From the NCBI GenBank assembly GCA_001994995.1, contig MDJM01000033.1:1-64000 (forward strand): DNA of 64,000 nucleotides. Reading direction: 5' to 3'. The DNA is from Candidatus Parepulonipiscium sp. PG-Nuni2H_MBin01. Its GTDB lineage: Bacteria; Bacillota; Clostridia; Lachnospirales; Cellulosilyticaceae. Shown here one piece after another: positions 1-64,000 of this stretch. The translations under genes were made by a program, and so were the position numbers. The number at the start of each line of letters is the position of its first letter. Position 1 is the first letter of the stretch. The notes under the pieces were generated by a model. It did no database searches, was not told the DNA's origin, and worked only from the letters and a program-made list of their open reading frames with translations.

Positions 1-119
1 GAGCCTAGAACTTGTGGAGCATTCTAGGGTAACTATATATTCTAAAATAACGTAGTAACTTAATACTTAGGCTAATCAACTAAGGCCAAGCCTTCACCTC
101 TTAGGTGGGGGTAGTTGAC
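1..119 (+). mobile_element. Right end of an IS200/IS605-type (TnpB) element, partial
   Basis: The first 27 bases read as a short open frame ending in TAG, which could be the tail of a tnpB gene lying to the left. Downstream is a hairpin whose core is CACCT-CTT-AGGTG (95-107), extended by CCTT/GGGG (91-94 and 108-111), followed directly by GTAGTTGAC (111-119). A GC-rich hairpin followed by GTAGTT(G/C)AC is typical of the right ends of IS605/IS1341-type elements, where it also forms the scaffold of the TnpB omega-RNA. Bases after 119 would then be the guide and flank. No transposase is visible inside the window, so this rests on the end sequence alone. Confidence 0.5.
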
Positions 120-224
120 TACTTCCATCATAAAACCATTTTTCTTTATTACTAATAATACAACCATAAAACTAAATTTCTTTATTACTAAATCACTAAA
201 CCATTATTTCTTATTGGCTATATT

Positions 225-1115
225 TTACTTACCACGCTCAGCCATCAATATTTTAATCTCAGATGGATTTATCCCAACCATCGCCTCGCCTAAATCTTCT
301 GAAACGTCTGCCAAAATTTCATAATCAGCAAAATTAGTAACTGCCTTCACTATTGCAGCCGCTCGCTTGCTAGGGTCGCCCGATTTAAATATCCCAGAGC
401 CTACAAATACTCCCTCAGCCCCAAGCTGCATCATAAGCGCCGCATCAGCAGGTGTTGCTACTCCTCCAGCAGCGAAGTTAACAACTGGTAACGACGAATT
501 TTCATGTACATATAACACTAAATCATATGGCACCTGTAGTACTTTTGCAGCATGAAATAACTCATCCTCATCCATAGACACCAAACGTCTTATCTCACTT
601 TGCATCATACGCATATGACTAACCGCCTGCACTACATCGCCAGTACCAGGCTCTCCCTTAGTCCTAATCATAGATGCTCCCTCATTAATACGGCGCAGTG
701 CCTCTCCCAAGTCCTTAGCTCCGCAAACGAAAGGTACTTTAAACTTACGCTTATTAATATGATAAATATCATCAGCAGGTGTCAAAACCTCGCTCTCATC
801 AATATAATCAATCTTAACAGCTTCCAATATTTGTGCCTCTACAAAATGTCCAATACGGCACTTTGCCATAACAGGAATGCTTACAGCCTCCTGAATTTCC
901 TTTATCATTTTAGGGTCACTCATACGCGAAACCCCACCTGCAGCGCGAATATCCGCCGGAATGCGCTCAAGAGCCATAACTGCGCAAGCCCCTGCTGCTT
1001 CTGCAATAACTGCTTGTTCTGGAGTCATTACATCCATAATAACCCCGCCTTTTAACATCTGTGCTAATTGTTTATTTAACTCATATTGTTTATGTTCCAT
1101 TTTATATACCACCAT
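225..1115 (-). CDS. pdxS: Pyridoxal 5'-phosphate synthase, lyase subunit PdxS
   Basis: PdxS condenses ribose 5-phosphate, glyceraldehyde 3-phosphate and ammonia to make PLP in the cytosol, with ammonia supplied by the glutaminase PdxT. The 296 residues match the usual family length of about 290. Family blocks are plain: KGGVIMDV near the N-terminus, [21 protein letters not shown], the [14 protein letters not shown] block with the active-site region, [14 protein letters not shown], and the [16 protein letters not shown] phosphate-binding region. AGGAGG lies 15 bases before the ATG at 1115; a second ATG at 1100 starts [11 protein letters not shown], closer to the usual family start. No pdxT follows within the window, and a probable IS end lies about 100 bp downstream. 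Confidence 0.96.
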
Positions 1116-1166
1116 CTATACGATGGCTACCTCCTTTTAGCTTTGTATATGCATATGAGTATAATA

Positions 1167-1217
1167 TGCAAAAAATGGATATGCTATACATACAATATCC
1201 ATTCTAATATTTTTGCA
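1167..1217. promoter_or_regulatory. Nested dyad in the pdxS promoter region
   Basis: ATGGATAT at 1175-1182 is mirrored by ATATCCAT at 1195-1202. An outer pair, TGCAAAAA (1167-1174) and TTTTTGCA (1210-1217), encloses it. It sits between the terminator of the upstream gene and the pdxS ribosome-binding site, with a TATTAT-like -10 on the minus strand just beyond. It could be an operator for a PLP-responsive regulator or a leader hairpin. Confidence 0.4.
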
Positions 1218-1218
1218 T

Positions 1219-1245
1219 AAAAAAAAGGCTACTATTTTAGTAGCC
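1219..1245 (-). terminator. Rho-independent terminator of the SLH/DUF4430 gene
   Basis: On the minus strand GGCTACTA-AAA-TAGTAGCC is followed by eight T. The stem overlaps the stop codon of the gene ending at 1232. It separates that gene from pdxS. Confidence 0.85.
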
Positions 1246-3880
1246 CCAAGTCAAACAATCTTGGTAAGTCTAACAGCATTCGTTCATATGCTACTAACGC
1301 ATAAAACGCCTGCTCAGTCGCCATCAAATCACTTCCGCCGCCTTTAACATGCTCATATGAACCATCCTCTAGCCCATAGCTAAGCAACAGTTCTACAACA
1401 TCGGTCGCATCCATATTTAGCGCACATAACGCCACCACATACTGCGCCAATGCCTCGCTAGCTATATCTTCTTTATTATTATCCAAGTTATTAGCTAAAA
1501 ACGTCAAACTGCTATCCACAACTTTTGCAACCTCTTCATCATCGCAATACTTCGCTAGCGCCTGCAATGCCATCGCTGTAATATCAAACTCGCTTACAAC
1601 TGCTGCTTTATCTAACGAAAAACCTCCGTCTTCATTATAATAGTCATTAATAATAGTCGCCACAATGCTATCTCTACTGTTTTGCACAAGCTCGTCGTCG
1701 TATAATTCAACCGAACTATCGAATAAATCTATCGCTATTAATCCATACACAAGCTCGTTTAACCCTTGTCTTTCGCCTAACTCGCTCTGCGCTATATATG
1801 GCATATTAGCTGCTTTATTAAGCGTATAGTCCAATAAATCCACTCCGCCTACATCCGTTGGGTCCATTCCTATTGCGCCTACTGCAATCGCCAGCCTCTG
1901 CACATCCGTAACTTTACCGCTCCATCCATTTTCCTTGTTCGCATCATTGTCTATAGCAATTTGCTCTACAGCTGTATAATAATCTTCATAGTATCCGTCT
2001 GGTACTTGCGCTCCTCTTCTTGATAGCCCAAACACTGCCCATTCGCCTCCTACAGAGCCGTATGTTGGTTGTATATTTAACAAATACTGCTGTGTATTAT
2101 CAAGCGCTAAGCCTACTTCTAATACTTCATTTGCTAATACTTCATTTGCTAATACTTCATCTGCTAATACTTCATTTGATGATAAATAGCTTTGTATTTC
2201 GCGTGTAACAGTTTTTAATTCTAATCCAGCTTCTAATCCAACTTCTAACTCAGCTTCCGTTTCAACTTCTAATTCTTCTGCTAATTCAGCTTCCGTTTCA
2301 ACTTCTAATTCTTCTTCTAGCTCAGTTTCCGACTTAGCTTCTTCTTCTAACTTCGTTACATAATTATACGCTCTTACTGCTACTATAGCTGTTGTCTCTC
2401 GGTTCATTATTGTATTTGGCTCAAAATTACCATCTATTCCTGCTATTAATCCATATGCATACGTTGCAAGCACATCCGCACTTGCCCATTTCGCTATATC
2501 TTCATAATCATTTGGCATCTGCTCCGGCACCACGTAACTAAGCTCTAGCGCTCTCCTTAACATTACTGCCATCTCGGTTCTTGTTATTAACTCATTTGGC
2601 CTAAATTCATTATTATACCCTACTGCTATTCCTTCTTCATATGCCACGCTTACTACGTTATAAAACCAATTTTGTTCGTTTACATCAACAAATTTATCCG
2701 TCCCATTTTGTGCTCTATACTCAGTTCCATATACTGCTCTAACCAGAATGCTTACAAACTCAGCTCTAGTCACTCCTTGCTTTGGTGCAAATGTTCCATC
2801 TTCATATCCGCCCATAATCCCAAGCTGGCGCGCTCTCATTACATCTGATACTGCCCATGGTGCTATGCTATGTTGGTCCTCAAACTCAATTACTTCGATT
2901 ACTTCATCTAATTCTTCGGTTACTTCGTCTGCTTCGTCTGTTACTTCGTCTACTTCATCTGCTTCTTCATCTGTATCTTGCAGATAAATACCGCTTGAGC
3001 TAAAACTTGACCAATAACTATTATTTGTTCCTGTAGTAGGGAAATCATCTTCTAAAATATCTTCTCCAAAATTGGTTGTATATCTCCAAGCTATGCTATC
3101 TCCATCAGACAATGTATAATTATCTATGCTATATGCTGGAAATGCTGAATTTACCTGATACATCCATCCGCTACTAACTCCGTGGTCAAATTCACCAAGC
3201 CCTGCTATACTTTGTACATACACACTCGGCTGGTCATAATACTCATAGTCAATCCCCACACTATCTAACACTTTTTGTGTCACATCCCATGCGGTATCTC
3301 CTATATTAAAATCTACGTAAACTCTAGGCACAATATAATCTTGGTCAACCGTTCTAGCGTCCACTAAAAAGCTTACTACGCCTGTAGTACTGCTACTTCC
3401 GCCGCTACTACTGCCGCCACTGCTACCACCGCTGCTACTGCCTCCGCTATTATCATCGCTGCTATTGTCATCGCTGCTGTCATCACCGCTATTGTCATCA
3501 CCGCTATTGTCATCACCGCTATTATCGTCGCCGCTATTATCATCTTCGTTATTATCGTCTTCATTATTATCTTCGTTATTATCATCTTCATTATCATCGC
3601 TACTACTATCTTCGCTAGGCGTTATAATAGTCATCTCGCTAATCAATTGCCCATCTGCAACTTGTGTAATATGTAGTTCAGTTTCATATGGTAAAACCGT
3701 AGAAAATGAATAATCCCCATTTTCATCCGCTTCAATTACATCCACATAATAACGTTTCGTTTGCGACTCTATAACCACGCTTACTTGCTGATTTGGCTGC
3801 GCTGTTCCTGTATACTCATACGCTTGCACTGTATACCCTAGCGCCAATGTTGCTAAAATAAATAACTTAAACTTCTTCAT
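1232..3880 (-). CDS. Transcobalamin-like SLH surface protein (DUF4430, SLH, alpha/alpha barrel)
   Basis: This is a secreted 882-residue protein. Residues 1-20 form a signal peptide and about 21-90 look like a small beta domain. Residues 90-160 are an Asp/Asn then Gly/Ser linker. About 165-275 is a DUF4430 domain (GDTAWDVTQKVLD, SSGWMYQVN, LSDGDSIAWRYT), the family of the transcobalamin/intrinsic-factor beta domain. About 340-515 holds SLH repeats (GIMGGYEDGTFAPKQGVTRAEF) that bind pyruvylated cell-wall polymer. A Glu-rich linker leads to about 600-875, which reads as a prenyltransferase-like alpha/alpha barrel (DEDGGFSLD-like and TAMALQALA blocks). Both transcobalamin modules are thus present, in reversed order. 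It lies downstream of the riboswitch-controlled DUF4430 gene. Cobalamin binding is inferred. GGAGG precedes the ATG. Confidence 0.85.
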   Translation of the reverse strand: MKKFKLFILATLALGYTVQAYEYTGTAQPNQQVSVVIESQTKRYYVDVIEADENGDYSFSTVLPYETELHITQVADGQLISEMTIITPSEDSSSDDNEDDNNEDNNEDDNNEDDNSGDDNSGDDNSGDDNSGDDSSDDNSSDDNSGGSSSGGSSGGSSSGGSSSTTGVVSFLVDARTVDQDYIVPRVYVDFNIGDTAWDVTQKVLDSVGIDYEYYDQPSVYVQSIAGLGEFDHGVSSGWMYQVNSAFPAYSIDNYTLSDGDSIAWRYTTNFGEDILEDDFPTTGTNNSYWSSFSSSGIYLQDTDEEADEVDEVTDEADEVTEELDEVIEVIEFEDQHSIAPWAVSDVMRARQLGIMGGYEDGTFAPKQGVTRAEFVSILVRAVYGTEYRAQNGTDKFVDVNEQNWFYNVVSVAYEEGIAVGYNNEFRPNELITRTEMAVMLRRALELSYVVPEQMPNDYEDIAKWASADVLATYAYGLIAGIDGNFEPNTIMNRETTAIVAVRAYNYVTKLEEEAKSETELEEELEVETEAELAEELEVETEAELEVGLEAGLELKTVTREIQSYLSSNEVLADEVLANEVLANEVLEVGLALDNTQQYLLNIQPTYGSVGGEWAVFGLSRRGAQVPDGYYEDYYTAVEQIAIDNDANKENGWSGKVTDVQRLAIAVGAIGMDPTDVGGVDLLDYTLNKAANMPYIAQSELGERQGLNELVYGLIAIDLFDSSVELYDDELVQNSRDSIVATIINDYYNEDGGFSLDKAAVVSEFDITAMALQALAKYCDDEEVAKVVDSSLTFLANNLDNNKEDIASEALAQYVVALCALNMDATDVVELLLSYGLEDGSYEHVKGGGSDLMATEQAFYALVAYERMLLDLPRLFDLGLLK

Positions 3881-3903
3881 AATATCCTCCTAAACATAAA
3901 TTA

Positions 3904-3927
3904 AGTGCTATAACACACTATAGCACT
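3904..3927 (-). terminator. Intercistronic hairpin between the two DUF4430 genes
   Basis: AGTGCTATA and TATAGCACT form a 9-bp stem with a short loop. On the minus strand it is followed only by TAATTTATG, a poor T tract, so it is either a weak terminator that lowers expression of the second gene or an RNA-processing hairpin. Confidence 0.5.
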
Positions 3928-3938
3928 CAATCCTTTAA

Positions 3939-6005
3939 TTATTCTATAACAATTGCACTACTAGTTGTAGTCATAGTAGATACATTTGGTGAAACAGTAA
4001 TCGAAAAACTTGGCATAACTGAAAACTTATCCACATGGTGATCAGCAGATAAATTTGCATCCTGCTGTCCTACCACTATCTTATCTGTTCCTAACTCTGA
4101 ACCCCACCATCCTTGCTGAATGTGGCCTTGTGTAAAGTTGTAAGTACCAGCTTCTGTAGCCTCAAACGTAATATCATTATATCCCACTTCGGCTATATAA
4201 TACTGCGTCTCTTTACCTAACACTTCTCCACCTAGCTGTGAATTAGTGTAGATTACCTTACTTCCTGCTTCGTACTTATCCTCATCACTAGCTGAGCTAA
4301 ATGCAAACGATGGATTATATATCGTTGCCAATTTATATACTGCTGGCGTAATCCCATTAAAGCTTACATTCACTGTATCTCCCACTCTAATATCATCATG
4401 TCTACTAGCGTCAGTTAAATTCTCAACTATAATCTCTATCTTTCTAGCATCCACAACTTGTGCAAAATACGTTACTTCATCTCTATAAGTTACTTCCACC
4501 TCCACAATGTTTCCACCATTATGAAGCTTTGCGTTATATCTATTTGACACTCTTTCTAACTCTTCTCCATTTACCTTAACTGATGTAATACTACCAAAAC
4601 TATCATGCCCTACTCCAAACGTAAAATCATAATAATCTCCTGTATAATAAAATGTATCATAACTAGTTACAATTTCGTTCCAACCCGTGTGGTCTGGAGC
4701 TTGAACAGTTACTGTCACTCCTGTGCTAACGCCGTCTGTAACATTAACTACTACCAACCCTGTGTTTATCGCTGATATATCTCCATAATCATTTCCGTTT
4801 GCAGTCACTGCGTCATACGTTACACCAACTATACTTGTTCCGTAACTAATAGGCGACACTAGTCCAGCATCATCCACTATAACGCTATTTCCATATAACA
4901 CTTCATAATTGAAATCTGGATTTGTAACTTGATTTGATATTGAATTATTAATTATTTCATCTAATCTTCTAGGATAAATTTGGTGACTTCCACCTTCTAA
5001 TGCAATTTCCACAAAATCCGTATTTAAGCTAATATTATTGTAAAAGTCAGCAGGCACCTCAGTCACATACTCTATATCTACTTTAGGCGATAAATTTTCA
5101 AGCGCTGTTATTATTTGTGCTATATACTCACTAACTTCATACTCTACACTAGCCTGCGTACTGTTATACGCCTCATCATCAATAATCAACTGTGCTAAAG
5201 CAACTGTAGCTTTAAGCTCATTATAACTACTAGCCGAATATTCATCTGCGCTAATCTCATTTGCATAATCAACATAACGTTGCAATACGTTTACAAGCGG
5301 TTCCGATATTGCATCTTCCCAGCTTAATGTGTAACACAATCTAATTACGTCGCCACTAACCATCTTATAATCCATCATACCAACAGAAGGAGACTCTCCA
5401 TTTACATCATACATCCATCCGCTAGCGCTACCAAAGTCTCCTGCATAATCTCCATCAACTCCGGTTAAGTACACTCCCCACTCCGACATAGAATAATCAA
5501 GCTCTATATCGCTAATTCTAACTAATAAATCCCACACTGACTCATCTGTATCAATAGTAAACTCCGTTGGAGCTAGTACATCCCCTTTACCTATAGTTCG
5601 CTTCTCAATAGAAAACGTAACTGTTTGTGGAACGTTATCTCCAATCTCAATTACATTGCTAACTAACGTCATATTATCCATACTATCCCATGCGAATACT
5701 TTTACTTTAAATTCGCCTTCTTCTGGAATAGCTAAACAACTCCCCCATGTTAGACTATCGCTAGTTGACACATAATTATATGTAACCATCTCGCCAGTTT
5801 CTTCATTATAAAGGGCTGTAATTAAATACACCGTTTCGCCCGTGCTATTATCCACACTAAGTTCCACTTCAAAATCCTGATTATTTACTAACGGCTCATA
5901 ACTAAGCGCTCTAATAGTCACGCCTTGCGCCGCATATGTAACAGGCACTCCAAACACTACTGATATTACCATCATCAGCATAAGTACATAATTTCGATAC
6001 ATCAT
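3939..6005 (-). CDS. Secreted DUF4430 (transcobalamin beta-domain-like) protein
   Basis: The 688-residue product begins with a signal peptide (about 1-25, cleavage near VTYAAQG). Residues about 30-125 form a beta-rich domain. About 130-235 is a DUF4430 domain with the SVWDLLVRI and SASGWMYDVNGESPS blocks. About 240-305 resembles a FIVAR module (YNELKATVALAQLI). The rest is beta-rich Ig-like material. No SLH or LPXTG anchor is seen, so it may be released or held by its partner. It is the first gene after the cobalamin riboswitch, which strongly suggests a role in binding corrinoids outside the cell. AACCTCC at 6009-6015 is the ribosome-binding site. Substrate binding is inferred from domain and riboswitch. 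Confidence 0.82.
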   Translation of the reverse strand: MMYRNYVLMLMMVISVVFGVPVTYAAQGVTIRALSYEPLVNNQDFEVELSVDNSTGETVYLITALYNEETGEMVTYNYVSTSDSLTWGSCLAIPEEGEFKVKVFAWDSMDNMTLVSNVIEIGDNVPQTVTFSIEKRTIGKGDVLAPTEFTIDTDESVWDLLVRISDIELDYSMSEWGVYLTGVDGDYAGDFGSASGWMYDVNGESPSVGMMDYKMVSGDVIRLCYTLSWEDAISEPLVNVLQRYVDYANEISADEYSASSYNELKATVALAQLIIDDEAYNSTQASVEYEVSEYIAQIITALENLSPKVDIEYVTEVPADFYNNISLNTDFVEIALEGGSHQIYPRRLDEIINNSISNQVTNPDFNYEVLYGNSVIVDDAGLVSPISYGTSIVGVTYDAVTANGNDYGDISAINTGLVVVNVTDGVSTGVTVTVQAPDHTGWNEIVTSYDTFYYTGDYYDFTFGVGHDSFGSITSVKVNGEELERVSNRYNAKLHNGGNIVEVEVTYRDEVTYFAQVVDARKIEIIVENLTDASRHDDIRVGDTVNVSFNGITPAVYKLATIYNPSFAFSSASDEDKYEAGSKVIYTNSQLGGEVLGKETQYYIAEVGYNDITFEATEAGTYNFTQGHIQQGWWGSELGTDKIVVGQQDANLSADHHVDKFSVMPSFSITVSPNVSTMTTTSSAIVIE

Positions 6006-6032
6006 CCCAACCTCCAGTTAATTTTTTCTGTG

Positions 6033-6257
6033 TTAACTTTAAGCGAGATAATCCCTCTGTTTACCGGGGGTATGGGGCCGCAGGCCCCATCAGGGGCGAA
6101 GCCCCTGTACCCACTTCCGACTAAGTTAGCTTTATTTTTTGCTAGGCTAACTTTAAGCGAGAAATCCATCTCGGCTTTTCGGGGGGTGTGGGGCCGCAGG
6201 CCCCATCAGGGGCGAAGCCCCTGTATCCACTTCCGACTAAGTTAACTTTACTTTTTG
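6033..6257. repeat. Two tandem copies of a GC-rich palindromic repeat
   Basis: Copy 1 (6033-6140) and copy 2 (6147-6257) share TAACTTTAAGCGAGA, GGGGCCGCAGGCCCC, AGGGGCGAAGCCCCT and CACTTCCGACTAAGTTA. Each holds two strong hairpins with triloops (GCA and GAA). The GC-rich cores contrast with the AT-rich surroundings. They lie in the mRNA leader between the riboswitch terminator and the start codon of the DUF4430 gene. Confidence 0.85.
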
Positions 6258-6265
6258 CCAAACAC

Positions 6266-6295
6266 AAAAAAGCCCATCAAAACATATTTATGGGC
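6266..6295 (-). terminator. Terminator expression platform of the cobalamin riboswitch
   Basis: On the minus strand GCCCAT and ATGGGC form a stem followed by six T. It lies directly after the aptamer and before the leader of the DUF4430 gene, so it can serve as the switch that stops transcription when cobalamin is bound. Confidence 0.8.
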
Positions 6296-6445
6296 GCAGA
6301 AGGGTATCTTTCGCCTCCTTCATCGCTCGTAAAGTACATAAGGCAGTATTTAGGCAGGTAATCTGACTTTACAGTGGCGGGACCGTGTGGGACTTTCACC
6401 CTACTTCCCCTTTTAATTTGTCTTGTGACAAAACCTAATACTTTT
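6296..6445 (-). ncRNA. Cobalamin (B12) riboswitch
   Basis: Read on the minus strand, the conserved blocks appear in order: GGTGAAAGTCCCAC (plus 6387-6400), then CCGCCACTGTA (6370-6380), then GTCAGATTACCTGCC (6353-6367), which matches the cobalamin-aptamer consensus around the B12 box. A sigma-A promoter lies just upstream and a terminator just downstream. It controls the DUF4430 gene and probably the SLH/DUF4430 gene behind it. The exact ends are approximate. Confidence 0.93.
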
Positions 6446-6469
6446 ATTTTTTATAATTCGACTACATTT

Positions 6470-6498
6470 ATAATATCATTATATTTATTAAATGTCAA
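6470..6498 (-). promoter_or_regulatory. Sigma-A promoter for the riboswitch transcript
   Basis: On the minus strand TTGACA (plus 6493-6498), a 17-bp spacer and TATTAT (plus 6470-6475). Transcription would begin about 10-20 bases before the riboswitch aptamer. Confidence 0.75.
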
Positions 6499-6617
6499 CT
6501 TTTTTTAATTGCAAACTAACTTAATAACCATAATAAGGAAAAATTTCCTACTTATACAAATACCGCGTCAGTGCCATAATAAGGAAGAACCAAATCTACA
6601 ATAAAGAGGTGTATCTT

Positions 6618-9419
6618 ATGAACAAAAAACTTTTTTTACTAAGTTCAGTAGCAACCATAGCAATTGCTCCCCATACCTACGGACAAAATGTTTTACACAC
6701 TATAAACGAAACTCAAACTATAACTAACGGCGTTGAACTATCTACAGACCAACACTTAACAGCTAAAGGTTGGCTAGATATATTTACTTTAAAAATTGAC
6801 CTTGCTAACGATAATGTTACGCTTAAGCCTATTGATGCCACTACTCTTGCGACTAAACAAACCGTATCTGATATGGTTATGCTTAATGGTGCTATCGCTG
6901 CTGTTAATGGCGATTTCTTCGACTTATCTAACGACTTAACTCCTGTGGCTTTTGGTAATATGATAAGTGACGGCATTCTAATGCAAGCTAGTAACTCCGC
7001 CAAGTTTGGCACTGGAGCTGTTAATAATATGGCTTCGCTTATTATTAACAATGACCGCAATATTTCATTTGACATGTTTGACACCACTATTGAGCTATAT
7101 AAAAACGGTGAATTTATGTTAGATGCAATAACTTATAATAAAATCCCAGATAAAATTGGCGCTCCTGCTATTTTCGATAAATTTTATATGGGCGACACTA
7201 AAATTGTTAGAGACACTCACAACTGGGTATATTCCACTGTTGTTAACGATGGGCGCGTTACTCAAAATATTTCATGTGATAGCATTGAAATTCCAGATGA
7301 CGGATTTATTATAGCTATGAGCCAGGACTATGCGCGAGAATACGACTTCCCTATTGGTAGCGAAATTGAATTAGTTATACACAACAATTCCTACTATCAA
7401 CCTACACCTGCGTTAGAAGATATTTACTTTTCTATTGGTGGCGGTGGGCTTATTTTAAAAGATGGGCAGCCTTACACTGAACCGACTCACATTGTTGCAC
7501 AGCAAATCGCTAACCCTAGAACTGTTGTCGCAAATACTGATGTACCAAATGAATTGTTGCTTATGGTTATTGATGGCCGCGGCAGCTCCATTGGTGCTAC
7601 TCATGAAGACGTAACTAACATACTGCTTAACTACGGCGCTACTGATGCTATGTACTTAGATGGCGGCGGTTCTAGCACTGTTGTAGCTCGAAAATCTGGC
7701 GAACTTAAACCGACTCTATTAAACTCTCCATCTGATGGAGCTGAGCGAAAAGTTATGAATGCTATTGGGGTATTTGCCGAGCAGCCAATTTCTGAAGCTG
7801 TATATCTTTTTGCTGATATTGAAAAAAATCGTACTTTTGTTGATGAACCTATATCTATTAATCTTATTGCAACTGATGTAAATGGCAATCCTGTAATTAT
7901 AGAGCCTGAAGAAGTTAACGTATTAGTTATGGGAGTAGAAGGGACGTTTGAAAACGGCGTATTTACTCCTTACTCAAGTGGTACTGCGTCATTTATTATT
8001 GAGTATAGAGGCATTGAAACAACTGCTGAAGCTATTGTTAGCTACAAACCAGTAGGCCTAATTGTAGAGCCGGTTTCTGCAACGCTTACAACTGATTCAC
8101 CACTGCCAATCACTGTATATGGTGTTGATAGCGAAGGTTATAGAATAGAGCTAAGCCCGCACAATGTTAACATTATAGATAAAGCCGGCATTATTTACTA
8201 TGAGGACGGCTGTATTACCGCTACTACCCATGGCATTACTACTATTGATGTATTGCATGATGGTATGAGCGCACAAATTGGGATTGTTGCTGGCGATAAA
8301 ATTGTGGAACTAGAATCTTTTGATACTAACATTCCGAGCTGGGGCGGTGATACTATGCAAGTTAAAGGTGAAATTAGCGTAGAACGCGATACAAAATATC
8401 ATGGTGACCAGGCTATCAAAATGACGTATACATTTGGTAAATCTGAACACCAACAAGTCGCTTTTGCTACATTCGACCATCCTCTTCTTATTCCAAATGA
8501 CGCTAGCCATTTTAATTTGTGGGTTTATGGCGATAACCAAAATGACACGCTTAAAATTGAAGTAATTGATAGCAACCAAGATAAATATTATCTAAAACTA
8601 GCTGACTCTTTAGACTACCAAGGCTGGAAGTATTTAAGTACACAACTGCCTACAGAAATGAAGATGCCGGCGCAAGTTACTACGCTATACACTTACTCCC
8701 ACAGCGAATTAGAAGAGCGAACTACGTCGTTAATTTTTGACCATGCATCTATTACTAGGGGTCATAGAAATATTTTATATGCACAAGACTACGAATTTGA
8801 CCCAATATATAAGCAATCATTAGACGAGCCAACTCAGTCTCAATTTTCCATTAACTTTATTGGACCTTTAGACTCTAATAGCATTGAGTTAAATACTCAC
8901 GCTAGGGGAATTTTAATGAAAAGTCTATTAGCGCACACTGATAAAATATTTTTGTCAACAAATGACGATGGCACCCTTGATTTAGGAAATGTTGGAATGT
9001 ACAATCAAGGGAACTATACTGTTACACAAGTAGGAAGTGCAGACGTAATTAGTCTAAACACAGATAACAAAAGCTTAGTAAGAACTAACTCTGAACAAGT
9101 CTCGCACCTAAAAAATACACTAAGAGACTCAACAGCAAACCACATTATTATATTTACCAAATACAGCCCAAATGGTGAATTTAGTGATGAAAGAGAAGCT
9201 GAACTTATACACTCTTTACTATGTGAATACAGAGAAAATACTAACAAAAACATATTTGTGGTTAGCTATAGCGATGAACAAACTCAAGTGCAAGTTCGAG
9301 ATGGTATCAGATACATTGGCCTTGCTGGCGTAACTGATGATATATTAAGCTCCACTTTCTTAACATTTAAAATTGTCGGCAGCGATATATTTTATACATT
9401 TAATACACTGTCTCAATAA
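6618..9419 (+). CDS. Secreted phosphodiester glycosidase (NAGPA domain) protein
   Basis: This is a large exported protein of 933 residues from the ATG at 6618, which has AAAGAGG eight bases upstream; an in-frame GTG at 6609 is less likely. A signal peptide covers about 1-22. Residues about 45-390 match the phosphodiester glycosidase/NAGPA family (AAVNGDFFDL, GDFFD-type metal site, NPRTVVA, LLMVIDGRG, MYLDGGGSSTVV). About 390-560 look like Ig-like beta domains, about 570-700 a carbohydrate-binding-like jelly roll, and the C-terminus a phosphoesterase-like fold with no clear metal motif. It precedes DUF5693 and CsaB genes, a common clostridial grouping in cell-wall polymer and exopolysaccharide work. 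The exact substrate is unknown. Confidence 0.85.
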   Translation: MNKKLFLLSSVATIAIAPHTYGQNVLHTINETQTITNGVELSTDQHLTAKGWLDIFTLKIDLANDNVTLKPIDATTLATKQTVSDMVMLNGAIAAVNGDFFDLSNDLTPVAFGNMISDGILMQASNSAKFGTGAVNNMASLIINNDRNISFDMFDTTIELYKNGEFMLDAITYNKIPDKIGAPAIFDKFYMGDTKIVRDTHNWVYSTVVNDGRVTQNISCDSIEIPDDGFIIAMSQDYAREYDFPIGSEIELVIHNNSYYQPTPALEDIYFSIGGGGLILKDGQPYTEPTHIVAQQIANPRTVVANTDVPNELLLMVIDGRGSSIGATHEDVTNILLNYGATDAMYLDGGGSSTVVARKSGELKPTLLNSPSDGAERKVMNAIGVFAEQPISEAVYLFADIEKNRTFVDEPISINLIATDVNGNPVIIEPEEVNVLVMGVEGTFENGVFTPYSSGTASFIIEYRGIETTAEAIVSYKPVGLIVEPVSATLTTDSPLPITVYGVDSEGYRIELSPHNVNIIDKAGIIYYEDGCITATTHGITTIDVLHDGMSAQIGIVAGDKIVELESFDTNIPSWGGDTMQVKGEISVERDTKYHGDQAIKMTYTFGKSEHQQVAFATFDHPLLIPNDASHFNLWVYGDNQNDTLKIEVIDSNQDKYYLKLADSLDYQGWKYLSTQLPTEMKMPAQVTTLYTYSHSELEERTTSLIFDHASITRGHRNILYAQDYEFDPIYKQSLDEPTQSQFSINFIGPLDSNSIELNTHARGILMKSLLAHTDKIFLSTNDDGTLDLGNVGMYNQGNYTVTQVGSADVISLNTDNKSLVRTNSEQVSHLKNTLRDSTANHIIIFTKYSPNGEFSDEREAELIHSLLCEYRENTNKNIFVVSYSDEQTQVQVRDGIRYIGLAGVTDDILSSTFLTFKIVGSDIFYTFNTLSQ

Positions 9420-9454
9420 CTGTATAGCTAAAACTTACGAAAGGAAGAAAATAT

Positions 9455-11368
9455 GTGGAAAAAGTTAATCATCGTTTGTTAAACCTTATTATAATTGTAG
9501 CTTTTGGCTTCTCCATTTTGCTACTATCACAAAGATTAAACTCCGAATTACATCACAAGGAAATTCAAATTGCAACTAGATACCAAGACATCTTACACCT
9601 ATGCTTTAACACAGACTATACAATGAGAGAGGTGCTACTTATCCTAAAAGAACTTGGCGTAAACACTATAACTGCACGTGAAAGCGTGTTGCTACCTGAA
9701 TACGCCAGCAACTACAATGGCAAAGATGCGCCAACGAGCGACCTCGAGCGCGGCCTAATTGATGTGGTGGCTGAAGAACAATACCGTATCATTATGGAAA
9801 CAGATGATACATCAACATATTACCGTATTTATCAAAACTTAGTTACTAAAGGTATTAGCGTAGTAAGAGATGGCAGCCGAATGCTAATTTACACACAAAG
9901 CCCCTACAAGGTGCTTACCCAAACTGGCACAGGCTTTAACGTTATTGACCTTATATATATGTCTAACATGGGATTTGAGATTGTGCCTGAAATTAGGTCT
10001 TTCTCCACATTCCTAAAATTTGGGCTTGCTACTATTATAGAAGAAATTAGCCAAATTCCAAATTTAAGTTATATCTCGTTTGATGGTTCTAGTATTGCAG
10101 GTTATACTGAGGAACAAATTATTAACTTGGTTAAAAACTATGGCTTTATCAATTTAGAATTTTACACTAGCACTAACCAAGAAGGCTTTGTAACACTTGC
10201 TAATAGAATTGAAGATAACGGAACATATAATATTGTAAGGATGTTTTCGCCAGAAAAAATGTCGCACTTAAAAGCTTACGGCATTAGCGACACATATGAA
10301 TTAGCTTTAACTGAACGTAGCGTACGCCTATTTGGATTTGTACTACCGCAAACAGGCAATATACACCATGACTTTGAGCTACTATGCAATGAAATCGAAA
10401 CTTTTGTTGACTACGCAACTAACAATGGATTTCATATAGGCACTAACATTCGCCTGCAAGAATGGCCTAACCCATCTAGATTACTACTATTTGTAATAGG
10501 CCTTGGCGCTGTTGCTATGTTCGTAAAGCTAGTATCGCTAACACCATTTAGGGCGCTAGGTCCGCTTGCTGGAATTTTGGGCACGCTAGCATTTATTGCG
10601 CTGCTGCTTATTGATAAAGTTACAGCAGTAAGAATTATGTCGCTGTTAGCCACTATAGTATTCCCAAGCTACGCGGTACTAATTTTTATTGACCCACCGC
10701 AGCATTCATCAATTGCTAAATCGCTTATTGACTTTGCACGTATATTGATTATCACAATTGTGGGTATAGCAATTATGTGTTCACTAATTAGCGGATATAA
10801 CTTTGCAATAGGACTAGATTTATTCCTAGGAGTAAAATTAGCTCATATAGCACCTCTAGTAATAGTGCCAATAGTAATTATCCTATCTAGGTGGAGTGAT
10901 ATTAAAATTGAGCTACGAAACTTACGCAGAATTAACTGGAAACTTTTAGTGCTATTTAGCATTATAGGTATAGGAATTATAGGTGCTGTACTAAGTATTT
11001 ATATATACCGCACAGGAAATAGCAACTCAATATCCGACTTAGAGCAAACGTTTAGAACTACTCTAGATAACATTCTAGGGGTAAGACCGCGTACTAAAGA
11101 ATTGTTAATAGGGCATCCGCTACTAATTCTTGGGCTATACCTATCGTACAGAGGATTTAGATGGCCAGTGCTAGTTGCTGGAACGATAGGGCAAGTTTCT
11201 ATGACTAACACTTTTGCACATATTCATACACCGCTACTAATCTCTATAATACGTACAGGATATGGCATAATTATAGGAACTGTAGTTGGAATTATTTTTA
11301 TATGTATATATAAAGTTGTATATAAACTGCTGATGAAAGTATTTGATAACCTTGGCTGGGATTTTTAA
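9455..11368 (+). CDS. DUF5693 multi-pass membrane protein
   Basis: The 637-residue product has one N-terminal membrane segment (about 8-24), an extracytoplasmic domain of about 300 residues, and then roughly eight membrane segments from about residue 335 to the end. This layout matches the DUF5693 family, which often neighbours csaB and secreted phosphodiester glycosidases. The start is GTG at 9455, preceded by AAGGAAG; the overlapping ATG at 9453 runs into an early stop. It lies 35 bp after the glycosidase gene and is probably in the same operon. Transport or polymer handling related to secondary cell-wall polysaccharide is plausible but unproven. Confidence 0.8.
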   Translation: MEKVNHRLLNLIIIVAFGFSILLLSQRLNSELHHKEIQIATRYQDILHLCFNTDYTMREVLLILKELGVNTITARESVLLPEYASNYNGKDAPTSDLERGLIDVVAEEQYRIIMETDDTSTYYRIYQNLVTKGISVVRDGSRMLIYTQSPYKVLTQTGTGFNVIDLIYMSNMGFEIVPEIRSFSTFLKFGLATIIEEISQIPNLSYISFDGSSIAGYTEEQIINLVKNYGFINLEFYTSTNQEGFVTLANRIEDNGTYNIVRMFSPEKMSHLKAYGISDTYELALTERSVRLFGFVLPQTGNIHHDFELLCNEIETFVDYATNNGFHIGTNIRLQEWPNPSRLLLFVIGLGAVAMFVKLVSLTPFRALGPLAGILGTLAFIALLLIDKVTAVRIMSLLATIVFPSYAVLIFIDPPQHSSIAKSLIDFARILIITIVGIAIMCSLISGYNFAIGLDLFLGVKLAHIAPLVIVPIVIILSRWSDIKIELRNLRRINWKLLVLFSIIGIGIIGAVLSIYIYRTGNSNSISDLEQTFRTTLDNILGVRPRTKELLIGHPLLILGLYLSYRGFRWPVLVAGTIGQVSMTNTFAHIHTPLLISIIRTGYGIIIGTVVGIIFICIYKVVYKLLMKVFDNLGWDF

Positions 11369-11370
11369 AC

Positions 11371-11399
11371 GGGAGGCACTTATGTGTCTCTCTTTTTTA
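11371..11399 (+). terminator. Rho-independent terminator
   Basis: GGGAGGCAC-TTAT-GTGTCTCTC with a following run of T lies just after the DUF5693 stop codon. The stem includes G-U pairs. Confidence 0.7.
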
Positions 11400-11475
11400 T
11401 TGTAAAATCAGTATATATTTATACTATTATGGCTAACATAGGATTACACATTTAAAAACTGAGGAGGTTTATACT

Positions 11476-13326
11476 ATGGAAAATCAAACCCGTATTGTAA
11501 TATCGGGCTATTATGGCTTTGATAATATCGGAGATGAAGCAGTGCTTTACTGCATTATAGATAAGCTTAGAAAAAATATACCACACGTAGATATTACTGT
11601 ATTATCAAACAACCCCGAGTATACTAGCAAAACATATAAAGTAAAAAGTGTGGATAGATGGTACACAAAACATATAATACAGTCGCTACACAACTGCGAC
11701 ATTTTAATAAGCGGCGGAGGTAGCCTGCTGCAAGATATTACTAGTAATAAAACTGTACCTTACTACTTAGCGATTGTTGCTATGGCAAAACTGCTAGGCA
11801 AACAAGTTATTTACTACTCTCAAGGGATAGGGCCAATTACTAACCGTTTTAATAGACTGCTTACAAAAATCGTAACTAACCAAGTGGATGCTATATATGT
11901 AAGGGACTTAAGCTCTAAACAACTGCTGCAACAACTAGGAGTTAGGCGACCTATACAACTATCTATAGACCCTGTTTTTGATATATCACCAACAACAACA
12001 ATATCGCTGCCAAACGCTAAAAGAGTCGGCATATATTTAAGAGAATGGAACAATATAGAACAAATCGTTACAGCTATGGTGCCAACTTGCAAAATGTTGC
12101 TAAAACTAGGCTACCATATATACTTTATAAGTATGCAATATAAAACTGATATTAAAATGGCAAGCCTGATAGTGGACCAACTAGCAATCCAACTTACCGA
12201 TTATACCAATGTCTTTATTATAGATAAACAGCTAAATATCCATGAAACATTAGCTTACACTGCTAATTTTGACTTTATTATAGGTATGAGACTACACAGT
12301 CTAATTATCGCCTATGCTCTTAATAAACCAATGATTGCTCTGTCTTATGACCCAAAAGTTGAAAATATTATGGCTGAAATGAATATTACCCATTGTATTG
12401 ATATAAAAACGTTAACATCAGAAAAGTTAATTGATAGGGTTAATTATGTAACCTCTCATCTTAGCGATGAAATTGATATTATTAAAACTACTAAGCTAAA
12501 TAAAATTAAACTAGTTGATGCCCCTATTGATTTTATTACTAACAATACTATCAATATACTAGGTATAAAAATTAGCAACGTTACTATGCATCAAGCTGTG
12601 CAAGCTTTTGATGAATTTGTAAATAGCGACACACTTAACTCTATCTTCACTCCAAACCCAGAAATCATTATGGCTGCTACAAAGGACCCTCTTCTAAAAC
12701 AAATATTAAATAATGCGAGCTTAGTTGTTCCAGATGGAATTGGCGTTGTTATTGCTTCTAAAATTTTAAAAGGCAGATGCCTTAAGCATAGAGTGGCTGG
12801 TTATGACTTAATCCAAAACACTATGAAAGCTAGTAAAAATAAGCAATATAAATACTACTTCCTAGGCTCTAAGCCAGAGATTGTAAAAGCTGCTGCTTAT
12901 AATATGCAAAAAAAATACCCCAATATTGATATAGTGGGATATAGAGATGGATACTTTGATGAAGACCAAATTAAACACATTAATAAGGAAATAACTGCTT
13001 CTAAGGCTAATATTTTGCTTGTGGCACTTGGTTGTCCAAAACAAGAAAAATGGATAGCGCACAATGCTCATCTTTTGCCAAATATAAGAGTTGCAATTGG
13101 GGTTGGAGGAAGCTTTGACGTTATGAGTGGTAAGGTTAAAAGAGCGCCTAAACATTTTCAAAACTTAGGACTAGAATGGCTATATAGGCTAATTCAACAG
13201 CCTAGCAGATTTAAAAGGATGCTATTACTTCCTATGTTTCTATTAAAAATTATTGAAAAAAGACTAATAGCAAGTCCTATTAAAAATAAAACAAAAAAAG
13301 AACAACAGCAAGTCCTAGTAGAATGA
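11476..13326 (+). CDS. csaB: CsaB-TagA fusion: polysaccharide pyruvyl transferase plus WecG/TagA glycosyltransferase
   Basis: The 616-residue protein joins two enzymes. Residues about 1-345 match CsaB (ISGYYGFDNIGDEAVLY, SGGGSLLQDITS, YSQGIGP, GMRLHSLI), which adds ketal-pyruvate to the cell-wall polymer that SLH domains bind. Residues about 355-600 match WecG/TagA/CpsF transferases (TPNPEIIMAA, LVVPDGIGVV, ALGCPKQEKWIA, VGGSFDVMSGKVKRAP), which add N-acetylmannosamine or a related sugar to lipid-linked precursors. The fusion would couple synthesis and pyruvylation of the S-layer anchor. Several SLH proteins lie in the same window. Its RBS GAGGAGG precedes the ATG. Both halves look complete. 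Confidence 0.93.
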   Translation: MENQTRIVISGYYGFDNIGDEAVLYCIIDKLRKNIPHVDITVLSNNPEYTSKTYKVKSVDRWYTKHIIQSLHNCDILISGGGSLLQDITSNKTVPYYLAIVAMAKLLGKQVIYYSQGIGPITNRFNRLLTKIVTNQVDAIYVRDLSSKQLLQQLGVRRPIQLSIDPVFDISPTTTISLPNAKRVGIYLREWNNIEQIVTAMVPTCKMLLKLGYHIYFISMQYKTDIKMASLIVDQLAIQLTDYTNVFIIDKQLNIHETLAYTANFDFIIGMRLHSLIIAYALNKPMIALSYDPKVENIMAEMNITHCIDIKTLTSEKLIDRVNYVTSHLSDEIDIIKTTKLNKIKLVDAPIDFITNNTINILGIKISNVTMHQAVQAFDEFVNSDTLNSIFTPNPEIIMAATKDPLLKQILNNASLVVPDGIGVVIASKILKGRCLKHRVAGYDLIQNTMKASKNKQYKYYFLGSKPEIVKAAAYNMQKKYPNIDIVGYRDGYFDEDQIKHINKEITASKANILLVALGCPKQEKWIAHNAHLLPNIRVAIGVGGSFDVMSGKVKRAPKHFQNLGLEWLYRLIQQPSRFKRMLLLPMFLLKIIEKRLIASPIKNKTKKEQQQVLVE

Positions 13327-13665
13327 CCCAAAAAAAAAGCAAAAAGTAGGATAAGAAATTGTTAAATTAATCCTATATAGTTTAACATAATATTAATACC
13401 TAAAATTTCACAAATAAAAATGCCCTAACTGGAGTCAAAAAAAACTAAGTATTTTTGATGTATAATTATTATTTTAATGTTATTCGACATACAAACACTG
13501 CTTACACAACGCCCAATTTATACTACCACACGTACTAACTATAGAATTTAACTAAAAGAAAAATATTATTTTTAGAGAAATAGCGAATAGTAACACGCAA
13601 AAAAATATAGTATAGTTATATTAGAAATTAAATAACAAATTTAATCAATCAAGGAGGAATGCATT
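13327..13665. other. AT-rich intergenic stretch
   Basis: The 339 bases hold no convincing gene or strong terminator. A TTGATGTATAATTATT segment near 13456 resembles a promoter, and AAGGAGG near 13652 is the ribosome-binding site of the next gene. Confidence 0.6.
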
Positions 13666-14778
13666 GTGGCAGGACTAAAACTTAAAAACATATACAAAAA
13701 TTATTCAAACGGGTACACAGCAGTAAAAGACTTTAATCTAGACATAGCAGATAAAGAATTTATCATTTTCGTTGGACCATCTGGGTGCGGAAAATCAACT
13801 ACTTTACGTATGATTGCAGGGTTAGAAGAAATCTCTGACGGTGAGTTATGGATTGGTGATAAACTTTGTAATGAAGTAGCACCAAAAGACCGTGACATCG
13901 CGATGGTTTTCCAAAACTATGCGTTATATCCACATATGACAGTGTACGATAACATGGCATTTGGATTAAAATTACGTAAAACTCCAAAAGCGGAAATTGA
14001 TAAAAGAGTACGTGAAGCAGCAAAAATTCTTGATATTGACCAATGTCTAGACCGTAAACCAAAGGCGTTATCAGGCGGGCAAAGACAACGTGTTGCGATG
14101 GGTCGTGCTATCGTTAGGGAACCAAAAGTATTCCTTATGGATGAGCCTTTATCTAACCTTGATGCTAAGCTTCGTGTTCAAATGAGAACGGAAATTTCAA
14201 AATTACACAATAAACTTAAAACTACGTTTATCTATGTTACGCATGACCAAGTTGAGGCGATGACGCTAGGAACACGTATCGTAGTATTAAAAGATGGTAT
14301 TATCCAACAAGTTGACGCTCCAACTAAGCTATATGCTGAGCCAGCGAACCTGTTCGTAGCAGGATTTATCGGTTCTCCACAAATGAACTTTATTGAAGCG
14401 CGCGTTGCTAAAGAAGGCGGAACTACTGTGCTTATTTTCGGTAGCTCTAAAATTGTAGTGCCAGCAAATAAAGCGGCTAGACTTGTGCCTTATGAAAACA
14501 GAAGCGTAATGGTTGGTATACGTCCTGAGCATACAGCAGATATGGATACTGTGCCAGAGTCTGAAAAACCAAAATACGCGGTTGTAACTGCAAAAGTAGA
14601 AGTAACAGAAATGTTAGGTTCTGAAACTTATTTATACATGGTGTGCGAGGGCACTAACATGACAGGGCGAGTTGACCCTAGCTGTAAAGCTACATCTGGT
14701 AGTATGGTAAGTCTTGGTTTAGAAGTAAGCAAAATGCATCTATTCGACTTAGACACTCAACTTACTATAACTAACTAA
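13666..14778 (+). CDS. MsmX/UgpC-type sugar ABC transporter ATPase
   Basis: This 370-residue ATPase powers carbohydrate ABC importers from the cytosolic face. Walker A is GPSGCGKST near residue 40, the signature is [14 protein letters not shown] near 135, and Walker B is [12 protein letters not shown] near 160. Residues from about 235 on form the C-terminal MalK/UgpC-type regulatory domain. The start is GTG with AAGGAGG close upstream. No permease or binding-protein genes flank it. A solitary gene of this type fits the shared MsmX ATPase of Firmicutes that serves several oligosaccharide importers. Which sugars it serves cannot be told here. Confidence 0.93.
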
Positions 14779-14789
14779 TCATACAAGAA

Positions 14790-14828
14790 AGAGCTATAAT
14801 AATTAATATTATTGTGGCTCTTTTTTTA
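14790..14828 (+). terminator. Rho-independent terminator after the ABC ATPase gene
   Basis: AGAGC and GGCTCT close a long stem that also pairs ATAATAAT with ATATTATT, followed by a run of eight T. Confidence 0.85.
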
Positions 14829-15061
14829 TGCCGTGAGTTATTTAAACTAGCTGACAAGCTTGGTTTGAGGGTTAGAGATAGCTTATAAAAACTTAGCGAA
14901 ATTAGCTTGGGCTATATACAAAAAGGATATAAACTAAATAATATAAATTAGCTATTTTACTAAACTTAGTATTAATATTATAATTATTTTATCTATAACA
15001 TAAAATTTAAAATTGCGAGATAATTTTTCTGAGATTTACTTAAATTTCATAGTATAAGTTG

Positions 15062-15078
15062 AATAATATATTCCAAAT
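15062..15078 (+). promoter_or_regulatory. 17-bp element shared with the deoD upstream region
   Basis: AATAATATATTCCAAAT occurs here, about 50 bp before hpf, and again exactly at 17422-17438 before deoD. Both are followed by a G-rich AGGGA/GGGATA stretch. It may be part of an alternative sigma-factor promoter or an activator site. The rest of the 14829-15127 gap shows nothing else I can name. Confidence 0.35.
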
Positions 15079-15127
15079 AAGGGAAAAATAAACTAATGAT
15101 TCATTTAATTGAAGGGAGAAAAACACT

Positions 15128-15673
15128 ATGAAATACACTATAGTAACAAGAAATACCGATTTAACTCCAGGTATGGATGAAGCAGTATCAAAATCTACAA
15201 CTAAATTAGATAAATACTTCAATGACACAGCTAATATGAATGTTACATTAACTGTGGAAAAGAACTGCCAAATAGTAGAAATGTCATTACCATTCAATGG
15301 TCAAATCCTTCGTTCTGAAGTACAAGGTGAGAATATCTATAAAATTTTAGATGAAGCTGTGGATACTTTAGAAAAACAAGTGCTTAGATTTAAAAATAAA
15401 CTTAGAAGCAAAACTAGACATGCTGACTTAAGTGCTTTTACGCATGACTTTATTGAATCTAGAATTGATGAAGAAGACGATAGCGTGCAAATTAAACGTC
15501 GTAAAAAATTCGCTATTAAACCAATGAGCGCCGAAGAAGCGGTTTTACAAATGGAATTAGTAGGCCACAACTTCTACGTTTATCTTGATGCGCAAAGTGA
15601 AGAAGTAAACGTTGTATATAAACGTAAAAATAATTCTTATGGGCTAATTGAACCAAGCTTAGACGATTACTAA
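15128..15673 (+). CDS. hpf: Ribosome hibernation promoting factor, long form
   Basis: HPF binds the 30S decoding site and dimerises 70S ribosomes into inactive 100S particles under stress. The 181 residues match the long form: an N-terminal RaiA-type domain (about 1-100; MKYTIVTRNTDLTPGMDEAV, TLTVEKN), an acidic linker, and the C-terminal dimerisation domain (about 125-178; FAIKPMSAEEAVLQMELVGHN with FYVYLDA). GAAGGGAGA precedes the ATG. It is a single-gene unit bounded by terminators. Confidence 0.95.
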   Translation: MKYTIVTRNTDLTPGMDEAVSKSTTKLDKYFNDTANMNVTLTVEKNCQIVEMSLPFNGQILRSEVQGENIYKILDEAVDTLEKQVLRFKNKLRSKTRHADLSAFTHDFIESRIDEEDDSVQIKRRKKFAIKPMSAEEAVLQMELVGHNFYVYLDAQSEEVNVVYKRKNNSYGLIEPSLDDY

Positions 15674-15680
15674 AAAAAAA

Positions 15681-15713
15681 GACAGCTACTCCAGCAGTAG
15701 TTGTCTTTTTTTT
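15681..15713 (+). terminator. Rho-independent terminator of hpf
   Basis: GACAGCTACT and AGTAGTTGTC form a stem flanked by a run of A and a run of T, so it may work in both directions. Confidence 0.88.
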
Positions 15714-15725
15714 ATGCTGCAACAT

Positions 15726-16172
15726 GTTAGCTTGTACTGCTGTATGTCAGCTTGTACTATGCCATATTGTTAGCTTGTACTATACAGTGTCAGCTTGTAC
15801 TATGCTAAATTGTTAGCTTGTACTATACAGTGTCAGCTTGTACTAGGCTATATTGTTAGCTTGTACTGCTGTGTGTCAGCTTGTACCATGCTAAATTGTT
15901 AGCTTGTACTGCTGCGTGTTAGCTTGTACCATGCTAAATTGTTAGCTTGTACTATACAGTGTCAGCTTGTACTATGCTAAATTGTTAGCTTGTACTATAC
16001 AGTATCAGCTTGTACCAGGCTATATTGTTAGCTTGTACTATACAGTGTCAGCTTGTACTAGGCTAAATTGTTAGCTTGTACTGCTGCGTGTCAGCTTGTA
16101 CCAGGCTATATTGTTAGCTCGTACTATACAGTGTCAGCTTGTACCAGGCTATATTCTCAGCTCGTACTATAC
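15726..16172. repeat. 43-bp tandem repeat array (about 10 units, 21 half-units)
   Basis: The array repeats two related half-units of 21-22 bp. Each is built on TTAGCTTGTACT or TCAGCTTGTACT, alternating with the spacers ATACAGTG or GCTGYGTG and ATGCTAAATTG or AGGCTATATTG. Full units are 43 bp and nearly identical. The array fills the gap between hpf and the kinase gene. There is no open reading frame and no varied spacer of CRISPR type. The half-unit period is close to two turns of the helix, which would place repeated binding sites on one face. Confidence 0.93.
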
Positions 16173-16266
16173 CAGATGGGAGTTTTTATTGTTTCCTTAT
16201 AATATACACAATACCAAAGCAATAGTTGTCCTTTCGTTATAATATGCAAAATATTCATAGAATAAG

Positions 16267-16294
16267 TTGACAAATTTGGCCAATTATGTATAAT
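16267..16294 (+). promoter_or_regulatory. Sigma-A promoter of the PfkB kinase gene
   Basis: TTGACA at 16267-16272, a 16-bp spacer, and TATAAT at 16289-16294, about 57 bp before the start codon. Confidence 0.8.
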
Positions 16295-16350
16295 TATTAT
16301 AAGAGGATTAATTAATCTGATTAAAAATACCATTCAAGGAGGACTATACA

Positions 16351-17373
16351 ATGCAAAAAAAGTTTGACCTATTATCACTAGGAGAAATCCTACTAAGACT
16401 ATCTCCACCAAGAAATGAAAGAATGTCTAGAGGGAGCGAATTTGATAAAAAAGTGGGAGGAGCTGAACTTAACGTAGTAAGTGGAGTGGCTCAGTTAGGA
16501 CTACGCACAGGAATGATTTCAAAAGTACCTGCGCACGACATGGGGCAATTTGCAAAAAACAGAATACGATTTGTAGGCGTAAGTGATGACTTACTATTAT
16601 ATGACGAAGGAAAAGACGCACGACTTGGCATATACTACTACGAAAATGGCGCATACCCAAGAAAGCCAAAAATTTGCTATGATAGACAAAATACATCAAT
16701 GCTACAAATTCAAGCAGATGAATGGCCAGACGAAATGTATTCCTTAACAAAATGCTTCCATACAACAGGGATAACACTAGCACTTAGCCAAAACTGCAGA
16801 AGAGCTGCAATTGACATGATTAAACGATTTAAAGAACAAGGAACTCTAATCTCATTTGACGTAAACTTTAGAAGCAACCTATGGACAGGGGATGAAGCTA
16901 GAGATTGCATAGTAGAAATACTACCTTACGTAGACGTATTCTTCTGCTCTGAAGATACAGCGAGATTAACATTTAACAAAACTGGCGACATTACAAATAT
17001 CCTAAAAAGCTTTGCTGATGAATATGACATTGGGGTAATTGCAGCGACTCAACGTATAGTTCATACACCAAAAATACATACATTTGGTTCGCTTATGTAT
17101 GAAAAATCATCAGGCAACTTCTATAGAGAAGAACCTTATAGAAACATTGACGTTGTAGATAGAATTGGTAGCGGTGATGCTTATATCTCGGGCGCTTTAT
17201 ATGGGCTACTTAAATACGATATGGATTGTGAAAAAGCATTAGAATTTGGTGATGCATGTGGTGCTATTAAAAATACAATTCCAGGAGATATGCAAGCTTC
17301 CACTAGCGAAGAAGTAGAAGCAATTATCGCAAGCCATAAAAATGTTGGCCGCGACTTTGAAATGGTTAGATAG
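16351..17373 (+). CDS. kdgK: PfkB-family sugar kinase, probably 2-keto-3-deoxygluconate kinase
   Basis: This 340-residue cytosolic kinase has the ribokinase fold. The N-terminal GEILLRLSP and GGAELNVVSGVAQLG blocks and the C-terminal DRIGSGDAYISGALYGLL block (catalytic Asp near residue 274) are clear. The substrate region (GIYYYENGAYPRKPKICYDR) resembles KDG kinases, which phosphorylate the product of alginate and pectin breakdown. An alginate-lyase-family gene at 59-60 kb fits this. Aldolase and dehydrogenase partners are not next to it. The specificity is inferred; another sugar acid or sugar is possible. The RBS is AAGGAGG. Confidence 0.82.
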   Translation: MQKKFDLLSLGEILLRLSPPRNERMSRGSEFDKKVGGAELNVVSGVAQLGLRTGMISKVPAHDMGQFAKNRIRFVGVSDDLLLYDEGKDARLGIYYYENGAYPRKPKICYDRQNTSMLQIQADEWPDEMYSLTKCFHTTGITLALSQNCRRAAIDMIKRFKEQGTLISFDVNFRSNLWTGDEARDCIVEILPYVDVFFCSEDTARLTFNKTGDITNILKSFADEYDIGVIAATQRIVHTPKIHTFGSLMYEKSSGNFYREEPYRNIDVVDRIGSGDAYISGALYGLLKYDMDCEKALEFGDACGAIKNTIPGDMQASTSEEVEAIIASHKNVGRDFEMVR

Positions 17374-17384
17374 AAAATAACAAG

Positions 17385-17417
17385 GCGACTGGTACTATAT
17401 CAGTCGCTTTATTTTTT
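17385..17417 (+). terminator. Rho-independent terminator of the kinase gene
   Basis: GCGACTGGT and ATCAGTCGC form a stem followed by TTTATTTTTT. Confidence 0.88.
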
Positions 17418-17421
17418 GTTA

Positions 17422-17438
17422 AATAATATATTCCAAAT
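17422..17438 (+). promoter_or_regulatory. Second copy of the 17-bp hpf/deoD element
   Basis: AATAATATATTCCAAAT lies 42 bp before deoD and is identical to 15062-15078. Here GTTAAA, 15 bases and GGGATA flank it, a spacing reminiscent of sigma-B/F-type promoters. Confidence 0.35.
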
Positions 17439-17479
17439 GGGATATACTAAAATTAAATCTAACTATAGGAGTGACTAAT

Positions 17480-18187
17480 ATGATACCAACACCGCACAAT
17501 AAAGCAAAAGCAGGCGATATAGCCAAAACAGTACTAATGCCAGGCGACCCACTGCGCGCTAAATTTTTGGCAGACACTTACCTAGATAACGCTGTACTGT
17601 ACAATGATGTAAGAGGAATGTATGGCTACACAGGAACTTACAAAGGCAAACGAGTTTCTGTGCAAGGGCATGGAATGGGTATGCCTTCGATTGGCATCTA
17701 CACATATGAACTATACAATTTCTATGACGTAGAAAGTATTATAAGAATAGGCTCCGCTGGCGCTATAGACGAAAGCTTGCATATAGGGGACATTGTAATA
17801 GGAATGGGCGCTTGCACCAATTCCAACTACGAAGACCAATATAACTTGCCTGGCCGATACGCTCCTATCGCTAGCTTTGACTTGGTTAAAGAAGCTGTTG
17901 CTAAAGCTAATGAATTAGGCTTCACATATAAAGTAGGCAATATATACTCTAGCGATACATTTTATGATGATGCGCAAAGCCTTAAGCAATGGCAAAAGAT
18001 GGGCGTATTAGCTGTTGAAATGGAAGCTGCAGCTTTATATATGAACGCTGCTAGAGCTAATAAAAAGGCTCTTACTATATGTACAATTTCTGATTGCCCA
18101 TTTACAGGCGAAGCTAGCACATCTGAAGAACGCCAAACTAAATTCACTCAAATGATGGAAGTAGCATTAGCTTTAATCGAAGAATAA
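17480..18187 (+). CDS. deoD: Purine nucleoside phosphorylase, DeoD type
   Basis: DeoD cleaves purine (deoxy)ribonucleosides with phosphate to the base and (deoxy)ribose 1-phosphate. The ATG at 17480 gives 235 residues, the usual family size, with GGAG eight bases upstream; an in-frame GTG at 17471 would overlap that site. Motifs include [15 protein letters not shown] (phosphate binding), [32 protein letters not shown] (ribose binding) and [10 protein letters not shown] with the catalytic Asp. It stands alone between two terminators. Confidence 0.97.
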
Positions 18188-18188
18188 C

Positions 18189-18216
18189 AAAAAAGCACCT
18201 TGCAATAGGTGCTTTA
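18189..18216. terminator. Convergent terminator
   Basis: AGCACCT (18194-18200) and AGGTGCT (18207-18213) form a stem with A and T tracts on both sides. It lies between deoD and the minus-strand gene ending at 18214. Confidence 0.85.
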
Positions 18217-18819
18217 ATTATTTAACAATTCCACAAGGCTTGGATTAAAAGCCGAACTAGATGTACTAGAAAAACGCATATAATGCATCATTGGGTCATT
18301 CTCATCGGTGCCTTTAGCAAAATCATTAAATATTTTACCTTCAGCAAGATACTTCATAGCAGTAGAATAATCACCCCCGTTGATACTATCCCTAATAGTG
18401 TCTCCCACTGTCTTAAGCATATCCACAGATTTTGAAAAATCTATCTCGCCATTCTCATCCATAAAATGTGACTCTAACAATGTGCCAATATCTTCACTAA
18501 TATAACCCGCGCTACTTAACACTGCAAGCTCTGCAAACGTTGCATTATGCCCATCAATCTCATCAAGATTAATCTGCTCCACTACTTCATTTCCATCGCT
18601 ATCCAAATAACTAACTTCATATAAATTTCCGTCTGTCGCACTAACACTAACATATTCTTCAAAATTATATGAAGACGTAAGCGAACTAGTTGCCGATGAA
18701 GACGAATTTAGCTGTGACAACAAATCAAATGACTGAGTCGAACTAGCATTTGTGCCAGAAAAATTAAAATTACTTAGTGAATTAACACCGTAATAGCTAT
18801 TAAACATACTAATATTCAC
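18214..18819 (-). CDS. Unknown Ser/Asn-rich protein
   Basis: I do not recognise this 201-residue protein. Residues 1-50 are rich in Ser, Asn and Phe and look disordered. About 50-90 is a short beta segment (YVSVSATDGNLYEVSYLDSDG), and about 90-190 is acidic and helical (LLESHFMDENGEIDFSKSVDM). There is no signal peptide or membrane segment. AAAGGATG precedes the ATG. It is a single gene downstream of the tubulin-like gene terminator, and a link to that system is not shown. Confidence 0.75.
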   Translation of the reverse strand: MNISMFNSYYGVNSLSNFNFSGTNASSTQSFDLLSQLNSSSSATSSLTSSYNFEEYVSVSATDGNLYEVSYLDSDGNEVVEQINLDEIDGHNATFAELAVLSSAGYISEDIGTLLESHFMDENGEIDFSKSVDMLKTVGDTIRDSINGGDYSTAMKYLAEGKIFNDFAKGTDENDPMMHYMRFSSTSSSAFNPSLVELLNN

Positions 18820-18943
18820 AATATATCCATCCTTTCATGTTTAAAAATAAACTAAATTATATTATGCATCAGCAGTTTAAAATATGAAAAAATTTAACTT
18901 AAATTACCACCATTTAATAATCTTATTAATTAAATATTAAATC

Positions 18944-18977
18944 AAAAAAAAGGTACTGACTAAATAGTCAATACCTT
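18944..18977 (-). terminator. Rho-independent terminator of the tubulin-like gene
   Basis: On the minus strand AAGGTATTGACT and AGTCAGTACCTT form a stem with one mismatch, followed by eight T. Confidence 0.88.
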
Positions 18978-18984
18978 AACCAAA

Positions 18985-20235
18985 TTAAGCAAATGGATTA
19001 GACTGCTTCATCTTACCATTCTTGTTCTTATTTTTAGTATTTGTAGGAGGCGCTGTTGATAAAGTATCCACAAATGGATTAGGCTTCTCAAAAAACTTCT
19101 TATTCCCAGTCTCAGTACGACGCGATAGGCCAAATGGGTCTTTTATAGCCGACACATCTACACTCTTACTCTCCTTAGTAAAATCTTTTGTGAACTTAGG
19201 AGCGCTACTAATATCAAAAGCATCTCTATCAAAATCCACAATCCATTGCTCCAATCGCTCTGAAACGCTCTTAGGAATCTCTTTACCAAAAACATAAACT
19301 AAAGAATCATTAGATGTATTAAGACCAATCTTTATATCTGCACTAGGGCGACCAAACTCTTGATACAACTGAGCAGTCTGGAAGTTATCCTTATGAGCAT
19401 AAGCAATCGAAATAGCCATCTCATCACAAACTTTAGGCGCATCATCATCAGCCTGCGCCATACAACTTAGCGGCTCTATCTTATACGGCTCCTGTGCGTC
19501 ACCAGATTGACTAGAAGATAGCTTTGCCACCTGCACAACTCCTTGAGTATGAATCAACGCACGGTTTTCCGTATCGTCACACGGCTTAAGACCATCAAAA
19601 CTGCTTCTATCTGAAGTAACCCCAACATGCTCAGTCAAACTAAGAACGCTGTCAATACAATCAGCAATCATCTCATTAACCTCTTCTTTAGACTCCTCCT
19701 TCTCATTATCTACTATGTAGACATTGCACAAATAAGGCATCATCTCTTCAATCTCCGCCAAACAAGCGTATGCATTAGCACTTGGCTTTCTGTTCTCTTG
19801 TCTAGTCGGTAAAACTATAATCAAAGAAACTTTCTTACCTTGTTGCGCCATATACTTAGCCAAAGCAGGAGTCATACCAGAACCTGTACCACCACCCAAA
19901 CTAAATACAAAGAAATAATTTTTAAAAGAAGGATAACGAGAATTAAAAATACTTATAATCTCAGCCGCATTATCAGCAACAAGGTCCTTCGCTAACTCTC
20001 TATCCTTATTACAACCTCCAGCCTCAGGAATAGCATATAACTGACTATCAGAAACTCTCTCAAGCTCCACAAAATCGCCAAAAGCAGTATTAATATAAAA
20101 AGCTCTATATCCGCGACGCTGAATTCTATTAGTAATCGCTCCTCCGCACTTACCAACACCAACAAACAAAGTCTCACTAGCCATTAAATGTCCTGCTCTT
20201 GCCCATTCTTCTCTTCTTAATTTATAATTAGTCAT
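18985..20235 (-). CDS. tubZ: Tubulin/FtsZ-family GTPase, TubZ-like
   Basis: The product (416 residues from the ATG at 20235) is a divergent tubulin-fold GTPase. GGGAGA lies eight bases before this ATG; upstream in-frame ATGs lack such a site. The nucleotide-binding signature SLGGGTGSGM falls at about 112-121, an N-terminal GVGKCGGAITNRI at about 26-38, and a possible T7-loop NEMIAD at about 187-192. Family members polymerise with GTP. It lacks the FtsZ C-terminal peptide and ends in a basic, Asn-rich tail (about 390-416). The wHTH gene and an AT-rich repeat region lie upstream in the order tubC-tubR-tubZ, as in type III partition systems of Bacillus plasmids and clostridial phages. The TubZ name is inference from fold and context. 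Confidence 0.8.
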   Translation of the reverse strand: MTNYKLRREEWARAGHLMASETLFVGVGKCGGAITNRIQRRGYRAFYINTAFGDFVELERVSDSQLYAIPEAGGCNKDRELAKDLVADNAAEIISIFNSRYPSFKNYFFVFSLGGGTGSGMTPALAKYMAQQGKKVSLIIVLPTRQENRKPSANAYACLAEIEEMMPYLCNVYIVDNEKEESKEEVNEMIADCIDSVLSLTEHVGVTSDRSSFDGLKPCDDTENRALIHTQGVVQVAKLSSSQSGDAQEPYKIEPLSCMAQADDDAPKVCDEMAISIAYAHKDNFQTAQLYQEFGRPSADIKIGLNTSNDSLVYVFGKEIPKSVSERLEQWIVDFDRDAFDISSAPKFTKDFTKESKSVDVSAIKDPFGLSRRTETGNKKFFEKPNPFVDTLSTAPPTNTKNKNKNGKMKQSNPFA

Positions 20236-20339
20236 AATCTTCATCTCCCTATCAATGTCCAATACCCTTAAGTCAAAATCACATCTTATCATAACTGTTT
20301 ATAATTATTTATAATACACTTAACAATTGTTTTATATAT

Positions 20340-20735
20340 CTACTGACCATTATAATGAGCTTGCACCTCATCATAAATATCTGCCCAGCTAGGCACTTCT
20401 TTACCCACATCGCGAGTTTTCATATAAGCCAGCACTAATCTTTCCTTCTCCTCAATACCCATCGTAGTGTAATCAACAAATTGCCCTACACCTTTCATAG
20501 TCACATAATACCTTTTTGTTCTTCCACTACGTAAACCCTCTTTAAGAAGCTCATTAGCGCTAAGCTGCTGAACTATTCTATAAATGCTAGGCTTGGATAA
20601 ATTTAAAGCATCTGCAAGCGAATCAAAAATTTCATTAGCAGAAATAGTTTTAGTAGGCACTATATAAGCCTCATCTATTAATAACCTTAAAATAGCCATG
20701 CCTTTCTCACCCAGAATAAAATTTGTTCCCCCCAT
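20340..20735 (-). CDS. tubR: Winged-helix DNA-binding protein, TubR candidate
   Basis: This 131-residue protein has a winged helix-turn-helix: helices at about 30-70 (SANEIFDSLADALNLSKPSI), a recognition helix near SIYRIVQQLSANELL, and a wing at RSGRTKRYYVTMKG. The region around 95-130 is an acidic C-terminal helix set. In TubZRC systems the small wHTH protein TubR binds the centromere and links it to TubZ filaments, and also represses its own operon. The gene lies 104 bp before the tubulin-like gene on the same strand and directly downstream of a repeat-rich region. It could instead be an ordinary PadR- or MarR-like regulator. AAAGGA precedes the ATG. Confidence 0.72.
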   Translation of the reverse strand: MGGTNFILGEKGMAILRLLIDEAYIVPTKTISANEIFDSLADALNLSKPSIYRIVQQLSANELLKEGLRSGRTKRYYVTMKGVGQFVDYTTMGIEEKERLVLAYMKTRDVGKEVPSWADIYDEVQAHYNGQ

Positions 20736-20776
20736 AGTAATTATCCTTTCTTAATAAATTTATTCCGTCTCTTACT

Positions 20777-20806
20777 ATAGTACCACTTGTCTTATCAACA
20801 TGTCAA
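20777..20806 (-). promoter_or_regulatory. Promoter of the tubR-tubZ pair
   Basis: On the minus strand TTGACA (plus 20801-20806), 18 bp, then TACTAT (plus 20777-20782), about 45 bp before the wHTH start codon. The repeat region begins about 75 bp upstream of it. Confidence 0.6.
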
Positions 20807-20879
20807 TGATTTTATTACAAATAATTAATAAATATTATTTTTTCTTATTATATATCATATAAATCAGCAATATCTAACC

Positions 20880-21200
20880 TATTATTGCCGACTATTGTTT
20901 ATTATAATCATTTATTGCTTATTATCGTATATTATTATTTTCCCCAGATAAATTAAAATAATATGCACTAAAAACCAATATTTATCAATAATAAGTAATA
21001 ATATGCAATAATCAACGATAATTCATGATAGATATATTATTGCTATAATAAATATATATCCTCCAGTTTAACCAAATATATTATTAAATCTTATTGCTAA
21101 TTATTTAATTTTATTAGTTTATATTGCTAATTATTGGACGTTATTATGTTTTATTACTTATTATCCTTTGCTTTTAATAATAAACGATAATTTGCAATAA
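20880..21200. repeat. AT-rich iteron-like region, candidate tubC centromere
   Basis: The heptamer TTATTGC occurs perfectly at 20882, 20912, 21037 and 21091, and as GCAATAA at 21005 and 21194. Extended forms include TTATTGCTTATTATCG (20912), TTATTGCTAATTATT (21091), ATATTGCTAATTATTG (21121) and TTATTACTTATTATCC (21151), with CGATAATTTGCAATAA (21185) on the other strand. The 640-bp gap to proS contains no gene. Repeats next to a wHTH and tubulin-like gene pair suggest a centromere or operator array, but AT richness alone can give chance matches. Confidence 0.55.
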
Positions 21201-21352
21201 ACAATTATAAATTATAATAACCGTTAAGAATAAATGCAAATCAATAATATAAACTTATATTTGGTAAGATTATTAGATTATACCCACTAGACTAACATTT
21301 TAATCATTAATTTTTATATTTTTTAAAATCTATAAATCACGGTATATACACC

Positions 21353-21391
21353 AAAAATAACAAGAACTTATAGAAATAAATCCTTGCTATT
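21353..21391 (-). terminator. Rho-independent terminator of the proS operon
   Basis: On the minus strand AATAGCAAG pairs with CTTGTTATT (one G-U pair), followed by a T tract, just after the proS stop codon. Confidence 0.65.
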
Positions 21392-21397
21392 AATATT

Positions 21398-23104
21398 TTA
21401 ACTATATTGTTTTTTTAAATCGCTTATAAGTTGTGCAACAGTATTTTGTATGCTATCTATATCCACTAATTTCTTGATAGATTTGTCTCTAGTAACTATC
21501 TCGATTAAATTATTCTTTAAATTTTTCTCACCTATGATAATTCTTACAGGAACACCTAGCAAATCTGCATCTGCAAATTGTACACCTGCTCCAACATCCC
21601 TATCATCAAGTATTACCTCATAATCTGTATTTAATGCATTATATATATCAAAACCAATTTTATTAATATCCATTTTTTTACTTTTCAGTACACAAATATG
21701 GACTTCCCATGGAGCTATACTAATAGGCCAAATTGGGCCATAATCATCATGGCGCGCTTCTAAAACAGATGCTATTAACCTGCCAACACCAATACCATAG
21801 CATCCCATAATAGGAGTTTGTGCTTTACCATTCTCATCTATATATGTCATATTCATAGATTTAGTATACTTATCCCCTAGTTGAAAAATATTCCCTACTT
21901 CTATTCCGCGCTTAAACTGTAACGTACCTTCCCCACATAAACAATTTTGCCCTTCGTTTACTTTCGTTAAATCATAATACTCAGATATATTTAAATCTTC
22001 AACATTAAGCCCTGTATAGTGATAATCCACCTCATTAGCTCCGCATACAAACCATTTTACATCTTTTACAGATTTATCAAACAATACTTCTACATCAGCT
22101 AAATTATGTGGCCCTATAAAACCAAACACTAGTTCGCTATCATCATAATCTACAAACGGTGTAATTTCCGCCTTAACTACCTTTTGTACCTTAGCTTCAT
22201 TTACTTGTAAATCTCCTCTTAAAAATATTACTAGAGGCTTTGTCTTGCCATCTACCTTAAATACTGCTGCCTTTAACAAATGCTCTTCACCAATATTAAA
22301 AAACTTTGCCACATCGGCAATAGAAGTAATATTAGGCGTGTGAACCTTAGTTAACGGCTCTGGCAATTTATCACTTACGCTAAGCAGCGACGTTGCCACT
22401 TCCATATTCGATTGGTAGTCACATGAATTACAAACTACAATCGTATCCTCGCCCACATCAGTTAATAACATAAACTCATGGGCAACACTTCCCCCCATCA
22501 TTCCGCTATCTGATTGCACACATACAACTTCTGGTACACCGCACCTTCTATAAATATTTACATATGCATCTAAACATCTATTATAATACTGTTCTAAATC
22601 GTGCTCACAAGTATGAAATGAATATGCATCTTTCATTGTAAACTCTCTAACCCTAATAAGCCCACCTCTAGAGCGCGCTTCATCCCTAAACTTAGTCTGA
22701 ATATGATACACCATAAACGGATATTGCGTATAAGACTTAGCCTCGGTCCTTGCCAAATGCACACAAGCCTCTTCATGAGTCATAGCCAATAACATATCCC
22801 GGCCAGTACGGTCCTTCATTCTTAACAATTCACTACCCACCGCATCAAATCTGCCCGACTCTTGCCACAACTCTCCAGGTAATGCCACAGGAAATAAAAC
22901 CTCTTGGCCATCAATACTGTTCATTTCAGCTCTAATAATCTGTTCAATTTTACTTTTTATTTTAACTGCTGGCAGCAACATAGTAAAAATACCATTAGAC
23001 ACCTGTCTTATATACCCGCCTCTTAATAAAAATATGTGACTATCAAAACTAGCCTCTGCTGGCTTTTCTTTAAATCTCTCACCTAACAATTTACTCATTA
23101 ACAT
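21398..23104 (-). CDS. proS: Prolyl-tRNA synthetase, bacterial type with editing domain
   Basis: ProRS charges tRNA-Pro with proline. The 568 residues fit the bacterial form. Class II motifs are visible: motif 2 in TKFRDEARSRGGLIRVREF, and motif 3 in GIGVGRLIASVLEARHDD. Between about 225 and 410 lies the inserted editing domain (VFKVDGKTKPLVIFLRGDLQVNEAK), which removes alanine mischarged on tRNA-Pro. The anticodon-binding domain is at the C-terminus. GAGG sits eight bases before the ATG. It is the last gene after parB and the DUF4446 gene, with a 99-bp gap. Confidence 0.97.
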   Translation of the reverse strand: MLMSKLLGERFKEKPAEASFDSHIFLLRGGYIRQVSNGIFTMLLPAVKIKSKIEQIIRAEMNSIDGQEVLFPVALPGELWQESGRFDAVGSELLRMKDRTGRDMLLAMTHEEACVHLARTEAKSYTQYPFMVYHIQTKFRDEARSRGGLIRVREFTMKDAYSFHTCEHDLEQYYNRCLDAYVNIYRRCGVPEVVCVQSDSGMMGGSVAHEFMLLTDVGEDTIVVCNSCDYQSNMEVATSLLSVSDKLPEPLTKVHTPNITSIADVAKFFNIGEEHLLKAAVFKVDGKTKPLVIFLRGDLQVNEAKVQKVVKAEITPFVDYDDSELVFGFIGPHNLADVEVLFDKSVKDVKWFVCGANEVDYHYTGLNVEDLNISEYYDLTKVNEGQNCLCGEGTLQFKRGIEVGNIFQLGDKYTKSMNMTYIDENGKAQTPIMGCYGIGVGRLIASVLEARHDDYGPIWPISIAPWEVHICVLKSKKMDINKIGFDIYNALNTDYEVILDDRDVGAGVQFADADLLGVPVRIIIGEKNLKNNLIEIVTRDKSIKKLVDIDSIQNTVAQLISDLKKQYS

Positions 23105-23203
23105 ATAAAGTTCCTCACCTCTAATTTATTTTCTAGCAATAAACTAAATTTATATTCATTATTAATATTATCCAAATAGTTTATATTTTATTCTTTACTC
23201 CCA

Positions 23204-23701
23204 TTATGATTTTTGCATCGCATCCGCTAAAGTTTTCGCCTCTTCATCAGACAATACATAATTAGACTGCCCTTTCACAATCGGCTTTGCATAAGTATAA
23301 GAGCCATCCCTACTATAAATACCGTTTACTACCACCCCTGTATTATTTTCATCTAACAATGCTACTATAAATGACAAATCAGACCCCACATTTTGAATTG
23401 CCTTATATCTAGTTACACTAATTTTTCTCAAACTAGTATTCATCCGATGCTCTAAATTTGCCATCAAATTCTTATTTTCCTCCACCTGCTCATTTAAATG
23501 CTCTATTTTTAGTGCATTAGAACTCAATACGCCTTCTAAATCCACATTTTCTGTTTTCATAAAAATCTGATACTTTTTTTGAACCTTATTTAGCTTATTC
23601 ATTAGCCTAATTACCAACACAAATAAAGCTAAATTTATAAATAGCACTCCTATTACTACATAAGACTCATAAAAAGTTATCGATTGTAATAAATACTTCA
23701 T
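23204..23701 (-). CDS. DUF4446 family membrane-anchored protein
   Basis: The 165-residue product has one N-terminal membrane segment (about 14-34), a coiled-coil region (about 35-90; LNKVQKKYQIF, EHLNEQVEENKNL), and a C-terminal domain with the DUF4446 block AIQNVGSDLSFIVALLDENNTGVVVNGI and the DGSYTYAKPI stretch. Genes of this family commonly follow parB in clostridia. It begins 12 bp after the parB stop codon, so the two are probably cotranscribed. Its function is unknown. Confidence 0.88.
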   Translation of the reverse strand: MKYLLQSITFYESYVVIGVLFINLALFVLVIRLMNKLNKVQKKYQIFMKTENVDLEGVLSSNALKIEHLNEQVEENKNLMANLEHRMNTSLRKISVTRYKAIQNVGSDLSFIVALLDENNTGVVVNGIYSRDGSYTYAKPIVKGQSNYVLSDEEAKTLADAMQKS

Positions 23702-23713
23702 TCCACACCGTCC

Positions 23714-24514
23714 TTACACCTTAATAATCTCTATTATTCGTTCTAACTCCTCATCCGAATAATATTCTATCTCAATTTTACCTCTTTTTTTACCTGATAC
23801 TATATTCACCTTTGTTCCTAACATAGACTGTAACGACTCCTGAGCCTCCATATAAAAAGGACTTAACTTCGCTGATGATGCCTCCACCTTACGAGAACTA
23901 TTCCTATCCAAAAGTTTAACCCGTCTCTCTATATCCCTGACCGTCATATTTTGTAATATCACCTCATCAACTAGCGAATTTTGTAAATTTTTATCTTTTA
24001 CTGAAAGTATTGCCCTTGCATGGCCAAAACTAATCATATTTTGGAAAACTTTTTCTTGTGCGTAATCTGTTAACTGATTTAACCTAACTATATTAGCAAC
24101 ATATGACCTTGATTTACCTATTTTAACTGCAATTTCATCGCTAGTTAACCCAAACTGCTCAATCAAAGTTTGATACGCCTTTGCAAGCTCCATAACATTT
24201 AAATCTGTGCGATGAATATTTTCAATTAATGCGATTTCATATTCAGACTGTTCAGTTAGCTCCTTAATAATAATAGGGATTTCTTTTAACGCTGCCATCC
24301 TAGCCGCCCTAAATCTTCGTTCACCTGCTACAATTTGGAACCTTTCCCCTTTCTGCGTTACTAAAATAGGCTGTATTATCCCTTTCTCTTTAATAGACAT
24401 CATAAGTTCTCTTAACTCTTCATCTAAAAACTTTTTTCTAGGCTGATTAATATTAGGCTCAATTAAATCTATAGATACTACTTTAGCATTTAATTTTTCA
24501 TATGGATTTTGCAT
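23714..24514 (-). CDS. parB: Chromosome partitioning protein ParB (Spo0J)
   Basis: ParB is a CTP-dependent clamp that loads at parS sites near the origin and recruits SMC. The 266 residues show the N-terminal CTPase domain with NQPRKKF, IQPILVTQ and VAGERRFRAAR (about 20-75), the central HTH (LTSDEIAVKIGKSRSYVANIVRL, about 125-150), and a short C-terminal dimerisation domain. The ATG follows GAAAGGA. No parA/soj gene lies beside it; the divergent neighbour is an unknown membrane protein. A matching parS site is seen at 53406-53421. Confidence 0.96.
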   Translation of the reverse strand: MQNPYEKLNAKVVSIDLIEPNINQPRKKFLDEELRELMMSIKEKGIIQPILVTQKGERFQIVAGERRFRAARMAALKEIPIIIKELTEQSEYEIALIENIHRTDLNVMELAKAYQTLIEQFGLTSDEIAVKIGKSRSYVANIVRLNQLTDYAQEKVFQNMISFGHARAILSVKDKNLQNSLVDEVILQNMTVRDIERRVKLLDRNSSRKVEASSAKLSPFYMEAQESLQSMLGTKVNIVSGKKRGKIEIEYYSDEELERIIEIIKV

Positions 24515-24631
24515 TCATTTAATCCTTTCTTTAGCAGTATTATTAATACATTTATTATTTTGTGAGTATATATTTATTGGAGCTGTTAATTTATGCGTCA
24601 ATATTTATTATATTAAAAACAGGAGCAAGCT

Positions 24632-25126
24632 ATGGTCAAAAAATTATTATACAACCCTTTTAACGTAACACTTTTAGTAATCACAATATTAACGATATAT
24701 ACATTTTTAATCAGATTTTACACTCCTGATTTACCTAACTTATCTATAGACATAACTTATATAGACTACAATACTGAGCTACAACAAATTACCTTTACGC
24801 TAGACACTGCGCAAGATGAATATTTTTTATTAATTTATGAAGAAGACTTAGAGGAGCAATGGTTATACTTTAATTCAAGCGTTTATCATAACCTAGACAT
24901 AGCGAAAATATTTTTACCCGCAGAAATTGAAAAATTTATATTATTTGAAGGCGATTCTAGTACAACTACATTCTCATTTGAAGTTAAACCAAAACATGCA
25001 TTTAGTTATATGGATATCACAGAATATGTTTTTCATGTACAGCTAATTATACCTTTTAAATTTTCAATTTTCCCCACATTTTATTATACAAAACACTATG
25101 TATTTTTCCTAGAGTCCAGTATTTGA
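24632..25126 (+). CDS. Unknown single-pass membrane protein
   Basis: I do not recognise this 164-residue protein. One membrane segment lies at about 10-28 (FNVTLLVITILTIYTFLI). The remainder is beta-rich and acidic, and is predicted to lie outside the membrane. CAGGAG precedes the ATG. It starts a two-gene unit between parB and oriC and may act with the next gene, 13 bp downstream. Confidence 0.75.
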   Translation: MVKKLLYNPFNVTLLVITILTIYTFLIRFYTPDLPNLSIDITYIDYNTELQQITFTLDTAQDEYFLLIYEEDLEEQWLYFNSSVYHNLDIAKIFLPAEIEKFILFEGDSSTTTFSFEVKPKHAFSYMDITEYVFHVQLIIPFKFSIFPTFYYTKHYVFFLESSI

Positions 25127-25139
25127 AAGGATATTAATC

Positions 25140-26762
25140 ATGAAAAGTTTATTTGTGCTAATCCTAATTCTTAAACAAGTCAGCAGTATTCCAATGAAAC
25201 AAGAATCCCGAGAACCTTTATATTTTTTTAAATGCTCTGCATATCTATTCTTCAGCAGCATTCATTCTGTAGTACTAGGCTACACTACCCCTTTAGGAGC
25301 CATAATGATGTGCATTGCCTACATGATAGATACAGCAAACAAACGGGCAAAACAACATATGATACTTACAGGAATTGTCATAGTATCGTTATCCTCAACT
25401 AATTTTAATATTATTACTGCACCTATACAAAATTTAGTTTTAAGTAGAAATATACAAAATACATCTAAAATTGAAATTTACTCTTACACATCTACTTACG
25501 AACAATTTATATTAGAAATAACAGAACAATCCGAAATTGATGAGTGGTTAGAACTGCTGCTACAAAGCGAACCTCAATCTAACTGGGGTTATAAGACAAT
25601 ACCACAAACACCAGGTTATAAACTTGTTTTATCATCGTCTGAAAACGTAGTTGATATATTAATTACTAACCAAACTCTAAACAACAAAAACTTATTTCTT
25701 GGCAATACTTATTTAGGGTACTACAACAGCGCAGTAGCTGAACTAATAGAAAATATTCATCCTCTACAACCTGAAGTACTTACAATAACCCATTTTGATG
25801 AAATTTCAATACATAATGAAGCCATACTAACCGATTTATGGAACGAAATAATATGGAGTACAAAAGAACCCATAGAAAATTATCATCTATCTACTTTTCC
25901 AATATCCGCTTATTTAGTATTTGAAGAAGATTTAGGCTGCAAGATATTCTTTACTACTGATTTTACACAGGCTTATATTGTAGATCAAGGTGTGATGCTA
26001 CTTTCTAGCAAATTACAACGACTACTACTAGAACAATATACATTATCTCAATTAACTGCTGTTGAATCATTTAGAATATTTGAGCCTGCATACACTTCTA
26101 GTAACATTACTAGCTATGTTGATTTTTATATTGAGCCTGATGAAAACGGCTTATTTTATGGACTATACAGAGAAAACTACAAAACGCAAGAAAAAATATT
26201 TTTACATAACATAACCTCGTTAGAAAGCAATTTTTTTATTATAAGCACCCCCTACTTATTGCTACTAGACTGCAAAGGAGCATCCCAATACGACTTAATG
26301 CTTGTAAATCAAAACATACCAGAAAGTCATAGATACATGGTAAAAAACCAAAATATAATACCAACATCTATAGCGATATGCCCTCACAATACAAACTTTA
26401 CCTACATCATAGAAAATCAAGATAACTCTACACTATTTTATGTGGACAATTATTACCAATCACCTAAACCTATCATCTCGGGTGATATAGATGATTCAAT
26501 ATTCTTATCTGATAAATATATTGCTTTTACACAAACCTTAAATAATAATAATCTTCTATGTGTATATGATACACAACTTGGGAAAATTGTCAAGTATACT
26601 TATTTAAATGGCAACGCACATTTTATAGATAGCTACCATAATCAAGTTTTATTCGCCTTACAAGCCATTGAAGATTCCAGCTTTAAAGAGGGTGTATTCA
26701 TACTCCACAACGACTTAACGATAACATTAACAGACTTTTACAGCACAGAAATACTAAATTAA
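25140..26762 (+). CDS. Unknown membrane-associated protein upstream of oriC
   Basis: I do not recognise this 540-residue protein. Hydrophobic stretches occur at about 2-12, 34-62 and 74-92, and the rest (about 100-540) is a long, probably extracytoplasmic beta-rich region with beta-propeller-like character towards the C-terminus (SDKYIAFTQTL, LLCVYDTQLGKIVKYTY). AAAGGATATT precedes the ATG. It forms a pair with the preceding gene. In most Firmicutes this interval holds rpmH-rnpA-yidC or parA genes, which are absent here. Confidence 0.75.
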   Translation: MKSLFVLILILKQVSSIPMKQESREPLYFFKCSAYLFFSSIHSVVLGYTTPLGAIMMCIAYMIDTANKRAKQHMILTGIVIVSLSSTNFNIITAPIQNLVLSRNIQNTSKIEIYSYTSTYEQFILEITEQSEIDEWLELLLQSEPQSNWGYKTIPQTPGYKLVLSSSENVVDILITNQTLNNKNLFLGNTYLGYYNSAVAELIENIHPLQPEVLTITHFDEISIHNEAILTDLWNEIIWSTKEPIENYHLSTFPISAYLVFEEDLGCKIFFTTDFTQAYIVDQGVMLLSSKLQRLLLEQYTLSQLTAVESFRIFEPAYTSSNITSYVDFYIEPDENGLFYGLYRENYKTQEKIFLHNITSLESNFFIISTPYLLLLDCKGASQYDLMLVNQNIPESHRYMVKNQNIIPTSIAICPHNTNFTYIIENQDNSTLFYVDNYYQSPKPIISGDIDDSIFLSDKYIAFTQTLNNNNLLCVYDTQLGKIVKYTYLNGNAHFIDSYHNQVLFALQAIEDSSFKEGVFILHNDLTITLTDFYSTEILN

Positions 26763-26825
26763 CAAATACTTATTATTTTTTTTGTTGATTTTTCCCATTT
26801 TTTTTGTTAAAATATTCTATGTACC

Positions 26826-27069
26826 TGTGGATAAGTCCTGTGGATAACTTTGAGCTATATTGGCAAATTTAAAAACTGTGGATAAATCTGTGGATAAGTC
26901 TAATTTTCACATAAAACTTTATTTGTTTCACAACTGTTTCACGACTTATCCACAGGCTGGGGATAAGTCGTATTTTTTTGTGTAATACCAAAAAGTTATC
27001 CACAGATTTTAGTCTAAAATCGATGAGTTATCCACAGATTTTAGGCCTACAAATCACGACTTATCCACA
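26826..27069. other. oriC: oriC, DnaA-box cluster upstream of dnaA
   Basis: Perfect TGTGGATAA boxes start at 26826, 26839, 26877 and 26889, and TTATCCACA boxes at 26946, 26996, 27028 and 27061, with a TGGGGATAA variant at 26958. The boxes point in opposite directions in the two halves. It lies directly before dnaA, as the incA/B part of bipartite Firmicute origins does. Confidence 0.95.
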
Positions 27070-27142
27070 GCCTATTTCTACCTTATACATGTGATTTTAA
27101 AATTCAATGTAACAATTTATAGTGAAATCAAGGAGGTTTTTC

Positions 27143-28474
27143 ATGGCGGTAGTTAACTATACCGAACAGTGGGACAATATACTAAAATTAATTGAACCTG
27201 AAACATCATCAGTTAGCTTTAACACTTGGTTTAAGCAAACTAAACTAATTAATATTGACAATAATATTTTAATCATCAGTGTAAACGATAATCTAGCACA
27301 GAGCATACTAAACACCAGATATTTAGATCTTATAAAAAATTCTGTAGTACATGCACTAAACAAAGAATATGAGCTAGAATTTATAGTAGAGGCACACACT
27401 ACAAATTTAAAAATATCTAAACACAAAAAAGATGATGACCCTCTCAACATTCAAAGTAACCTTAACCCTCGGTATACATTCGATTCATTTGTAGTAGGTC
27501 ATGCGAATAGAATGGCTCATGCAGCAGCATTAGCAGTAGCAGAAACTCCGTCAAAGGCATATAACCCCTTATTTCTATACGGAGGAGTAGGTTTAGGTAA
27601 AACACATCTAATGCAATCTGTAGCCCATTATATCATAGCCCAAAACACTAAATTAAAAGTGCTCTATACATCAGCTGAGAAGTTTACTAACGAACTTATT
27701 AACTCCATTAGAGATGATAAAAATGAAGAGTTTAGGAACAAATACAGAAATATAGATGTACTAATAATCGATGATATACAATTTATTGCTGGCAAAGAGC
27801 GCACCCAAGAGGAATTCTTTCATACATTCAACACACTACACGAAGCCAATAAACAAATAATAATATCAAGTGATAGACCACCAAAAGATATAGCAACACT
27901 AGAAGCTAGGCTATGCTCAAGATTTGAATGGGGCCTAATAGCAGACATACAAAAGCCCGACCTAGAAACTAGAATTGCTATACTACGAAAAAAAATTCTA
28001 ATAGAAAACCTTTGCATTCCTTCGGAAGTTCTTAACCTTATTGCACAGACCGTAATTTCTAACATAAGAGAGCTTGAAGGGGCTTTAAATAGAATACTAG
28101 CCTACTCTTCTCTAGCAAACAAACCTATTAGTGAAGAATTAGCCAAAGAAGCTCTTAAAGATATAATTTCACAAGATGAACATAAAGCTATTACTCCAGA
28201 ATATATTCAAGAGCTAGTAGCGGGATATTTTAATATAAAAGTTACAGACTTATTATCTAATAAACGTACCAAAAATATTACCTATCCACGACAAATAGGA
28301 ATGTATCTATGCCGTAAATTTACTGAACTCTCTTGGCCAAAAATAGGAGAAAAATTTGGAGGACGTGATCATACCACTGTAATTCATGGACACGATAAAA
28401 TTTCCAATGATTTAATAACTGACACAAAATTAATACAAATAGTCCAAGACCTAGAAATAAAACTGCAGACTTAA
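27143..28474 (+). CDS. dnaA: Chromosomal replication initiator DnaA
   Basis: DnaA binds DnaA boxes, melts the origin and loads the helicase. The ATG at 27143, six bases after AAGGAGG, gives 443 residues; an upstream in-frame start at 27122 overlaps the ribosome-binding site. Domain I is about 1-80, a short linker follows, and the AAA+ domain runs from about 105 with Walker [11 protein letters not shown] and Walker [10 protein letters not shown]. Domain IV carries the DnaA signature [15 protein letters not shown] near the C-terminus. It lies between two DnaA-box clusters. Confidence 0.99.
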
Positions 28475-28541
28475 TAAATTTTCCAAATTATTGGAGAATT
28501 GTTGGATTACTAGACAACAATATACATCAGATAAAATAATT

Positions 28542-28725
28542 TTATCCCCACAGGCAAAAAAGTTATCCACAATTCATCCACAGGCAAAGCCGAGTTATCC
28601 ACAGATTTATCCACAGGCAAAGTCGTTGACTATCAAGGGCTAGATATAGTTATCCACAGTATCCACAGCCCCTACTACTACTACTATAAACTTTATTATA
28701 ATATTTTATTAAGCAAATCGACTAA
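28542..28725. other. oriC: oriC, DnaA boxes, DnaA-trio and AT-rich unwinding region
   Basis: Between dnaA and dnaN, TTATCCACA boxes start at 28563, 28595, 28607 and 28650, with variants at 28542 (TTATCCCCA), 28574 and 28659. After the last box and a short CCCC cluster comes CTACTACTACTACTATA (28672-28688), whose complement repeats 3'-GAT-5', the DnaA-trio element. It runs into an AT-rich stretch (28689-28720) suited to strand opening. Confidence 0.93.
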
Positions 28726-28779
28726 ATTATCAACAGCTATAAACAGCTAAAATCGATCGATTTTGAGAGGAACCTAACC

Positions 28780-29883
28780 ATGAAAATTTACTGTAATCAA
28801 AAAGCTTTAATGTCTTGTATCAACACTGTTATTAAAGCTAGTTCAACTAGAACATCACTACCAATACTAGAATGCATTCTAATTAACGCTAATAGCAACT
28901 ATGTTACTCTAACTACTAACAATCTTGATTTAGGCATAGAGAGTACTTTTGAAGCTGATGTTATAACTAATGGCTTAATAGCTTTAGAAGCTAAACTGCT
29001 TAGTGAAATAATTAAAAAAATGCCTAACGAAGAAATAGAGATTAACTTACTAGAGAATAACTATGTATCAATAGCTAGTGGTAAATCTAAATTCACGATA
29101 GTAGCTAGAACTGGAGAAGACTTTCCTGCATTACCTAAAGTTCAAGTACAAAAAGGGTATACTATACCAAGAGCAGCTCTTAAAGACATGATAAACCAAA
29201 CCATATTTTCTGTAGCTAGTGATGAATCTAGACCAGCCTTTATGGGAGAGATGTTTCACATCAAGGATAATACTTTTAACCTAGTATCTGTAGATGGATT
29301 TAGAATCTCTTATAGACAAGCTGAAATCGTTAATGAGTTTGGGGAAATAGAAAGTATAGTACCAGCAAAAGCACTTGCAGAAATAGCTAGAATCTTACCT
29401 CACGATGATGGGGATGTTATTATGTATTTTGATAATAGACATGTATTTTTCGATATAGAAAATACCAAAATAGTTTCAAGATTGTTAGAGGGAGAGTTTT
29501 TGAAGTATAGTCAAATGTTTACTCCTGACTACGATACTCAAATTATTGTTAATTGCAAAGAACTGCTGATGTGTATTGAGAGAGCATCAGTAATCTCTAG
29601 AGAAGGCAAGAAGCATCCAATATGTCTAGAAATAAATACTGAGCAAATGATTATAAAATCTAACACAGACTTTGGAACATCAATTGAAGAATTAAACGCA
29701 GATATACAAGGCAAGAACTTAACTATAGCCTTTAATCCAAGGTATTTAATGGACGCACTTAAAGCTATTGAGGACGATGAAATTATGATTAATTTTTTAT
29801 CTATCATAGAACCATGTATTATTCAGCCTAAAAATGGTAATGCTTATAAATACTTGATTTTACCAATACGTGTTAATGCCTAG
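28780..29883 (+). CDS. dnaN: DNA polymerase III sliding clamp (beta subunit)
   Basis: The beta clamp encircles DNA and tethers the replicative polymerase. The 367 residues match the family length and the three-domain repeat fold. Recognisable blocks are ASSTRTSLPILECILINA near the start, SGKSKFTIVARTGEDFPALP, and the C-terminal IEPCIIQPKNGNAYKYLILPIR. GAGAGGAA precedes the ATG. It begins the dnaN-yaaA-recF run in the standard order. Confidence 0.98.
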   Translation: MKIYCNQKALMSCINTVIKASSTRTSLPILECILINANSNYVTLTTNNLDLGIESTFEADVITNGLIALEAKLLSEIIKKMPNEEIEINLLENNYVSIASGKSKFTIVARTGEDFPALPKVQVQKGYTIPRAALKDMINQTIFSVASDESRPAFMGEMFHIKDNTFNLVSVDGFRISYRQAEIVNEFGEIESIVPAKALAEIARILPHDDGDVIMYFDNRHVFFDIENTKIVSRLLEGEFLKYSQMFTPDYDTQIIVNCKELLMCIERASVISREGKKHPICLEINTEQMIIKSNTDFGTSIEELNADIQGKNLTIAFNPRYLMDALKAIEDDEIMINFLSIIEPCIIQPKNGNAYKYLILPIRVNA

Positions 29884-29895
29884 GAGATTGAAATT

Positions 29896-30102
29896 ATGAA
29901 AAAAATTAAAATAAATACTGAATTTATAAAACTTGACCAATTACTAAAATTTGCTGACTTTGTCCAAACAGGTGGAGAGGCTAAAAATGTTGTTGCTCAA
30001 GGGCTAGTCTTAGTCAATGATAATATCTGCACAATGAGAGGTAAAAAACTGAGAAGTGGAGATATTGTAGAGTTTGACGGCCAAAAATGTGTAATCAATT
30101 AG
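29896..30102 (+). CDS. yaaA: S4-domain RNA-binding protein YaaA
   Basis: This is a 68-residue S4-like protein ([16 protein letters not shown]-like N-terminus, [32 protein letters not shown]). It follows dnaN by 12 bp and precedes recF by 12 bp, the usual place for yaaA. It probably binds structured RNA in ribosome-related work; its precise role is not settled. Confidence 0.93.
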
Positions 30103-30114
30103 AGGGTTACGATT

Positions 30115-31188
30115 ATGTATATACAAGACCTAAGTTTAACTAATTTTAGAAACCACCAGCAAACTAAAATTGAGTTAGGCGAAGGGATAAATATTTTTGC
30201 AGGAGATAATGCACAAGGGAAAACTAATATTCTAGAAGCTATTTACCTTTGTGCTGTAGCTCGTTCACATAGAACTACCAAAGAAAAAGAGACCATAAAG
30301 TGGGGAGAGCGTTCTACCCACATACAACTTAGCGTACAAAAAAAAACAATCAACAACCAAATAGACTTTTATATTTCTAACACAAACAAGTCTGTAGCCA
30401 TTAATAAACTTGCCATTAATAAGCTATCGGATTTATTTGGGGTGTTAAATGTCGTTATGTTTTCGCCAGAAGATTTACAACTCATAAAAAAAAGTCCTAA
30501 AGAGCGCAGAAAATTTTTAGACATTGAATTGTGTCAGTTTGATAAATTATATTATTACTCTCTAAAGCAATACCATCAAGTACTCAAGCAACGTAATAAT
30601 TATTTAAAGCAAGCTAAAATTTCAGGAAATTATGAGCTAATTTCAATTTGGGATCAACAACTTTCAGATTTTGGGATTGAAATCATAAAAAAACGGCAAC
30701 AATTTATTGAAAGCCTAAATTTAATAGCTACTAACATTCATAATAAAATTTCTGGTGGGCAAGAAGAATTAAAAATAATTTATGAACCTAACGTAGCTAT
30801 AAATAAATTTTTAGACGAATTGCAACGTACCCATACAAGAGATTATTTGATGCAAAGTACTTCAGTAGGCCCTCACAGAGATGACATCAAATTTTTAGTA
30901 AACAACATGGATGCAAAATTATATAGTTCGCAAGGCCAGCAAAGAACAGTTGTGCTTGCTTTAAAACTTGCTGAAATCGAAATGATGAAAAATAGATTAG
31001 GTGAAGCACCAATATTATTATTAGACGACGTTTTATCGGAGTTAGATTGCCACAGAAGACAGCATTTATTTAATTATACAAAATCTAATCAAACTATAAT
31101 AACTTGCAATGAATTTGAACAAACTATATGGCAAGATAAAAAATTTGATAAGCTTTATTTAATAAAAAATGGAGCAATTTCAAGATAA
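30115..31188 (+). CDS. recF: DNA replication/repair protein RecF
   Basis: RecF loads RecA at stalled forks and gaps with RecO and RecR. The 357 residues show Walker A GDNAQGKTNILEAI (about 30-43), the ABC-type signature region YSSQGQQRTVVLALKLAE, and Walker B ILLLDDVLSELD near residue 305. A coiled region lies between. AGAGGG precedes the ATG. Confidence 0.97.
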   Translation: MYIQDLSLTNFRNHQQTKIELGEGINIFAGDNAQGKTNILEAIYLCAVARSHRTTKEKETIKWGERSTHIQLSVQKKTINNQIDFYISNTNKSVAINKLAINKLSDLFGVLNVVMFSPEDLQLIKKSPKERRKFLDIELCQFDKLYYYSLKQYHQVLKQRNNYLKQAKISGNYELISIWDQQLSDFGIEIIKKRQQFIESLNLIATNIHNKISGGQEELKIIYEPNVAINKFLDELQRTHTRDYLMQSTSVGPHRDDIKFLVNNMDAKLYSSQGQQRTVVLALKLAEIEMMKNRLGEAPILLLDDVLSELDCHRRQHLFNYTKSNQTIITCNEFEQTIWQDKKFDKLYLIKNGAISR

Positions 31189-31190
31189 AT

Positions 31191-33171
<1,981 letters not shown>

Positions 33172-33215
33172 ATTGTGTTAAAAATAAAGCTATATTTAAT
33201 TTAGGGAGGTAAGGA

Positions 33216-35873
33216 ATGGATATTGATAATTATGATAAAATCATCCCTATTGACATAGAGAAGGAGATGAAAACATCTTATATTGACTATGCTATGAGTG
33301 TTATTGTATCTCGTGCATTACCTGATGTTAGAGATGGGTTAAAGCCTGTTCATAGACGAATTTTGTATTCAATGGATGAGTTGAATTTAGCTCCTGATAA
33401 GCAGTATAGAAAATCAGCTCGTATTGTTGGAGATACTATGGGTAAATATCATCCTCATGGTGATAGCTCCATCTATGATGCTATGGTTAGGTTAGCTCAA
33501 GATTTTTCTACCAGATACCCTTTAGTAGATGGGCATGGAAATTTTGGTAATATAGACGGTGATAGTGCCGCTGCTATGCGTTATACTGAGGCTCGTATGA
33601 GTAAATTAACTCTTTATATGCTTGCTGATGCGGATAAAGAAACTGTAGATTTTAGGCCTAATTTTGATGAATCTATTCAAGAGCCTGTAGTTTTGCCAGC
33701 GAGATATCCAAATTTATTAGTTAACGGTTCGTCTGGTATTGCTGTAGGTATGGCTACTAACATTCCACCCCATAACATGGGAGAAGTTGTTGATGGGGTT
33801 ATTAAGCTAATTGATAACTACACTGGCAACAATGAAGAGAACTTCTCTCGCGAAACTGATATTAGTGAGTTAATGGACATTATTAAAGGCCCAGACTTTC
33901 CTACCGGTGGAATTATACAAGGTATTTATGGTATAGAGCAAGCTTATCGTACAGGCAGGGGTAAAGTTAAAGTTAAAGCTAGAACTGAGATTGAAGAAAT
34001 GGGTAATGGTAAAACAGCTATTATTGTTACCGAAATACCATATCAAGTCAATAAATCTAAGCTAATTGAAAAGATAGCTGACTTAGTTAAGCATAAGAAA
34101 ATAGATGGAATTACTGGTCTTAGAGATGAATCCGATAGGGATGGCATGAGAATTGTTATAGAACTTAGGCGTGATGCTAATGCTAATGTAATTTTAAATC
34201 AGCTATTTAAATTTTCACCTTTACAAGATACTTTTAGTATAAATATGTTAGCTTTAATTGATAATGAACCAAAAGTTTTTAATTTAAAAGAAATATTAGA
34301 ATCTTATCTAAATCATCAAAAAGATGTTATTACTAGACGTACTCAATTCGATTTAAAGAAAGCCGAAAATAGGGCGCATCTAGTAGAGGGTCTTCTTAAA
34401 GCTCTTGATAAGATTGACTTAATAACCGAGCTTATTAAATCATCTAAAACTGTTAGTGAAGCTAAGGCAAAGCTGCAGCAAACAATAGAGATTACAGATA
34501 TTCAGTCTCAAGCCATTGTAGATATGCGTCTTCGTGCGTTAACTGGTCTTGAGCAAGAAAAATTAGAACTTGAGTTTAATCAATTAAAAGAAACTATTAG
34601 CTATTTAAATGCTATTTTACAAGATGATATTAAGCTATTTGGTGTAATAAAAGATGAAATTATAGAGATAAAAAATAAGTTTATAGATTCTAGACGCTCA
34701 GACATTACAAGCTCTGATGATGAAATTGATATTGAAGATTTAATAGATAGAGAAGAAGTTGTTGTAACTATGACTCATCTTGGGTACATTAAGCGTATTC
34801 CTTTAGATACTTATAAGCAACAAAATCGTGGCGGCAGAGGTATTACTGGAGTTAATACTATCCAAGAAGATTTCATTGAAAAGTTATTTACCACTAGTAA
34901 TCTTGATAACATTATGTTTTTCACTAACAAAGGTAAGGCTTACAAAATAAAGGCATATAAAATTCCTGAAGCTAGTAGAACTGCTCGTGGAATGGCTATT
35001 ATTAATTTGCTAGAGCTTGATAATGGAGAGCGTATTAGTGCTGTGTTCCCTGTTAAAGACAATGAACATGAAAGATATATTACTATGGTTACTAAAAGTG
35101 GTTTAATTAAGAAAACTAATATAGATGCGTTTAATAATATTAGAAAAGGCGGTATAATTGCGCTAAACTTAGTTGATGGTGATGAGCTTATTGGAGTGTA
35201 TGAAACTACTAATAACGATACCATTTTAATTGCTACAAAAAAAGGACAAGGTATTTTATTTGAAGGTACTAATGTAAGGCCTACAGGGCGTAGTGCTAAA
35301 GGGGTTAAAGCTATTAATCTTTCTAAGGATGATTATGTAATTAGTGCCACTGTTCCTAAAGAAGGCGAACAAATTCTTATTGCCACTCAATATGGGATTG
35401 GTAAAAGAACTAGGATGGATGAATTTAGAGCGCAGAAAAGAGGCGGTAAAGGCCTTAAAATTTATAAAGTGGATGATAAAACTGGAGATGTTGTAGCCAT
35501 TACTTCTGTTCATGATGAGCAGGGCTTACTAATGATTACGTCGGAAGGCACTATTATTAGAATTAAAGTTAATCAAATTTCATCGCTAGGCAGATATGCC
35601 AAAGGCGTTAAATTAATTAACTTAAAAGACGGCATTCATGTTGTTTGTATTGCTAAAGTAGATGAAGAACAAGTTGTAGAAGATGAAGAGGAATTGCAAG
35701 AAGAGTTACTTGAGAAGCTACCTGGTGAGTTATTAGATGAAACATCGCTTGCTCCAATGGATGAAGAACTATCTATTGAAGTGATAGACGTTATTGATGG
35801 GGATATTGATAATGGAATTATTGATGATATTGATGATGATGACATTGATGATATGGTAGATATGAGAGATTAG
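33216..35873 (+). CDS. gyrA: DNA gyrase subunit A with a long acidic tail
   Basis: GyrA cuts and rejoins DNA. The catalytic Tyr lies in [10 protein letters not shown] at about residue 122. The quinolone region follows [18 protein letters not shown]. The C-terminal beta-pinwheel carries a GyrA box reading QKRGGKG (consensus QRRGGKG), which marks gyrase rather than topoisomerase IV. About 60 terminal residues are very acidic ([26 protein letters not shown]); acidic tails are known to tune supercoiling in some gyrases. The 885-residue length is a little above typical because of this tail. AGGGAGG precedes the ATG. Confidence 0.99.
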
Positions 35874-35875
35874 CT

Positions 35876-36919
35876 ATGCAAGAAATTCAAGAGCAAGTAG
35901 AGATACCAAAGAAAACTAATGCTGTTTGGATTATAATTAGTTTATTAACAGCTTGCCTTAGTTGCGTTATAGGTTGTATGTTATATATTGCATATAACCT
36001 TGACACTCTAGAGAAACTGCTAGAACCTGCCAAGTATAGTGTTATGCGAGGTAGCAGTATTATAGCTGAGTTTGATGAAATTAACGACGCTATTAATAAA
36101 GCTGCGACGATTACTAGGTCAGTTGTTGTTGATAATGAAACTGGTGTATGGATTCAATCGAATTTTTTGCCATTTATGGTATTTACAAATTGGGGTACTT
36201 ATGATTTTAGCACTTATGCACAAGCTGTTAGTTATGCTACAAGATATGAAATCACAGCAGTTTATTTTATGGGTAATCAAACTATTATTTGGGAAAAAGA
36301 TTATGAGTTTCCAGAATTTCAATGTGTTGAGATGCCTCTCATTAGGCAGATGCCAGAGCTACCTCGTGGATGTGAGGTCACATCACTTGCTATGTTACTA
36401 AATTATTATGGAGTAGATGTTACTAAAATGCAATTAGCAGCAGAAGTTGCTAAGGATGATACATCGTATTCAACAGATGCATATGGCAATATTTATTATG
36501 GTAATCCATACGATGGCTTTGTTGGGGATATGTATAATTTTAAGAATCATGGTTATGGAGTCTATCATGGTCCTATTGCAGATTTAGCGTCTACATATTT
36601 AGGCGAACATGTAATTGATATAACTGGAGCTTCATTTGAAGAAATGCTACAATTTGTTGCTAGAGGTTATCCGGTTTGGGTTGTTACCAATACTTCCTAC
36701 GCTTACTTGCCTAGTTCACAATTTCAGACATGGTATACCCCAACGGGGGTTATACAAATTACATATAAGATGCATTCTGTAGTTATTACTGGTTTAACTG
36801 AAGATTTAATTTTTATAAATGACCCATTAGATTATAGTACGAATAAAGCTGTAGATTTAGATAATTTTAGAGATGCTTGGAACCAGATGGGTCAGCAAGC
36901 AGTAGTAATAGTAGATTAG
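35876..36919 (+). CDS. Membrane-anchored C39-like cysteine peptidase
   Basis: The 347-residue protein starts 2 bp after the gyrA stop codon and is probably cotranscribed with it. A membrane segment lies at about 17-40. About 55-150 is a small domain, and about 160-345 matches the C39-like peptidase fold: the catalytic Cys in LPRGCEVTSLAMLLNYYG, the His in MHSVVITG, and the Asp/Asn in INDPL. Such proteins sit outside the cell membrane. The substrate is unknown, and no bacteriocin genes are near. It is followed by a strong terminator. Confidence 0.85.
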   Translation: MQEIQEQVEIPKKTNAVWIIISLLTACLSCVIGCMLYIAYNLDTLEKLLEPAKYSVMRGSSIIAEFDEINDAINKAATITRSVVVDNETGVWIQSNFLPFMVFTNWGTYDFSTYAQAVSYATRYEITAVYFMGNQTIIWEKDYEFPEFQCVEMPLIRQMPELPRGCEVTSLAMLLNYYGVDVTKMQLAAEVAKDDTSYSTDAYGNIYYGNPYDGFVGDMYNFKNHGYGVYHGPIADLASTYLGEHVIDITGASFEEMLQFVARGYPVWVVTNTSYAYLPSSQFQTWYTPTGVIQITYKMHSVVITGLTEDLIFINDPLDYSTNKAVDLDNFRDAWNQMGQQAVVIVD

Positions 36920-36949
36920 ATGCAATGTATAATTGCATCTAATTTTTTT
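36916..36949 (+). terminator. Rho-independent terminator
   Basis: TTAGATGCAAT and ATTGCATCTAA form a perfect 11-bp stem with a 5-base loop, followed by seven T. It overlaps the stop codon of the C39-like gene and ends the gyrBA unit. Confidence 0.93.
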
Positions 36950-37138
36950 GTCGTTAACACAAATGACAAAACAACATAATAATTAGTAATTATATCTACC
37001 ATTTAACGATTATAATCAATATATTTTAGTAAGATAGCTGCTAAATAGACTCTAATATAAAATGTTACAAAGTTAGTTTATAAAAACTAACATTAGTTAA
37101 TCTATATATACAAAGATAAAGTAAATAAGCAAAATTCA

Positions 37139-37216
37139 TTGACAGTTTTAGTTAGTTTAAGTTAATATAGGTAAAGTGGATAATGATATGTAATTGAACA
37201 GTGATTTTAATTATTA
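37139..37216 (+). promoter_or_regulatory. Promoter and possible Fur sites of the heme-uptake locus
   Basis: TTGACA (37139-37144), 18 bp and TAATAT (37163-37168) form a fair promoter. GATAATGATA (37179-37188), just downstream, equals the first ten bases of the classical Fur box. TGATTTTAATTATTA (37202-37216) matches the 7-1-7 Fur consensus at 11 of 14 positions. The rest of 36950-37271 shows no gene. AT richness weakens the case. Confidence 0.4.
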
Positions 37217-37271
37217 TAACATGTCATATATAATTAATTATCAATAATACTTTAGGGAGGGTCCATTTATA

Positions 37272-40200
37272 ATGAGTAAAAATATTAGACGCAAAATTGC
37301 GCAGATGGTGGCTTGCGGAGTCTTTATTCAAGCAACCACTCAACAGTTAGTTTATACTAATGTAAATATTGCATCTACTGAAGGTGCAGTAAATTCAAAT
37401 TTAGCGAGTACAACACGTTCCGCTGTATTAGTCAGTAATGTCACAACAGCTCAAGCTATAGGAGCCACTACGCTATCAACTAGCACTATAGATTTAGCTA
37501 GCTTAGAAAATGGAGTTTATACGGTCAATGTTGATATTTTTCAACAATATGCTGATACTGACTCTATGTGTGCTGGTTTTGTAAAAAAAGATGACGTTAA
37601 GTTTATTATGAAAGATGGCATAGCTACTGTTACCATGCATATAGCCAAAAATCCTCAGTTAGGGGAGTATATTTATGAGGATACTATTGGAGATACTGAA
37701 TATCGTGAGTCAGATGGAGAGACATGGGTTTTAGTAGATAGAACGTTAACACAAGAAATTATTCAATATGGTGAACCTGAAGATGCTTGGGAATTTGAAG
37801 TAATATCAGAAAGCTCTGAGATATATGTTAGAGCTGTAATAGGAGCTATGGGTAATACTAATCCTGCTTTTAGAGTTATTTTCAATGAAATTACGTCTTT
37901 TACACCAGAAGCAGATATATTAGATGATGGTTCATATTCTGCTAATATAAGCATCTTACAAACCAGTTCTGATAGCGTATTTTCAAGATATAGTGGAAGA
38001 GTAACGCCTACAGAAGTTATTTTTAGCGTGGTTGATGGAGAAGCTAATTTAAATTTAAATATAGACTCCACAACATTTTATGATGGCACTACTCAATATA
38101 CAGTTAGAGAAATTGCTTATTTAGATGAAACAACTGGAGATTACATAAGTGTGGATACAACTAGTGGCGATGACGTATTACAATTTACAGTACCTCTAAT
38201 AGGTGAAGAAATAACTATAGAGGCAACAGGAATTAGAAAAGCAATGTTTGGTTCAACTGTTGCTAATACTGATTATTTCCGAATAGTGCTAAGTGATATG
38301 GAGCCTTTTGATACAGCGGTTATTGAAGATGTTGAGATTAGTATTGATGCTACAACATTTTTTATAGGCGAAAGTGTATCAATAGTAGGAGCGGTTTACC
38401 CTGAGGAGACTACATTAGATGCTACGTTAACATGGTCTAGTTCTAATGAAAACGTTGCATCTATTAATGATGGAGTAGTTAAAGGAGATAGCCCAGGTTC
38501 TACTACTATTACCGCAACTGCAGTTAATGATGTTTTCGACTTAGTTGAAATAACTATAGCTAATGTAGCTGAGGGTACTTCTTATGCTGATGCAGAAAAT
38601 GGTGAATATTTAATTAATACAGTAGTTTGGCGCGATGATTCAGATGCAGATTCTTCTATGAATACAGAAATGAAAGTTGAAGATGTAAGTATAGAAATCA
38701 TAGATGGAACAGGTTTTATAACTATGGAGTTTAGACAACATGCCAAAGGGTTTGCGGATTCTTTAATTGCTATTCGTGCTCAAGATGAAAATGGTGATTG
38801 GATTGACTTGCAAAGGACAGAGTCTATGGCTGTAGTTAATGGAACCGAAGAGGAATGTTGGAAAGTTACAGTGCCTACTAATTCGCATATTGTACCTATT
38901 CAGTTAGGAGTTTATGCTATGAGTGGTATTTATAACCAATCGCATGGCATTAGAGTTGTAGTTACTGACCAAGATGCTAGCACACAAGATGTTACTATTG
39001 ATGATGTTATTATAACGTATCCTTCTACAGAAACTTCAGCTGACGGAGCTATTAAAGTTGATGCGTCGGGAGCTGATAATATGATTTATAGTATTAATAA
39101 TGGAGAAACTTGGTCTGACTCAAATACTTTTACAGACTTAGTGTTAGATAGCTATACAGTTAGAATTGCTGATAGGTTAAATATAACTAACTATACAACA
39201 CAAACTGTAACGCTAGATTTACAAGAGCCTGAGGAAGTTAGTTTTAGTACAGACGGTATGTATAAAGCGGATGCCGTAGTGTGGCAAGAATATTCGGATA
39301 CTGACTCTATGATGGCTACAGCAGTTAAAACTACTGATATTGATGTAGAAGTAGAAAGCAATATTGCGAATGTAACTTTGCATATAGCTAAAGATGCTTT
39401 AGGTTATACAGATTCTATTAACAAGTTAAGCTATCAAAATAATGATGGACAGTGGGTAGAGTGTGAAATGGTTACTACAACAGCTGTAATTAATGAAACT
39501 GAGCAGTCAGCTTGGGAAATTGTTGTGCCTACTAGCACTGAGACTATGCTGTTACAAGTAGATATTGATGTTGAAAATGCTTATTCAGCTACTCATAATG
39601 TTAGAGTTATTTTAACACAATTAGATTATATTTCGGTATTACCGGATTTAGAATATTCAGTAAATTTAAATGTATGGAAAGAGTATGAAGATGAAGACTC
39701 TATGGCAGCGGCATGGGTAGGGAAAACTAATGTTCCTGTTAGTCGCGTGGATGGTAGTACTACGTTAACTACTTATATCGAGAAGAATCCTTCTTTATCA
39801 GATGTTACTTATTACGATGCAATAGGAGATGTATATTATAAAGATGCTAATGGGGACTGGGTTGAAGTAGAAAAAGTTGCAGGGCAGATTGGGGATATGG
39901 AAGTATGGTATTTAAATATTCCAGTTCATAATGTTTACGAAGATATATACTTATTGACAGATTTAGACCTAGGAACATTCCAACATCCTAATACGGCATT
40001 TAGATTAGTTTATACAGATGAATATGAGGAAGATATTGAAGAAGAAGATGATGTAAATGATAAAGACGATGATAACGATGACGACGACGATGTAAATGAT
40101 AAAGATGATGATAACGATGATGAAGATGAAGATGAGCTTACAGTTGATATAGATTATATAGTGCTTGAAATAGGGGCTTCACAAACGATAACTGCTAACA

Positions 40201-42275
40201 GCAATAATGTAACATGGTCTAGTGCAGACGAGAATATAGCAACTGTAACTGCTGAAGGTGAAATTACAGCAGTAGGCGCAGGTACCACTACAATAACAGT
40301 TACAGCTGATAATGGTAATATAGCTACAGTAACCGTAACAGTTACGCAACCAATTGAAGGCGCTGGTGATTTAGCAGATTTAACAAATGGAGTTTATACG
40401 ACTAATATTTCTGTACTCCAAGAGTATACTGATGCTGACTCAATGTGCGCAAGCTTTATTAAAAAAGATAACGTTAAGTTTTCTATGGAAGATGGAATAG
40501 CAACTGTTACAATGCATATAGCTAAAGACCCTAATTTAGGAGGCAATGTATTTGAGGATACTATTGGTGATATTGAATACCGTGATGCAGATGAGCTGAC
40601 ATGGGTGTTAGTTGAAAAAACTTTAACGCAAGAAGTAATTCAATATGATGAACCTGAAGATGCGTGGGAATTTGAAGTATTAACACAAGACTCTGAGATA
40701 TATGTTAGAGCAACTATTGGGGCTATGGGTAATACTAATCCAGCATTTAGAGTTATTATGGGTGATATTACTCCTTTTGAGGATAAAGACGACGAAGATA
40801 ACGACGATGAAGATGATAACGCTGATGACGATAGCGATAATGACAACGATGAAGATAGCAACGATGAAGATAGCAACGATGAAGATAACAACGATGAAGA
40901 TAACGACGATGAAGATAATAATGCTGATGAAGATAACAACGATGACGATGATAACACTGATGACGATAGCAACGATGAAGATAACGACGATGAAGACGAT
41001 AGCGATGATGATAACAACGATGACGATAACGACGAAGATGATAACGCTGAAGACGATAGCGATGATGAAGATGATAACATAGATGATGATAAAGATGCTG
41101 GAGATAACAATAATGATGGCAATGTAAATGAAGATGATAGCGATGATAATAGCGACGACGATAACGGCGAAGACGATAATAGCGATGACGATAGCGACGA
41201 CAGTAACAGCGAAGATAATAGCAACGACGACGGTAACACCGACGACAATAACAATGCTGATACTATAGCTCCAGTATTTTCTTATACAGGTGCATCAAGC
41301 TACACTTTGCTGGCTGGAACCACATTTAGCATACCTGAAGTAACTGCAACTGATAATGTAGACGGTGAAATAACTGTTACTACAAGCATTACTAAAGATG
41401 GTGTAACTGTAACTGCTGTGGATACATCAACTGTAGGAACTTACGTAATTACTTACTTAGCACAAGATAGCGCAAGTAATACAGCTACTATGTCTATAAC
41501 TGTAAGGATTATTTACGATAGTTTCGACGTATTTAACTTTAGTATAAGTTACCCAAGTATAAGTTTCAGCAGCACTTCTACTACCTCTACTTCTTCTACT
41601 AATACAACTACTACAACTACTTCTACAGCTGAACAAAATCTAGATAATATAGAAATCACAGAATTATTAGAAACTGTTTTAGAGGCTAATGAAGAGGCAG
41701 ACGTAGAAAGCGTTACTCAAACTATAGCTGAAGTATTTACCGACATTAGCGAATCAGCATGGTACTACGCAGATGTATCAGCAGTATACAATAGCGGCCT
41801 TATGGCAGGAGTAACTGATACTGAATGGGAACCTGCTACGACTGTGACAAGAGCGCAGCTAGCAACGATTTTACACAGAATGGATGATAATTTAGTTATT
41901 AACAACGCTCAAACATTTAGTGACATTGCAAATGATGCATGGTATTCAACATCAATAAACTGGGCGGCTTCTGTAGGTATTTATGGTGGCTATGATGATG
42001 GTACATTTAGGCCTAGCGAAAATATTACTCGTGAGCAGATAGCAGTTATTATATATAATTATGCAGGATACAAAAATTATGACACAATGCAATCTAGTTC
42101 ACTAGCTGATTTTAATGATGTTAATGATATAGCATCTTGGTCATCTCATGCAGTGGCGTGGGCTGTGGGCAATGGTATAATTGGTGGTCGTGATGATGGT
42201 ACATTAGACCCTAAAGGAACAGCAACGCGAGCGGAAATTGCTGTTATTATAAATCGCTTATTAAATTTAAACTAA
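37272..42275 (+). CDS. Giant SLH-anchored protein with six NEAT domains
   Basis: The 1667-residue surface protein is built for heme capture. After a signal-like N-terminus come NEAT-type domains at about 78-210, 218-347, 441-570, 660-785, 789-916 and 1034-1170. Each has a (D/E)(D/S)SM or similar turn (DADSMCASF) and most end in a block such as GAMGNTNPAFRVI. Big2 domains lie at about 352-435 and 955-1027, Asp/Asn-rich linkers at about 917-955 and 1170-1333, an HYR/DUF5011-like Ig domain at about 1333-1415, a Ser/Thr linker, and three SLH repeats at about 1490-1667 for wall anchoring. NEAT domains bind heme in the Isd systems. Canonical YxxxY ligands are not evident. AGGGAGG precedes the ATG. 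Confidence 0.88.
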   Translation: MSKNIRRKIAQMVACGVFIQATTQQLVYTNVNIASTEGAVNSNLASTTRSAVLVSNVTTAQAIGATTLSTSTIDLASLENGVYTVNVDIFQQYADTDSMCAGFVKKDDVKFIMKDGIATVTMHIAKNPQLGEYIYEDTIGDTEYRESDGETWVLVDRTLTQEIIQYGEPEDAWEFEVISESSEIYVRAVIGAMGNTNPAFRVIFNEITSFTPEADILDDGSYSANISILQTSSDSVFSRYSGRVTPTEVIFSVVDGEANLNLNIDSTTFYDGTTQYTVREIAYLDETTGDYISVDTTSGDDVLQFTVPLIGEEITIEATGIRKAMFGSTVANTDYFRIVLSDMEPFDTAVIEDVEISIDATTFFIGESVSIVGAVYPEETTLDATLTWSSSNENVASINDGVVKGDSPGSTTITATAVNDVFDLVEITIANVAEGTSYADAENGEYLINTVVWRDDSDADSSMNTEMKVEDVSIEIIDGTGFITMEFRQHAKGFADSLIAIRAQDENGDWIDLQRTESMAVVNGTEEECWKVTVPTNSHIVPIQLGVYAMSGIYNQSHGIRVVVTDQDASTQDVTIDDVIITYPSTETSADGAIKVDASGADNMIYSINNGETWSDSNTFTDLVLDSYTVRIADRLNITNYTTQTVTLDLQEPEEVSFSTDGMYKADAVVWQEYSDTDSMMATAVKTTDIDVEVESNIANVTLHIAKDALGYTDSINKLSYQNNDGQWVECEMVTTTAVINETEQSAWEIVVPTSTETMLLQVDIDVENAYSATHNVRVILTQLDYISVLPDLEYSVNLNVWKEYEDEDSMAAAWVGKTNVPVSRVDGSTTLTTYIEKNPSLSDVTYYDAIGDVYYKDANGDWVEVEKVAGQIGDMEVWYLNIPVHNVYEDIYLLTDLDLGTFQHPNTAFRLVYTDEYEEDIEEEDDVNDKDDDNDDDDDVNDKDDDNDDEDEDELTVDIDYIVLEIGASQTITANSNNVTWSSADENIATVTAEGEITAVGAGTTTITVTADNGNIATVTVTVTQPIEGAGDLADLTNGVYTTNISVLQEYTDADSMCASFIKKDNVKFSMEDGIATVTMHIAKDPNLGGNVFEDTIGDIEYRDADELTWVLVEKTLTQEVIQYDEPEDAWEFEVLTQDSEIYVRATIGAMGNTNPAFRVIMGDITPFEDKDDEDNDDEDDNADDDSDNDNDEDSNDEDSNDEDNNDEDNDDEDNNADEDNNDDDDNTDDDSNDEDNDDEDDSDDDNNDDDNDEDDNAEDDSDDEDDNIDDDKDAGDNNNDGNVNEDDSDDNSDDDNGEDDNSDDDSDDSNSEDNSNDDGNTDDNNNADTIAPVFSYTGASSYTLLAGTTFSIPEVTATDNVDGEITVTTSITKDGVTVTAVDTSTVGTYVITYLAQDSASNTATMSITVRIIYDSFDVFNFSISYPSISFSSTSTTSTSSTNTTTTTTSTAEQNLDNIEITELLETVLEANEEADVESVTQTIAEVFTDISESAWYYADVSAVYNSGLMAGVTDTEWEPATTVTRAQLATILHRMDDNLVINNAQTFSDIANDAWYSTSINWAASVGIYGGYDDGTFRPSENITREQIAVIIYNYAGYKNYDTMQSSSLADFNDVNDIASWSSHAVAWAVGNGIIGGRDDGTLDPKGTATRAEIAVIINRLLNLN

Positions 42276-42283
42276 TAAAATGG

Positions 42284-42304
42284 TGCCCCTAGTTTTTAGG
42301 GGCA
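42284..42304 (+). other. Intercistronic RNA hairpin
   Basis: TGCCCCTA and TAGGGGCA form a perfect 8-bp stem. The sequence after it is GTATATTGG, not a T tract, so it is more likely an mRNA-stabilising or processing hairpin than a terminator. Confidence 0.6.
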
Positions 42305-42321
42305 GTATATTGGAGGCTATT

Positions 42322-43227
42322 ATGCATAAAAACTTTAAAAGACTAATTACATTAGCGCTAGCAGCAATGCTAACGACATTACCAGCAGTGTCATATGCAA
42401 CACAACCAACACAAATATCGGAATTGATTCCAGTGGATTTAGCTACGTTAGAAGATGGTAGATATGAGGCAACATTAAATGTGTGCCAAGAACATGTAGA
42501 TGTGGATTCGATGTGCGCAGGATTTATTCTAAAAGACAATGTAATTGTTGAAGTAGAAGATGGTCAAGCGACTGTAACTTTATATATCGCAAGAAATCCT
42601 CAGATGAATGGATTTACTTTTGAAGATACTATTGGAGAGACTGACTATAAAGATGAGCAAGGCAACTGGATTAATGTTGAAAAAACGTTAGTGCAAAAAG
42701 CTATTGTATCTGATGAGATAGATGATGCGTGGCAAATCCAGATTAAAACAAGCGAGCCAGTAGTATATGTAAGAGCTGTGATTGAAGCTATGGGTAGTAC
42801 TAATCCAGCATTTAGAGTTATTTTATGTGATGTAAGACCATCTGTGTTTTGTGATATAGATGAAGCTTTTGAGCTGATAGAAGTGGCGCATGGGGTGAAG
42901 GCGACAAATGAAGTAGTAGCTGAAGTTTTATATAAACTAGCAGGCTTTAGTGATGAGGATAGTTTGGTAGCTGAAGATGTAACTAGAGAACAATTATGCA
43001 TAGCGTTATATAACTTAGCGACTCAATTACAAATTGATACTAACGTTGATGGGACTTTGGATAGTTATATAGATAAAGCAGCAGTATCAGCAGATGCTAT
43101 TGATGCTGTAACGTGGGCTATGTATAATGGATTATTTGGAGAAGTAACTACTATTAATCCAAAGTCAACTTTTACAACGCCAGTGTTTAAGGCAGTTATT
43201 TCTAATTTTATTGATTATGCGAACTAA
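42322..43227 (+). CDS. NEAT-domain protein with degenerate SLH region
   Basis: The ATG at 42322 (after TTGGAGG) gives 301 residues with a signal peptide (about 1-26). One NEAT-type domain covers about 40-175 (DVDSMCAGFILKD, EAMGSTNPAFRVIL), very like domains 1 and 6 of the upstream giant. The remaining 120 residues resemble two worn SLH repeats (DVTREQLCIALYNL, AVTWAMYNGLFGEV) and may still contact the cell wall. Position and domain suggest a shuttle in heme uptake. Confidence 0.85.
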   Translation: MHKNFKRLITLALAAMLTTLPAVSYATQPTQISELIPVDLATLEDGRYEATLNVCQEHVDVDSMCAGFILKDNVIVEVEDGQATVTLYIARNPQMNGFTFEDTIGETDYKDEQGNWINVEKTLVQKAIVSDEIDDAWQIQIKTSEPVVYVRAVIEAMGSTNPAFRVILCDVRPSVFCDIDEAFELIEVAHGVKATNEVVAEVLYKLAGFSDEDSLVAEDVTREQLCIALYNLATQLQIDTNVDGTLDSYIDKAAVSADAIDAVTWAMYNGLFGEVTTINPKSTFTTPVFKAVISNFIDYAN

Positions 43228-43242
43228 TAGGAGGATTTAAGA

Positions 43243-46200
43243 ATGAGTAAAAGTTTAAGAAAGAAAATTGCTTTAGCATGTGCAGCGATAATACCAGCTA
43301 CATCTATTTCATATGCGAATGTATCAACAAATGAAAGCTTAGTTTCAGCAACAATAACAACTACTACAAGTGCCGCTATAGAAATTGGAAAAGATACGGA
43401 TACTGATAGCGATAGTAATCACGATATTGAAGTGGATACCGATGGCGATAGTAATCACGATATTGAAATAGATAATACCGATGGCGATAGTAATCACGAT
43501 ATTGACGCGGATAATACCGATGGCGATAGTAATCACGATATTGAAGCGGATAATACTGATACCGATATTAATCAAGCTATTGAAGAAGCGAATAATATTA
43601 GTGAGAAAACTAACACACGTATAAGTTTTAATTCTGACGCTAATACATTATTAGGCTTAGCAGATGGGATATATACATCAACTATTGAGGTCTATAATCA
43701 ATACGCTGATGCAGACTCTATGTGTAAAGGATTTTTACCTTCAGAAGTACAGTTTATTATGATGGATGGCGTGGCAACTACAACATTATATTTAGCTAAA
43801 AACCCTGAATTAGGTGGATATACTTATAACGATACTATAGGTGATGTTGAGTATAGGGATGATAATGAAGAATGGATTTTGGTAGAGAAAACTCAAACTG
43901 AAGCGATTATTCAAGGTGATGAAGTAGAAGAAGCTTGGGAGTTTGAGGTTATTAGTACAGATAGTGAAATATATGTTAGAGCTGTAATAGGAGCTATGGG
44001 AGGTACTAATCCAGCGTTTAGAGTTATTTTAAAGGAGCCTATATTTGTTAGTGAATTAGAATTAGACAGCGAACTAGACAGCGAATTAGATGAAGAACTA
44101 GACGACGAATTAGACGGTGAATTAGATAATGAAGTAGATAATGAAGTAGATGATGAAGTAGATGATGAATTAGACAGCGAACTAGATGACGAAGTAGACG
44201 AAGAATTAGATAATGAAGTAGATGATGAATTAGACAGCGAACTAGATGACGAAGTAGACGGCGAATTAGATAATGAAGTAGATGACGAAGTAGACAGCGA
44301 AGTAGATGACGAAGTAGACGGCGAATTAGATAATGAAGTAGATGACGAAGTAGACGGCGAATTAGACGGCGAACTAGATGACGAAGTAGATGGCGAAGTA
44401 GACGACGAACTAGATGGCGAAGTAGACGGCGAAGTAGACGACGAACTAGACGGCGAACTTGACGGTGATACAGACGACGAAACAGATTCAGATGATGAGG
44501 ATGGAAGAGTAGAAATAACCCGACTAACACTAAATAAATCCAACGCTACATTAGAAGTGGGTAAAACTTATAAACTATCTGCAGACGTTTATCCAGCTAA
44601 CACTACTATGAATCCCACTATAACATGGTCTAGCAGCGATGATAATATTGCTAGCGTTGACTCAAAGGGTACAGTTACTGCTGTTTCAGAAGGCACAGCT
44701 ACTATAACGGCAAGTTCGCAAAGCGGCATTACGGCTTCAGCTACAATTAATGTTACTAGCGCGGATACAACAGATTTAGTTGACGGCAACTATAGCGCGC
44801 ATATTAACGTTTGGAAAGAATATGTTGATGAAGATTCAATGGCAGTTGCATTTTTTAAGACAGAGGATTTAAACTTACAAGTTAGCAATGGAAAGCTATA
44901 TTTAACTATAGTGGTTATGAACGAAGGTGAATTAGGTGGTTATTACTATGAGCCTGATATTATTACAAAACTTGAGCAGCAGCTTAATGACGGCTCCTAT
45001 ACTACGTTAGGTTTAAATTACCAAACTACTGCTGACGGTGTAGAGTATATTACTACAACTGTAGAATTTGATAGTATTGATGATATAGCTTATGTTAAAA
45101 CTACAATTGCCCCTATGAATAACATACCTCAAACTTTAAGGATTTTAATAGATGAGGCTAGTATACAACAAGGAACTTCATCTAACGTACCAGATGTTGA
45201 AGCGGTGTCTAGATATATTTCTAGCTACACATTAGAAAACGGAGCTATTTCTTTAATTATGAATACATTCGATGATACGTTAACAAAAGACGATTTCAAA
45301 GCAACCATTTCGCTTAATGGCGATGCAACAACTACTTTAGAGCTTGAAGATTTTACAATGGACGCTACATTTATAACATTTACATATGAAGAAATTGAAG
45401 CAACTGATGAAGAACAAGAACTTACTGTAACTATGCAAGTTGATGATAGAATTGCTATTTCTCGTACTATTACTATAGACGCGGTTGATGATGAAATTAT
45501 TGTTGATAAAGAACTATTTAGTTTAAAAGAAGGACGTATTTCGTATATTGAAGGCTATGGAGACAATACTTTTAGGCCTAGTAATACTATTACGAGAACA
45601 GAAGCTCTTACTATGTTTGGTAGACTAATAGATGTGCCAACGCAAACTTATACTGCTGTGGATATATCTGTGCTAAATGCTTTTGTAGATGAAGATTCGA
45701 TGGCAGCACAGTTTTTCCATAAAGAACGAGTTAGAGTAGAATATAATGAAGATGAACGATATACTATTACGATTAACGTAGATAACAATGGTATGGGATT
45801 TGAAGATATTTTAGTTTCAATGGAACACAAAGTAGATAACGACTATATTGAGCTAAATTTAAATAAAAGTTCTGATAGGTCAACTGCAACTATAGTATTT
45901 GATGTGGATAACTTAGAGGATGAAGTAATACTAAGGGTTGGTGTAGAACCAATGGGAGATATGCGACCTGAGTTACGTATTGTATTTGATACGTTGGAAG
46001 AATTTATAGAAACTGAAGCTGAGGCTAAACTGCGAGTATTTGAAACGCTTAAGCTTACAGGTAGCGAAACTATTAACCGTGCTGACTTTGCAGAAATGCT
46101 AGTTAAAATTGGCCAGCTAGAGTTAGATGAAGATATAGAGTTAAAAAGTAAATTTTTAGATGTACTTAACACTGACACTTATATTATTATAGCTACTGAG

Positions 46201-46389
46201 CTAGGGCTAGTTAGGGGCTACGGTGATGGTACTTTTATCCCTGAAAATAAAGTTACCCGTGCAGAGGCAGTTTGCATGATTAATCGTTTAATTGAAGACT
46301 CAACAGATATATCAGATTTAGAGTTACCTTTTTTAGACGTAGCACGTACTCACTGGGCATTTGAGGAAATTGTTAGAGCAACAAATTAA
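43243..46389 (+). CDS. Large NEAT/SLH surface protein with acidic repeats
   Basis: The 1048-residue protein has a signal peptide (about 1-26) and near-identical acidic repeats of about 16 residues (about 52-107; DGDSNHDIEADNT). NEAT 1 is about 140-265, a long Glu/Leu/Asp/Val repeat tract (ELDDEVDGELDNEVD) about 271-423, a Big2 domain about 425-506, NEAT 2 about 511-641 and a beta domain about 650-750. One SLH repeat lies at about 760-800 (EGYGDNTFRPSNTITRTEAL), then NEAT 3 at about 801-920 (DEDSMAAQFF, VEPMGDMRPELRIVF), then further SLH sequence to the end. A NEAT domain therefore sits between SLH repeats. GGAGG precedes the ATG, 15 bp after the previous gene. Confidence 0.87.
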   Translation: MSKSLRKKIALACAAIIPATSISYANVSTNESLVSATITTTTSAAIEIGKDTDTDSDSNHDIEVDTDGDSNHDIEIDNTDGDSNHDIDADNTDGDSNHDIEADNTDTDINQAIEEANNISEKTNTRISFNSDANTLLGLADGIYTSTIEVYNQYADADSMCKGFLPSEVQFIMMDGVATTTLYLAKNPELGGYTYNDTIGDVEYRDDNEEWILVEKTQTEAIIQGDEVEEAWEFEVISTDSEIYVRAVIGAMGGTNPAFRVILKEPIFVSELELDSELDSELDEELDDELDGELDNEVDNEVDDEVDDELDSELDDEVDEELDNEVDDELDSELDDEVDGELDNEVDDEVDSEVDDEVDGELDNEVDDEVDGELDGELDDEVDGEVDDELDGEVDGEVDDELDGELDGDTDDETDSDDEDGRVEITRLTLNKSNATLEVGKTYKLSADVYPANTTMNPTITWSSSDDNIASVDSKGTVTAVSEGTATITASSQSGITASATINVTSADTTDLVDGNYSAHINVWKEYVDEDSMAVAFFKTEDLNLQVSNGKLYLTIVVMNEGELGGYYYEPDIITKLEQQLNDGSYTTLGLNYQTTADGVEYITTTVEFDSIDDIAYVKTTIAPMNNIPQTLRILIDEASIQQGTSSNVPDVEAVSRYISSYTLENGAISLIMNTFDDTLTKDDFKATISLNGDATTTLELEDFTMDATFITFTYEEIEATDEEQELTVTMQVDDRIAISRTITIDAVDDEIIVDKELFSLKEGRISYIEGYGDNTFRPSNTITRTEALTMFGRLIDVPTQTYTAVDISVLNAFVDEDSMAAQFFHKERVRVEYNEDERYTITINVDNNGMGFEDILVSMEHKVDNDYIELNLNKSSDRSTATIVFDVDNLEDEVILRVGVEPMGDMRPELRIVFDTLEEFIETEAEAKLRVFETLKLTGSETINRADFAEMLVKIGQLELDEDIELKSKFLDVLNTDTYIIIATELGLVRGYGDGTFIPENKVTRAEAVCMINRLIEDSTDISDLELPFLDVARTHWAFEEIVRATN

Positions 46390-46395
46390 TTTTAA

Positions 46396-46419
46396 GTCGT
46401 TCCCTATTTTGGGAGCGAC
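46396..46419 (+). other. Intercistronic RNA hairpin
   Basis: GTCGTTCCC and GGGAGCGAC form a 9-bp stem with one G-U pair and no T tract. Both this hairpin and that at 42284 are followed by CAGTAYAT, which suggests a shared processing signal. Confidence 0.55.
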
Positions 46420-46456
46420 AGTACATAGTAATAATAGATTAAAAGGAGCGATTAAA

Positions 46457-46993
46457 ATGAAATCATTTATACCATTAGTTATATTAACGAATATACTTGG
46501 TGCAGTTACGTTACCACACTCAGGTAGATATGAAATTGAAAATAATACAATTTATGAAAATGCTGTAGGGATAGCAATGTCTAGAGCTTATACAGAGCCG
46601 ATTACAGCAGTTGTTAAAAATGGTGATAATTTAGAATTAGAAATGAGTTTTAATAATACACAATATATGGGCGAATTTACAATTACAGTCAATGGCAAAG
46701 TTGTAGAGCACGAAACAATATTGCATGATGATGAAACTAATATGAAAACCATTAGTTTCCCAGTTAATTCATTGCAAGATGATTTAACCGTAGGAATGTA
46801 TGTGGCACCGATGTCTAGAGATGTTGAATATGGAGTAGAATTTTTTGAAGATACACTTATTTTAATAGAAGAATACCCAGAGCCAGAAATTGAATCTAGT
46901 TCAGCATTATTAATAGGTGTGGGAGTTATAGCTATTGGAGCAGCAGGATTTTTTGTGATGGGTAATAAAAAGGGAATAAAGAAAGGTAAATAA
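46457..46993 (+). CDS. Single-NEAT membrane-anchored protein, Shp/IsdC-like
   Basis: The ATG at 46457 follows AAAAGGAG and gives 178 residues; upstream in-frame codons overlap the previous gene. A signal peptide (about 1-18) is followed by one NEAT-like domain (about 20-140; GIAMSRAYTEPITAVVKNGD and MYVAPMSRDVEYGVEFF) and a C-terminal membrane segment (about 150-172) with a Lys-rich tail. Streptococcal Shp and staphylococcal IsdC play this part, passing heme from the wall to the lipoprotein. Met residues sit where heme ligands would be expected. It ends 2 bp before the lipoprotein gene. Confidence 0.78.
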   Translation: MKSFIPLVILTNILGAVTLPHSGRYEIENNTIYENAVGIAMSRAYTEPITAVVKNGDNLELEMSFNNTQYMGEFTITVNGKVVEHETILHDDETNMKTISFPVNSLQDDLTVGMYVAPMSRDVEYGVEFFEDTLILIEEYPEPEIESSSALLIGVGVIAIGAAGFFVMGNKKGIKKGK

Positions 46994-46995
46994 AT

Positions 46996-47862
46996 ATGAA
47001 AAAATTATTTATAGCAACATTATTATGTTTATGCCTATTAGGATGCTCATCAAATGAAAGCGTGGAAGCGACTAATATACTAAGTTTAGAAGAAGAAAGG
47101 ATAATTCCGCTATCAGTGGCTTTGGTGGATATAGTGGCGGAGTTAGATATACCAATGGTAGCTGTGCCTGATAGCCAATATGAGCTACATCCAGCGGCAC
47201 AAGGCTTGCCAACAGTAGGATTTTCAATGGCTCCAGATGTTGAACAAATATTAGATATAGACCCTACAACAGTTATATCGCTAGTTACATTAAAATCGAT
47301 GATAGATACACAGCTTAATGCTGGCGGTATTGAGCCTATGTACGTTAACTTAGAAAATATAACGGAGTTAAAAAATACAGTTCAAGTAATTGGTGATACG
47401 TTTGGTAAATCTGAACAGGCAGAACAGTTAATTGCAAACTTTGAAGCTGAAATAGAAGCTGTGGTAGCAGATGTAGCAGATAAAGATGATACGTCTGTGC
47501 TAATTTTATTTGGATTTCCAGGAAATTATATGGTAGCATCCGACCTATCATTTGTAGGCCAAATGACATCGTTATTAGGAGTTACAAATGTTGCTGGTGA
47601 ACAGAAGATGGTATATGTGCAAATGAATTTAGAAGAAATATTAATCCAAGACCCAGATGTAATTTTAAGATTATCTCATGGAGATGCTAGCATAGTAAAA
47701 GAAATGTTTGATACGGAATTTATTACAAATCCGTTATGGGCACAGTTTAGTGCAGTACAACAAAATAAAGTATATGACTTAGATGATAGCATGTTTAATG
47801 TAAGCGCCACACTAGATACACCTGAAGCAATTCGTTTATTAGCCGATATAATATACGAATAG
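46996..47862 (+). CDS. isdE: Heme-binding lipoprotein, IsdE/HtsA-like
   Basis: This 288-residue ABC substrate-binding protein belongs to the helical-backbone FepB/BtuF/IsdE class. A lipobox (CLLGC) follows the short signal sequence. Blocks include VGFSMAPDVEQILDIDPTTVIS, whose Met aligns with the IsdE heme-ligand Met in my reading, and the C-terminal KVYDLDDSMFNVSATLDTPEAIRLLADI. The second ligand in IsdE is His; here Met or Phe occupies that loop. Its place between NEAT genes and a FecCD permease gene supports heme over siderophore or cobalamin. The gene symbol is by analogy. Confidence 0.86.
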   Translation: MKKLFIATLLCLCLLGCSSNESVEATNILSLEEERIIPLSVALVDIVAELDIPMVAVPDSQYELHPAAQGLPTVGFSMAPDVEQILDIDPTTVISLVTLKSMIDTQLNAGGIEPMYVNLENITELKNTVQVIGDTFGKSEQAEQLIANFEAEIEAVVADVADKDDTSVLILFGFPGNYMVASDLSFVGQMTSLLGVTNVAGEQKMVYVQMNLEEILIQDPDVILRLSHGDASIVKEMFDTEFITNPLWAQFSAVQQNKVYDLDDSMFNVSATLDTPEAIRLLADIIYE

Positions 47863-47874
47863 GAGGTGAATATC

Positions 47875-48003
47875 ATGGAGAATAAAGACCAACAAGATGT
47901 AGATTATAGCATTGGCGCAGAGCTATTTTACTACACAGTAGATGGAGAATACTATTATACATTAGCTCCGTGGGGTGAAGATTATGAAACATATAGCATA
48001 TAA
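47875..48003 (+). CDS. Tyr-rich micropeptide 1 (42 residues)
   Basis: A short gene reads MENKDQQDVDYSIGAELFYY and continues to ATATAGCATATAA. It has an excellent ribosome-binding site (TAGGAGGTG) six bases before the ATG and lies 12 bp after the lipoprotein gene. About eight of 42 residues are Tyr, and it is acidic, with no signal peptide or membrane segment. It shares VDYSI and a downstream YTV with the next micropeptide. The function is unknown; a heme-related role is only suggested by position. Confidence 0.68.
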   Translation: MENKDQQDVDYSIGAELFYYTVDGEYYYTLAPWGEDYETYSI

Positions 48004-48121
48004 CCCTGACGAGTACTACATTCCAGTAGATTATAGTATTAATCCATATGGGACTACTTATACTGTAGTAGAAACTGTAACTTATACTGAATGCCCCGAA
48101 ACTGGGGGTGATGAAGATTGA
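47984..48121 (+). CDS. Tyr-rich micropeptide 2 (45 residues)
   Basis: The gene overlaps the first micropeptide by 20 bp and the FecCD permease start by 4 bp, so translation is probably coupled. GTGAAG precedes the ATG. The 45 residues include eight Tyr, VDYSINPYGTTYTV that echoes micropeptide 1, and a terminal CPETGGDED. No signal peptide is seen. It looks like a paralogue of the preceding gene. Confidence 0.62.
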   Translation: MKHIAYNPDEYYIPVDYSINPYGTTYTVVETVTYTECPETGGDED

Positions 48122-49089
48122 GGACAAAATTACTGTTAGTATTGCCAATTTTAGCCATTATTATTTTGAGTGCATATGCACTTAATATTGGAAGCATAGA
48201 ACTAACATTAGAAGAAATGTGCCAAGTAGTATTTAGCACTTCAACTGAAAATCGGCAAATAGAAATAGTGCGTCTTATGCGAGTGCCACCAATATTCGTA
48301 GGAATAATCAGTGGGGCAATGTTCGCCATGTCAGGTGTGCTACTACAAGCCGTAATGAAAAATCCATTAGCCGACCCTAGCATCATAGGAATATCAGGTG
48401 GAGCACGCTTTGGCGCAATGCTAGCAACAAGCTTATTTCCAGGCGTATTAATAATGGAGCCGCTACTTGCATTAGTGTTTGGCCTGCTAGCTTGCACCAT
48501 TATATATGCATTAGCGTGGGAAGGCGACTTAAATCCAGTGAGACTAATTCTTGTTGGGATTGCAATAAATACACTATTTACAGGGCTGCAAAATTTTATT
48601 TCGTATATGTTCTCAGCAGGATTTAGTATGCCTACAAGCGTTATAACTACAAGTGGTAATACTATTGATAGTGTAATACACTTAGGATGCTACTTTATAT
48701 TAGCGTTAATTTTAGCTTTTTCGATGTACAAAAATTGTAACATACTAGGCTTAGGGGACCAAAAGGCGCATTCTCTAGGTATAAACGTTGATAAAACTAG
48801 AATATTAATTTCGATAATAGCTGTATTTCTTGCAATCATTCCAACAATATACATTGGGCCTATAAGCTTTGTAGGATTAATAGTACCGCATATAGCAAGG
48901 AAATTAGTAGGAAACGATCACAAAGTTTTAATCTTATATAGCGGACTGCTAGGTGGCTGTTTGCTACTATTTGCGGATGTTATTAGTAGAAGCATTATAT
49001 ATCCAGTGGAAATCCCTCTAGATGTAATTATGGCACTAATTGGTGCACCGTTTTTCTTATATATGATAAAAAAAGGTGGAACTTGTTAA
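48118..49089 (+). CDS. isdF: FecCD-family heme ABC permease, IsdF-like
   Basis: The 323-residue permease has about nine to ten membrane segments. FecCD blocks are clear: RLMRVPPIFVGIISGAMFAMSG, GVLLQAVMKNPLADPSIIGISGGA, and the C-terminal IGPISFVGLIVPHIARKLVG. The start is TTG at 48118 with GGGGGTG eight bases before it, overlapping the stop codon of micropeptide 2. It pairs with the upstream lipoprotein. No FecE-type ATPase gene follows. Confidence 0.9.
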   Translation: MRTKLLLVLPILAIIILSAYALNIGSIELTLEEMCQVVFSTSTENRQIEIVRLMRVPPIFVGIISGAMFAMSGVLLQAVMKNPLADPSIIGISGGARFGAMLATSLFPGVLIMEPLLALVFGLLACTIIYALAWEGDLNPVRLILVGIAINTLFTGLQNFISYMFSAGFSMPTSVITTSGNTIDSVIHLGCYFILALILAFSMYKNCNILGLGDQKAHSLGINVDKTRILISIIAVFLAIIPTIYIGPISFVGLIVPHIARKLVGNDHKVLILYSGLLGGCLLLFADVISRSIIYPVEIPLDVIMALIGAPFFLYMIKKGGTC

Positions 49090-49168
49090 CCCATCTTTTT
49101 TTTTAGATTTTTTAGAAATCAAAAAAGCCGTATGCCTCTATTTTAAAAACTTAATTAAGGAGAAAAAA

Positions 49169-49543
49169 ATGAAAATAATTTATGCAATAATTGGGACAGT
49201 TTCGCTAATACTAGGAACGGTAGGTATATTTTTTCCTATACTGCCAACAGTACCGTTTCTATTGCTAACATCGTATTGCTATGCTAAAGCATCACAGCGT
49301 TTACATGACTATTTCGTTAATACAAAAATTTATAAAAACCACCTGGAGTCATTTGCACAGAGCCGGTCAATGACTTTAAAAACCAAAGTAACTATATTAG
49401 CTACTGCATCAACAATGTTATTATTTCCACTTATTATGATTGACAATCTGCATATGAGAATTTTTATAGGATTACTTTATATATGTAAATATTACTATTT
49501 TATATTTAAAATAAAAACTATTCCGAATGTAGAAAAAAAGTGA
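49169..49543 (+). CDS. YbaN/DUF454 family membrane protein
   Basis: The ATG at 49169, after AAGGAG, gives 124 residues, the family norm. Membrane segments lie at about 4-38 and 75-110. The DUF454 blocks are evident: GTVGIFFPILPTVPFLLLTSYCYAKASQR, and YFVNTKIYKNHLESF. Members often lie beside heme and CydDC-like genes in Firmicutes. The molecular role is unknown. Confidence 0.9.
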   Translation: MKIIYAIIGTVSLILGTVGIFFPILPTVPFLLLTSYCYAKASQRLHDYFVNTKIYKNHLESFAQSRSMTLKTKVTILATASTMLLFPLIMIDNLHMRIFIGLLYICKYYYFIFKIKTIPNVEKK

Positions 49544-49562
49544 TGAAGAAAGGGCTTAAAAA

Positions 49563-51701
49563 ATGATAAATAAACGCTTAGTAAGAACATCTCCACATAG
49601 TATGAAACACGTAAGAACAACAGTAATATGTCAGTGGATAGGGCTAATTTTTAATTTACTAGCCCTATCTGCATTTGCCGCTGTAATTCAAGCTGCTTAT
49701 GTTGGTAATTTAACTAACTTAGTTATTATCCAAAATGCATTATTAATCGCGGTAGCAATATTAATACGAATGGCCACTACATTAAAAGCAAATAAGGCAG
49801 CGTATAATGCTAGTAAAACTATAAAAAATGATTTACGACAAATGATTTACGATAAACTTATAAATTTAGGAATATCGTATAACCAAACAATATCAACATC
49901 AAGAGTAATGCAGGTGTCAACTGAAGGAGTAGAGCAAATAGAAATATACTTTGGGCGGTATTTACCACAATTTTTTTATAGCATGTTAGCACCATTAACA
50001 CTATTTATAGTAATTGCGACAATAAATCTAAAAATAGCACTAATCCTATTAATATGCGTACCATTAATACCTATATCTATAATAGCTGTAAATAAATTTG
50101 CTAAAACATTATTTAAAAAATACTGGGGTGCTTATACTAACCTTGGAGACCGTTTCTTAGATAACCTCCAAGGATTGACTACCCTTAAAGTATATGGCAC
50201 AGATGGGCTTTATCATAAGCAAATGAATAATGAGGCTGAGCATTTTAGGAAAATAACTATGAAAGTATTAACTATGCAATTAAATTCTATAACTATAATG
50301 GATTTAGTGGCCTATGGAGGAGCGGCTCTTGGAATTATATTTAGTTTAATAGCTTTTTACGCTGGAGATTTATCTTTAGGACAAACAATTTTCATTATAT
50401 TAGTTACAAGTGAATTTTTTATACCAATGAGACTACTAGGCTCCTATTTTCATGTAGCTATGAACGGCGTATCGGCGGCTCAAAGTATTTTTGAAATATT
50501 AGATACGAATAAAACTGCTGAAAATATAAAAGAAGGAAAATTTAAAACTGGACCAGTACAATTAAAACGAGTATTTTTTAGTTACAATGATAGCAAAGAT
50601 ATTATAAAAGGAATTTCGTTTAAAACTGCAACAACTGGACTGTACTCTATAGTGGGTAAATCTGGCTGTGGTAAATCTACTATAGCATCTCTTTTAATGG
50701 GCCTACAGACTGGATTTGGTGGTGAAATACAAATAGGGGGTGTTAACCTAGAGTCTATTAAGGATTTAAATAAACATATGTGTATTGTAAAGCATCAAAG
50801 TTATTTGTTTAGAGGAACTATTAGACAAAATTTAAAAATGGCCAATAAACGTGCAACTGATGAACAAATGCTAAATGCGCTAAGGCATGTTCAACTGCTT
50901 GGTGAGATTGAAGCTAAAGGCGGATTGGATTTTGTTTTGCAAGAAAATGGCAATAATTTATCTGGAGGACAAAGGCAGCGATTAGCTTTAGCTAGAGCTT
51001 TAGTTAGAGACGCAGCTATTTATATTTTTGATGAAGCTACTTCTAATATAGATATAGAGAGCGAAGTGGTTTTTAATAATATTATAAAAAACTTAGCAAA
51101 AAATAGATTAGTAATTTTAATATCCCATAGATTAGCCAATGTTATTTCTAGTGATAGAATATTTGTTTTATCGGAAGGAATGTTAGTGGAAGAAGGAACG
51201 CATGAGCAGCTTATGGAAAACCGCCGTATTTACTTTGACCTATTTACAACACAAGCAGGGCTAGAGGCTATATACAATAGTAGCCAAGCAATTAAAGTTG
51301 AAATGAATGCGGAAAATAATAAAGTTTGTGTTAAAGATAATGATGCTGAAAATAAAGTAGCAGAAGGAATGGCTATTTTTTCAACTTCTACAACTGGAAA
51401 GCCTGGTAGTAGTATTAGCGGAAGAGGCTCGGGTGTTATACCAACTGGCCAAGGTGGCAGCAGCGCAGTTGGTATAGGCGTAGGTGTAGGAGGAGGTAGT
51501 ACCGGCGCAAGTATGAGGTCTGTTCCAAATTCTGATGCTAGTTATGATGATTTGGAAAAATCATTAATTAAACAAGGTTTATACAACCCGGAAAGTAAGG
51601 TTATTAAAGATAATGAAGACGGCCAAAAATTTGATTTATCTAAAGTACCCCAAGCTACTTTATTTACAAAATCAGCTTTAATGGGAAATAAAGATAAATA
51701 A
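49563..51701 (+). CDS. CydD-like ABC exporter half with a Gly/Ser-rich tail
   Basis: The 712-residue protein has an N-terminal six-helix transmembrane domain (about 20-310; GRYLPQFFYSMLAPLTLF) and an ATPase domain (about 330-565) with Walker A GKSGCGKST, signature [14 protein letters not shown] and Walker B AIYIFDEATS. Homologues are usually about 560-580 residues long; here about 130 extra residues follow, low in complexity (SISGRGSGVIPTGQGGSS) with a helical end. CydDC moves thiols and, in E. coli, has been reported to move heme. Position in a NEAT locus suggests heme transfer across the membrane. Confidence 0.88.
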   Translation: MINKRLVRTSPHSMKHVRTTVICQWIGLIFNLLALSAFAAVIQAAYVGNLTNLVIIQNALLIAVAILIRMATTLKANKAAYNASKTIKNDLRQMIYDKLINLGISYNQTISTSRVMQVSTEGVEQIEIYFGRYLPQFFYSMLAPLTLFIVIATINLKIALILLICVPLIPISIIAVNKFAKTLFKKYWGAYTNLGDRFLDNLQGLTTLKVYGTDGLYHKQMNNEAEHFRKITMKVLTMQLNSITIMDLVAYGGAALGIIFSLIAFYAGDLSLGQTIFIILVTSEFFIPMRLLGSYFHVAMNGVSAAQSIFEILDTNKTAENIKEGKFKTGPVQLKRVFFSYNDSKDIIKGISFKTATTGLYSIVGKSGCGKSTIASLLMGLQTGFGGEIQIGGVNLESIKDLNKHMCIVKHQSYLFRGTIRQNLKMANKRATDEQMLNALRHVQLLGEIEAKGGLDFVLQENGNNLSGGQRQRLALARALVRDAAIYIFDEATSNIDIESEVVFNNIIKNLAKNRLVILISHRLANVISSDRIFVLSEGMLVEEGTHEQLMENRRIYFDLFTTQAGLEAIYNSSQAIKVEMNAENNKVCVKDNDAENKVAEGMAIFSTSTTGKPGSSISGRGSGVIPTGQGGSSAVGIGVGVGGGSTGASMRSVPNSDASYDDLEKSLIKQGLYNPESKVIKDNEDGQKFDLSKVPQATLFTKSALMGNKDK

Positions 51702-51709
51702 TAAGGGAG

Positions 51710-51724
51710 GGGGCCGAAGGCCCC
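51710..51724. repeat. GC-rich palindrome GGGGCCGAAGGCCCC
   Basis: This is a 6-bp perfect stem with a GAA triloop between the two ABC genes. It is nearly identical to the hairpin in the 6033-6257 repeats (GGGGCCGCAGGCCCC). Confidence 0.75.
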
Positions 51725-51778
51725 AAATCCTTCAACATTCGATTGCTTTATTAAAATTAGCTACAGGAGGGATTTGTT

Positions 51779-53398
51779 ATGAAGGTTATGTCTAAACTGT
51801 TAGGCTTAGTAAAACCATTTACGCCAATTATGCTAGTGACTATTACTATGGGTGTACTCGGGTTTTTAGCAGCAATTTTTATTACCGTATTAGGGGCAGT
51901 TGGGATAATTAAAGGAGAAATGGAATACCTATATATTTGGCTGTGTGTGCTAGCAGTGTCGCGCGGAGTTTTACGCTATTTAGAGCAATCAAGTGGGCAT
52001 TATATAGCATTTAAACTATTAGCCTTTATCCGTGATAAAGTGTTTGGCGTACTAAGAAGGTTAGCCCCAAGCAAAACCGATACTAAAGAAAGCGGGCAAT
52101 TAATGTCGCTAATTACTACGGATATAGAGTTACTTGAAGTTTTCTTCGCTCACACAATTGCGCCAATTGTAATTGCTATTGTAACATCAGCTATAATGAT
52201 TTTTCTTATAAGTCGATTTTCTATAGAAATAGCTTTAGTAGCTTTAACAGCTTACATTACAATAGGTTTCATTATACCTAAAACAATATCTAAAGCGTCT
52301 AGAGACAGTGGTAGAACGCATAGAGAAGATGCAGGAGAGTTAAATCAATACTTTTTAGAATCGTTAAGAGGAATGGAAGAAATTTTATTATATAACTTAG
52401 ATAAATCTCGCCAAAAAGGCATATATAATAGAAGTGAGGCTTTAGACAAAAGCACAGCAGATATTCGTAGACATGAAGGGAAAACTAAAGCTATAACGGA
52501 GGCGGCTATACTAATATTTTCTACAACTGGCCTTGTTGTAGGTGCTATGTTATATCAAAATGGAGATTTATCTTTTGACGGATATTTGCTATCGCTTGTA
52601 ATGTTAATGTCTTCTTATGGCCCTGTTGTTGCGCTAAGTAATTTATCTAACAACTTAATACAAACTTTAGCATCAGGAGAAAGAGTGTTATCATTGCTAG
52701 ATGAAAATCCGACTATGCCAGAAGTCACTAACGATGTAACGTTAAGTGAGTACAATATTAAGGCTAAAAACGTTTCGTTTAAATACGATGAACATCCTGT
52801 GTTAAACAATATCAGTGTTAACGTAAACCAATCGGAAATACTGGGGATATGTGGTCCTAGCGGTTGTGGTAAATCTACGCTACTTAAGTTGTTGATGCAG
52901 TTTTATCGTACGCAAGAAGGGGTATTAACTATTGGGGGTAATGATGTTGATGAAATTAACACCGCAAATTTGCGTAAGTCGGTAGCATTTGTAACGCAGG
53001 ATACATTTCTATTTAATCAAACGATAGCACAAAACTTACGTGTGGGGAACCCCTCTACAACAGATGCTCAGTTAGTGGAAGTTTGTAGGTTAGCTTCGGT
53101 GCTAGATTTTGTAGCTAGTTTACCTAATGGATTTGATACTAAAATTGGAGAGCTAGGAGATAATATTTCGGGCGGTGAACGTCAAAGGCTAGGTATAGCT
53201 AGAGCGTTTTTACATGATAGCCAGATTATTTTATTAGATGAGCCAACGAGTAATTTAGATAGTCTTAATGAATGCATAATTTTAAACTCACTAAAAGATT
53301 TTGTACGTAGAGGAGATAAAACTGTTATTATAGTTTCACATCGTCAGTCAACGATGAGTATAGCAGATAAGGTTTTAAACTTAGAGCTTACGCTATAA
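51779..53398 (+). CDS. CydC-like ABC exporter half
   Basis: The 539-residue protein has a six-helix transmembrane domain (about 15-300) and an ATPase domain (about 330-535) with Walker [10 protein letters not shown], signature ISGGERQRLGIARA and Walker B IILLDEPTSNLD. It is the likely heterodimer partner of the preceding CydD-like protein, 77 bp upstream. No cytochrome bd genes are near, so the pair is tied to the heme locus instead. ACAGGAGGG precedes the ATG. Confidence 0.9.
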   Translation: MKVMSKLLGLVKPFTPIMLVTITMGVLGFLAAIFITVLGAVGIIKGEMEYLYIWLCVLAVSRGVLRYLEQSSGHYIAFKLLAFIRDKVFGVLRRLAPSKTDTKESGQLMSLITTDIELLEVFFAHTIAPIVIAIVTSAIMIFLISRFSIEIALVALTAYITIGFIIPKTISKASRDSGRTHREDAGELNQYFLESLRGMEEILLYNLDKSRQKGIYNRSEALDKSTADIRRHEGKTKAITEAAILIFSTTGLVVGAMLYQNGDLSFDGYLLSLVMLMSSYGPVVALSNLSNNLIQTLASGERVLSLLDENPTMPEVTNDVTLSEYNIKAKNVSFKYDEHPVLNNISVNVNQSEILGICGPSGCGKSTLLKLLMQFYRTQEGVLTIGGNDVDEINTANLRKSVAFVTQDTFLFNQTIAQNLRVGNPSTTDAQLVEVCRLASVLDFVASLPNGFDTKIGELGDNISGGERQRLGIARAFLHDSQIILLDEPTSNLDSLNECIILNSLKDFVRRGDKTVIIVSHRQSTMSIADKVLNLELTL

Positions 53399-53405
53399 TA
53401 TTTTT

Positions 53406-53421
53406 TGTTTCACGTGGAACA
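53406..53421. other. parS: parS site
   Basis: TGTTTCACGTGGAACA reads as TGTTCCACGTGAAACA on the other strand, the standard Firmicute parS form. It is intergenic, just after the second ABC gene. ParB is encoded at 23.7 kb. It lies 25 kb right of dnaN, within the usual origin-proximal zone. Confidence 0.9.
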
Positions 53422-53422
53422 C

Positions 53423-53490
53423 TGTCGGTTAGTGTAACACTAAGGTGCGGGCTTCGCCCGTGATGGGGACTTCGGCCCCGCACCGACTGC
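53423..53490. repeat. Multi-hairpin GC-rich element next to parS
   Basis: TTAGTG-TAA-CACTAA (53429-53443) is followed by GGTGCGGGC...GCCCCGCACC (53444-53484), which holds inner hairpins GGGCTTCGCCC and GGGGACTTCGGCCCC, both with TTCG loops. GTCGG and CCGAC flank the whole. It resembles the other GC-rich palindromes of the window and could also act as a terminator, though no T tract follows. Confidence 0.65.
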
Positions 53491-53550
53491 GTAATAATTG
53501 TGCTCTAATGATTTAAACGGCTTTTTGTATAGATTAGAAAGGATATAAAA

Positions 53551-54126
53551 ATGAAAATTTTAATTGCATATAATTCAAAAACTGGTAACACTAAAAAATT
53601 AGCTACAGGCATTTATCAAACACTAAGAACTCAGTTACCCCAACATCAGATTATTTGTACTCCTATTAATAGGCTAAAATCTATAAACGGTTTCGATGTA
53701 ATATTAGTTGGTTACTGGGTGGATAAGGGTGGCCCTAATAAAGAAGCTACTAAATTTATGAAAACAATCAAAAACACTAAAGTTGGCATATTTGCAACGC
53801 TAGGTGAGCAACCTGATTCAAAGCATGGCATGAAAGCCTTACTCCGCGGCGAAGCGTTAGTTAAGCAAAATAATAATGTTATTGGTAAATTTGCTTGCCA
53901 AGGTGCTGTTAGCCCTAAAGTATTAACTTTCTTTAAAATGTTAAACCATATTGATAAAAATCCAAAGCTTAAAGGTAAATTCAACGACGAATTCATTAAA
54001 AACCATGCTCTAACACCTGAAAAGGCTAAAATGTATAAACTAGGTGCTATGCATCCTAATGAGCTAGATATAAAGTACGCTTCAGCTTTGTTTAAAGAAA
54101 GAATGCTAGAGCGAATAATTTTGTAA
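53551..54126 (+). CDS. Flavodoxin-like protein
   Basis: The 191-residue protein has the FMN phosphate-binding loop YNSKTGNTKKLA near the N-terminus and flavodoxin blocks VILVGYWVDKGGPNKEATKF and VGIFATLGEQPDS. About 50 C-terminal residues beyond the fold are helical. Flavodoxin-like reductase partners occur near heme uptake and heme or bilirubin turnover genes in gut anaerobes. Its location supports such a role, but electron transfer for other enzymes is equally possible. AGAAAGGAT precedes the ATG, and it may have its own promoter since parS and hairpins separate it from the ABC genes. Confidence 0.83.
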   Translation: MKILIAYNSKTGNTKKLATGIYQTLRTQLPQHQIICTPINRLKSINGFDVILVGYWVDKGGPNKEATKFMKTIKNTKVGIFATLGEQPDSKHGMKALLRGEALVKQNNNVIGKFACQGAVSPKVLTFFKMLNHIDKNPKLKGKFNDEFIKNHALTPEKAKMYKLGAMHPNELDIKYASALFKERMLERIIL

Positions 54127-54147
54127 GAGGGGGTAAAGCCCCTCTTT
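54126..54147 (+). terminator. Rho-independent terminator
   Basis: AGAGGGG and CCCCTCT form a 7-bp stem with a GTAAAG loop, followed by a short T tract. It ends the heme locus. Confidence 0.7.
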
Positions 54148-54523
54148 ATCTATGCCAATGCCAATCCCAAGTATCTAAAAACAAAGTTTCTATTAGATTA
54201 ACTGCGTCATATAAAAAGCTATCATATTTATGTGGCGGAGGATTGTGTTGATACTCTATGTGAGGTTCAATCGATATATTAAACTCAACTGCTGGTTCAT
54301 CAAAATATTTAACATAAGGCTCTACTTCTGAATTAAATACTTCAAGCTCGGTAACGTCTGTTATACTTTGAATATTCGGAGCGCCTTGACTTGGCACAAT
54401 TATATAATGCTCAATGCAAACAACTACAACACCTGTCATAACAGCAATCATAATATCATGTAGTAAAGTACTGCTGCGCTCTCTACCTAAATTTTCTTTG
54501 ACAACATCCAAACTCTTTTTCAT
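54146..54523 (-). CDS. Small membrane protein with a His/Trp tail
   Basis: I do not recognise this 125-residue protein. The ATG at 54523 follows AAAGGAG. A cytoplasmic basic N-terminus is followed by one membrane segment (about 28-45; DIMIAVMTGVVVVCIEHYIIV) and an acidic extracytoplasmic part that ends in DTWDWHWHR. The ending could bind metal or heme. It lies 19 bp after the LRR gene, and the pair probably forms an operon. Confidence 0.72.
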   Translation of the reverse strand: MKKSLDVVKENLGRERSSTLLHDIMIAVMTGVVVVCIEHYIIVPSQGAPNIQSITDVTELEVFNSEVEPYVKYFDEPAVEFNISIEPHIEYQHNPPPHKYDSFLYDAVNLIETLFLDTWDWHWHR

Positions 54524-54542
54524 ATATACTCCTTTGATATTA

Positions 54543-55760
54543 TTAGCCTGCAACAAAATGCGCAAGCCCTTCTGGAACAGATATTATATTATTTCCAAAT
54601 AAATCAAGCGTTTTTAGCTTATCCAACCCCTCCATACTATCTGGTAAAGTAGTTAAACTATTTTTAAATAAATTTAGATTTTCTAAATTAGTCAAATTCC
54701 CCATACTGTCTGGCAACGAAGTCAACTGATTTCCATACACCTGTAAATTAACTAAATTAGTTAAATGGCCTATACTATCAGGTAAATAAACCAAATTATT
54801 ATTACCTAAATATAATGTGTCAAGCTTAGATATGTTACCAATAGTTTCTGGCAAATACTCTAACTTATTATTACTAGCATATAAAGTAGTTAAATTTCCC
54901 AAATGACTAATACTTAAAGGTAGTCGCGTTAAATTATTATTACTTAAAACTAATCGGTCTAAATTAGATAAATTACCAATAGTATCTGGAATAGACTCCA
55001 ATTTATTATCATCTAAAACTAAACTTTTTAAATTAGTCAAATTGCCAATACTATCCGGAAGCGATTTTAACTGGTTTTTACTTAAAGACAACATCTCCAA
55101 ATTAGTTAAATTACCAATAGTAGCAGGCAAATACTCCATATTGCTATTAGTAATTTCAAGCCAATCTAAACTATTTAAATATCCTATAAACTCAGGCACA
55201 GCTTCAAAATTATTATTTACTAAATATAGCTTTTGCAAATTAGTTAAATTCCTTAACTGGCTAAGCTCGTCCACATCCGTTACACCATATACGTAAAGTA
55301 CGTTTAAATTAGTCAAATTCCCAAGCTGCTCCAACTGCCCAGCGCCTACCCAGCCTAGCCCTACAAAAGATTTATCTTGCGTGCGCGAAATTAAATCCTC
55401 ATAACTATCTGCTGTTAAAGTCGTAATCTGGTCAAAATTATCTTGAGTTAAATTTACATACTCCTCCTCATTACCAAACAACAACACTGCAATACGTCTG
55501 CTTAAAGCATTATCTTTAGCAGGATTTTCCACTGGGTCTATAGGCTCTACCTCTGGTACCACAGCAGCATAATCATTCTCAAGACTCCCAAACCCCACGG
55601 TAGATATAAGCTCTTCAATAGACGACGAATCTTCACCATCAGCCATTTCATATCTATACCAGATAAATATAGTTGCGCCAATCCCTATAACTAGTGCAAG
55701 TAGTACTACAATCAATCCCACCCCTATTTTTATAAACAATTCATCTTTGTCTATATGCAT
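54543..55760 (-). CDS. Membrane-anchored leucine-rich repeat protein
   Basis: The 405-residue protein has a membrane segment at about 10-32, a linker region (about 35-130), and about eleven leucine-rich repeats of 23 residues (about 135-400; LPDSIGNLTNLKSLVLDDNK). The repeats follow the bacterial 'PxxIGxLxxLxxLxLxxNxL' pattern. Orientation puts the repeats outside the membrane. Such repeats bind proteins or glycans, and the partner is unknown. AAAGGATTG precedes the ATG. It is followed by the small His/Trp-tailed membrane protein. Confidence 0.87.
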   Translation of the reverse strand: MHIDKDELFIKIGVGLIVVLLALVIGIGATIFIWYRYEMADGEDSSSIEELISTVGFGSLENDYAAVVPEVEPIDPVENPAKDNALSRRIAVLLFGNEEEYVNLTQDNFDQITTLTADSYEDLISRTQDKSFVGLGWVGAGQLEQLGNLTNLNVLYVYGVTDVDELSQLRNLTNLQKLYLVNNNFEAVPEFIGYLNSLDWLEITNSNMEYLPATIGNLTNLEMLSLSKNQLKSLPDSIGNLTNLKSLVLDDNKLESIPDTIGNLSNLDRLVLSNNNLTRLPLSISHLGNLTTLYASNNKLEYLPETIGNISKLDTLYLGNNNLVYLPDSIGHLTNLVNLQVYGNQLTSLPDSMGNLTNLENLNLFKNSLTTLPDSMEGLDKLKTLDLFGNNIISVPEGLAHFVAG

Positions 55761-56022
55761 CTTATCAATCCTTTCCGTTATTAATTTGCACCAACTCCAA
55801 AGTAAATCGCTTTCCCCATTGTTTAGATATAAATATTATTCTAATCCATAGTATAAAACAAAAAGTGACATATTTCAACTACTTTGGTCATTGAAATGTA
55901 CCTAATTGTATTATAAAATAGAAGTAGTAAATCTTAACGGCTACTTTTAGGTTCCGATTTGTACACTGTTACATAGTATACGGTATGGAATTATTAAGCA
56001 AATATTAAGGAGGGAGAGATTT

Positions 56023-57390
56023 ATGGAAACAACAATTGTAGATGAAATAGGGGAGTATTACTTAGAAAATGAACTAGGTATTTATAAAGGTAAAACAATA
56101 TCTAAGGCTGTTGAACAAGGAATTATTCAGAAAATTAAATATTTATTATGTTATGATCAGTTAACTGCGCTGCCTAATAGGCAGATGTTTAGTGTGTATT
56201 GTAAGCAGTTAAAAGGGAACTCATTTACTGCTATTCTTATTGATATAGCTAAGTTTAAACAAATCAATGTAGTTTATGGCGATAAAATTGGGGATTTAGT
56301 ATTAGTGGATATTGCTGAGCGTCTTTCTCATATTGTTTCACAAGTGGAGGGGGTGGTGATAAGATATTCTGGCAACGAATTTATGTTGCTACTAAAAGAG
56401 GGTAGTGTTAGTGGTACTATAGAAAATTTTTATAATAAAAAAGTTCTACCGTTAATTTCGCTAGTATACTCCGAACAGCGCCCTATATATATGCAGTTTA
56501 ATTCAGTGGCTATTACGTATCCTAACCAAAGTTGTAATATGGATGATATGCTTACTAAAATGTATGTTATGATTAGAGAGAGTAAGGAGCGTAATGTAGA
56601 AGAGTTATTGGAATTTGACCCACGCGTTTATGAAAAGTATATAAGAGAAGAATCTATTAAAAATAAGCTCCAAGCTGCCATTAAAGCTGATGAATTTATT
56701 CTATTTTATCAGCCTATTGTAGACGCAAATCAAAAAATCTGTAAAGCAGAAGCTCTTATACGCTGGGTGAATGAGGAATTAGGTTTTGTATCTCCTATAG
56801 ACTTTATTTCTATTGCTGAGAGTACTCATATTATTGTGGATTTAGGTTATTGGATTATTGAGAGGGCTTCTAAAGACTTAAGCTATTTATTTTCAAGGGG
56901 TGAAGAAGTACAAATTTCTATTAATATTTCACCTGTTCAACTTATGGAAGATTCATTTGTGGAAAAAGCTAAGCATATTTTAGACAAACACAATATTGAC
57001 TATAAATATATTTGCTTTGAAATCACTGAATCTATTCTACTACAAGAACGTGGGATTGTAATAAATAATATTAGAAAATTGCAAGATATGGGAATTACTA
57101 TGGCACTTGATGATTTTGGAACAGGTTATTCTGCTTTTAGTTATTTAAAGGAATACAATTTAGACATTTTAAAAATCGATAAAGCTTTTGTAGATGACCC
57201 TAGCGAAAAAACTGTTGCTGTTGTTCAAGGTATGTATCAAATAGCACAGGCGCTAGATATGCAAGTTATTATTGAGGGTGTTGAAACTCAAGACCAGTTT
57301 AATAAATTTAAAAAATTTGGCTTAATCCAAGGTTACTTTTTCTCTAAACCTTTAGCTTGGCCAGATTTTATAAGAAAATTAGGTAGCTAA
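56023..57390 (+). CDS. GGDEF-EAL protein: likely c-di-GMP phosphodiesterase
   Basis: The 455-residue cytosolic protein has a GGDEF domain (about 45-185) whose signature reads SGNEF, so cyclase activity is doubtful, and an EAL domain (about 205-450) that looks intact: KAEALIRW, EITESILL, LDDFGTGYSAF, LKIDKAFV and IEGVET. The likely activity is hydrolysis of cyclic di-GMP, with the GGDEF part as a possible regulatory domain. No sensory domain is present, only about 45 N-terminal residues. AAGGAGGG precedes the ATG. It is a single gene with a terminator behind it. Confidence 0.92.
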   Translation: METTIVDEIGEYYLENELGIYKGKTISKAVEQGIIQKIKYLLCYDQLTALPNRQMFSVYCKQLKGNSFTAILIDIAKFKQINVVYGDKIGDLVLVDIAERLSHIVSQVEGVVIRYSGNEFMLLLKEGSVSGTIENFYNKKVLPLISLVYSEQRPIYMQFNSVAITYPNQSCNMDDMLTKMYVMIRESKERNVEELLEFDPRVYEKYIREESIKNKLQAAIKADEFILFYQPIVDANQKICKAEALIRWVNEELGFVSPIDFISIAESTHIIVDLGYWIIERASKDLSYLFSRGEEVQISINISPVQLMEDSFVEKAKHILDKHNIDYKYICFEITESILLQERGIVINNIRKLQDMGITMALDDFGTGYSAFSYLKEYNLDILKIDKAFVDDPSEKTVAVVQGMYQIAQALDMQVIIEGVETQDQFNKFKKFGLIQGYFFSKPLAWPDFIRKLGS

Positions 57391-57396
57391 CTTTAC

Positions 57397-57427
57397 AAGA
57401 CCAACCCCGTTAGGAGTTGGTCTTATT
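57397..57427 (+). terminator. Rho-independent terminator
   Basis: AAGACCAAC and GTTGGTCTT form a perfect 9-bp stem followed by ATTTTT. Confidence 0.88.
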
Positions 57428-57428
57428 T

Positions 57429-58832
57429 TTACATAAATTCCATTGACCAATCATTTTGTTGTAGTGCGATTAGTTTAGTATCTATAGAAGGGTTTGTTAT
57501 AAATTGAATTGCTAATGATGATTGGGCGATTGCTGCATTTATAATCTCCTCAGATGGATTTTTAATAAACTGAACAGCAAAGCCTTCCTGGCTAACAGCA
57601 GCTAGCTTAATCTCTTCAGATGGGTCTTCTATAACCTCAATAACCATGCCACATTGCTTAACAGCAGCTAGCTTAACCTCCTCAGACGGATTTTCCATAT
57701 TAGCTATAGCCCAGCCACACTGTTTAACAGCAGCTAGCTTAATATCCTCAGATGGATTAGTTATAAAATCAATAGCACGCCCATTTTGTAAAACTGCGCT
57801 CAGTTGTATCTCCTCATTAGGATTTTGAATAAACTGGATAGCAAATCCTGTTTGATTTACTGCCATATGTTGCAACTCTAAAGTAGGCTCTTGGATAAAT
57901 TCTATGGCCGTACCATTTTGGGAAACTGCCACTAACTTTAGTATCGACGAAGGATTATTAACAAACCGAATAAGTCGGCCATCTTGCTTAATAGCGGCTA
58001 ATTGCATAGCTCCCGTAGGCTTATCTATAAACTCTAATGCACCACAAAACTGCTTAATAGCGGCCCATTTCATTTCATTAGATGGATTATCTATAAATCT
58101 AATAGTCTCGCCAAATTTATTAATAGCTGTCCATTTCATGTCATGCGATGCATCTTTAATATATTCAATCGCAAATACACTTTGGTTAAGAGCTTCCCAC
58201 TTTACTTCATCAGAAGGATTATTTATAAACTCAATAGCAAGTCCGTCTTGCCTAACAGCCGCTAACTGCATTTCAATAGAAGGATTATCTATAAACTCAA
58301 TAGCAAGCCCATCTTGTTTAATAGCAATCCAACTTATCTCATCAGATGGATGTTTAATAAACTGAATGGCTAATGGATTACTATTAACAGCAACAATCTG
58401 TATTTCCTCAGCTGGATTATCAACATATTGTAAAGATAGAGGATTGCGATTAATTGCAGCAAGTATTACCGTATCAGATGGATTTTCAATATATTTTAGG
58501 GCGCGACCATATCCTTTTACAGCAGCAATTTGTACATCCTCAGATGGATTATCAATATATTTAATACAGTGCCCCGATTTGGTAACAGCAACAAGTTGAG
58601 CATTTAGAGTAGGATGCTTAATAAACTTAATATTATCAGCACTAGCCTTAACTGCTTCTAACTGAACAGCTTCAGTTGGGGAACATATAAACCTAATAGC
58701 TTTGGCATTTTCCCGAACAGCTTTAAATTGGCGTATTTCAGTAGGATTATTAAACCACTTAAGATAAGACCAGTCACAATCTTGAATACGAGCATGTCGT
58801 ATAGTTGATGAATTTATTTGATAACGTTTCAT
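57429..58832 (-). CDS. Protein of about 19 tandem 23-residue repeats
   Basis: Nearly all 467 residues are repeats of the form AIxFIxNPSxExxLAAVxQxG (for example AIEFIDNPSIEMQLAAVRQDG), each 23 residues. They resemble DUF4116-type repeats, but I am not certain of the family. There is no signal peptide or membrane segment, so the protein is probably cytosolic and forms an alpha solenoid-like scaffold. AAGGGGAG precedes the ATG. The function is unknown; the repeats suggest protein binding. Confidence 0.83.
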   Translation of the reverse strand: MKRYQINSSTIRHARIQDCDWSYLKWFNNPTEIRQFKAVRENAKAIRFICSPTEAVQLEAVKASADNIKFIKHPTLNAQLVAVTKSGHCIKYIDNPSEDVQIAAVKGYGRALKYIENPSDTVILAAINRNPLSLQYVDNPAEEIQIVAVNSNPLAIQFIKHPSDEISWIAIKQDGLAIEFIDNPSIEMQLAAVRQDGLAIEFINNPSDEVKWEALNQSVFAIEYIKDASHDMKWTAINKFGETIRFIDNPSNEMKWAAIKQFCGALEFIDKPTGAMQLAAIKQDGRLIRFVNNPSSILKLVAVSQNGTAIEFIQEPTLELQHMAVNQTGFAIQFIQNPNEEIQLSAVLQNGRAIDFITNPSEDIKLAAVKQCGWAIANMENPSEEVKLAAVKQCGMVIEVIEDPSEEIKLAAVSQEGFAVQFIKNPSEEIINAAIAQSSLAIQFITNPSIDTKLIALQQNDWSMEFM

Positions 58833-58951
58833 AAAATCTCCCCTTAAAGGTTTTTGTACTTACTTAATAATATGTTTTTTAGAGTAAAATTAAAATAATA
58901 ATATTAAATTTAGTAAATTTTTATTTTGGTTTATAATTAAACAAACAATAA

Positions 58952-58978
58952 GCCTCATATCTATAAAGATACAAGGCT
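58952..58978 (-). terminator. Probable terminator of the alginate-lyase-family gene
   Basis: On the minus strand AGCCT and AGGCT, with TATCT/AGATA inside, form an interrupted stem followed by TATTGTTTGTTT. Confidence 0.5.
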
Positions 58979-58984
58979 CCACAT

Positions 58985-60136
58985 TTAGTTAAACATATAT
59001 TTATAATGCACACCTTCGTTAGAAATAACTTGTAAATTAATACCGAAATCTTTTCCAAGGTGAGATAAATAAAACTTGTAATACTCAGGATAAGTACCAT
59101 CCATCTGTACACAAGGCCTCATTATACCTTTATCTTCTATCAAAATATCACCAATTTTTTTACTATTATTTAAAACTGGTAAAATAAACTCAAATGCTTT
59201 ACGGAAATGTTCTTGTTGGCTAAAATCTTCCCCTAATAGCTTATAAGTATCAAGGAATCCTTTAAGTGCCATAGCAGTATAAGCAAGCGCTCTAGTTCTT
59301 AGCAATTCTTCAGGTAAACTACCATCTTCTTCAATCTGATCAAGACGAGAATTAATTTGCTTAAGTAACTCATCTTTATGCTTATCTAAATCGCCAACAA
59401 AATAATGTAACTGAGTTAATAACAACGTATATAAAACACCATGATTATTAGGTGCATCACGCTCTTCAAGTCCAATAGGGCTAGTCTCTAACCAAACTAG
59501 TAACTCGCTAATCCACTTTTGTAGTGGAGCATATACATCATCCCCAAGCATACCTTCATCATATAAATGCTTAAGCGTAAGAAACCCATAACCCATATTA
59601 GAACCAAAATCGATAATACCAAATCCGCGGCCTTTACCCCACTCTGGATGGTTTGTTACCATTTGTGAATAATTTAAATTAGGTAACATTCTTGTATCTG
59701 GATTGATAAAAAAGCTATCAAGATGCTTAACTAGAACATCCTTATACTTATCTTCACCAGTAATGTAATACATAAGCGATGCAAGATTAACAACCATCGA
59801 AGTTTTGCGAAGTCCTTGCTTTGCATATAAAATTGACTCTGGATTAACTTGGCCATCTTTACGAACCCAAGGTTTAGACGCATCAGATTCATCAGGATAA
59901 AAATATGAAGATAGACTAAAATATTGATGTTTATCAAGATGTTTAACAAAATCTGGACGATTAAATGTTACTGATTGCACATCATATGTGAAAATCTCGT
60001 CCACTATTTCTTTCATTTCTGCAATTTGCTCATCTGTAAGCTTTGCTTTAATGTCATCTAATTCAGCCTTAGTAAGAGTAAAAAAGTTTTGGTTAAAATC
60101 GATGCAATACTTGTCATATAGTTTTGTTACTTCCAT
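58985..60136 (-). CDS. Alginate-lyase-family protein (PF05426-like), cytosolic
   Basis: The 383-residue product matches the alpha/alpha-toroid alginate lyase family: RMLPNLNYSQMVTNHPEWGKGRGFGIIDF (Asn/Arg region), ERDAPNNHGVLYTLLLTQL (catalytic NNHG block), and a following helix set with LPEELLRTRALAYTAMALKG. There is no signal peptide, so it would act on oligomers already taken up. With the KDG-type kinase at 16.4 kb this suggests use of algal uronates. Specificity is inferred; other uronate polymers are possible. A loose GAGGA lies before the ATG at 60136. Confidence 0.85.
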   Translation of the reverse strand: MEVTKLYDKYCIDFNQNFFTLTKAELDDIKAKLTDEQIAEMKEIVDEIFTYDVQSVTFNRPDFVKHLDKHQYFSLSSYFYPDESDASKPWVRKDGQVNPESILYAKQGLRKTSMVVNLASLMYYITGEDKYKDVLVKHLDSFFINPDTRMLPNLNYSQMVTNHPEWGKGRGFGIIDFGSNMGYGFLTLKHLYDEGMLGDDVYAPLQKWISELLVWLETSPIGLEERDAPNNHGVLYTLLLTQLHYFVGDLDKHKDELLKQINSRLDQIEEDGSLPEELLRTRALAYTAMALKGFLDTYKLLGEDFSQQEHFRKAFEFILPVLNNSKKIGDILIEDKGIMRPCVQMDGTYPEYYKFYLSHLGKDFGINLQVISNEGVHYKYMFN

Positions 60137-60343
60137 TGTAATAAAATCCTCATTTCTTTTTTAGTATAATTTCAAAATTTATTATGCCCAATAACTAAAT
60201 AAATAATTTACACTATGTATTTTAGTCACAGAAGCGAATAATTAGTGCACATAGCTCATATAAAAATCTTATAAGGTGTGCTTCTTATATCTTATTCAAC
60301 ATACTAAATAAATTATTCAACTTTTTTTAAAGTGAGGTGTAAA

Positions 60344-61225
60344 ATGCATAAAAACCAAATTGACGATTTAATAAAAGATATTCCTAAAGGTCAAAACATA
60401 ACCGCGGAACAATTACAACCCATTTTAAGCGGTATTATGGAAATGATGTCGCAACAGCCTACTACAGCAGAACTTAAGCCTCAAACTACCCCATTGCTAT
60501 CAGTCCAATTACTTAATCAAGAATTAGAATTAGAAAAGCAAATGAATAAAAATTTAATTGCTGAACTGCAAGCCCAAAAGCAGGAGAGATTACGATTAGA
60601 AGATGCTATTCAAGTTTTTGGCAAGGAAAAGGCTAGGTTAGAAGAGAGAGCTCTAACGGAAAGTAAAACATGTTTGATTTTAGGTGCTGATATTAAAAAG
60701 TTAGAACGTAATCTGCAAGACTTAACCGAAGTATTAACTAAAACTAAACAACAGCTTCTAGAGACTAAAGCTGAACTAAAAACTACTAAACAGCAGTTAC
60801 TAGATGCAACAACAGCTATTAAAAAAGCTAACTCTAAAGCTTCAGAAGAAGGGGTTCAGCAACAACAGTTAGCGGCTGTTCGTGAGCAGTTAAAGTTAGC
60901 TAAAAATCAATTATCAGATACACAGGCAGAACTAACTTCTATGACTACACAATTATCAGATACACAATCTGAACTGCTAGTTACTAAGAAACGCTTAACT
61001 GCCACCCAAACGGAGTTAACTGCTTATAAATTAGTAGATAAAGAGGAAATGAGTAAACTTAAATACAATTTAACTAGGGCTACTGCTGAATTAGAGGCAA
61101 CTAAAAAGGAACTGCTATGCGCGCAGTTGGATTTAAATGCTTTTGCCAATGAAGAAGAAGAAGAAGAGCCACAAGAAACAGAAGTGCTAATTCCTGAAGT
61201 TGCTAAGTTACATTCTAAACTGTAG
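60344..61225 (+). CDS. Coiled-coil protein A of the HerA-linked cluster
   Basis: The ATG at 60344 (after GTGAGGTG) gives 293 residues. Residues 1-45 form a small N-terminal module (IDDLIKDIPKGQNITAEQLQ, GIMEMMSQQP). Residues about 65-275 are a long coiled coil with repeated QLLETKAELKTTKQQLL and LSDTQAELTSM. It ends in an acidic tail. No membrane segment is seen. Its N-terminal module recurs in the next gene. The function is unknown. Confidence 0.78.
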   Translation: MHKNQIDDLIKDIPKGQNITAEQLQPILSGIMEMMSQQPTTAELKPQTTPLLSVQLLNQELELEKQMNKNLIAELQAQKQERLRLEDAIQVFGKEKARLEERALTESKTCLILGADIKKLERNLQDLTEVLTKTKQQLLETKAELKTTKQQLLDATTAIKKANSKASEEGVQQQQLAAVREQLKLAKNQLSDTQAELTSMTTQLSDTQSELLVTKKRLTATQTELTAYKLVDKEEMSKLKYNLTRATAELEATKKELLCAQLDLNAFANEEEEEEPQETEVLIPEVAKLHSKL

Positions 61226-61235
61226 TTAAAAAGTT

Positions 61236-61270
61236 GATAAGGTTTCAGTAATAGCGACTGGAACCTTATC
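61236..61270 (+). other. Long intercistronic hairpin
   Basis: GATAAGGTTTCAGT pairs with ACTGGAACCTTATC with two weak positions. No T tract follows, so it may be a partial terminator or a processing site between the two coiled-coil genes. Confidence 0.5.
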
Positions 61271-61353
61271 TAACAATTCCAAAATACGGGGATATTTAGA
61301 TTTAGTTCGGGGCAAAATTTACATAGTTAATAAATAGAAAAGGAGAACAAAAA

Positions 61354-62094
61354 GTGGATAGAATAAAAGCGAAAATTAATAACTTATTTGATGAGAAATT
61401 ACAAGAGTTACCTTCTGATGAATTAATAACAAAAGGACAACTCCAGGAGCTATTTATGGGTCTTGGGGAAATAGTTAAGGATGACCCAAAAAGTAATATT
61501 GAGTTCTATTCTGATAGTGATTTAGTAAGGCCAAAAGAAATTCCAACTAGAAAAGGAATAAAAGTAAGTAGACCGTTAAAAAAATTCTCTACTAATATTG
61601 ACAATGTAGAAGTGGAAGATTTAAAAAAGCAGTTGGCACAAACTCAAAATGAATTAGAGTCAATAAAAACCATTTTATTAGAAGAACAAGCTCAAAGAGT
61701 AGAAAAGCAGTACCAATTGGAAGAAAAACGCCAACAATTAGAAGAAAAACAGCTACAACTAGATGATGCAAAACAAGAAATGGGTAAAATAATTGAAGAA
61801 ATCGAAAACTATAGAATGGCATTAGAAGAAGCAGGGGCTAGCGTTTTTGCTGTAGAAAGCGAGTTAGAAGGAACAAAAGCCCAGTTAGAAGAGGCAAATA
61901 GAGAGATAGAGCGAAAAACTAAACAAATAGCACAAGGACAAGAAGACTTAGCGAATTCAAATAAAAAATTAGTAACTGCTCAAAATAAATTAGAAGATAC
62001 AAAACAAATATTATTCATGACACAAGATGAGTTATATAGATACCAATCAATCCACTCGAAATTAGGCGATTTAATAAAACTAAATCCAATATAA
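61354..62094 (+). CDS. Coiled-coil protein B of the HerA-linked cluster
   Basis: The start is GTG at 61354 after AAAAGGAG, giving 246 residues. The N-terminal module (about 1-50; INNLFDEKLQELPSDELITK, QLQELFMGLGEIVKDDP) aligns with that of the previous protein (I-x-x-L, ITxxQLQ, GxxE). A coiled coil (about 85-235; QRVEKQYQLEEKRQQLEEKQ) follows. It lies 80 bp before the HerA-like ATPase gene. Confidence 0.78.
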   Translation: MDRIKAKINNLFDEKLQELPSDELITKGQLQELFMGLGEIVKDDPKSNIEFYSDSDLVRPKEIPTRKGIKVSRPLKKFSTNIDNVEVEDLKKQLAQTQNELESIKTILLEEQAQRVEKQYQLEEKRQQLEEKQLQLDDAKQEMGKIIEEIENYRMALEEAGASVFAVESELEGTKAQLEEANREIERKTKQIAQGQEDLANSNKKLVTAQNKLEDTKQILFMTQDELYRYQSIHSKLGDLIKLNPI

Positions 62095-62174
62095 ACACAA
62101 GCTAAAATAAACATAAATAATATACGTAATGGCATAAGCTAGAAATATGATACAAGTATAGGGGGATGCCATAA

Positions 62175-64000
62175 ATGAAAATAACACAAAATATGCTACA
62201 AACAGCACACGCTAGCATAATTAAACAAGATTTAGGGATAAATCCAACAGAAAATATCAATATAGATGAAATATGTCTTTATCACTTACAAGAGTTAACG
62301 GTTGAAGAGTATTCGCAAAGTATAGAAAATGTATTTAGCGCCTTAACGATTGAAAATATTAATGTTATCTATTTAATTATAGGCAACAAAAAAGGAGTTA
62401 ATTTTTATTTTGGAGTAGTGCAAAATAAGTATAAGAGCGAAATTGAAATAACAAATATAGGTGAAGATATTTTAAAACAGAGTATGCAAGGGAATTTTCG
62501 TGGTAGTAAAGTTGTTAAATTAGATGAATTTAAGAGGCAAGAATTAATAAATACATTTGATGAAATGAGCCACTATGGTGTAATAGAAGGTGTGCCAGGA
62601 GTTATGGAGCCTTCTAATCAAAGAGTTGATAGGTTAATAGACGTAATGTTAGGAGAGATGTTTGCAGTATGTTTACTAGCAGCTCCATTAAGTTTTGGTG
62701 AAATAGATAGTATAGAGCAAAATTTGTACGAGGTATATGATAGTCTTAGTGATAAAAATTTTAAATTTGCGCCTAAGGTAGATAAGCAAAATACTACGAA
62801 GAACTTAGCATTAAATACATTTGATGATGATTATGACTTAATTATGGATTTTGACCAACCGGAAATTGAAGTTAAAGAGGAGCCAAGGCGGAATATACAA
62901 GAGTGGATTAAATATATAGATGAGATAATGTTGAAGAGATTAGATTATGGTAAAGGGAAAGGGTTATTTCTAACAACAACGTTTTTAGCAACAACACACC
63001 GTCCAAGTTTAACTATGTTAGGTAATACAATGAAAGCTCTATATTCTGGTTATAAAGGGAACAAAGTGCCTATTGAGTTTATTCCAATCTATGATAAAAA
63101 GTTATTAAAGTTATATAAAAACTTCCAAATCCCATTAGCTGACCTATCTGAAGAGGAGAGGCTGCATAGCATATATTCACAACATAGTGTAAATAACACA
63201 ATTCCATGTGCTAATTGGATATCCACAAACGAGTTAGCATTAATGGCAGGGCTGCCACATAAAGAGGTGGTGGGGCTTAGTATAAAAGAAGAAATTGAAT
63301 TTGGATTAAATTTTACTCCATTAGAAAACCAAATAGATTTAGGGAAATTAATTCAAAGAGGGAATAAACTAGATGTTATTGTAGGTTTAAATAAGGATGA
63401 ATTAAATCAAAACATATTTGTAACAGGTATAACAGGTAGTGGAAAAACTACAACATGCCAAAACATATTATTAGCCAGTAACCTTCCTTATATGGTAATT
63501 GAGCCTGTTAAAACTGAGTATAGAATATTAGTGGAAGACCCAGAAGTAATAATATTTACACTAGGGCATGAAAATTTAGCGCCGTTTAGGTTAAATCCAT
63601 TTGAATTTTATCCGCATGAAAATATATCGTCTAGAGTGGACCGGATAAAGGCTAGTATTGAAGCTGGTTTTAATATTAAATCAAGTATATCACCAATAAT
63701 TGAAACTGCTATACATGAGTGTTATAGAGATTATGGCTGGAGTATATCGTCTAACAAAAATAGAAAATTTGCTGACCCATTCGCTGATGGAGTGTATGCA
63801 TTCCCTACTATTTCTGATTTGATAGTAAAAATTACTGAATTAAGTTTTGATGGCTATAGCGATATAAATTCTATAAAAGCAAGATTATATAGTTTAACTG
63901 TAGGGGCTAAAGGCTTAATGTTAAATTCAAAACGTAGCGTGGACTTTAAGGATTTATTATATAAAAAGGTAATTTTAGAATTAGATGGAATTAAAAATGG
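62175..64000 (+). CDS. HerA/DUF87-like P-loop ATPase, cut by the window end
   Basis: An open frame runs from the ATG at 62175 (after AGGGGG) to the end with no stop, at least 608 residues. Residues about 1-400 form an N-terminal part with an acidic segment. Walker A is GITGSGKTTT at about 418-427, followed by PYMVIEPVKTEYRILV and a block rich in Phe/Pro (APFRLNPFEF) that is common to HerA/VirB4-like DUF87 ATPases. These motors act on DNA or polypeptides in processing, transfer or defence systems. The two coiled-coil genes before it are likely partners. The Walker B region lies near the cut (KKVILELDG). Confidence 0.85.
   Translation, partial: MKITQNMLQTAHASIIKQDLGINPTENINIDEICLYHLQELTVEEYSQSIENVFSALTIENINVIYLIIGNKKGVNFYFGVVQNKYKSEIEITNIGEDILKQSMQGNFRGSKVVKLDEFKRQELINTFDEMSHYGVIEGVPGVMEPSNQRVDRLIDVMLGEMFAVCLLAAPLSFGEIDSIEQNLYEVYDSLSDKNFKFAPKVDKQNTTKNLALNTFDDDYDLIMDFDQPEIEVKEEPRRNIQEWIKYIDEIMLKRLDYGKGKGLFLTTTFLATTHRPSLTMLGNTMKALYSGYKGNKVPIEFIPIYDKKLLKLYKNFQIPLADLSEEERLHSIYSQHSVNNTIPCANWISTNELALMAGLPHKEVVGLSIKEEIEFGLNFTPLENQIDLGKLIQRGNKLDVIVGLNKDELNQNIFVTGITGSGKTTTCQNILLASNLPYMVIEPVKTEYRILVEDPEVIIFTLGHENLAPFRLNPFEFYPHENISSRVDRIKASIEAGFNIKSSISPIIETAIHECYRDYGWSISSNKNRKFADPFADGVYAFPTISDLIVKITELSFDGYSDINSIKARLYSLTVGAKGLMLNSKRSVDFKDLLYKKVILELDGIKN

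Follow-up and report, generated by a model that had tools for sequence, protein, structure and literature searches.

A TubZRC-like partition module beside oriC in a Candidatus Parepulonipiscium genome with no detected ParA

Introduction

In bacteria, filaments of the tubulin superfamily are known to transport plasmids and phage DNA; in eukaryotes, chromosomes are moved by tubulin. To our knowledge, no bacterial chromosome has been reported as moved by a tubulin-superfamily filament. Type III partition systems include the TubZRC modules of the Bacillus plasmids pBtoxis, pBM400, and pBsph, which consist of the tubC centromere, the TubR DNA-binding protein, and the TubZ GTPase with its basic tail. 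Their repeat blocks lie upstream of tubR (PMC5016525). A TubZRC system is also carried by the Clostridium botulinum phage c-st. Some Clostridia have tubZ together with tubY on the chromosome without tubR; some of these keep Soj/Spo0J, on which they appear to depend for segregation (PMC7762940). The chromosomal counterpart is ParABS, which has an origin-proximal partition site, a Walker-type NTPase (ParA), and ParB. An N-terminal motif of ParB stimulates ParA.

The locus described here comes from Candidatus Parepulonipiscium sp. PG-Nuni2H_MBin01. Its family includes Cellulosilyticum and, probably, the giant polyploid Epulopiscium group; the ploidy and size of the species itself are undetermined. 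How Epulopiscium manages its many chromosome copies is poorly understood, and Epulopiscium type B has its origins at regular intervals along the cell periphery (PMC8245194). A literature search for papers that mention both Epulopiscium and TubZ returned general essays.

Results

A tubC-tubR-tubZ module lies beside oriC

The window analyzed is a 64,000-nucleotide stretch of contig MDJM01000033.1, and all positions refer to it. A complete tubC-tubR-tubZ module occupies positions 18950–21230 on the minus strand, in the order iteron region, promoter, winged helix-turn-helix (wHTH) gene, tubulin-like GTPase gene, and terminator. The promoter (20777–20806, minus strand) is of the sigma-70 type, TTGACA-18-TACTAT with a TG before the −10 element, and lies between the iteron arrays and tubR. 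The wHTH gene is directly upstream of tubZ in one operon, and an intrinsic terminator follows tubZ (18950–18977, minus strand), giving the tubRZ operon its own promoter and its own terminator.

The module is bounded by proS (21398–23104) and by a gene for a 201-residue protein (18214–18819) that had no family match. The nameable flanking genes are housekeeping genes, namely a deoD-type phosphorylase, a PfkB kinase, proS, and parB, with proS and a DUF4446 gene separating the module from parB. No prophage, phage, plasmid, or integrase gene adjoins the module. Twelve perfect DnaA boxes (TTATCCACA) flank dnaA (at 27122) in two groups, 26826–27069 and 28563–28658, and the cumulative GC skew reaches its minimum near 29 kb (about 28.8–29.2 kb). 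The boxes and the skew minimum together identify 26826–28658 as a bipartite oriC, which begins 5.6 kb from the iteron arrays. The codon usage and GC content of the module resemble those of the neighboring genes. This resemblance, together with open reading frames that are intact at about 28% identity to the nearest kin, argues for long residence under selection.

A sequence-only reading of the window had described a repeat region, promoter, wHTH gene, and GTPase gene on one strand, 6 kb from dnaA, beside parB, and not on an obvious plasmid or prophage. All of these elements are present and the placement held; the DnaA box nearest the module is at 26826, and parB is its neighbor with the two intervening genes noted above.

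The tubC region consists of four arrays of 10-bp iterons

The gap between tubR and proS (20736–21397) is 662 bp long, 19% GC, and repeat-rich, with a sharp 10-bp periodicity. It contains 29 ten-base iterons (TTATTGNNNN) in four arrays that form two head-to-head pairs. Array A (21171–21230, 6 iterons) reads on the minus strand and abuts array B (21081–21170, 9 iterons) on the plus strand. A 59-bp spacer (21022–21080) separates this pair from array C (20942–21021, 8 iterons, minus strand), which abuts array D (20882–20941, 6 iterons, plus strand). A weak chain of 4 iterons at 20812–20851 adjoins the promoter. Pairs of TTAT at a spacing of exactly 10 bp occur 18 times compared to 1.4 expected (0 of 1000 dinucleotide shuffles reached this count), and there are none at 9 or 11 bp. 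The longest iteron chain is 9 compared to a shuffle maximum of 5, and across the whole 64 kb every chain of 6 or more falls within the tubC region. No second copy of tubC was found in the genome, and the DNA of the module is unique there.

The 10-bp unit was examined independently in mobile Clostridia loci. Chains of at least 5 iterons at this spacing are found upstream of tubR in 14 of 20 such loci, and in the same 20 loci spacings of 8, 9, and 11–13 bp give chains of at most 4. In five loci from Bacillus, Paenibacillus, Cetobacterium, and phage G, 10-bp chains were not clearly seen. The window and the mobile loci have the unit length in common but not its sequence, as would be expected if the sites co-evolve. 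The iterons upstream of tubR in L169–L190 fall into TCAGAG-like, TGAAAT-like, and AATAAA-like types, all with a 10-bp unit, and these types may represent a recognition code between TubR and iteron.

Another periodic region, at 15.7–16.2 kb, was considered as a second tubC and rejected. It is an intergenic tandem array (15725–16172) upstream of the PfkB kinase gene, in which a 43-bp unit is repeated 10.4 times; the unit is based on the word AGCTTGTAC, which recurs at spacings of 20 and 23 bp in alternation.

The GTPase is TubZ-like

The GTPase gene (18985–20235, minus strand) encodes 416 residues. The open reading frame extends to 20292, but translation probably begins from the ATG at 20235, with AGGGAG 9 bp before it. 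The protein contains SLGGGTGSGM, as the sequence-only reading had stated, and keeps the GGGTGSG T4 loop and the conserved Asp/Glu of the T7 loop. Its Pfam matches are Tubulin (3e-12) and Tubulin_2 (3e-8). TubZ of phage c-st is its best sequence relative in the PDB (1e-17), and a profile of phage and mobile TubZs from which the window protein had been left out recovered it at 2.6e-42. Most of the GTPase core is predicted with a pLDDT above 90, and the best structural match of the model is again c-st TubZ (TM score 0.81 on the target). The regions outside the core are poorly modeled, with 135 residues below a pLDDT of 50. These include the last 73 residues, a flexible, disordered tail that is basic (15 Lys plus Arg versus 7 Asp plus Glu).

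The relationship to other tubulin-like families was addressed by profile, structure, and phylogeny. The score against the FtsZ equivalog model is 22.4 bits versus a cut-off of 295.2. The C-terminal FtsA/SepF-binding peptide of FtsZ is absent, also as the earlier reading had it; the protein ends in KQSNPFA versus EIPAFLRKK in the genome's own FtsZ, which has the usual peptide and is encoded on a separate contig (C8). PhuZ is not the closest family, since phrog_17961 (5e-18) beats the PhuZ family phrog_4733 (9e-14) and PhuZ structures rank below c-st TubZ. In the tree the GTPase falls outside the FtsZ clade, but its branch is so long that grouping with FtsZ cannot be ruled out from the tree alone. 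The AU test does not reject such a join (p = 0.29), nor does it reject kinship with mobile TubZs. The assignment therefore rests on profiles, fold, and gene partners, which make it very likely that the GTPase is TubZ-like and not a housekeeping FtsZ.

The wHTH protein is TubR-like

The wHTH gene (20340–20735, minus strand) encodes 131 residues. General libraries gave only weak wHTH matches. A profile built from phage and mobile-locus TubRs found the protein at 2e-9 among the local open reading frames, and in a search of the whole genome it was the sole match (2.4e-8). The predicted structure was compared with TubR. The top-ranked Foldseek hit is a TubR (3m8e), though the E-values are weak, as is usual for wHTH folds of this size, and a structural aligner placed TubR of pBM400 (4asn) first with a Z-score of 13.6 versus 12.2 for the next entry. 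The protein is longer than phage TubRs (about 80–91 residues), having some 40 extra C-terminal residues and extra helices. There are no binding data, and its identity as a TubR-like protein, which profile and fold make very likely, is a homology assignment.

ParA was not found and ParB lacks its ParA-activating motif

The sequence-only reading missed the state of the ParAB genes. The window's parB (23714–24514, minus strand) has no parA upstream, and in relatives with an assembled locus parA lies directly before parB. A search of the genome, a 95.6%-complete bin, found no Soj/ParA; it returned only MinD, FlhG, a NifH-like protein, and one sub-threshold match. The genome thus has no complete chromosomal ParABS. 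A Soj-like ParA is present in 11 of the 13 better genomes of the family. One genome (G007, a single contig with neither ParA nor ParB) was dropped as a case of ParABS loss. It is uninformative because gyrA is also missing, and the origin region may be absent from the assembly.

ParB begins MQNPYEKLNAKVVSI and lacks the relatives' N-terminus GLGKGLxxLL, with its LGKGL ParA-activating motif; there is no in-frame upstream extension that could supply it. Ten other loci retain the motif and one more has an altered form of it. The closest relative of the window ParB, that of L074, has also lost it. L074 (G020:C68) is a small contig from another bin whose sequence is close to the window locus, with 88% identity in proS; it too has no parA, and it ends before the tub site. 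One parS-like site, with a single mismatch, is present at 53406–53421, and only two weaker ones occur elsewhere in the bin.

Comparison with known TubZ loci

The nearest kin are about 28% identical. A single-protein scan of genome contigs found no close TubZ, and no close viral or plasmid copy of the module was found. Mobile kin comprise 27 IMG/VR loci. The tubRZ copy of genome G008 is that of a predicted phage (L180, IMG/VR), and the copies of G009 and G063 lie among phage-like or conjugation-like genes, the latter near VirB4-like genes. G063 also has a second tubZ-like gene that is apparently interrupted by a stop (C17, 30129–30688). A search of 391 genomes of the class gave strong matches in just two others. 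One has TubR in a mobile-looking setting. The other, G336 (L251, 7180–9733), has a chromosomal TubZ with a divergent MerR-like gene adjoining and no TubR, and resembles the known TubZ-TubY type of some Clostridia (PMC7762940).

The window module shares its gene order and its TubZ and TubR families with c-st TubZRC and the mobile Clostridia loci (IMG/VR L169–L195, G008, G009, and G063), and the mobile relatives that were read have 10-bp iterons directly upstream of tubR, as it does. It differs from them in being chromosomal and at oriC, in arranging its 29 iterons as two head-to-head pairs of arrays where they have a single shorter one, in its iteron (TTATTGNNNN versus TCAGAG-like or TGAAAT-like), and in its longer TubR and TubZ. 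The Bacillus plasmid systems have the same three parts, upstream repeats, basic TubZ tail, and TubR fold, but they are plasmid-borne with different repeats. The TubZ-TubY systems share the chromosomal location of TubZ but lack the tubR found here, and no TubY-like gene was seen among the window open reading frames that were read, a search confined to the window. As in chromosomal ParABS, the putative partition site is origin-proximal and ParB is still present; unlike it, the window has no ParA, a ParB without the ParA-activating motif, and a tubulin-like NTPase.

Discussion

The homology of the genes, their order, the iterons, the place at oriC, and the absence of ParA and of the ParB motif are directly observed. 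The anatomy of the module is well supported: it is very likely a genuine TubZRC (type III) partition module, in a lineage that has lost ParA. The TubZRC-like interpretation of the sequence-only reading is accordingly supported; it named a housekeeping FtsZ or adjoining prophage genes as refuting it, and neither was found, with the reservation about the tree given above. DNA binding and function are inferred. The sequence-only reading's claim that a chromosomal tubulin-based system would be new held in part, as chromosomal TubZ without TubR is known in some Clostridia (PMC7762940). A full TubZRC at oriC with ParA lost is probably new.

On balance, we favor a model in which a mobile type III module, of a kind whose known relatives are carried by prophages, plasmids, and integrated elements, was domesticated beside oriC, where it acts on the origin region and possibly took over from ParA. 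TubR dimers would occupy the 29 phased iterons, and the segrosome formed there would also keep the tubRZ promoter repressed. TubZ filaments, driven by GTP, would attach to the TubR-tubC complex by their basic tail and so pull the origin region through the cell or space it there. ParB, without ParA and the ParA-activating peptide, would presumably be only a parS-bound clamp that loads SMC. TubR binding to tubC, autorepression, GTP-dependent treadmilling filaments that track TubR-tubC, tail contact, chromosome movement, replicon stabilization, and takeover from ParA are all inferences. We lean, by a modest margin, toward the view that the module serves to segregate or position the chromosome or its origin. 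That TubZRC functionally replaced ParA is more tentative, and we judge this inference slightly more apt to be wrong than right. The bolder reading, in which a domesticated TubZRC replaced the ParA motor at oriC and tubulin-like filaments move the chromosome via an origin-proximal centromere, likewise falls a little short of being the better bet. The loss of ParA could be unrelated to TubZ, as L074 also lacks parA on a contig that ends before the tub site. The full TubZRC at oriC, combined with the loss of ParA and of the ParA-contacting peptide of ParB, makes the locus a concrete, testable candidate for a bacterial chromosome moved by a tubulin-like filament.

Two unlikely alternatives accept the module as real. 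It could be the relic of an integrated plasmid, prophage, or ICE, with TubZRC kept by chance or as selfish baggage without a chromosomal role. The kin are indeed mobile, as the 27 IMG/VR loci, the phage copy in G008, and the VirB4-like neighbors in G063 show. However, the partition module stands alone with no integrase or phage gene adjoining, it retains intact open reading frames, promoter, terminator, and all 29 iterons while being about 28% identical to its kin, and its codon usage is neighbor-like. Alternatively, the loss of ParA and the presence of TubZRC are unconnected: chromosomes would be handled by ParB-SMC, transertion, and, if the cell is polyploid, near-random inheritance, and TubZRC would have another task, such as a non-segregation TubZ filament. 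In favor of this view, the peripheral origins of Epulopiscium type B are regularly spaced and its need for chromosome order is probably relaxed (PMC8245194), L074 is also without parA, and some Clostridia keep Soj/Spo0J beside chromosomal TubZ (PMC7762940). Against it, a position beside oriC is what would be expected of a chromosomal partition site, and the iteron centromere has that position; the other chromosomal TubZs lack TubR.

The remaining alternatives deny that the module is what or where it seems. A plasmid or phage tubRZ contig could have been falsely joined into the oriC contig. The bin does contain foreign sequence: contig C87 (L285, L253, and L252) holds a second complete oriC region with dnaA, dnaN, recF, gyrB, gyrA, and noc that is lower in GC and clearly diverged from that of the window, and is likely a contaminating relative. 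No independent assembly spans both junctions. Nevertheless, an artifact is very unlikely, because the module lies deep within a 75.9-kb contig (C33) with unbroken GC skew across it, its codon usage is neighbor-like, its DNA is unique, no close viral or plasmid copy exists among the sequences searched, and most sampled contigs of the bin resemble C33 in tetranucleotides. The idea of a divergent FtsZ paralogue controlled by an ordinary wHTH regulator draws only on the AU test (p = 0.29). It is all but excluded by the FtsZ model score (22 bits against a cut-off of 295), the missing C-terminal peptide, the TubR partner, the iterons, the c-st fold match, and the true FtsZ elsewhere in the genome. 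The domestication model remains our preferred reading. It rests on one draft genome bin; no second species of the genus was compared, and conservation at this site has not been shown.

Other features of the contig

The relatives and C87 carry noc between rsmG and argS, whereas the contig that contains the window has no noc at that place (L067, 8214–10645). Large S-layer-type proteins with long poly-Asp/Glu repeat stretches are clustered at 37272–46389, and a 467-residue protein encoded at 57429–58832 is composed of many repeats of the type AIEFIDNPSEEIKLAAVKQ.
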